Shown here: positions 1 through 26,436 of the stretch, piece after piece
Layout of the letters: every line of letters starts with the position of its first letter
Numbering within the stretch: the stretch's first letter is position 1
Virus record (IMG/VR): IMGVR_UViG_3300042563_001426
Span: 1-26,436 of that record
DNA from: a virus
Direction: 5' to 3' (one strand)
DNA: 26,436 nucleotides
The notes under the pieces: generated by a model
Databases searched by the model: none
What the model was told of the DNA's origin: nothing
What the model saw: the letters and a program-made list of their open reading frames with translations, nothing else
Made by a program: the position numbers and the translations under genes

Positions 1-494
1 AATATGGTTCCTCCATCTAATACAGTTTCAATTACACCAGGTGTCCCACTGGTGGTTGCATAATACGCGGGCAATACTTCTAAATCAAGTGGTACACCAT
101 AATTATCATCAACATACGCTGGAGATTCTGCATTATCAATTACTCGTATTGTTTTAAATGTTAGTTTATAAAATCGTTGTTCTAAATTATTAGCAATATC
201 ACCACTTATGATGAATGATCCTTGACCTAGTGCAATATTTGACATAATTACTGCAATACTTTCTGCAGTTACTTTATTAACCGGATCTTGTATGTCGGCT
301 TGCATGATGTAACCAGTAAAATTCACGGCTTTTTGATCTTGATTTTTAATTACCACTTGTATAGGATTATCTATACCTTGATAAATTTTAATGGGTCTGC
401 TGTACACTTGTCTGTTCCTTACTTTAAATATAGTCGTGTCCAGAATCTGAACCACTATTTTATTACTGTATAAATATGTTTGAATGGCCTGCAT
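1..494 (-). CDS. Putative virion/baseplate protein, 3' end cut by window edge
   Basis: Minus-strand reading frame open from ATG at 494 to the window edge, about 164 codons seen and no stop. An in-frame TAA lies about 24 bases upstream, so this ATG is the first possible start; AAGAGA about 8 bases before it is a plausible ribosome site. The N-terminal part (about residues 20-110) alternates short beta-strand-like stretches and contains a pattern such as 'RPIKIYQGIDNPIQVVIKNQ', followed by 'NFTGYIMQADI' and 'GQGSFIISGDI'. This resembles the Ig-like N-terminal domain of phage baseplate upper proteins and other tail-tip structural proteins. A TATAAATA late-promoter motif directly upstream supports late, structural expression. 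The assignment is by fold pattern only. It may be a different structural protein. Confidence 0.6.
   Translation of the reverse strand, partial: MQAIQTYLYSNKIVVQILDTTIFKVRNRQVYSRPIKIYQGIDNPIQVVIKNQDQKAVNFTGYIMQADIQDPVNKVTAESIAVIMSNIALGQGSFIISGDIANNLEQRFYKLTFKTIRVIDNAESPAYVDDNYGVPLDLEVLPAYYATTSGTPGVIETVLDGGTI
469..476 (+). promoter_or_regulatory. Possible T4-type late promoter for the plus-strand gene
   Basis: Exact TATAAATA on the plus strand, about 52 bases before the GTG start at 528. T4 late promoters consist essentially of this octamer near -10. It lies inside the coding frame of the minus-strand gene 1..494. In AT-rich DNA of this length a few chance matches are expected, so support is positional only. 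Confidence 0.3.
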
Positions 495-512
495 ATTGGG
501 TCTCTTATAACA

Positions 513-520
513 TATTTATA
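513..520 (-). promoter_or_regulatory. T4-type late promoter (TATAAATA)
   Basis: Exact TATAAATA on the minus strand, 18 bases before the ATG at 494. This places a transcript start near 507, followed by AAGAGA and the start codon. This is the arrangement of a gp55/gp33/gp45-dependent late promoter in T4-like phages, and the gene behind it looks structural. Confidence 0.55.
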
Positions 521-527
521 AAATCGC

Positions 528-899
528 GTGGAAGAAATCAAACAGTTGTTAACTAAATACCCATTTATTACTTACATCACCTACGGTGGTAATGATTACA
601 TTGGCATTATACAAAATGCAGACGAACAGATAACAACTATATATGACTTTGGTACATTGAAAGATTCAGACCAAAAAACTAGGTTCTTGGAATTAGGTGA
701 GCAATGGTGGTGGGAATGTCAACGCACTATACCAATCAATTTGTTTCTTAAACAAGATTGGGCCGAATTTAAATTCAGCGTTAAATCAATGAATAGTAGA
801 GATGTAGAAATAAAAATGGGACCCCAAACTTCTTTAAAAGAATTGGCGTCCCGTAGATCAAAACGAAGATCAATAATACTAGTTAGAAAAGTTGATTAA
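528..899 (+). CDS. Conserved phage protein of unknown function
   Basis: 123 codons, the only convincing plus-strand gene. The start is GTG, because a TAA lies three codons upstream in frame and there is no earlier start; no clear Shine-Dalgarno is visible. The protein has a compact beta-rich N-terminal half ('YITYGGNDYIGIIQN'), a 'WWWE' aromatic cluster (near residues 60-63) and a basic C-terminal tail ('RRSKRRS'). It resembles a small family common in T4-like marine phages for which I know no function. The basic tail would fit nucleic-acid binding, which is inference. Its end overlaps the end of the minus-strand DnaE-like gene by 17 bases (convergent, no terminator seen). Confidence 0.72.
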   Translation: MEEIKQLLTKYPFITYITYGGNDYIGIIQNADEQITTIYDFGTLKDSDQKTRFLELGEQWWWECQRTIPINLFLKQDWAEFKFSVKSMNSRDVEIKMGPQTSLKELASRRSKRRSIILVRKVD

Positions 900-1470
900 C
901 CTCTTCATTAATAAGATTCATATGTACTGCTACCAAATGTGAATACGAAATACTATGAGACATTTTGAATGAATAACTCTCATCTGTCTTCTCCCATACT
1001 GTCTTCGCTACTTCATTCCACTGCAATCCTATTAAATGCCTCTTCGCAGGCCTAATAACTGCTAAAAACATCGCCAATCTAGCAATAGTATTAACTGCTT
1101 CAGGCATTCGTAATAGAATATCATAATGATTGCCAATATGACTCAATCTAGCACAAAACTCTTTCTCATATAATCTATGCCAAGGAGGTTCTTGTTCCAT
1201 TAATTCATTTAAATGCTTCTCATCTCTAACTTGAGAATATAATCCAACATTAAGAAAATCTAACTTAATGTATCCACGCTCCTCTGCATCATGGTAATCT
1301 ATTGTAGCTCTATTGTTAATTGGGTCATGAGGAATCTCAGTAACATATATTCCTGTATTGTGGGATGTTTTATTACCATCTTTAATGATACTAGCACCAA
1401 TATGTTTTATTACATTTAAAACTTGTTGGCGGTCAGGAAAATCAATGTCTACATCACTATTGAAATTCAT
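883..1470 (-). CDS. Miniature DNA polymerase III alpha (DnaE/C-family)-like protein
   Basis: 195 residues, far shorter than DnaE (about 1,160). Several blocks match the C-family palm in the right order. 'DVDIDFPDRQQV' (residues 6-17) resembles the DnaE P-D-x-D-x-D-F...R motif carrying the first two catalytic aspartates. 'SHNTGIYV' (36-43) resembles 'GKHAGGVV'. 'DAEERGYIKLDFLNVGLYS' (61-79) resembles the 'DVxxxGLVKFDFLGLRTL' block, with D71 at the third catalytic position. 'AMFLAVIRPAK' (133-143) resembles 'ALxALYRPGP', and 'SFKMSHSISYSHL' (167-179) resembles 'FNKSHSAAYAL'. PHP, beta-binding, OB and most thumb/fingers parts are absent. It overlaps the previous gene by four bases (ATGA), the last gene of the uvsW operon. 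Homology is probable; polymerase activity is unproven. Confidence 0.78.
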   Translation of the reverse strand: MNFNSDVDIDFPDRQQVLNVIKHIGASIIKDGNKTSHNTGIYVTEIPHDPINNRATIDYHDAEERGYIKLDFLNVGLYSQVRDEKHLNELMEQEPPWHRLYEKEFCARLSHIGNHYDILLRMPEAVNTIARLAMFLAVIRPAKRHLIGLQWNEVAKTVWEKTDESYSFKMSHSISYSHLVAVHMNLINEEVNQLF

Positions 1471-2204
1471 AGTCCTGCCGCCCTCAATATTGATTTAGCC
1501 CATTCAACATCTTGCGGATTATCTTTGAATCGTTTATGCCAATGATCAGGATCAATCCACGGCATTATTATCGCAATTTGTTCTTGATTAAGTTTACTAA
1601 GAAACTCAATTCCCGATTCACAGTTATACACAATCCAAGAACTAATTCTACCAGTTGATATGCGATGGCATATCCCATTAATACCAGCATACCTAAAATA
1701 ATCAACATAACCATTTTTAAGTTCGGGGTGTAATTCAGCATATTCATTCATTTCCTTTAAGGCTCGTTCTAGTGCATCTTGCACTGATTCTTTTTTGGCA
1801 TAATCTCTTAGCCATTCTTCATAAAACTTGTCATGACACCATTGGTCTAGTTTTTTATTGTTCTTTAATAACCAGGTTGTGTATGATATGAAATTGGTAC
1901 ATTTAATATCAACACAATGTCTCCCATATTTAACAAACGCAATATAATATGAACTACTGGCAAAGTCTTGATATGTTTTACTTTTAGTAGACCCTTGTGT
2001 AACTTCATAGAATTTCATATAGGCTTGCATTCCCCATTGAACACCAATTTCTTTCTCTTGTTGAGCCCTACGCTTTTTCTCACACATATGTGAAATTAAG
2101 GTAGTTTCTTTAGTGAAAGATTTATTGCAGTGTCGGCAGGTATATGCTTGTTCAGCTTTCGTCATAGTACTCTTTTGCCACTCCGCAATAATTTGGTTGA
2201 TCAT
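1467..2204 (-). CDS. Conserved phage protein with N-terminal zinc finger
   Basis: 245 residues. A C2HC-type finger is visible near the N terminus: C23, C26, H39 and C41 in 'YTCRHCNKSF...SHMC', so DNA or RNA binding is likely. The remaining 200 residues are helical and rich in aromatic and charged residues ('DHWHKRFKDNPQDVEWAKSI'). I recognise no catalytic motif there. The start overlaps the upstream stop by four bases (ATGA), and GGAA precedes it; an internal ATG at 2165 with AAAAGAG before it is an alternative that keeps the finger. The stop overlaps the DnaE-like gene in the same way. This makes it a tightly coupled partner of the replication genes around it. Confidence 0.75.
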   Translation of the reverse strand: MINQIIAEWQKSTMTKAEQAYTCRHCNKSFTKETTLISHMCEKKRRAQQEKEIGVQWGMQAYMKFYEVTQGSTKSKTYQDFASSSYYIAFVKYGRHCVDIKCTNFISYTTWLLKNNKKLDQWCHDKFYEEWLRDYAKKESVQDALERALKEMNEYAELHPELKNGYVDYFRYAGINGICHRISTGRISSWIVYNCESGIEFLSKLNQEQIAIIMPWIDPDHWHKRFKDNPQDVEWAKSILRAAGL

Positions 2205-2665
2205 AGTTCCGCTTTTATTTGTTTAGCATCCCATCCAAGTTGTTTCGCCATTTCTTTGAGGTCTGCTAAAGTATTCAATTTCGCCATCAATTCAATATCA
2301 GACTTCTTCATCGCCGGATACAGCTTAGATAAAAAGTTATGTACTTTACTAAGACCTTCTTTCTTCTTTACTACATTAAGCCAATAATGATTCTGTGGGC
2401 CTAGTTCAGGACTAACAGTAGTACATGTCAACCATTGTAGTTTAGGCTGCTTCCCAATATCAAAAAAGTTCATGTTGACTCGTTCATTATGTGCCCTCAA
2501 ATACCAGGCCTGAAGATCATAACTACCCTCAACATTTCCACCATATTTGAGCATAAGAAAAGTACTAAACTTCTTGCGTTCTTCATCACTAAGACTATCA
2601 TAAAATTCACGGTCTTTCATATCAAAGGCCCGCATTTCACTTCGTATCGTTAACTTATCGCTCAT
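2201..2665 (-). CDS. Conserved T4-like phage protein, possibly clamp-loader small subunit-like
   Basis: 154 residues, charged and helical, beginning near 'MKDREFYDSLSDEERKKF' and ending in a helical module 'LADLKEMAKQLGWDAKQIK'. It resembles small proteins encoded beside replication genes in marine T4-like phages. I consider it a candidate for a diverged clamp-loader small subunit (gp62 role), from context and general character only, since no diagnostic motif is visible. No partner large subunit (gp44) is in this window. ATG at 2665 follows the previous stop by five bases, with GGT about 8-10 bases before it, a weak ribosome site. Confidence 0.7.
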   Translation of the reverse strand: MSDKLTIRSEMRAFDMKDREFYDSLSDEERKKFSTFLMLKYGGNVEGSYDLQAWYLRAHNERVNMNFFDIGKQPKLQWLTCTTVSPELGPQNHYWLNVVKKKEGLSKVHNFLSKLYPAMKKSDIELMAKLNTLADLKEMAKQLGWDAKQIKAEL

Positions 2666-2670
2666 ATATT

Positions 2671-3177
2671 TTACCAGGCTTTGCTGAAGTCCACTACTTC
2701 ACTTACTCGGCTTATTTCCTTTACAAAAAATACACATAATGGTTTGTCTGTTCCAGATTCTACAGGAACTGCAAGCATTTGTCCAGGCTTTAATTTTGGA
2801 AAATACCACTTTACATCTTGATATATGTCAACTATCTCCAATGGGGCAAATTCAGGCCTGAAACTACTAATAGGATTAAAACAAAATGCACTAAACCCTC
2901 GGTCATTAATACTAGTCAGAGGAACTACTTCTAAATCTCCAGCATCAGGTTCACCAATCAAAATCTGCCAATCAACCGGCATCTTCAATGTCCAATTGCC
3001 AATCTTTAATACTAATGCAGGACTGTTAAAACTTTCCAAGAAAATAAGAGGGATATAAAAATAATCTGGATTTTTCGGGTCTGAATTATCTAATACACAA
3101 AAACGAATATCATCAATTTCGTCTGGTATATCCGTCATGTCATACGCTTTGTTTGTTTCTAAATTTAATATCCGCAC
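2671..3177 (-). CDS. Conserved phage protein of unknown function
   Basis: 168 residues starting at GTG (3177), chosen because AAGGA lies at a good distance before it and the next possible start would lose conserved-looking sequence. Features include 'DDIRFCVLDNSDPKNPDYFYIPLIF', split here as an acidic segment followed by an aromatic beta segment, then 'LTSINDRGF' and 'DVKWYFPKLKPGQ'. The pattern suggests a globular beta-rich protein without membrane spans. It recalls a conserved protein seen with uvsW in marine T4-like phages, but I cannot assign a function. It sits 13 bases after uvsW and is probably co-transcribed. Confidence 0.7.
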   Translation of the reverse strand: MRILNLETNKAYDMTDIPDEIDDIRFCVLDNSDPKNPDYFYIPLIFLESFNSPALVLKIGNWTLKMPVDWQILIGEPDAGDLEVVPLTSINDRGFSAFCFNPISSFRPEFAPLEIVDIYQDVKWYFPKLKPGQMLAVPVESGTDKPLCVFFVKEISRVSEVVDFSKAW

Positions 3178-3190
3178 AATTTTCCTTTTG

Positions 3191-4654
3191 TTATTTTATG
3201 TAATTTATTTTCTGAACATTAAATTCATAATTTGCTTCTTTGTAAAACTCTTTACGCTTGGTAAGATGCCGTTTGGCAAACTTGCAGGTACTGGTAATAT
3301 CATAAATCTCTACATGATTTTTATCATGCCCAACTCGTAACCCTCGTCCAATACTTTGTATAACTCGGACAAAACTCTTTCCAGGTTCAATAAGTATAAG
3401 ATTGTGAATACGCACAATATTAATACCTACTGCTGCAATTCCATATGTTGCAATCAATACCCTGTTATCATTGTCTGCAATCTCATCAAATTCAGATCGT
3501 CGGTCGGTTAACTTCGTAGCACCACTAATAAACACACTATCAGGAATAAGTTCAGCTAATATCTTTCCAGGCTCAACACGATCCATTAACACCAATGTAT
3601 TACCAGTATCTTTGATCTGGTTAATCATACTGGCAATGTGCTTTAATCGGTCTTCATTGGTTAATAGGTATTTAAGCTCACTTGGATAATCCCTGAATTC
3701 AACATGATCTACTAATTGACAAATGTTAATTTTACAATTCGCCAATACACCAATGTCTTGTAATTGACTTGCACCTAAATATCCAACAACTGGTCCTAAT
3801 GTACAAGTCAATGTTAATGCAGCATGTTGTTCTTTAGGAATAGTTCCAGTAAGACCCCATCGTAATGGAATCTTTGCCATAGCACCAGTCAATAAAGTTT
3901 GTAATGCTGAGGCTTTACATGAATGGGCTTCGTCAACAATAACACACACTACATCTTCAATAAATTCACCAATGCTTATGGTATCACCTTCACCACTCTT
4001 GGTATTCTTTAAAATTACATTCAAACTTTGCCAGGTACAAATAGTATGAGTTCGGCCAATCTCTTTTCTATCACCAAAGTATACACCTACATCTAATCCA
4101 AGATTGCGATAATCAGATTCAGTTTGAACTACTAGTGTTTTGTTTGGGACAATGATAATTGACCGACCATGTTTCTGAACACTGTAACTCATTGCTGCCG
4201 TAATTAAAGTTTTCCCTGATCCAGTTGCTAAGACATTGATACATTGTGGAGTAGACAAAAATTGATTAACTGCTGCTACTTGATAATCTCGTAATACAAT
4301 TGGTTTACCTTCTGCTGCATGTTTTGCAGGCCAATTTATATGAGCAAAGGAATCCTCAGTGATTGAATCAAACTCAAATTGAGTAACATAGTCTCTAGTA
4401 TCTTCAATTTCAATATCATATCCTGCTGCTTCAAGCATTGGCAGAATCTGAGGCAATAGATTGATATAAGTTGATCCGCTTAGTTGAACAAAGGAAACTT
4501 TTCCATCCCAACGGCCTAGCCGAACTGCAGGAAGATATCGGGCACCAGGTACATCAAATTTAAACTTAGCAACTAATTTCTTCCGGGTATCTAAATCAAG
4601 ACCCTTGATCTTTACATTAGTTTCGTCCGCAATTTCTAAAACACAAGTTGGCAT
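3191..4654 (-). CDS. uvsW: UvsW-like superfamily 2 helicase
   Basis: 487 residues, close to T4 UvsW (about 500). The N-terminal region (1-110) matches the UvsW substrate-recognition domain in character ('LPAVRLGRWDGKVSFV'). 'LRDYQ' (121-125) is the Q-motif-like entry, Walker A ATGSGKT is at 143-149, DEAH at 241-244 and motif III LTGT at 268-271. Motif VI 'QSIGRGLR' lies near residue 435, and 'YDITSTCKFAKRHLTKR' near the C terminus. UvsW unwinds D-loops, R-loops and branched DNA and switches T4 from origin- to recombination-dependent replication. It sits between the unknown 4671..5804 gene and the replication-associated genes downstream. The ATG at 4654 has only a weak ribosome site. Confidence 0.93.
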   Translation of the reverse strand: MPTCVLEIADETNVKIKGLDLDTRKKLVAKFKFDVPGARYLPAVRLGRWDGKVSFVQLSGSTYINLLPQILPMLEAAGYDIEIEDTRDYVTQFEFDSITEDSFAHINWPAKHAAEGKPIVLRDYQVAAVNQFLSTPQCINVLATGSGKTLITAAMSYSVQKHGRSIIIVPNKTLVVQTESDYRNLGLDVGVYFGDRKEIGRTHTICTWQSLNVILKNTKSGEGDTISIGEFIEDVVCVIVDEAHSCKASALQTLLTGAMAKIPLRWGLTGTIPKEQHAALTLTCTLGPVVGYLGASQLQDIGVLANCKINICQLVDHVEFRDYPSELKYLLTNEDRLKHIASMINQIKDTGNTLVLMDRVEPGKILAELIPDSVFISGATKLTDRRSEFDEIADNDNRVLIATYGIAAVGINIVRIHNLILIEPGKSFVRVIQSIGRGLRVGHDKNHVEIYDITSTCKFAKRHLTKRKEFYKEANYEFNVQKINYIK

Positions 4655-4670
4655 ATTGTTTAAATTTCTG

Positions 4671-5804
4671 TTAGTCTTGATTATATACTATTTTTGAATA
4701 ATATACAACCTTGGTAGCACATTGAACTATGTGCCGTTTCTTAGCACCCCACATCATTGTACTGGTAGCTATCAATAAGGGAATTTTAATTTCCCATTGC
4801 AAATTCCATTGGGTAAGATATACACACTTGATATCAGGTGGTACCGGTTGAAAGGTTTCTTTACTTGATACAATCTTGACTTGCTCTGGTGAAAACAGAG
4901 TATTTAATTTTTCTAATGTTCCTGATCCTGGAATAGCATCAAATACATACACCGGCCATCTATTTACTAATTCAGCATACTTAAAAACATCTAGTAGTTC
5001 ATCTCCTGTCACTGTAGTAATATTAAGTTCCCGTCCAAGAAGTAAGTCATCAACAATTTTAATATTGCTAGATACTGTATTGATTAGTGATTGCTCTGTT
5101 GTATATCCAAGCACTGCGGCATGATCTACTAGTGTTAATAGATTATCAAGTTCAAATCCACCCAATGATGTGTTTATATATTCAACTAAACTTGCAGTAG
5201 CATTGTCTATACTTAATGAACCATTTTTATGTTGTAACCTAATCGCATAATCTGCATCGTCACATTTAGTAATTTCTTCCATCAAGGAATTGAAATCATC
5301 ACTAATTTCAAATGAAAGTTCATTGGCAAAATCTTCTACCCAATACAGATTAGGTTCTGTTATTGCTATTTCCCACTGCCTGGATGTTTTGTTGAACTCC
5401 ACTTTACCAGGACTATTTTTTGAATAGGTAGAAATTTGATCAACAACCGACGGAGAAAAAGGAAATTTTACAATGATACTATTGTTTATAATTTCAACTG
5501 TTTTATTTCTATTCACTACCCTTAAAGGTAATCTATATACCGGATTAGTGATATGATGAGCAGTATCAATACCAAGTTTAAGTAATTGGCGATGGTATTT
5601 TGATAGCATCGTCATTGCCAATTCAGCCTGACGGTCCGTCAATGCTGTACCTTGCATTGTTTGGTTAGCTAGACTATTTAATATATTGGTATCATACCTT
5701 GCCAACCTGACAAGTGGAGTGCTGGATAGGTATACTTTCCAGTTTACTTTCCCAGACATGCACTCCAAGTAGTCTTCAACAAATGCTAATATTTTTAGTT
5801 TCAT
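4671..5804 (-). CDS. Large conserved phage protein of unknown function upstream of uvsW
   Basis: 377 residues. The ATG at 5804 is preferred to a TTG at 5819 that lies inside the T-run of the terminator. An early helical block (about residues 55-80, 'TDRQAELAMTMLSKYHRQL') is followed by beta-rich sequence ('VNRNKTVEIINNSIIVKFPF') and then a Rossmann-like C-terminal part ('WPVYVFDAIP', 'IKCVYLTQWNLQW', 'PLLIATSTMMWG'). No Walker motif is visible, so it is not itself a helicase. The C-terminal half could be an inactive helicase-like fold, which is inference. It is 17 bases upstream of uvsW and probably functions with it. The start codon lies only 14 bases past a terminator, and no promoter is evident. 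Confidence 0.7.
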   Translation of the reverse strand: MKLKILAFVEDYLECMSGKVNWKVYLSSTPLVRLARYDTNILNSLANQTMQGTALTDRQAELAMTMLSKYHRQLLKLGIDTAHHITNPVYRLPLRVVNRNKTVEIINNSIIVKFPFSPSVVDQISTYSKNSPGKVEFNKTSRQWEIAITEPNLYWVEDFANELSFEISDDFNSLMEEITKCDDADYAIRLQHKNGSLSIDNATASLVEYINTSLGGFELDNLLTLVDHAAVLGYTTEQSLINTVSSNIKIVDDLLLGRELNITTVTGDELLDVFKYAELVNRWPVYVFDAIPGSGTLEKLNTLFSPEQVKIVSSKETFQPVPPDIKCVYLTQWNLQWEIKIPLLIATSTMMWGAKKRHIVQCATKVVYYSKIVYNQD

Positions 5805-5817
5805 GTTTGGTTGTACC

Positions 5818-5848
5818 AAAAAAAATACTCGGACTGAGCCGAGTATTT
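5818..5848 (-). terminator. Rho-independent terminator
   Basis: A perfect 10-bp stem (AAATACTCGG with CCGAGTATTT, 6-base loop) is followed on the minus strand by eight T residues (5825 to 5818). It lies 17 bases past the stop of 5866..6330 and ends the operon driven from the promoter at 9081. Confidence 0.9.
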
Positions 5849-5865
5849 GTGATCAGTTACATAGT

Positions 5866-6330
5866 TTACTTATATGTCTTATCAAGATGAATGCCAGCTA
5901 GACCAGAAATGATCTGAAATTGTTCCCATGCTTTCTTAGCAGAAGGATTTCGTTCTAGCTCACTATCCGGCAAGCAAGTCTCTAGCCAAAATTCAGGCCG
6001 TCGTTGAGGATATGCCCCAAACTTGCGAGGTTGATGGAACTTGCCGTCATCCCACAATTGCATTGCAACAGTTCGGAACTTAGCTTCATCCTTATCTGTA
6101 TAGCCAGCCCATTCAGGATTAGAACCAGAAAATGCCATACGTAGCCCAGCATTTGAAGTGTCAACTTCGTATCCACCGCCACCATATCCCAGCCAAATTG
6201 TAGTCCAGTGTATATCATCATGCGGATCAAAATCAGTCCGACCGATAACGACAAGGACATCATCAATGTCTACTCGTCCTTCAACAATATCAAGGACACA
6301 GCGTGAAAAAGATAATCCTACTTTAGCCAT
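5866..6330 (-). CDS. Conserved phage protein of unknown function
   Basis: 154 residues, with ribosome site GGAG six bases before ATG 6330. The N-terminal 'GLSFSRCVLDIVEG' and 'DDVLVVIGRTDFDP' blocks, the 'GSNPEWAGYTD' centre and the 'GKFHQPRKFGAYP' segment belong to a small protein family found in many T4-like and other phages. Its function is unknown to me. No catalytic motif, signal peptide or membrane span is present. It is the last gene before the terminator at 5848 and probably an early gene, as its operon starts at a strong sigma70 promoter. Confidence 0.82.
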   Translation of the reverse strand: MAKVGLSFSRCVLDIVEGRVDIDDVLVVIGRTDFDPHDDIHWTTIWLGYGGGGYEVDTSNAGLRMAFSGSNPEWAGYTDKDEAKFRTVAMQLWDDGKFHQPRKFGAYPQRRPEFWLETCLPDSELERNPSAKKAWEQFQIISGLAGIHLDKTYK

Positions 6331-6339
6331 TTATATCTC

Positions 6340-6630
6340 CTAGTATGTTTTCCAACATTCATGTGTGTAATCCCAATGACGAGTGTCATATATTTGAGCA
6401 GAAATTAAATACCCAAACAATGCAACTTCAATCTTTGGTCCGGCGTGATCAGACCCTGTCCATTCTAGTTCAATTGCTACTTTAAAGAAAAGGCTTCCAA
6501 AACGATATGCTTCTATTTCCCAAGCCTTATTCTTGATAAGATTACCAGAGAAACCAAAGATATGTTTAAAATTATTGTACTTTACAAAAGGGTTTTTGAT
6601 TTCTAATTTAAAAAGAATCATCTCGTTCAT
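6340..6630 (-). CDS. Conserved small phage protein of unknown function
   Basis: About 96 residues. The start is uncertain: ATG at 6630, or ATG at 6621, which begins 'MILFKLEIKNPF' and fits how I remember related phage proteins starting; a TTG lies further up at 6639. The frame overlaps the end of 6608..7156 with any of these choices. Conserved-looking features are 'LEWTGSDHAGPKIEVALFGY' and 'YDTRHWDYT' near the C terminus, a pattern shared by small proteins in several phage genera. It is predicted soluble and beta-rich. Function unknown. Confidence 0.75.
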   Translation of the reverse strand: MNEMILFKLEIKNPFVKYNNFKHIFGFSGNLIKNKAWEIEAYRFGSLFFKVAIELEWTGSDHAGPKIEVALFGYLISAQIYDTRHWDYTHECWKTY

Positions 6631-7156
6631 ATCTTTCAATTGCTACAACTAATGCTTGTTCAACTAGTTGATTGAATGTAATGTCTCGCTCATGGGCGAT
6701 CTTCATCAACATAAAAAGTTCGTCATCTGGGAGTTCAATCGGTACACTAACATTGGTACTGTAGTCTTCTCCATTAACAATGGCTGATGCTTTCTCTAGA
6801 AAATCATCAGGGACCTCAAGTGTGGTATAATTGACCCCTTCCCAGGCCTCTTCAGTTGATGAAGTAGATCCAAAATCAGTGAACGAAATATTCCGTTGCT
6901 TTGCTTCAGTACGATAAAACTCAATAAAGTCTGGATTGATCCACCGATAAGCACGATTGCGGGTGTAATCATATGCTGACATTTCGTATACGGTTTGTGT
7001 GACGGTATCAAAAACCACACTAATATTGTGTCCTTCTTGATTGCCATCCCATGAGTCAAGTGTATATGCATTGCTACCATAGCAATTCCATCCGAAAGCT
7101 GATCCTTCGGTGATACGATAATTAACTGTTTCGCAAAAGTCTTTGAGAGTAATCAT
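6608..7156 (-). CDS. Conserved phage protein with C-terminal ribbon-helix-helix-like segment
   Basis: 182 residues; the start overlaps the upstream stop by four bases (ATGA). The N-terminal domain (1-75) includes 'YRITEGSAFGWNCYG' and 'ISVVFDTVTQTVYEM' and is a conserved beta-rich phage module. The C-terminal 45 residues ('VSVPIELPDDELFMLMKIAH', then 'DITFNQLVEQALVVAI') look like a CopG/Arc ribbon-helix-helix: one strand followed by two helices with the typical 'TFNQLVEQAL' second helix. That would allow dimerisation and DNA binding, perhaps regulation. I cannot name a target. The same two-part architecture seems common in phages. Confidence 0.8.
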   Translation of the reverse strand: MITLKDFCETVNYRITEGSAFGWNCYGSNAYTLDSWDGNQEGHNISVVFDTVTQTVYEMSAYDYTRNRAYRWINPDFIEFYRTEAKQRNISFTDFGSTSSTEEAWEGVNYTTLEVPDDFLEKASAIVNGEDYSTNVSVPIELPDDELFMLMKIAHERDITFNQLVEQALVVAIERYERDDSF

Positions 7157-7614
7157 TTTTCTTCCTTTGAAAGTTTACACATTAGCATGAAGTGTTCGTA
7201 AGAACTACGCACTGCTGGATTAGATAATAACACATTTGCCTCATCTTGTAAAGCCTTTACTGCTGCTTCTGATGCCTCATATGCACTAGGCCATAGAAGA
7301 TGATGGTTTTCTTCTCCGAAAGCTTTTGATAAGGCATTCCAAGCGTTAAGTTGAGCAGGAGTTAATGGAGTCTTACTAGGCCTAATGTCAGTGGCTTTAA
7401 CAATAACTGTTGCAATTGCTTCCCTGGCAAATACACCAGCAGCAATCATTGGAGCAAATTCTGGTTCAATATTGAACAGCCGACTTTGACCCTTAGGTAT
7501 ACAAACTACCAAGTGTGCTCCTTCACGAAAACTGTGACTGTAATCGCTATCGTACTCACTGATGGCAATATAATTGCGACCAACTTTTCGGTAAAAAACT
7601 TCTTTAGTCATCAT
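7153..7614 (-). CDS. Conserved phage protein of unknown function
   Basis: 153 residues, starting ATGATG at 7614/7611 and overlapping the upstream stop. 'VFYRKVGRNYIAISEYDSDY' begins a conserved beta hairpin; 'HLVVCIPKGQSRLFNIEPE' and 'PLTPAQLNAWNAL' follow, then a helical C terminus. The family is widespread in tailed phages and its function is not known to me. No membrane span, Walker motif or metal-binding cluster is visible. Being coupled to its neighbours by start/stop overlaps, it is expected to be made in fixed ratio with them. Confidence 0.8.
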   Translation of the reverse strand: MMTKEVFYRKVGRNYIAISEYDSDYSHSFREGAHLVVCIPKGQSRLFNIEPEFAPMIAAGVFAREAIATVIVKATDIRPSKTPLTPAQLNAWNALSKAFGEENHHLLWPSAYEASEAAVKALQDEANVLLSNPAVRSSYEHFMLMCKLSKEEK

Positions 7615-7934
7615 GCGGCCTTGTTTAAAAGTGCCAGCAATTTTCGGTGGCGTACATTCTGTTCTTTACGATCAATTTTTGAAATACTAACAAGACCCAA
7701 CATACTCAGATATTGTCTTGACCAAAGGACTCCAGCAAGAAAGGATTCAACTTGAGAAAGCTCACCCGCAAACAATTCAGCATCCCTAGTATAATTTGGC
7801 AATGCATCATCATTTGGATATAGTGATAATGCATCTGACGATCCGATTCTAGTAGGGCCAAACTTAAATCCTAACGCTTTTGCATTTTCTGCTGCACGAT
7901 TCAATCTTAAAATGGTGTTATATCCTATAGTCAT
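7611..7934 (-). CDS. Small conserved phage protein of unknown function
   Basis: 107 residues from ATG 7934 ('MTIGYNTILRLNRAAENAKA'). A longer frame to 8021 is open but would run into the ATPase gene, so the internal ATG is chosen; AAGAT before it is a weak ribosome site. The N-terminal helix is followed by 'LGFKFGPTRIG' and 'LSLYPNDDALP', then two helices and a basic C terminus ('KIDRKEQNVRHRKLLAL'). It sits 44 bases after the AAA+ ATPase and is the next gene in that transcript. No known domain was recognised. Confidence 0.72.
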   Translation of the reverse strand: MTIGYNTILRLNRAAENAKALGFKFGPTRIGSSDALSLYPNDDALPNYTRDAELFAGELSQVESFLAGVLWSRQYLSMLGLVSISKIDRKEQNVRHRKLLALLNKAA

Positions 7935-7978
7935 AATTGATCTTATTAGATAGGGTCTTATTGACAATGCCCCTGAAA

Positions 7979-9019
7979 TTAAATTTCTTTCATGCAAGTG
8001 GCGCGAGCCATTGCTTCCCAACGATTCGGGAAGCTCTTGCGCAGATCGGCCAACTTAGTTGCCATACGCAGGCTCATTTCACGCAACTTGTACTTGTTGG
8101 CATCCATGAATGCAATAAGCTCTTCTTGCGCACCTTCTTCAAATTCATAGTCAGCAAACAATTCACCATCCCGGGCAATTTGCTTGATACGCAAGATTTT
8201 GTCACGCATGGTATCCAGAGTCAAGTCCAGATAGTGACAACGAGATTGCAGAGCATCCAAGTGATCCTTAAGCTTCTGGCTCTTCATTCCCGAAAACTTC
8301 AGATTCGTAATGAAGATAACTGAGCCCTTGAAATCAAAGCTATCAGGGACACCATCCCGACGAAGAGCATGACTGTCAGACAACCAAGAAATCTTCCTCT
8401 TCTTGCCAGAGTCAAGTGCGCCCTTCAACAGATTCAGGCTAACATCATCAGTCAGAATAGAATCACAATCATCAAATACCAGGACACTATTGGCATCCGA
8501 ATACTTATACAGTGTCATGTACAGTCCGAGAGCAGTAGCACTGCCCTTGACAACTTCAGCACGAAGACGCTTTCCTGCCAATTGGTCAAACAATGTAGCC
8601 TTGCCAACTTCATCTTCAATGATGTAGCTTTTGCCAACTCCTGGGGGACCCGAAACAATCATCGCACGAATCTCACCAGAGATTGCCGCTTTGGTCATAT
8701 CAGTCAGAATAGCAAAACGCTCGGCAATTTCAACCATACGCTCTTCATCATTTTGCGTACATGGAACTTCCATATATTCAGCAGCAGAAGTATTCGGCAC
8801 AGTCAAATCACTTTCGTTAGCAAATTCATAAGCAGCAGGACCTGTCACTTTGATACGGACCTCATCAGTATAACCAGGGAAGTTGCCACCATTCTTGACA
8901 GTGACATGCCCACCCTTTGCCGTTTTACGATATTGTTCAACCAGGGCGAAGACCATGCCAGCAGCGTTGATGCCACGATATGCGCCAGTCTTGATACGAA
9001 TGAAAGCGTTGCTAGACAT
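7979..9019 (-). CDS. AAA+ ATPase of T4-like phage type
   Basis: 346 residues from ATG 9019; the frame is open further but the promoter at 9053..9081 occupies that part, and GGAAC precedes this ATG. Walker A GPPGVGKS (124-131), Walker B VLVFDD (179-184), sensor-1-like 'VIFITN' ending at N239, and a possible arginine finger R260 ('LQSRC') define a AAA+ module. Residues 1-110 form a phage-specific N-terminal region. Such ATPases occur in many T4-like genomes, with no proven role that I can cite; remodelling of a nucleoprotein or host protein is inference. It is the first gene after a strong promoter, so probably expressed early. Confidence 0.88.
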   Translation of the reverse strand: MSSNAFIRIKTGAYRGINAAGMVFALVEQYRKTAKGGHVTVKNGGNFPGYTDEVRIKVTGPAAYEFANESDLTVPNTSAAEYMEVPCTQNDEERMVEIAERFAILTDMTKAAISGEIRAMIVSGPPGVGKSYIIEDEVGKATLFDQLAGKRLRAEVVKGSATALGLYMTLYKYSDANSVLVFDDCDSILTDDVSLNLLKGALDSGKKRKISWLSDSHALRRDGVPDSFDFKGSVIFITNLKFSGMKSQKLKDHLDALQSRCHYLDLTLDTMRDKILRIKQIARDGELFADYEFEEGAQEELIAFMDANKYKLREMSLRMATKLADLRKSFPNRWEAMARATCMKEI

Positions 9020-9052
9020 AATTTGTTCCAATGTGTCAGTGTGTAAGAAGAT

Positions 9053-9081
9053 ATTATAGCACCTTGTTCGGGTGCTGTCAA
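9053..9081 (-). promoter_or_regulatory. Strong sigma70 promoter with palindromic spacer
   Basis: TTGACA (9081-9076), 17-base spacer, TATAAT (9058-9053), with TGC before TATAAT as an extended -10. The spacer itself is a palindrome: GCACC, seven bases, GGTGC, exactly filling it. It drives the AAA+ ATPase operon. The palindrome may be an operator. Confidence 0.9.
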
Positions 9082-9090
9082 GCAAAGACC

Positions 9091-9225
9091 TTACTGCCTG
9101 GAGGGTTTCTTTTCAGCTTCAACAGACTTGCCGCTGTACGCCTTGCCCGAGTAGTGGATCAGGCCAGTGGCAGTCTTGACAATCTTGCCGCCAGTGGAGG
9201 AAATGGTTTGGTTTTGCTTGGTCAT
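9091..9225 (-). CDS. Very small basic phage protein
   Basis: 44 residues from ATG 9225 with AAGGACC about eight bases upstream; TAA at 9091. It is rich in lysine, serine, threonine and glycine, starting 'MTKQNQTISSTGGKIVK', with 'HYSGKAYSGKSVEAEKK' near the C terminus. There is no membrane span. It lies 12 bases after 9238..9423 and shares its promoter at 9456..9484. The good ribosome site and G/C-rich third positions support it as real. Function unknown. Confidence 0.62.
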   Translation of the reverse strand: MTKQNQTISSTGGKIVKTATGLIHYSGKAYSGKSVEAEKKPSRQ

Positions 9226-9237
9226 TTGTCGGTCCTT

Positions 9238-9423
9238 TTAGTAAGAATCAAAGCCCAGATTGTGCATCGCAGCACGAAATGGTTCGGGTTCGCCCTCATC
9301 AGCGAACAGATAAATTGAACCACGGAGGTAATTTGAACATTCAGTTTCAAAAACATTGAAAGCATCAGCAATGTCGCTCAAAGTTTCAACCCGCAGAATG
9401 AAGTCATTGATTGTGTTAAGCAT
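9238..9423 (-). CDS. Small acidic phage protein of unknown function
   Basis: 61 residues from ATG 9423, preceded by AAGGGG at good spacing; a GTG seven codons up lies within the promoter leader and is rejected. Mostly helical and acidic: 'DFILRVETLSDIADAFNVFE', 'FADEGEPEPFRAAM'. It is the first gene after the promoter at 9456..9484. I do not recognise a family. Confidence 0.72.
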   Translation of the reverse strand: MLNTINDFILRVETLSDIADAFNVFETECSNYLRGSIYLFADEGEPEPFRAAMHNLGFDSY

Positions 9424-9455
9424 TTCAAACCCCTTGTTAATCACTGTAAGAACAC

Positions 9456-9484
9456 ATTATAGCAGCAAATAATACCCTTGTCAA
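9456..9484 (-). promoter_or_regulatory. Repeated strong sigma70 promoter
   Basis: TTGACA (9484-9479), 17 bases, TATAAT (9461-9456) with extended -10 TGC. It is flanked by the family's conserved sequence: AACCACACGG before the -35 and GTGTTCTTACAGTGA after the -10. It drives 9238..9423 and 9091..9225. Confidence 0.92.
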
Positions 9485-9533
9485 CCGTGTGGTTATTAGC
9501 TGTTGCTGAAAAACAACAATCAGTTTACACAGT

Positions 9534-9716
9534 TTAAGTGTGTTCCCTGAACAATTCTTTGCGTTTTTCTTCGCCCCACTGGGCATCCAGAATTAATTTG
9601 GCCTTGTTCATCATACCAAAACACAACAGCATCATTTCAGTTGTGTCATTGCACATCATTATTTGGCGCTCAATAGGTAACATTAATTCCTGAAGTCTAA
9701 TTTCAATTGGTAGCAT
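9534..9716 (-). CDS. Small phage protein of unknown function
   Basis: 60 residues from ATG 9716, two bases after the stop of 9719..9880; the frame is open further up but overlaps that gene. The sequence 'MLPIEIRLQELMLPIERQIM' contains an internal near-repeat of 'MLPIE-R' at positions 1 and 12, and ATG 9683 with AGGA just before it is an alternative start. Helical, with methionine-rich centre ('MMCNDTTEMMLLCFGMM') and a basic, acidic-mixed C terminus. Last gene of the group transcribed from 10931. No family recognised. Confidence 0.62.
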   Translation of the reverse strand: MLPIEIRLQELMLPIERQIMMCNDTTEMMLLCFGMMNKAKLILDAQWGEEKRKELFREHT

Positions 9717-9718
9717 TA

Positions 9719-9880
9719 TTATTGCCCAACCGATTGCTGATGCCGCCATTCACGCCGAAGCCACCAACGATATTTTTGAAAATATTCAGTCACATTGTAA
9801 GTTGGATTGGGGATTCCCCAGGCCTCAACTTCAGCAAGATGCTCATACCAAATTTGTTGAACCCAAAACCTAAAATTCAT
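9719..9880 (-). CDS. Small conserved tryptophan-rich phage protein
   Basis: 53 residues from ATG 9880, with AAAGAGAAA about eight bases before it. Sequence features: 'FWVQQIWYEHLAEVEAWG', then 'VTEYFQKYRWWLRREWRHQ', giving eight aromatic Trp/Tyr-rich positions and a strongly basic C-terminal helix. I recall similar short proteins with the 'YFxKYRWWLRRE' ending in other phages; their function is unknown. It begins 11 bases after the SWIM-finger gene and is followed within two bases by 9534..9716. Confidence 0.75.
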   Translation of the reverse strand: MNFRFWVQQIWYEHLAEVEAWGIPNPTYNVTEYFQKYRWWLRREWRHQQSVGQ

Positions 9881-9891
9881 GATGTTTCTCT

Positions 9892-10254
9892 TTACTTAGC
9901 CATTGCTAAATGTTTGCAGGTCCTACGGAATCCAAATCCTGTGCAAGTACATTGGTATTTACCACCACTGACAGTTACAATATATTCACTACCTGGCTTG
10001 CTACCTGGAATCTTGATCTGCCGCACACTTGACTCAACTGGCTTGCTATCAGCACCATCAATGGAAACAATGTATTGCCTACGGATGCTACGGACTGGGA
10101 AGTTAGGATTACCAGTAGTGATACAGAGAACTTCCTCAGGATTTTCCCATTTGCCAGGCTTAACTTCAGTCCCTTCATACACAGTGAATTCAGGAACATC
10201 TATGAACCAAAGATGACGCTTATCCCATCTGTAATCACGGACTTGAACTTGCAT
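9892..10254 (-). CDS. SWIM-type zinc-finger protein
   Basis: 120 residues from ATG 10254. The C terminus holds a CxC...CxH cluster, 'YQCTCTGFGFRRTCKHLAMA' (about residues 99-118), which is the SWIM zinc-finger signature; SWIM domains bind DNA or proteins. Before it, 'RQIKIPGSKPGSEYIVTVSG' is a short beta region leading into the finger, and the first 80 residues hold two more beta segments ('LWFIDVPEFTVYEGTEVKPG'). In other phages similar short SWIM proteins occur without known function. It is preceded by the membrane-protein gene at 10269..10445 and shares the transcript from 10931. Confidence 0.82.
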   Translation of the reverse strand: MQVQVRDYRWDKRHLWFIDVPEFTVYEGTEVKPGKWENPEEVLCITTGNPNFPVRSIRRQYIVSIDGADSKPVESSVRQIKIPGSKPGSEYIVTVSGGKYQCTCTGFGFRRTCKHLAMAK

Positions 10255-10268
10255 GATATGCCTTTGTA

Positions 10269-10445
10269 TTACTTACCATTGACCTTAGCTGAAATAATTC
10301 CACCTAGAATCACAACTGCTGCCCATGTTTCCATTGAATATGGAATTGCCAATGCTGGGAATAGCGTATTCAATGCCCAGATGGTCAGCAGTGGCCCAAT
10401 TGCGATTAAAAATACAAAAAATGCGATCCAAAAAATAAACTTCAT
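10269..10445 (-). CDS. Small membrane protein
   Basis: 58 residues from ATG 10445, with AAGGAAA before it; TAA at 10269. An N-terminal hydrophobic span (residues 3-22, 'FWIAFFVFLIAIGPLL' in part) is followed by 'IWALNTLFPALAIPY', and a second hydrophobic stretch 'TWAAVVILGGII' lies near residues 40-51. This gives two membrane segments with a short basic tail 'KVNGK'. It matches a small membrane protein family I recall from many phages, of unknown role. It sits nine bases after 10455..10871. Confidence 0.8.
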   Translation of the reverse strand: MKFIFWIAFFVFLIAIGPLLTIWALNTLFPALAIPYSMETWAAVVILGGIISAKVNGK

Positions 10446-10454
10446 GATTTTTCC

Positions 10455-10871
10455 TTAAACAGAAAGAGCGTACGGTTGATTCCACTTGCCGATGTTGACA
10501 TCTACATAATATGCAGTGTCAAAATAATCAGTTTGTGCGTCAGAATTATCATACCAATCTGCACCCTTCATTTCAGCAAGAACTTCCTGCAAAAACTTCT
10601 TGGCCTTACCCGAGTAATGACTACCATAGTGATAGGGGTTAACCTGTTCATACCCCGAAGTGTTGGGCGCGAACCCTCGCCCGGCTTGATAAGGATCCTG
10701 GCCGCAAGTTTCATTGCCGTTACCGATGAAATCAATAGCCCCAGACTTGATGGTCAGCACCAAAGTGGAATGATGGCGGATGGAGAGTGATCCCTTGACC
10801 TTGTACTTGGCGCAGATGGCCTTGATCTTGGGGGCGATTTTGGTCTTGGTTGCTTGGTTCACATAAGCCAT
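10455..10871 (-). CDS. Conserved phage protein of unknown function
   Basis: 138 residues from ATG 10871, preceded by AAAAGGAG. Conserved-looking blocks are 'KYKVKGSLSIRHHSTLVLTI', 'IDFIGNGNE', 'NPYHYGSHY' and the C-terminal 'AYYVDVNIGKWNQPY'. The last block ends a family I recall from several phages and some bacterial genomes; the function is unknown. Helical N terminus, then beta-rich. It is the first gene after the strong promoter at 10931, so probably early. Confidence 0.82.
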   Translation of the reverse strand: MAYVNQATKTKIAPKIKAICAKYKVKGSLSIRHHSTLVLTIKSGAIDFIGNGNETCGQDPYQAGRGFAPNTSGYEQVNPYHYGSHYSGKAKKFLQEVLAEMKGADWYDNSDAQTDYFDTAYYVDVNIGKWNQPYALSV

Positions 10872-10902
10872 GTCAAACTCCTTTTAATCACTGTAAGAAC
10901 AC

Positions 10903-10931
10903 ATTATAGCACCGAATAATACACTTGTCAA
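10903..10931 (-). promoter_or_regulatory. Repeated strong sigma70 promoter
   Basis: TTGACA (10931-10926), 17 bases, TATAAT (10908-10903), extended -10 TGC, with the flanking AACCACACGG and GTGTTCTTACAGTGA blocks of the family. It drives five genes, 10871 down to 9534. Confidence 0.93.
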
Positions 10932-10939
10932 CCGTGTGG

Positions 10940-11314
10940 TTATTTCACATTGTGAAAATAATTGTAGGGGAGACCCTTTTTGTAGCAGAAGTATTCAGGA
11001 TCATCTTCAGCATCAGCTTCCTGCAGCAACCAAGCAATGACCCGCGCACGGTTGGTACCTGTGTGCATGAGATTGGTCACACTGTCCTCAAACTTGAGGA
11101 TTGCCGCAGCCTCATCTTCCTTGCGAGCGGTTTCGCTGGCCTCGATAACACGCCCTAACTCATCCAACGCATCGTTGAATTGAGCCTCAGTCCAGGAGTC
11201 AGTGTTGATACCGCGCGGGCGAAAGCCGTAAGCATCTTTGTACATATCTGAATAAATAGTAGCAGCCTGCTCAAGCGCGGTCATGTCGTCCCAGCTTTTG
11301 AATTCGTTGCTCAT
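10940..11314 (-). CDS. Conserved phage protein of unknown function
   Basis: 124 residues from ATG 11314, preceded by AAGGAG; a GTG seven codons earlier lies in the leader. Helical and acidic, with 'WDDMTALEQAATIYSDMYKD', 'YGFRPRGINTDSW' and a C-terminal 'CYKKGLPYNYFH'. I recall phage relatives with the same 'WDDM...EQ...IYxDMYKDAYG.RPRG' beginning and unknown function. It now depends on read-through from 11656, because its own promoter is deleted (see 11325..11356). Confidence 0.8.
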   Translation of the reverse strand: MSNEFKSWDDMTALEQAATIYSDMYKDAYGFRPRGINTDSWTEAQFNDALDELGRVIEASETARKEDEAAAILKFEDSVTNLMHTGTNRARVIAWLLQEADAEDDPEYFCYKKGLPYNYFHNVK

Positions 11315-11324
11315 TTCAAGCTCC

Positions 11325-11356
11325 TTGTTAATCACTGTATAATGTACTTGTCAACC
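11325..11356 (-). promoter_or_regulatory. Deletion remnant of a repeated promoter
   Basis: The -35 TTGACA (11355-11350) is followed directly by ACTTGTAC-like sequence and the leader TACAGTGATTA, without the usual 17-base spacer and TATAAT. About 21 bases of the family's unit are missing. The TGA within TTGACA is used as the stop of 11351..11596. Confidence 0.7.
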
Positions 11357-11596
11357 GTATTGGGTGAAGCCAAAAGTTTTGAGGTCTTCCCAGGTCAGCT
11401 CACGGTCCAGGGCCAACACGGCATTGAACTTGTCCTCAGCTTCGGGACCTGTGTAGCTGAGTTCCCAGCCAACAGGCCCGCCTAGATGACAGCACAGATC
11501 CCCATCTTCAAACCTGAACAAGGAGAGTCTGATATAACGCTCGTCATAGAGAACGTGCATGTCCTGATAGAATCTGATGAAGCATTGTTTGTTCAT
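11351..11596 (-). CDS. Small phage protein of unknown function
   Basis: 81 residues from ATG 11596, preceded by AAGGAGC. A beta-rich first half ('CFIRFYQDMHVLYDE', 'IRLSLFRFEDGDL'), then 'GPVGWELSYTG' and an acidic helical tail ending 'FGFTQYG'. Its stop codon lies within the -35 box of the decayed promoter downstream, so the coding end was probably formed or moved by that deletion. No family recognised with confidence. Confidence 0.72.
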   Translation of the reverse strand: MNKQCFIRFYQDMHVLYDERYIRLSLFRFEDGDLCCHLGGPVGWELSYTGPEAEDKFNAVLALDRELTWEDLKTFGFTQYG

Positions 11597-11627
11597 GTTC
11601 GCTCCTTGTTTCTCACTGTAAGAACAC

Positions 11628-11656
11628 ATTATAGCACAGACCGATATCCGAGTCAA
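11628..11656 (-). promoter_or_regulatory. Repeated sigma70 promoter
   Basis: TTGACT (11656-11651), 17 bases, TATAAT (11633-11628), extended -10 TGC, with AACCACACGG upstream and GTGTTCTTACAGTGA downstream. It drives 11351..11596 and by read-through 10940..11314. Confidence 0.9.
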
Positions 11657-11664
11657 CCGTGTGG

Positions 11665-11883
11665 TTATTTGCTCAGAATGTCCATGAACCGACTGTTGAT
11701 AAGGTCCATTTCGTCCTGTTCAACATAAAAATCGCTGCGAGGGCAGTAATACTGGCCCTCTATGTTGTCATAATACAACACTCGCCCACTAAAATTGAAG
11801 GGACCTTCAAGACCTTTCCTAGGGCCGTACTTTGTACGCATTTCATCCATTTGGAACTTGTCTGCTATGACTTTGTAGCCCAT
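11665..11883 (-). CDS. Small phage protein of unknown function
   Basis: 72 residues from ATG 11883 with AGGGG about nine bases before it. Mixed composition with aromatic 'LYYDNIEGQYYCPRSDFYVE' in the centre and a helical acidic end ('EMDLINSRFMDIL'). No recognised domain. It has its own promoter at 11914..11941. Confidence 0.72.
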   Translation of the reverse strand: MGYKVIADKFQMDEMRTKYGPRKGLEGPFNFSGRVLYYDNIEGQYYCPRSDFYVEQDEMDLINSRFMDILSK

Positions 11884-11913
11884 CTTGAACCCCTGTTGCG
11901 TTAAAGTAAGTAC

Positions 11914-11941
11914 ATTATAACACCTTGTCAGGTGTTGTCAA
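11914..11941 (-). promoter_or_regulatory. Sigma70 promoter with palindromic spacer
   Basis: TTGACA (11941-11936), 16-base spacer, TATAAT (11919-11914). The spacer is exactly a palindrome, ACACC, six bases, GGTGT, matching in design the one at 9053..9081 with the outer base pair exchanged (A-T for G-C). Drives 11665..11883. Confidence 0.88.
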
Positions 11942-11944
11942 GCC

Positions 11945-12157
11945 TTAATACGTGCCTGGGTAAATTTTGTTGTAAGCATTGTAGAATTCTATCACCCAGT
12001 CCTCAACATCAAAGGTGTTGATACCAGTGCTTTCATGCAGTTCATTATACCAGCGATAGGCCGGGCGAACGAAGCCGCCGTTCAACTCCATCATATCGTG
12101 GATGATTCCCAGTTGGTATTCAGTGAATTCAAACATGGTAGAGTCCTTTGCGTTCAT
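11945..12157 (-). CDS. Small phage protein of unknown function
   Basis: 70 residues from ATG 12157, with GGAG six bases before it; ATG 12136 with AAGGA before it is a workable alternative. The sequence carries 'FTEYQLGIIHDMMELNGGFV', then 'YRWYNELHESTGINTFDVED', a mixed helical small protein. No family recognised. It is driven by the promoter at 12186..12214. Confidence 0.7.
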   Translation of the reverse strand: MNAKDSTMFEFTEYQLGIIHDMMELNGGFVRPAYRWYNELHESTGINTFDVEDWVIEFYNAYNKIYPGTY

Positions 12158-12185
12158 ATTGATCTCCTAATCACTGTATAAAGCT

Positions 12186-12214
12186 ATTATAGCACCGAAA
12201 AATAACCAAGTCAA
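12186..12214 (-). promoter_or_regulatory. Repeated sigma70 promoter
   Basis: TTGACT (12214-12209), 17 bases, TATAAT (12191-12186), extended -10 TGC; the family's AACCACACGG block precedes it, but the post -10 sequence (AGCTTTATACAGTGATTA) has diverged in its first half. Confidence 0.88.
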
Positions 12215-12222
12215 CCGTGTGG

Positions 12223-12390
12223 TTATTCAGCCCAAACGCGGTATTGGCCCATGCTGAAGATGTGAGTGATGAACTTTAATCCAGCCTTGGAAATGAATTC
12301 TTTTGCCATTTTTTCAGCTTCGGCAGCGTTGGAGCCTTCCAAAACTGTGATGCGTTGGCTATCAGTACCGATAACGATTGCTTGGATCAT
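12223..12390 (-). CDS. Small phage protein of unknown function
   Basis: 55 residues from ATG 12390, with AAGGGGAAC before it; a longer frame reaches into the promoter and is rejected. A beta-alpha-beta pattern ('MIQAIVIGTDSQRITVLEG', 'AEAEKMAKEFISKAG', 'KFITHIFSMGQYRVW') suggests a compact ferredoxin-like fold, which is inference. Own promoter at 12425..12452. No family recognised. Confidence 0.7.
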   Translation of the reverse strand: MIQAIVIGTDSQRITVLEGSNAAEAEKMAKEFISKAGLKFITHIFSMGQYRVWAE

Positions 12391-12424
12391 GATTTGTTCC
12401 CCTTGTTGCTCACTGTAAGAACAC

Positions 12425-12452
12425 ATTATAGCACATCAACAGGACCTGTCAA
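12425..12452 (-). promoter_or_regulatory. Repeated sigma70 promoter
   Basis: TTGACA (12452-12447), 16 bases, TATAAT (12430-12425), extended -10 TGC, and the GTGTTCTTACAGTGA leader. The block before -35 is replaced by the tail of the terminator at 12456..12494. Confidence 0.88.
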
Positions 12453-12455
12453 CAA

Positions 12456-12494
12456 AAAGGTAAGCGTGATGTTGCTTTTACACAACATCACGCT
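12456..12494 (-). terminator. Rho-independent terminator of the sugar operon
   Basis: A 12-bp perfect stem (AGCGTGATGTTG with CAACATCACGCT, 8-base loop), followed on the minus strand by TACCTTTTT. It lies 16 bases past the stop of 12510..13643 and abuts the next promoter. Confidence 0.88.
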
Positions 12495-12509
12495 ATCAGT
12501 TTCATCAGT

Positions 12510-13643
12510 TTATGGGTAGTATTTCGTTAGCCAATCTAGGTCTGTGCGACTATCATTGACTTCATACCAGCCTTTTCCACCATAAATATTTTTAACAGAT
12601 TGGAAATATTCTTCATACATAAGAGCAACTCGGTCTAAACTAAAGTTATCAACTGCCCATTTACGACAATTATGAGGATCAATTTTATCAATATTTTTTG
12701 CTGCCCAAGTAAATTGTTCAAATGTACGGCAACGATATCCAGTAAGTCCATGTATATTATTTTCAGCGAATGATCCCCAATCAGTAGATATAGTAGGAGT
12801 TCCACTTAGGAGTAATTCAATTTGAACTCCACCAAATGGTTCAACATACATACTAGGAACAAATGCACCTTTTGCTTTGCTCATTAATTGTTTTCTAGTA
12901 GGTACATCAGCATATCCAATAAATTCAACATGAGATGGAGTTTCTGTGTATCCCATGTCAGATAAACTACCTTGACCAGCAATTTTTAATTTAGCACCAA
13001 TAGCAGCAGTAGCCTGAATAGCTACATTAACACCTTTACCATCATATACTCTACCTAGAAATAGAAAATAGTCTTCTTTTTCTTCAGGTTTAAATTCAAA
13101 ATCTTCAATTTCAAAGTAATTTGGAATAACAACATCATACCAATCTTGTTTACATGAACCTACTGCTGGTAAACCATAATAAGCATGATAGATAGCATAA
13201 CTTTCAAAGATTTTAAATCTAGCGAAGTGTCCACCAGCATAACCAATACCAGGTTCAACTATGATCATATCAGGATGAGCATCACAGATTGCTTTATGAC
13301 CATATCCCCAAAATGGCAATAAGAAATCACCAGGTTGTTTGCGTTTACCAATTTCTGCTATGGCATTTCTATAAAATGTTTGATAAGCATGATCATTAAC
13401 ATCAAACTTGAAAAAGTTTTTACGCCAATCATAATTACCGTATGCTTTTTCCAAGTCACTGTTATTGACTACCGTTACATGTTCATCGCATATAAGATCG
13501 GATTCTTCATGACCGTAATGAATGATGGTATGCCCACGGGCTTTCATCATTTTTCCGAATTTTACAACTTTTTGTGTGTAGGCACAAGCATTATACTCTT
13601 TGCTTGATACTGTATGCGGCAGGCCTAAAATATGAAATCTCAT
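12510..13643 (-). CDS. GT-B fold glycosyltransferase (GT4-like)
   Basis: 377 residues. The C-terminal half has the GT4-type donor-site signature: E268-PFGGVQI-E276 (E-x7-E), preceded by '[15 protein letters not shown]' and followed by '[20 protein letters not shown]'. The nucleotide-binding start of the C-domain, '[20 protein letters not shown]' (191-210), is also typical. The N-domain opens with '[10 protein letters not shown]' and has a '[10 protein letters not shown]' turn. It transfers a sugar from a nucleotide donor; the acceptor is not visible. Its start overlaps the previous stop by four bases, and it is the last gene before the terminator at 12456..12494. Confidence 0.9.
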
Positions 13644-14383
13644 TTATATATATGTTCCGGGTAAGTATGGTGATAATGCCAGCCTGGATAACCTTTTGTT
13701 CCACCAGGGGTACTACTAATCTGGCAATAATTTGGATTACCTGACGCTATCCAAGCCTCATGGTCAAATCTATAAGTATTCTTGTCTATTGTATATCCTG
13801 TATACATGCTTTTTGATCCCATAACATAATCATCAGGATGAGGTAAATGAGTAAGTCGTTTAACGTAATCACTATTTGCCCACCAAAATCCACCACTGTA
13901 ATGCGGCCATAAACATTGTTTCTTATCTATTCCCACAAAAGGTTTATCTATGTAGTTTGTTCCTACTGTGTCAAACCCTTCATCTAATTTAGCAATACAA
14001 TCACGCCAGCGATCTATATGCCAATATTCCATGTATTTACGCCAATCATGAATACCGTGATTACCGATATGAGTAATACCTTTCAAATGGAAATATAATA
14101 TATATTCACTCTCGGTAGCATTATCACCCAATGATTTAACTAGTGATAAAGTAGGCCATTCCATTAAATCGCTACGATCACTTGAATGTACTATGCGTAT
14201 ATTATCTCGCCCTTCAACTAATTTAACTAATTCTAAAAACTTAGTCAAATCACCATTTAGGCTCAAAAATATAGTTGCATTATCTACTAAATCAGATTTT
14301 AGCAGTCTGTTTATTTGCTCAATGCTTTGCTTCTGACTACCTGGCAAATCGCAACATTGATACACGACCTTTAAGGGTTTCAT
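13640..14383 (-). CDS. Putative glycosyltransferase-like protein
   Basis: 247 residues starting at ATG 14383 with a four-base overlap on the upstream stop. A Rossmann-like opening '[20 protein letters not shown]' is followed by a GT-A-like acceptor/metal region '[14 protein letters not shown]...HDWR' (about 95-115) and 'GTNYIDKPF', '[14 protein letters not shown]', a pattern I know from sugar-transfer proteins in phage and bacterial surface-polysaccharide clusters. No DxD motif is clear. Its position between a methyltransferase and a glycosyltransferase supports a glycan role. Family assignment is moderate. Confidence 0.72.
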
Positions 14384-15597
14384 TCAATTCTGACCTCTGG
14401 GAAATATCTAATAAATTTGTCTCTTCTAACTGATCGTTTACTAAGTACACGGTTACGGATTTCAGTGTAAAAATTCCAAGCTAACGGGACAAATAAAATT
14501 GGTTGATGTTCTGAAATTCTACCAAGCGTATCAATTCCAACGACAGGAATATGTTTACCTGGACTAAACAATCCTTGTTTCAATGGATTATCATCAATAA
14601 TCATATCTAATTGCAAGTCAGCGAAATTTAATAGAGTATTGCCCTTAGCAGCAGCACCATATCCTACCAATTTGTATCCCTGTCGGCGAAATAATTCACA
14701 TTGAACTTTTAATTGTTGGACTGTGGCATTAACAGTTTCACTCCAATCATAATAAGTCTCTGGAGTAGTCAACCCCTTATGTTTTTCAAGGTCAATTAAA
14801 TTACCAACACGATTAGGTTTACTTTGATTGATACTTAGAACAAATACATAACTTGTACCATGAATGGGAGTCTTTTGGACATCAACTAGATTAAATCCAG
14901 CCCGTGTACAAAGTTCACGCATACTATTAATATTGTAGAAATTTACATGCTCATGATAAATGGTATCAAACTCATTATTCAGGACCATATCCGCTTGACT
15001 TGTTTGAATCATAAACAATCCATCAGGATTAATAATCTTGCGCAATGCAGTAAGGTATCCCAATGGGTCAGGATTATGTGCAAAACTATTTTGAGCAACT
15101 ACCAAATCAACTTTACCAAATTTATCAGCAAATTGTTGCGCAGTTTCTTCATTAAAGAAATCACACATGATATTGTGATTGACACTACTGGTAGGATATA
15201 AATTTTCAGCAGGATCAATTCCGTATGTTATCGCACCTGACTTCTTAAAATAATCTAATTGTGTACCATCATTGCATCCAATGTCTAATACACTTGCTGG
15301 AGGAGTAATGAAATATTCATTCGCAAGTCCCACAAACCATTCCATGTAATCACGTTGGGTCTTGCTTGTTCCACTTACATACAAATAATGTGTGTATATT
15401 AAGGCAGGATCTACTACATCAGTTAATTGCAAATGGCAGCAATTATGACATAGATTGACTGCCAATGGATAATGAGGTTCAGGCTGTTGTTTATCATTTA
15501 AGAAGTTATTGGCTAGGGGTTGATCATTGAGGTCTAACACCAATTTTAAATTGGTACTTCCGCAAGCTAAACAAGAATTGAGTTTCGTAATGGTCAT
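14380..15597 (-). CDS. Sugar C-methyltransferase-like protein
   Basis: 405 residues from ATG 15597; an ATG at 15621 would overlap the upstream gene and lacks a ribosome site. Three-part layout of NDP-sugar C-methyltransferases: an N-terminal zinc-binding part with 'CLACGSTNL' and 'CHNCCHLQL' (four cysteines and a histidine), a SAM-binding centre 'VLDIGCNDGTQLDYF' (about 105-120) with 'DLVVAQNSFAHNPDP', and a C-terminal domain with 'VGYGAAAKGNTLLNF'. The family methylates keto-sugars (C-3 or C-5) such as branched deoxysugars. The upstream 4,6-dehydratase would supply the 4-keto-6-deoxy substrate, so the pair forms a plausible deoxysugar pathway. Confidence 0.85.
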   Translation of the reverse strand: MTITKLNSCLACGSTNLKLVLDLNDQPLANNFLNDKQQPEPHYPLAVNLCHNCCHLQLTDVVDPALIYTHYLYVSGTSKTQRDYMEWFVGLANEYFITPPASVLDIGCNDGTQLDYFKKSGAITYGIDPAENLYPTSSVNHNIMCDFFNEETAQQFADKFGKVDLVVAQNSFAHNPDPLGYLTALRKIINPDGLFMIQTSQADMVLNNEFDTIYHEHVNFYNINSMRELCTRAGFNLVDVQKTPIHGTSYVFVLSINQSKPNRVGNLIDLEKHKGLTTPETYYDWSETVNATVQQLKVQCELFRRQGYKLVGYGAAAKGNTLLNFADLQLDMIIDDNPLKQGLFSPGKHIPVVGIDTLGRISEHQPILFVPLAWNFYTEIRNRVLSKRSVRRDKFIRYFPEVRIE

Positions 15598-15598
15598 A

Positions 15599-16318
15599 TT
15601 AATCTTTAATTGCAACCCCATTGGGTGCTATGTTACCTATCAGTCCCAATGGGCTTTTTCCAACAATTTTAGCAGAATCAATGAACTTATACAAACAATG
15701 TTCAATATCAACATACCCACCTGCTGCTAATCGTTGACTCATGTATTTAAGGCTGTTATCGTAGGCCTGAATAATTTCTTCTGTCAAGATTGGAGGCCAT
15801 GACCAAAGCCTACTCATATACTGGAATTCAGTTTCAGTTATTTTGAAAGGGAATTGACTAGACTTTTTAGATCCTAATACAATCATTGATTGATTTTTGT
15901 AGTCAGTATAAAATGGCAAGTTAAAATCATCAGTGAGTAGATACCGACCACTAATTTTAAATATGCGTTTATATTGAGACAATTGCCCTGTACTGTTTAA
16001 AGTTTTCAATGCTTTACTGAAGCAAAGTACTTCAGTTACATTTTTAACGATGTCCCAGTTGTCAGTACTATTATACAGATTGACAACATCCTCATCTGAT
16101 GTAAAATTAAGCAAATGATCTGATTCGGCAGTTAATGCATCTTGTTGCTCTGTAGTCAATGGAACCCCTGCCATTTCTAAAACAAAGATAGTGGCATTGG
16201 GGATTTGTTGTTTGACACTTTTGATTGTGGCAATGGTTTGAGCTAATCGGACATCATTTTTATAAACACCAAATTTAGTATTTACAGCACTGGTGACCAA
16301 TACTGCATAGTCATTCAT
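15599..16318 (-). CDS. Putative glycosyltransferase or sugar-transfer protein
   Basis: 239 residues from ATG 16318 (four-base overlap with the dehydratase stop). 'RLAQTIATIKSVKQQIPNA' followed by 'TIFVLEMAG' is a GT-A-type opening, and 'KRIFKISGRYLLTDDFNL' near residue 118-135 is a conserved block of phage/bacterial proteins in surface-glycan clusters ('FKISGRY'). 'GGYVDIEHCLYKFID' near 202-216 resembles a C-terminal catalytic-side helix. The exact reaction is unknown. Its stop lies two bases before the methyltransferase start on the minus strand. Confidence 0.7.
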   Translation of the reverse strand: MNDYAVLVTSAVNTKFGVYKNDVRLAQTIATIKSVKQQIPNATIFVLEMAGVPLTTEQQDALTAESDHLLNFTSDEDVVNLYNSTDNWDIVKNVTEVLCFSKALKTLNSTGQLSQYKRIFKISGRYLLTDDFNLPFYTDYKNQSMIVLGSKKSSQFPFKITETEFQYMSRLWSWPPILTEEIIQAYDNSLKYMSQRLAAGGYVDIEHCLYKFIDSAKIVGKSPLGLIGNIAPNGVAIKD

Positions 16319-17349
16319 TTACGCAACCACCTATCATTCACCAAAGTCCATTGCACCATTTCAGTAATTCGTTCAGTTAGTTTAATGGTAGGTTCCCATC
16401 CTAAACTACGCAATAGTCCGCCATCTAGTGCATATCGCAAGTCATGTCCAGGCCTACTACTATGGAAGTCTGTCATTTCGTAGTTCAATTCACGACCTAC
16501 TGCACTAGCAATCAGTTTTGCCAGGGTAAGGTTATCAATTTCTTCAGTACCTACTAGATTAAATTTCGGGCAATGAGCATGACCATAATCGCCCAAGTGT
16601 TTATAATTTTGTAATCCTAGGATGAACATCAATCCTTCCGCAACATCTCGGGCATGGATATACATTCTAGTACCGGCATGAGTACAAGTAGGATCAGCAT
16701 GAATAATGACTTTTTCACCATCCCGTGCTTTTTGAATAGTACTTGGAATAAACTTTTCACAATGTTGTCTTTCCCCAAATACATTCATTGTATGGGTGAC
16801 TACAATAGGCATTTTGTATGTATTCTCATATGCCACACAGAATTCTTCTGCCGCTGCCTTACTAGCACTATATGGATTAGTACTATTATACCGATCGTAT
16901 TCTTTATATGAAACGCCTTCAGGGGCAACTCCAAAGATTTCGTCAGTACTAAAATATACCAATCGTTCTAGATTAGGCAAGTTTTTCCTAGCATAATCCA
17001 AAATATTTACTGTACCGATAACATTATCCTGAACAAATTCCATTGGATATGTTATACTGCGATCAACATGGCTTCCTGCAGCCAAATGCAAGATGATATC
17101 AATGGGACCTATATCCGCAATGATTTGACTATTAAGTTCTGCCTTCAGATCATGGAAAATGATTCGCATACGCTTAGATATCATGACTGGATCATGAATC
17201 TTCAGCATATCGTGTAATCTATTTAGGTTACCCGAAATGTCCAATCTATCCAAGCTAACGATATGCCAATCAGTGTTTGTCAATATGCGATCAATTACAT
17301 GATGCGCGATGAAACCGGCTCCGCCAGTAATTAATACTCTTTTTACCAT
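16315..17349 (-). CDS. NAD-dependent NDP-sugar 4,6-dehydratase (RmlB-like)
   Basis: 344 residues, usual size for RmlB-type short-chain dehydrogenase/reductases. 'VLITGGAGFIAHHVIDRI' (residues 5-22) is the NAD-binding GxxGxxx motif, 'LHLAAGSHVDRSI' is the typical RmlB segment, 'FSTDEIFG' carries the catalytic Thr-Asp-Glu, and 'YSASKAAAE' gives the YxxxK catalytic pair. 'NVFGERQ' and 'GTRMYIHARDVAEG' match the substrate domain. It converts an NDP-glucose to an NDP-4-keto-6-deoxyglucose. It is the first gene of the sugar operon, 11 bases after 17361..17513, with AGGA before the ATG. Which nucleotide it uses cannot be read from the sequence. Confidence 0.92.
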   Translation of the reverse strand: MVKRVLITGGAGFIAHHVIDRILTNTDWHIVSLDRLDISGNLNRLHDMLKIHDPVMISKRMRIIFHDLKAELNSQIIADIGPIDIILHLAAGSHVDRSITYPMEFVQDNVIGTVNILDYARKNLPNLERLVYFSTDEIFGVAPEGVSYKEYDRYNSTNPYSASKAAAEEFCVAYENTYKMPIVVTHTMNVFGERQHCEKFIPSTIQKARDGEKVIIHADPTCTHAGTRMYIHARDVAEGLMFILGLQNYKHLGDYGHAHCPKFNLVGTEEIDNLTLAKLIASAVGRELNYEMTDFHSSRPGHDLRYALDGGLLRSLGWEPTIKLTERITEMVQWTLVNDRWLRK

Positions 17350-17360
17350 TTATATTCCTA

Positions 17361-17513
17361 TTATATGATTTCTGATTTTGATTCTAGATATTCTTTAATA
17401 ACTCGCAATGCTTTACGACTAGTATCGTAAACATATTCTTTAGTGTCATCCTCAGTTGTCACCACTAGAATAAATCCATTAGCGACACGACGGACTTCAA
17501 TTGTTTCAAACAT
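17361..17513 (-). CDS. Very small conserved phage protein
   Basis: 50 residues from ATG 17513, with AAAGGAAAT before it; TAA at 17361. A beta hairpin with 'EVRRVANGFILVVTT', then 'EDDTKEYVYDTSRKALRVIK', and a charged helix ending in 'ESKSEII'. The 'EFVYDTxRKAL' pattern is one I recall from many tiny phage proteins of unknown function. It probably shares the transcript from 17879. Confidence 0.78.
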   Translation of the reverse strand: MFETIEVRRVANGFILVVTTEDDTKEYVYDTSRKALRVIKEYLESKSEII

Positions 17514-17523
17514 TATATTTCCT

Positions 17524-17637
17524 TTAAGAGAAAGAATTCAATACTAATATTGCTACAGCAATAATACTAATTAACACAGGGACCAAGATCAATACCTTAC
17601 CAGGCCTTGATCTTGTATTAATAATACTAGATTTCAT
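17524..17637 (-). CDS. Very small single-span membrane protein
   Basis: 37 residues from ATG 17637; the A of its ATG is the last base of the upstream TAA (TAATG), so it is translationally coupled. The N terminus is basic ('SSIINTRSRPGK') and is followed by one hydrophobic span, 'VLILVPVLISIIAVAILVLN'. The basic N terminus would remain in the cytoplasm. Function unknown. The short length would make it easy to overlook; the overlap and span support it. Confidence 0.68.
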   Translation of the reverse strand: MKSSIINTRSRPGKVLILVPVLISIIAVAILVLNSFS

Positions 17638-17819
17638 TACGCTAGATAAAGAGCGCAAACAATAACCAGGAAAAGAAAAGAGATAACAATAGCTGCTGCT
17701 GGGAATAGCATTGAGCTAAGCCGATTGATTGAAGAATCAGCAATTGAGCTATTGGAATAACCTACAGTAAATTGGCAATCTGCCAAAGTACGTGGAGTAA
17801 CAAAATGAGAATTTTTCAT
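17637..17819 (-). CDS. Small single-span membrane protein, conserved in phages
   Basis: 60 residues from ATG 17819. The N-terminal part 'FVTPRTLADCQFTVGYSNSS' is a sequence block I recall from short phage proteins ('TPRTxADCxF'), of unknown function. A C-terminal hydrophobic span 'AAAIVISFLFLVIVCALYLA' ends at the last residue, giving a tail-anchored design. First gene after the promoter at 17851..17879. The usual phage relatives I recall lack the membrane tail, so the tail here may be an addition. Confidence 0.78.
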   Translation of the reverse strand: MKNSHFVTPRTLADCQFTVGYSNSSIADSSINRLSSMLFPAAAIVISFLFLVIVCALYLA

Positions 17820-17850
17820 GGTGATTCAACCTAAGTTAGTAGAGAGTTAT

Positions 17851-17879
17851 ATATTAACACAAGATGAGCTATGTGTCAA
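17851..17879 (-). promoter_or_regulatory. Sigma70 promoter of the small membrane-protein/sugar-operon transcript
   Basis: TTGACA (17879-17874), 17 bases, TAATAT (17856-17851). The leader CTAACTTAGGTTGAAT before ATG 17819 resembles that of the next gene (CTAACATAGGTTAAAAT), so the two promoters form a pair unlike the 9-12 kb family. No terminator or further promoter was seen before 12494, so the sugar genes may be read from here. Confidence 0.82.
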
Positions 17880-17895
17880 CTGTTTTTTCACAAAT

Positions 17896-18831
17896 TTAGT
17901 ACCTAGATGCACAATAACCGCCATTTGCATTGACCCAGTTCTGTTGAATCAAGAATTTACGATTGCCTAGTGTCATGTTGTACTTTGCGCCTGACGGTAA
18001 CTTAGTAACGGCACCGTACGTCCATGAACACTTATCTCCATTTTCAATACCACGGCTATCATACCAACCGTTAAATTCAGGATCAGTGACAGTTTCTGCC
18101 AATTCATGCGCTATCATATTAGCCATACTATCAGCGCCTGCATTCCCATTGGGGCTAATATTCTGAGGAGAACACGCATTTGGACAACGGTCAGTATTTC
18201 CAATGAATGAATATTTGATAGTAGTGCCGCCAATCTTGGCCTTAGAGTGCCAAGCACAATACTTGGTACAGAAACCTGAACTAGCATTAACATCGGCTGA
18301 AGTCAACACAAAGTAGACTGCATTACTATCCTTGGGTAGATAGCCAGTGGTGATTGCAGATTCTACCACATTTTCTATCTGTGCATCGCTCAACACCTTA
18401 CCTTCGGAATAATTGTCAGCAGTTTGTTGCAGTAGATGCACGGAATTCGTGACCTTTTTACCATTAGCGTCGGCGTAAGTAGTGTTGATATTATACCAAG
18501 GCGACCCAGACAGCCCATTGGCAAAGTCAGTAAGAATTGACGGTGCTGTATTACCAGCCCAGTTACCGTACCAGATGTAATACAGATTGGTTCCATTAGG
18601 ACTATTGAGTAGAGGTCCTCCATGATAGTTAATATTGTTATTAGTACTGCCCCGTACTTTAAGTACAATGGAGGCCTTGATTGTAGTGTTAGTAGCTGTT
18701 GTTTCTATTCGTAATTCACCTACTCCTCGTCCAGTGGGATAGTATGATTTACCGTGATCCGCTCGTAATTCACCTGCGTTTGCACACAATGAGCCGAATG
18801 TTAATCCTAATGCTAGTACCCAATTTTTCAT
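17896..18831 (-). CDS. Secreted EXORDIUM/phosphate-induced protein 1-like protein
   Basis: 311 residues. A signal peptide is clear: 'MKNWVLALGLTFGSLCANA', cleavage after the A-N-A near residue 19. The mature part follows the EXORDIUM (PHI-1, PF04674) pattern in order: 'YHGGPLL' (near 69), 'YIWYGNW', 'SPWYNI..TYAD..GKKVT', 'NYSEGKVLSD', 'VYFVLTSADV', 'GFCTKYCAWH', 'GNTDRCPNAC', 'IAHELAETVTDPEFNGWYD', 'CSW'. Several paired cysteines suit export. The HELAE segment could bind metal, but no complete HExxH is present. In plants the family acts in the cell wall; bacterial members have unknown roles. It stands alone between its own promoter and the next promoter, which suggests a separate cargo gene. 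Function in a phage is not known to me. Confidence 0.85.
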   Translation of the reverse strand: MKNWVLALGLTFGSLCANAGELRADHGKSYYPTGRGVGELRIETTATNTTIKASIVLKVRGSTNNNINYHGGPLLNSPNGTNLYYIWYGNWAGNTAPSILTDFANGLSGSPWYNINTTYADANGKKVTNSVHLLQQTADNYSEGKVLSDAQIENVVESAITTGYLPKDSNAVYFVLTSADVNASSGFCTKYCAWHSKAKIGGTTIKYSFIGNTDRCPNACSPQNISPNGNAGADSMANMIAHELAETVTDPEFNGWYDSRGIENGDKCSWTYGAVTKLPSGAKYNMTLGNRKFLIQQNWVNANGGYCASRY

Positions 18832-18861
18832 GCTATTTTAACCTATGTTAGTGGTAAGTGT

Positions 18862-18890
18862 ATACTAACAAAAATACGCGCCTAAGTCAA
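18862..18890 (-). promoter_or_regulatory. Sigma70 promoter of the EXORDIUM-like gene
   Basis: TTGACT (18890-18885), 17 bases, TAGTAT (18867-18862). Leader CTAACATAGGTT precedes ATG 18831. Confidence 0.75.
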
Positions 18891-18903
18891 TGCAAATCGG
18901 CAT

Positions 18904-18955
18904 AAAAATAAGCCGTTCGGTGCAGAATTTCAATGAATTCGCACCGTTACGGCTT
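18904..18955 (-). terminator. Rho-independent terminator
   Basis: A long hairpin: AAGCCGT pairs with ACGGCTT, CGGTGC with GCACCG, and inner GAATT with AATTC, loop of six. It is followed on the minus strand by ATTTTT (18909-18904). It ends the transcript of 18975..20540 and insulates the EXORDIUM-like gene. Confidence 0.85.
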
Positions 18956-18974
18956 AGTTATTAAAGAGAGTTAG

Positions 18975-20540
18975 TTATCTGCGTGATCTACCTGCAATTG
19001 ATTCAGGTGGTGGTTTTTTAGGTTCTTTAGTTGGAGTGATTTCAGTTCGTGCTTTTCTAGGAGCAGCCGCTTCAGCATCAGATGGAGAAATAACACTAGG
19101 GCCATTGGGTTCTTGATCAGGTTCTACGTAGGTGGCATTATTGAAGAGGATGCTAAAAGTAAAGTTACCTTTAATATCAGTGCTATAATAATTTTTACCT
19201 GCAGTGAATTTTACTCCAGTAACTGCGGTACCAGGCCAAATAGAATCAAATGATTTCACTGTCCATTTATCACCTGATTGAGATGCTTTTGTATACACCT
19301 GTATTAATGCACCGTTGTTTAGTATTTCTGATGCCGCGTCACTAAATTTTGTGTTATTGTTGATGTAATCAGCGACTTCATGCGCTACTGCAGCAATACA
19401 ATGAAAATACAAATTAAGATTGTTAGGTTTTTTAGTAACTTTATTAGTAATCAACTTTTTAATAGTTGGGTTAAGATTCATTCCTAATGCGATTGGCAAA
19501 GTAGTTTGTGCCATTTTTTTAAATCCAACTATAGTATTAGCATCTTCTTCTTTAATAATGCCATATTCTATTCCCAATAATAATGGAGCGTTGGCTTGTC
19601 CAGCTGCCGAAACTTTTTTAATCAGGTCAATGATTTTTATGTGTTTTTTTGTTAGTGCTGAGTCACCCAACTCATTTATAGCATTAAGTAAATTAATAGT
19701 GCTTGCATCTGCTCCTTTAGAACCTTTACTACTTACTTTGATTTTTTTACCTTCAGGACTAATAAGAATACTATCACTTAACCCTTCGGTTTTATCTTTA
19801 CCGAAATTAATAGTGGTATTACTGAAGTCATCCCTTCCTAAAAATTTCATTGCTGCTTTACCAGCATTACCTTTGAAATTTCCAGTTTGCAATGCAATAG
19901 GATGTAACAATTCACAAAAATAATCTCTGAATGCAGTGAAATGCATACCTTCAGGTGCATCAAACGAAATTGGTAATTTTACTCCATCTGCAATTGAACG
20001 AGCAAGTCCTGTCAATGGACTATCATCACCAAATTTTGCTGCAATTTGTACAACTATACTATCAGGATTAAGATTGCTTTGTTGCGTAGTCAAAATATCC
20101 TGAGGTGCCATTTTAGACTTAGCTTTTTTAGCACTCTTGCTATTGTAATTAAATCCAGGTATTCCTTTTTGATTGTCCCATTTATTCTGACTAGGATCAG
20201 GATGTATCGCCTCAAATGGCTTTACAAATGCTATATTAGTTGGGTCACCCGGTCTCTCAAATATAGCTATACCAAATGCCAATTGCTTTTTGTTAAACTT
20301 GCCTATTAAATCAACATAAGCATTAGGAATTAAATGGACTATTCTTGAAAGTTCAATGTTCCGTTCTTCTTCAGTTTCATAAGCAGCAGCATCCTCTGGA
20401 TAAAAATCTACACTTTTTACATAGACTTTATCTTCAGGATCAGTAGTACTTACAAATTCTTCACCAGACTGTCTTGCACCTAAGCCACGACTTTCGGTAA
20501 TAAGAGAATTATATGTTATTAAATCAATTAAGTTACGCAT
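18975..20540 (-). CDS. Large phage protein of unknown function
   Basis: 521 residues from ATG 20540. No clear ribosome site is seen before it. N-terminal 'NLIDLITYNSLITESRGLGA' and the domain 100-250 have no obvious motif. A nuclease-like pattern near residues 255-275 deserves mention: a conserved-looking D ('SDSILISPEGKKIKVSSK') 13 residues before a V-S-S-K, which could be a variant PD-(D/E)xK core; this is inference only. The last 60 residues are low-complexity, proline- and charge-rich ('TPTKEPKKPPPESIAGRSRR'). The gene lies downstream of the recombination genes and ends at a terminator. I do not recognise it. Confidence 0.75.
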   Translation of the reverse strand: MRNLIDLITYNSLITESRGLGARQSGEEFVSTTDPEDKVYVKSVDFYPEDAAAYETEEERNIELSRIVHLIPNAYVDLIGKFNKKQLAFGIAIFERPGDPTNIAFVKPFEAIHPDPSQNKWDNQKGIPGFNYNSKSAKKAKSKMAPQDILTTQQSNLNPDSIVVQIAAKFGDDSPLTGLARSIADGVKLPISFDAPEGMHFTAFRDYFCELLHPIALQTGNFKGNAGKAAMKFLGRDDFSNTTINFGKDKTEGLSDSILISPEGKKIKVSSKGSKGADASTINLLNAINELGDSALTKKHIKIIDLIKKVSAAGQANAPLLLGIEYGIIKEEDANTIVGFKKMAQTTLPIALGMNLNPTIKKLITNKVTKKPNNLNLYFHCIAAVAHEVADYINNNTKFSDAASEILNNGALIQVYTKASQSGDKWTVKSFDSIWPGTAVTGVKFTAGKNYYSTDIKGNFTFSILFNNATYVEPDQEPNGPSVISPSDAEAAAPRKARTEITPTKEPKKPPPESIAGRSRR

Positions 20541-20550
20541 TATATATTTA

Positions 20551-20787
20551 TTAAAAATAGGGCCTTGAACGACCCGTTAGTATATTCACAAAAATCTTTT
20601 CTTTGAATAAAGAAAATTCAGTCTCAAATTGAATACAATTTTGTTCCAAGGAACTAGAGGTAGGCAAACAAAATAACCCTGTATTCAATTCAGTGGCTAA
20701 ATGTTCAATACGGTCTTTGTATTGTTGTATATCAAGTACCTCAGCAACAGGTTGGGCAGACTTATATGTCTGCCACTCTATCAACAA
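20551..20787 (-). CDS. Small phage protein with unusual start, between UvsY and a large protein
   Basis: 78 residues if it begins at TTG 20787; the frame stays open upstream to the previous gene, through 'IIDYQQHARELLIEWQTYKS', so an unusual ATT or ATA start near 20812-20817 is equally possible. No ATG or GTG is available and no classical ribosome site is clear; coupling to the uvsY stop at 20819 is the most likely route. Helical and acidic ('QYKDRIEHLATELN'), ending basic ('GRSRPYF'). No family recognised. Position next to uvsY suggests a role in recombination-dependent replication, which is inference. Confidence 0.6.
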   Translation of the reverse strand: MLIEWQTYKSAQPVAEVLDIQQYKDRIEHLATELNTGLFCLPTSSSLEQNCIQFETEFSLFKEKIFVNILTGRSRPYF

Positions 20788-20818
20788 CTCTCTGGCATGT
20801 TGCTGATAATCAATTATG

Positions 20819-21271
20819 TTAGAGAGCGTAATCTTCCATTCCCGATGTCTTCAATTTCACAAGATGACCTTGCATAAAATTCTTACTCTCTAATCCTTTA
20901 AGAATCCCAAGATACTTATTTCGCAATAAGGCCACTTCATTGATAATTGTCTCAAAATCTATAACTTCATCTTCACCGTCTACATATTTCTCAGCATCAC
21001 GACTAGTTAATGCTCTAGCATACCCTTCAAGGTATTTCTGAAAATGCTTACGACGAATCTTGCGCAATTGCAGGTTTAAATAATTCAATACAGCTTCAAT
21101 TTCTTGTAGCTGATTGAACCTGAATTCTGTTATCCCTGGTAATGCAGCAATACTTTTTTCTATACTACCAAAAATTGTGCATTCTCTCTTGGCAGTAACT
21201 AATTCGGCTTCGTAATGAGTTATAAAATTTGGTATGTTAGAGATGTCACTGACTACTCGGTTATACCACAT
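20819..21271 (-). CDS. uvsY: UvsY-like recombination mediator
   Basis: 150 residues, slightly longer than T4 UvsY (137). Highly helical with a charged centre: 'NYLNLQLRKIRRKHFQKYLE' and 'ALTSRDAEKYVDGEDEVID', then 'INEVALLRNKYLGILKGLES' and 'GHLVKLKTSGMEDYA'. These resemble UvsY of marine T4-like phages. UvsY loads UvsX on gp32-covered single-stranded DNA. The context is strong: a small acidic gene, uvsX and gp32 lie immediately upstream on the same strand. ATG 21271 has only a weak ribosome site and follows the previous stop by six bases. Confidence 0.82.
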   Translation of the reverse strand: MWYNRVVSDISNIPNFITHYEAELVTAKRECTIFGSIEKSIAALPGITEFRFNQLQEIEAVLNYLNLQLRKIRRKHFQKYLEGYARALTSRDAEKYVDGEDEVIDFETIINEVALLRNKYLGILKGLESKNFMQGHLVKLKTSGMEDYAL

Positions 21272-21277
21272 ATGAAA

Positions 21278-21508
21278 TCAATCTTCAAACCCGTGATCAA
21301 TCTCATCATCTTCATCTTCACCAGCATATTCTTTGTATGCTCGTCCCAATGGAGCGTCGGTACCACCAAACTCGCTGAGTTCATCATCGCTCAACATATC
21401 TACCATAGCACCCATTAAATTATCTGCCGCTTCTTGCCGATCTTTTGATGGGATATACTGCTTTAAAATGGTATAGGTCTCAATCAATACTGCTACATCT
21501 AAACTCAT
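21278..21508 (-). CDS. Small acidic protein between uvsX and uvsY
   Basis: 76 residues from ATG 21508, with AGGAAAAAT before it. Helical first half ('VAVLIETYTILKQYIPSKDR', 'ADNLMGAMVDMLSDDELSEF') and a very acidic last 20 residues ('EYAGEDEDDEIDHGFED'). Its function is unknown, but its placement within the recombination module is one I recall from other T4-like phages. An acidic tail could mimic DNA or contact gp32/UvsY, which is inference. Confidence 0.75.
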   Translation of the reverse strand: MSLDVAVLIETYTILKQYIPSKDRQEAADNLMGAMVDMLSDDELSEFGGTDAPLGRAYKEYAGEDEDDEIDHGFED

Positions 21509-21518
21509 ATTTTTCCTG

Positions 21519-22592
21519 TTATTCTGCGTCAGTTTCTAATAATGTATCTTCAGTTACTGAGATTTTGGCAGACTTCTGCTCAAATTCACTCATAACTAAA
21601 TCCATGATACCATTAGTATTATGACTCCATTCTTTACGAAAATATTTATGAATTTCCCCAGACAAGTCTATATAAGTGTATCTGTTGCCTTCCTTAGCAA
21701 CAAATCCCTTCTTCTCAATCAAATCAAAAAATCCACTATACGGACTCATACCAGTTGAATATGGGATGTGGAGCTGAATGTCCTCGAAAGGTTTGTTGTA
21801 CCTTGTCTTCATTATCTTGCATCCCGCACGAATACCAAGAACTTCAGTGACTTTGTTTCCGGCTTCATCTTCCTTCAACTTCATCTTCTTCATTGCAACT
21901 ACAATAGAACTTGCATAAATGAATCCAGCACCACCTGAAATCTTATCATCAGGATTGTACGGATCTTGTGATGCATATGAATGGTTAGTGGCTACTAGTC
22001 CAATGTTTAGACTTCCAAACATGTTAACACAATTACGGACAAGTGCAGTCAATGCTTTGGGCTTACGACCCATATCACCCTTCATTTCACCGGCTTCAAA
22101 TTGATTAACATCAGTTGGTGTTAGTAACATACCCAATGAATCAATAACGAACAGGACTTTAGGACGATCTTCTGCTGCAAGAACCTTGTATTCTTTCACA
22201 AAGTCACTAATAACTTTGGCTACATCATCAATCATAGCCATGTTCAGTTTCAATAGTTTATCATCAGATGTTTGTACACCAAGGCCGTGTAGCCAAGATT
22301 CATCAAGTGCGTTTTCTGTATCAATCAAGATAACATAGATGCCTTGGGCTTGTGCGTTCTTGATGAGATTACCAGAACAGATAAAACTTTTTCCAGCACC
22401 GCTTTCTCCAGCGAATACTGTAACTTTACCAAGAGGAATACCACGATTGAAATCGCCTGAAATAAGATAATTCAGTGCGTAATTTCCAGTGCTTATCCAA
22501 TCAGTGGGGTCATTGAATCCAATGCTTACCCCTTCAATACTTTTTGTGATTCCTTTTCGGAACTTTGATAGGTCAAATGGGCGAGTTGCCAT
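21519..22592 (-). CDS. uvsX: UvsX RecA-family recombinase
   Basis: 357 residues, close to T4 UvsX (391). 'GGxGFNDPTDWISTGNYALN' style start, Walker A GESGAGKS (62-69), catalytic glutamate E94 in 'DTENALD', Walker B 'VLFVID' (146-151), 'GLVATNHSYAS' (198-208) and 'KISGGAGFIYASS' (218-230, loop L2 region). It forms presynaptic filaments for strand exchange in replication and repair, with gp32 and UvsY. The ribosome site AAAGGAAAT lies at good distance before ATG 22592. It follows the gp32 terminator and starts a group with 21278..21508 and uvsY. No own promoter was seen, so read-through is likely. Confidence 0.95.
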   Translation of the reverse strand: MATRPFDLSKFRKGITKSIEGVSIGFNDPTDWISTGNYALNYLISGDFNRGIPLGKVTVFAGESGAGKSFICSGNLIKNAQAQGIYVILIDTENALDESWLHGLGVQTSDDKLLKLNMAMIDDVAKVISDFVKEYKVLAAEDRPKVLFVIDSLGMLLTPTDVNQFEAGEMKGDMGRKPKALTALVRNCVNMFGSLNIGLVATNHSYASQDPYNPDDKISGGAGFIYASSIVVAMKKMKLKEDEAGNKVTEVLGIRAGCKIMKTRYNKPFEDIQLHIPYSTGMSPYSGFFDLIEKKGFVAKEGNRYTYIDLSGEIHKYFRKEWSHNTNGIMDLVMSEFEQKSAKISVTEDTLLETDAE

Positions 22593-22610
22593 TATATATT
22601 TCCTTTAATT

Positions 22611-22647
22611 AAAAAAGGCAGACACCACTAATATGTGGTAGCCTGCC
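22611..22647 (-). terminator. Rho-independent terminator after gp32
   Basis: GGCAG and ACCAC pair with GTGGT and CTGCC (5-base loop plus a two-base bulge), followed on the minus strand by TTTTTT (22616-22611). It lies 12 bases past the gp32 stop. Confidence 0.87.
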
Positions 22648-22659
22648 AGATAAGATTGT

Positions 22660-23664
22660 TTAAGCCTTAGAACGATTACGAATCATAGCTAAAATGTCTT
22701 CAGCCCGTTGGCTTGAAGGTTTAGCTTCTACTGACGCGGCTGCTGGGGCTGGAGCAGCCGCGACCTCAAAAGGGACATCATCATCCTCAATTGTAGTTGC
22801 TGGCTTAGCTGCAGGAGCACTAAATGTAGTCTTGGCTGCAGGAGCAGCAGTTGCTGATGGTGCTGCAGTAAAACCACTTGGCTTGAAGTATTGACCCCAG
22901 CGTTCAGCATCATATGCTTCACCATCAACAGATGCTTCAAACATCTCCTTGATGACTTTTAGTTCAACATCATTAGGCTTCTTTGGTAAGAAGTCAACTA
23001 GATTGAATAGACCATATTGGTCAATTGCAGCAGTTTCTGCAGCAGTTAGTGATGATTCCTTACGGGCCCACTTACTAGTGCTATAATCTGCGAAGCCACC
23101 CTTTGCACCCTTAGTGACGGTGAAGTCTAGTCCACTTTCATAATCAGTGGGTAGATTTTCAAGATCAGGATCCATTAGAGCACTTTTCACTAGATTGAAA
23201 ATCTGTGGACTAATGATGAAACGACGAATTGGATTCGCTGGTGCGCGGTCATCTGTCATTGGATTTTCACGAACGAAACCCTGGAACAGATAAGACTTCT
23301 TCTTCCAGTATTGACGGCCCTTCACTTCAAGACTAGGATCCTTGAACCAAGGACGAACTTCAGATAGAATTGGACATGGAGTGTCACGACCATACATTTC
23401 CATACATGGGATTTGTACGATTGTTGGACGACTATTTGCGTCACCCTTGATACCAGAGAATGGGAGACGAATTAGTGATCGTTCAACCCAAAAGAATGTG
23501 TTATTGTTGTCAGCATCGGGCAAGAAACGAATTTTCGTACTTGTACCTTCTGCAATGTTCCATAGTGGATAGATTACTGACTCACCTGTTGATGAGTTGC
23601 CACCTTGTGGCTTGTTGTCGCTAGCTTGGAGCCGAGCGCGAATTTCTGCGAGAGTTGTTGCCAT
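22660..23664 (-). CDS. 32: gp32-like single-stranded DNA-binding protein
   Basis: 334 residues, slightly longer than T4 gp32 (301). The core includes 'IYPLWNIAEGTSTKIRFLPD', 'FFWVERSLIRLPF', 'VQIPCMEMYGRDTPCPILSE' and 'FVRENPM..RAPANPIRRFI', as in cyanophage-type gp32. Of the T4 zinc site (H-x12-C-x9-C-x2-C) only C87-x9-C97 is kept. Residue 74 (expected His) is G and residue 100 (expected Cys) is L, so zinc binding is doubtful. The C-terminal 80 residues are Ala/Pro-rich with an acidic 'EDDD' at about 288 and end 'AEDILAMIRNRSKA'; in T4 the acidic tail contacts partner proteins. It starts at ATG 23664 with AAAAGGAAAT before it, and has its own promoter. Confidence 0.88.
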   Translation of the reverse strand: MATTLAEIRARLQASDNKPQGGNSSTGESVIYPLWNIAEGTSTKIRFLPDADNNNTFFWVERSLIRLPFSGIKGDANSRPTIVQIPCMEMYGRDTPCPILSEVRPWFKDPSLEVKGRQYWKKKSYLFQGFVRENPMTDDRAPANPIRRFIISPQIFNLVKSALMDPDLENLPTDYESGLDFTVTKGAKGGFADYSTSKWARKESSLTAAETAAIDQYGLFNLVDFLPKKPNDVELKVIKEMFEASVDGEAYDAERWGQYFKPSGFTAAPSATAAPAAKTTFSAPAAKPATTIEDDDVPFEVAAAPAPAAASVEAKPSSQRAEDILAMIRNRSKA

Positions 23665-23741
23665 GATAGTATTTCCTTTTATGTTATGTTAAATTAAGAT
23701 GGTCTTAGTTTTGTGCTTAATCAATACACCAGCACAACGCT

Positions 23742-23770
23742 AGTATACGATACTTTATTTATCTTTGCAA
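23742..23770 (-). promoter_or_regulatory. Sigma70 promoter of gp32
   Basis: TTGCAA (23770-23765), 17 bases, TATACT (23747-23742). The spacer contains GATAAATA (23763-23756), one base off the late-promoter octamer, so a combined early/late role is possible. It lies directly after the terminator at 23774..23800. Confidence 0.72.
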
Positions 23771-23773
23771 TAG

Positions 23774-23800
23774 AAAAGGCAGAAATAATTCTGCCTTTTT
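23774..23800 (-). terminator. Bidirectional-type terminator hairpin
   Basis: AAAAGGCAGAA pairs with TTCTGCCTTTT (11 bp, 4-base loop). T-runs lie on both sides: TTTTCTATT on the minus strand, TTTTTGTTT on the plus strand. It ends 23822..25252, 22 bases past the stop, and precedes the gp32 promoter. Confidence 0.82.
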
Positions 23801-23821
23801 GTTTAACATAAATTTTGAGGA

Positions 23822-25252
23822 TTACCTTAGGCCTGCCAACCGTTTCATTGAATTGATATCTTCATTCTGTGGATGGGGTTCTGCTGCCTCACCCGTTGAT
23901 ACCGGTGGAGTTGGTACAGCGGCTCCATTATCAGGAGTACTGTTGATATCTGGAATCGGATCTAATGATTGGGCTGGTGTTTGATGTTGCTCTATCCATT
24001 GAATTACCAATGGGCGGGCATCAGCATCAGAATCTCCCCTTCTGCTTAAATCCAATATGTCACTGAATAGGGCATCATCCTCAATGGTAGCATTCAGTGC
24101 ATTGATAGCATCACTACCATCTATACCTACGGCCAATGGTTCTTTCATTAATTCTTTTAATTCGGCCATTGCACCATCGGAGATTGAATTACCGTCTTGG
24201 TTATTGTAATCATCATCAGTGATATCATCTGCCCAATCATCAAACTCTCTGATGTATTTGTTTTCATTTGCTTGTTGACGGCGTTGATGAGCCTGATATA
24301 CATAGGGTAATGCATCAGTCATCCGATCATCAAACATTTTTTTCATGAATCTTTCTTTCAATGATTCAAGATCAATGTCAGTAGTGTCATGTGGTTGTTC
24401 AGGCATAAAACTTTCAGCATATTCTTTATATCCTCGTCCGCCACCTAGCTTCTTTAATCCACTATTGAGTTCATGATATCGTTCGGCTGCAGCCTCACAC
24501 ATATTTTTAGTTTCTTCGTCTTCAAACATACGATGTTTTGTTCCGCGAACAAATGACCCAAGTTTTGACATTTCCTCAACCATATGAACAATGTGTTGAC
24601 CTAACCCATCATGCACTTGCCCACCATGTGCTATGTGTTCAGCCATTGCTCTTCCTGCACTTAATTTCTTAAATGGCATACGGAAGCGTTCTCCTTCTGC
24701 TGTTTCAATAAACATGCTATCAATTTTTCTAGACCTAGCGCCACGCACTTCATCATTAATAACATCGCTATGTTTAACCACTAGTCTGACAGGACCCATA
24801 TCTTGATAGCTAGTACGACTATTACCGTGCAACTTGCTTTCTGTCACTGGTTTTTCACTAGCAGTGAACACATCGGAAGATTTAGATGCTTGTTCTACAT
24901 CTCTGATATTAAGATTATCTCTATTGATATCTCTGGTGTCAAACTTTAGCAAGTTGCGTTTAGCAAACAATCGTAGACCGCGTAAGAAATCAAACCATTC
25001 TTTTTGTTCTATGCCTTTGATTTTTTCACTCAAGTTTTTGCTGAAGTAAACTTTCAAACTGGTTTCATCAGCAAGGCTTAAAGTAATGTTACCGTAATTC
25101 TTTTTAGCTGAACTAATGTAGTCAAAGTTAAAGAACCTGGCTTGTTCAGCATCAGTTGTATCTTTAGCTTGTTCGTCACCTAAAGTAACATGTTCAAATC
25201 TACTGCGAATTTTATCAAACAATAACTCTGCTATTTTTTCAATATTTTTCAT
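23822..25252 (-). CDS. Putative virion structural or assembly protein
   Basis: 476 residues from ATG 25252 (AAGG about ten bases upstream). N-terminal helical 'IAELLFDKIRSRF' region, then 'KSSDVFTASEKPVTESKLHG', 'MGPVRLVVKHSD', 'RGARSRKIDSMFIETAEGER' and an alpha-rich middle to 'GGGRGYKEYAESF'. The last 110 residues are acidic and proline-rich, ending 'INSMKRLAGL', a short terminal helix I recall from other T4-like phage proteins. I recall similar proteins placed next to the terminase gene in marine T4-like phages, so structural or head-assembly function is plausible but not shown by motif. It is preceded by a weak late-promoter match at 25281..25288. Confidence 0.75.
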   Translation of the reverse strand: MKNIEKIAELLFDKIRSRFEHVTLGDEQAKDTTDAEQARFFNFDYISSAKKNYGNITLSLADETSLKVYFSKNLSEKIKGIEQKEWFDFLRGLRLFAKRNLLKFDTRDINRDNLNIRDVEQASKSSDVFTASEKPVTESKLHGNSRTSYQDMGPVRLVVKHSDVINDEVRGARSRKIDSMFIETAEGERFRMPFKKLSAGRAMAEHIAHGGQVHDGLGQHIVHMVEEMSKLGSFVRGTKHRMFEDEETKNMCEAAAERYHELNSGLKKLGGGRGYKEYAESFMPEQPHDTTDIDLESLKERFMKKMFDDRMTDALPYVYQAHQRRQQANENKYIREFDDWADDITDDDYNNQDGNSISDGAMAELKELMKEPLAVGIDGSDAINALNATIEDDALFSDILDLSRRGDSDADARPLVIQWIEQHQTPAQSLDPIPDINSTPDNGAAVPTPPVSTGEAAEPHPQNEDINSMKRLAGLR

Positions 25253-25280
25253 GGGATGCCAACCTTGCTGGGTAATATAG

Positions 25281-25288
25281 TATTTATG
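25281..25288 (-). promoter_or_regulatory. Possible late promoter (one mismatch)
   Basis: CATAAATA on the minus strand, overlapping the terminase stop and 29 bases before ATG 25252. It is one base from TATAAATA; the position fits a late gene, but a chance match cannot be excluded. Confidence 0.35.
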
Positions 25289-26436
25289 ACATCATGATAA
25301 AGGGCATCGGAGTGATAACCTCATCAGTCTCGTCTCTGAGTCTAGAATCAAGTGTAGAGTCAAAATTTTGTAGTAATTGCACGATTCTGATTGCTAGTAG
25401 CATACTCATTACCAAATCGTCCTTTTCTCCAGGTTTAGCAGAGAAACTACCGCCACTTGCAACGAAATTCTTCAATTCACTGATAAGATTGCCACTGTTT
25501 ATTGTTAGTTTCTTATACTCAACCATGTTCTTAAACTTGGCACATGCAGCAATTTTACTTTTATTAGTGGTAGTGAACCCTTTTCTTTTTCTACCTTGTC
25601 CGGCTTTTGATGGTTCTGATAGAAAGGTTCCACGAATATGTTCCTCGCCGACTTCAGCTATTGATATTAATGCTGCCTCGCCTAAACTATTATTTTCAAC
25701 ACTGTAATAGATATTATTTTCGTTTCCGATTTGTTCATGAATGTAATTGCAAATTTCTTTTACTACATTTATTTGGGATTTAACTGGAGTACGATTATGT
25801 TGCCATTCAGCTACTTGAATACAGCTAGGCAATTCAAGAACTTGAATAGCTGCATTATCGCCACCAGTACCTAGACTTGGATCAAGAGCGACAACATATG
25901 TTTGTCCTCGTTTTGGTTTTGCATACCATCTAATTTGACCTTGTTTTTCAAGTGGAGGAGTAGCAACCATATCTACTAGATGACTTGCTCCAATCAAGGT
26001 TTCATCAAAAATTAAAAATTCACAATCGTGCTCGCGGCGGAAGCGATCTTCACCGATTCTTGATTGTTCTTCTGCTGCCCATTTTTCATCTCTATCTGGA
26101 TGTTCATTCCAATAGGATCTGAATGCACGAAATCCATTTGTTCCTAATTCAGTTGGATTACCATACGCATCAATACATTTATTAGCTTCTTTCCATATAA
26201 TAGAAAATTGGTCTTCGTCTGAGTTAGGGGTACTAGTAATAATAGCTTTACCACCAGTACTTAATGTGGGTGAAATGCTTGTCCAAAATTCACGGGCGAT
26301 AGTAGGACGGACATATGCAAACTCATCCGAATAGAGTAATGAAATACTCATACCCCGTCCAGTTGTTTCTGTAGTAGTTTGCGCAACAATTCGTGATCCG
26401 TTATCAAAGTCAATAGAACCTTTATTGTAACTAGTT
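25284..26436 (-). CDS. 17: Terminase large subunit (gp17-like), 5' end missing
   Basis: About 384 residues seen; the frame is open to the window edge, so the N-terminal part with Walker A lies outside. 'GRGMSISLLYSDEFAYV' is the Walker B/catalytic Asp-Glu strand, 'ITSTPNSDEDQF' the coupling (motif III) region. The nuclease domain follows: 'YVVALDPSLGTGGDNAAI' (first Asp, corresponds to T4 gp17 D401 region), 'YYSVENNSLGEAALISI' (second acidic residue) and 'KDDLVMSMLLAIRIVQL' (third Asp). The protein packages and cuts concatemeric phage DNA into the prohead. A methionine at 26351 lies inside the ATPase domain and is not the real start. Confidence 0.94.
   Translation of the reverse strand, partial: TSYNKGSIDFDNGSRIVAQTTTETTGRGMSISLLYSDEFAYVRPTIAREFWTSISPTLSTGGKAIITSTPNSDEDQFSIIWKEANKCIDAYGNPTELGTNGFRAFRSYWNEHPDRDEKWAAEEQSRIGEDRFRREHDCEFLIFDETLIGASHLVDMVATPPLEKQGQIRWYAKPKRGQTYVVALDPSLGTGGDNAAIQVLELPSCIQVAEWQHNRTPVKSQINVVKEICNYIHEQIGNENNIYYSVENNSLGEAALISIAEVGEEHIRGTFLSEPSKAGQGRKRKGFTTTNKSKIAACAKFKNMVEYKKLTINSGNLISELKNFVASGGSFSAKPGEKDDLVMSMLLAIRIVQLLQNFDSTLDSRLRDETDEVITPMPFIMMS

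Follow-up and report, generated by a model that had tools for sequence, protein, structure and literature searches.

A PHI-1/EXORDIUM-family gene as cargo of a T4-like jumbo phage and the metzincin-like predicted fold of its product

The window, i.e. the whole stretch of DNA analysed here, was a 26.4-kb virus record, itself a fragment. Genes for a terminase large subunit, a single-strand binding protein and a UvsX recombinase, all T4-like, were found around the gene described below, along with a helicase that, by its sequence, is of UvsW type. The closest named terminases (TerL, 52% identical over 99%) were those of the Pseudomonas jumbo phages PA5oct, Paride and MIJ3. Judged by such genes, the phage appears to be a T4-like jumbo phage of virulent type; no lysogeny gene was seen in the 26-kb fragment. 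We also observed a block of sugar genes at 12510-17349, with a GDP-mannose-dehydratase-like epimerase, a C-methyltransferase, a group 1 glycosyltransferase and two ORFs that had no Pfam family match. The block possibly serves the modification of a surface glycan or of DNA or the virion.

Upstream of this block, on the minus strand, lies an ATG-initiated ORF of 311 codons (Table 1). An earlier note, made from the letters of the DNA, had placed its product in the EXORDIUM/PHI-1 family. The profile search with PF04674 (Phi_1) agreed with that placement: the match scored 125.5 bits (E=3.4e-36; Pfam cut-off 25) and covered positions 1-267 of the 276 of the profile. Every motif block listed in the note was found, and most of them coincide with columns that are conserved in an alignment of 50 sequences. 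The ORF thus encodes a full-length PF04674 protein, and it is evidently not a chance ORF, because its dN/dS was about 0.10 in comparison with two relatives. Matches to RQC and CBM26 were weak and under the cut-off, and were set aside.

The N-terminus, MKNWVLALGLTFGSLCANA followed by GE, has an AxA cleavage site and reads as a typical Sec signal peptide according to sequence reading and a hydropathy scan, as had been proposed. The confidence of the AlphaFold model was low over these residues, which is expected for such a segment. Cysteines are at positions 16, 188, 192, 216, 220, 268 and 307; six of them are in the mature part. The note had mentioned several cysteines.

Table 1. Features at and near the PF04674 gene (window coordinates).
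Feature	Coordinates	Strand	Basis or remark
PHI-1/EXORDIUM-family (PF04674) gene, 311 aa	17896..18831	-	Pfam E=3.4e-36; dN/dS about 0.10 vs L002/L003
Predicted Sec signal peptide, residues 1-19, cleavage after ANA	18775..18831	-	sequence reading and hydropathy scan
H195, other invariant histidine	18247..18249	-	alignments
HELAE motif (H242-E246), part of helix 231-249, a candidate metal-site helix	18094..18108	-	conservation; weak profile register with metzincin HExxH
D250, invariant acidic residue of HExxE...D	18082..18084	-	alignments
ENxDKC block (E263, D266, C268 invariant)	18028..18045	-	alignments
Sigma70-like extended -10 promoter, TTGACT-N17-TAGTAT	18862..18890	-	TG precedes -10
5' leader element CTAACATAGGTTAAA of the PF04674 gene	18837..18851	-	common to next gene's leader
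Intrinsic terminator of upstream 521-aa gene, hairpin and U tract	18900..18956	-	-25 kcal/mol, z -5.8
60-aa tail-anchored membrane miniprotein	17637..17819	-	present in same contigs only as PF04674 gene
Promoter of 60-aa gene, TTGACA-N17-TAATAT (TG-extended)	17851..17879	-	
37-aa membrane miniprotein ORF	17524..17637	-	translation; partly conserved in L002
50-aa soluble ORF before epimerase gene	17361..17513	-	translation; conserved in L002
Allele-exchange block	17950..18905 (about)	.	L002 identity 75-93% inside, mostly 95-100% outside

The gene appears to have a consensus promoter of its own and to be bounded by the strong terminator hairpin of the neighbouring gene, two features that the earlier note had also claimed. 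The hairpin was identical across four contigs. In the related contigs L002 and L003, the -10 element and its TG were conserved while the -35 element was weaker. The promoters of the PF04674 gene and of the 60-aa gene were the sole two exact matches in the window to their common pattern, and the leader CTAACWTAGGTTRAA likewise had exact matches in the window only at these two genes. These elements probably serve early transcription by the sigma70 polymerase of the host. The 60-aa miniprotein could be assigned to no family, and an Rfam search of the window gave no RNA element. Elsewhere in the window, at 9053-12452 on the minus strand, we observed seven near-consensus promoters of the form TTGAC-N14/15-TGNTATAAT, most of which precede small ORFs with a higher GC. 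L002's contig has the same set, and the region is probably one of early genes.

With respect to distribution, a tblastn search against 50,697 phage records found no relative of the protein. PA5oct, Paride and MIJ3 have no PHI-1 gene, unlike the window phage. In IMG/VR, the gene was found at the same locus in three contigs only, with 100% (L001), 88% (L002) and 86% (L003) identity. It was absent from all 22 other relatives whose contigs span the interval from uvsX to the AAA gene; therefore, it is not a core gene of the group. Among 23 loci with uvsX and the AAA gene on one piece, the PF04674 gene was present only in the one holding L002's contig, while the uvsX genes of the 22 gene-less loci were 73-86% identical. 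In L003, uvsX is split by an intein (2838-5319): the N-part with the N-intein is at 2838-3782, the C-intein with the C-part is at 4792-5319, and another ORF, of 334 aa and weakly matching Vsr endonuclease, is separate from both (3816-4820). The layout is like that of the 'fractured gene' split inteins already known; uvsX is uninterrupted in the window and in L002.

By its promoter, the preceding terminator, its absence from relatives and its bacterial origin, the gene shares the features of 'moron'-type phage cargo genes and is cargo. The moron-type layout suggested earlier therefore holds with respect to promoter, terminator and cargo status. The word 'moron' itself is loose here, because the gene is carried by a virulent-type jumbo T4-like genome rather than by a temperate phage. 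We know of no moron of the EXORDIUM/PHI-1 family.

More distant PF04674-type members were found among phage-type genes in two unrelated viral contigs. The first, L085, is 40% identical to the phage protein and passes the Pfam cut-off. The second, L086/L087, whose contig measures up to 185 kb, is 27% identical and was matched (E 2e-23) only with the homologue profile built here. In L086, the PHI-1-like gene carries a fused putative Ig domain and adjoins a Ro60-like TROVE/vWA gene (5550-7325 and 7824-9062).

In a quick tree, in which the placement of the distant members L085 and L086 was unsure, the phage sequences were embedded, as a single clade (support 100), in a bacterial tree, with two proteobacterial MAG sequences as neighbours (support 91). 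The donor was thus bacterial, probably from Pseudomonadota. The nearest bacterial copies were only about 60% identical to the phage protein. The family appears rare in hosts, since a scan of 398 genomes from the phylum to which G001 belongs found it in two, one of these being G001 itself, which holds the Mizugakiibacter locus L012. The gene also seems to have resided in phage for a long time, because its GC3 was 0.37 compared to a locus GC of at least 0.57 in the best bacterial homologues.

The gene had a dN/dS of 0.10 in comparison with both L002 and L003, with about 89-100 synonymous changes. Its dS from L002 was 0.56, compared to 0.02 for the 521-aa gene and 0.08 for the epimerase gene, and the divergent block started at the promoter and ended close to the stop codon. 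The low dN/dS, the locally raised dS and the divergent block therefore indicate a functional gene under purifying selection that has undergone allelic replacement through recombination among phages of the population. We also observed that the 521-aa neighbour (18975-20540) was 99% identical to its L002 counterpart and 80% identical to that of L003 (dS 0.51); because this gene too is locally exchanged, the interval seems to recombine often.

The phage protein has in common with the Phi_1/EXORDIUM proteins of plants and bacteria the whole conserved domain, a predicted signal peptide, the apparently secreted type and all conserved blocks. The literature treats EXO as an extracellular protein whose biochemical function is unknown, and for the plant member it gives no enzymatic activity (PMC2661892, PMC13103426). 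A growth-promoting role in the cell wall is known only for plant members, and only one bacterial homologue was known in 2009 (PMC2661892). Our search of the open-access literature found no paper linking EXORDIUM with metalloproteases or metzincins, with AlphaFold or with bacteriophages. In 20 bacterial loci, the Phi_1 gene adjoins a gene for a small secreted DUF4440 (NTF2-like) protein, which in 19 of them (L006, L010, L015, L017, L021, L026 and 13 more) comes immediately after it in the same orientation. Such an arrangement suggests that the two genes make a functional pair in bacteria. In the phage this partner gene is missing, and the membrane miniproteins are present instead.

Conservation was assessed in an alignment of 50 homologues and in a second one to which distant viral members were added. 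Invariant in the 50 homologues were G72, W87, Y119, Y173, V181, H195, H242, E243, D250, E263, D266, C268, G273, N285 and Q296, with E246 conserved at 90% or more. When two distant viral members were included, H195, H242, E243, D250, E263, D266 and C268 were still invariant. This set of histidines and acidic residues looks like a metal or catalytic site. We take it, as a lead, that plant EXO proteins also keep HExAE.

The AlphaFold2 model of the phage protein, built with a 50-sequence alignment, had a pLDDT of 85.9 and a pTM of 0.85, with most of the core above 90. In a Foldseek search of the PDB, no match had an E-value under 0.001, and the best reached 0.0027. Still, the first 36 matches by E-value were all metzincins, at probabilities of up to 0.97, many of them repeat entries of ADAM17, so that fewer independent proteins are represented. 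ADAM10, ADAMTS-4, ADAM17 and archaemetzincin (probability 0.96, target TM 0.49) were among them. For the viral member L086 the model was of low confidence (pLDDT 66), and the top match was ADAM33 (probability 0.99, with E above 0.001 and TM below 0.5); its first eight matches also included ADAM8, acutolysin-C, ADAM22 and one Amuc_1438 glycopeptidase. For the two models together, the TM-scores ranged from 0.24 to 0.49. The two models, whose best fold matches were thus metzincins (adamalysins/ADAMs, archaemetzincin), are not wholly independent since their alignments have homologues in common. A search of a viral structure library had no match better than E 0.027, and a single-sequence search for a solved relative found nothing useful (best E 0.33). 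The best profile match to solved proteins was microbial transglutaminase (39 positions, E 0.07), which was not useful.

A comparison of profiles with 28 bacterial reprolysin-type proteins put the HE-bearing helix of Phi_1 in register with that of metzincins, HExxE aligned over HExxH. The single-pair E was 0.008 compared to at least 0.11 in 30 column-shuffled controls, for a match of 21 columns only with a probability of 5%. PF13582 was used in this work in place of PF05572, for which the search gave mostly weak metzincin matches. Metzincins have HExxHxxGxxH/D, whereas Phi_1 proteins have HExxE...D and another invariant histidine, and there was no sequence-family match between them. In the phage protein, HELAETVTD has Glu in the place of the second His, and the Gly and the third ligand are not at their places. 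Within the 50 homologues, no Met is invariant in the stretch where the Met-turn would be expected. No Pfam peptidase model matched any of the 50 members. Because the fold matches are weak, the resemblance is a lead rather than a proof; the protein may work like a metzincin and is not filed as one, because the canonical motif is absent.

The earlier note had offered no mechanism, and the fold comparison suggests one, a metzincin-like metalloprotein. Our best explanation, which we hold tentatively, is that of an exported, early protein of this kind acting on envelope or matrix proteins of the infected cell. A jumbo T4-like phage would have acquired a bacterial EXORDIUM/PHI-1-family gene and retained it as early-expressed cargo, transcribed by host sigma70 RNA polymerase from its own promoter. 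The product would be exported by the host Sec pathway, probably be disulphide-bonded, and work in the periplasmic space, on the cell surface or beyond it. At such a site, as a peptidase or a peptidase-derived domain that may bind metal, it would most likely target envelope or matrix proteins. As for substrate and benefit, our guess is a changed surface of the infected cell, e.g. one that blocks a competing phage or has a loosened matrix.

A somewhat improbable alternative is a non-enzymatic secreted binder of envelope polysaccharide or protein, a ligand or structural factor with an old peptidase-like or an unrelated fold. The missing canonical metzincin ligands and the plant EXO literature, in which no enzymatic activity is described (PMC2661892, PMC13103426), would suit such a binder; however, the invariant residues, with two His, four acidic residues and few others, resemble those of a metal-binding or catalytic site. 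We consider it unlikely that the protein excludes superinfection or masks a receptor without proteolysis, blocking adsorption or DNA entry alone or with the 60-aa membrane protein. The PF04674 and 60-aa genes were only found together, each with a sigma70-like promoter, allele swapping fits competition between phages, and glycosyltransferases and a sugar epimerase are among the adjoining genes. Still, nothing ties the protein to a receptor, and the bacterial homologues, which in some cases have a secreted DUF4440 protein as partner, have an unrelated role. That the gene shares its strand block with terL and a virion gene could suggest a structural, tail-associated or lysis component that aids entry or release. 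This is very unlikely given the signal peptide, a sigma70-like promoter outside the structural operon and the absence of the gene from close virion-forming relatives. A neutral passenger lately acquired from a bacterium, which the cargo position and narrow distribution would allow, is highly improbable, being disfavoured by purifying selection over the synonymous changes counted above and by a GC3 that speaks for long residence in phage.

To extend the metzincin-like reading further, the whole EXORDIUM/PHI-1 family might be a divergent metzincin branch with an HExxE...D metal site, and phages of at least three lineages might, independently of one another, have acquired secreted enzymes of this kind for remodelling the infected cell's surface; we regard this combined proposal as doubtful. 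In the phage, a known family is found in a new setting. This kind of predicted exported protein is an addition to phage cargo, with no case in the 50,697 annotated records and occurrence in three unrelated viral lineages of IMG/VR. EXORDIUM proteins drive plant cell expansion, and the phage and bacterial version is compact, with a protein of about 31 kDa. The few invariant His and acidic residues, together with the predicted metzincin-like fold, make the function of EXORDIUM testable.
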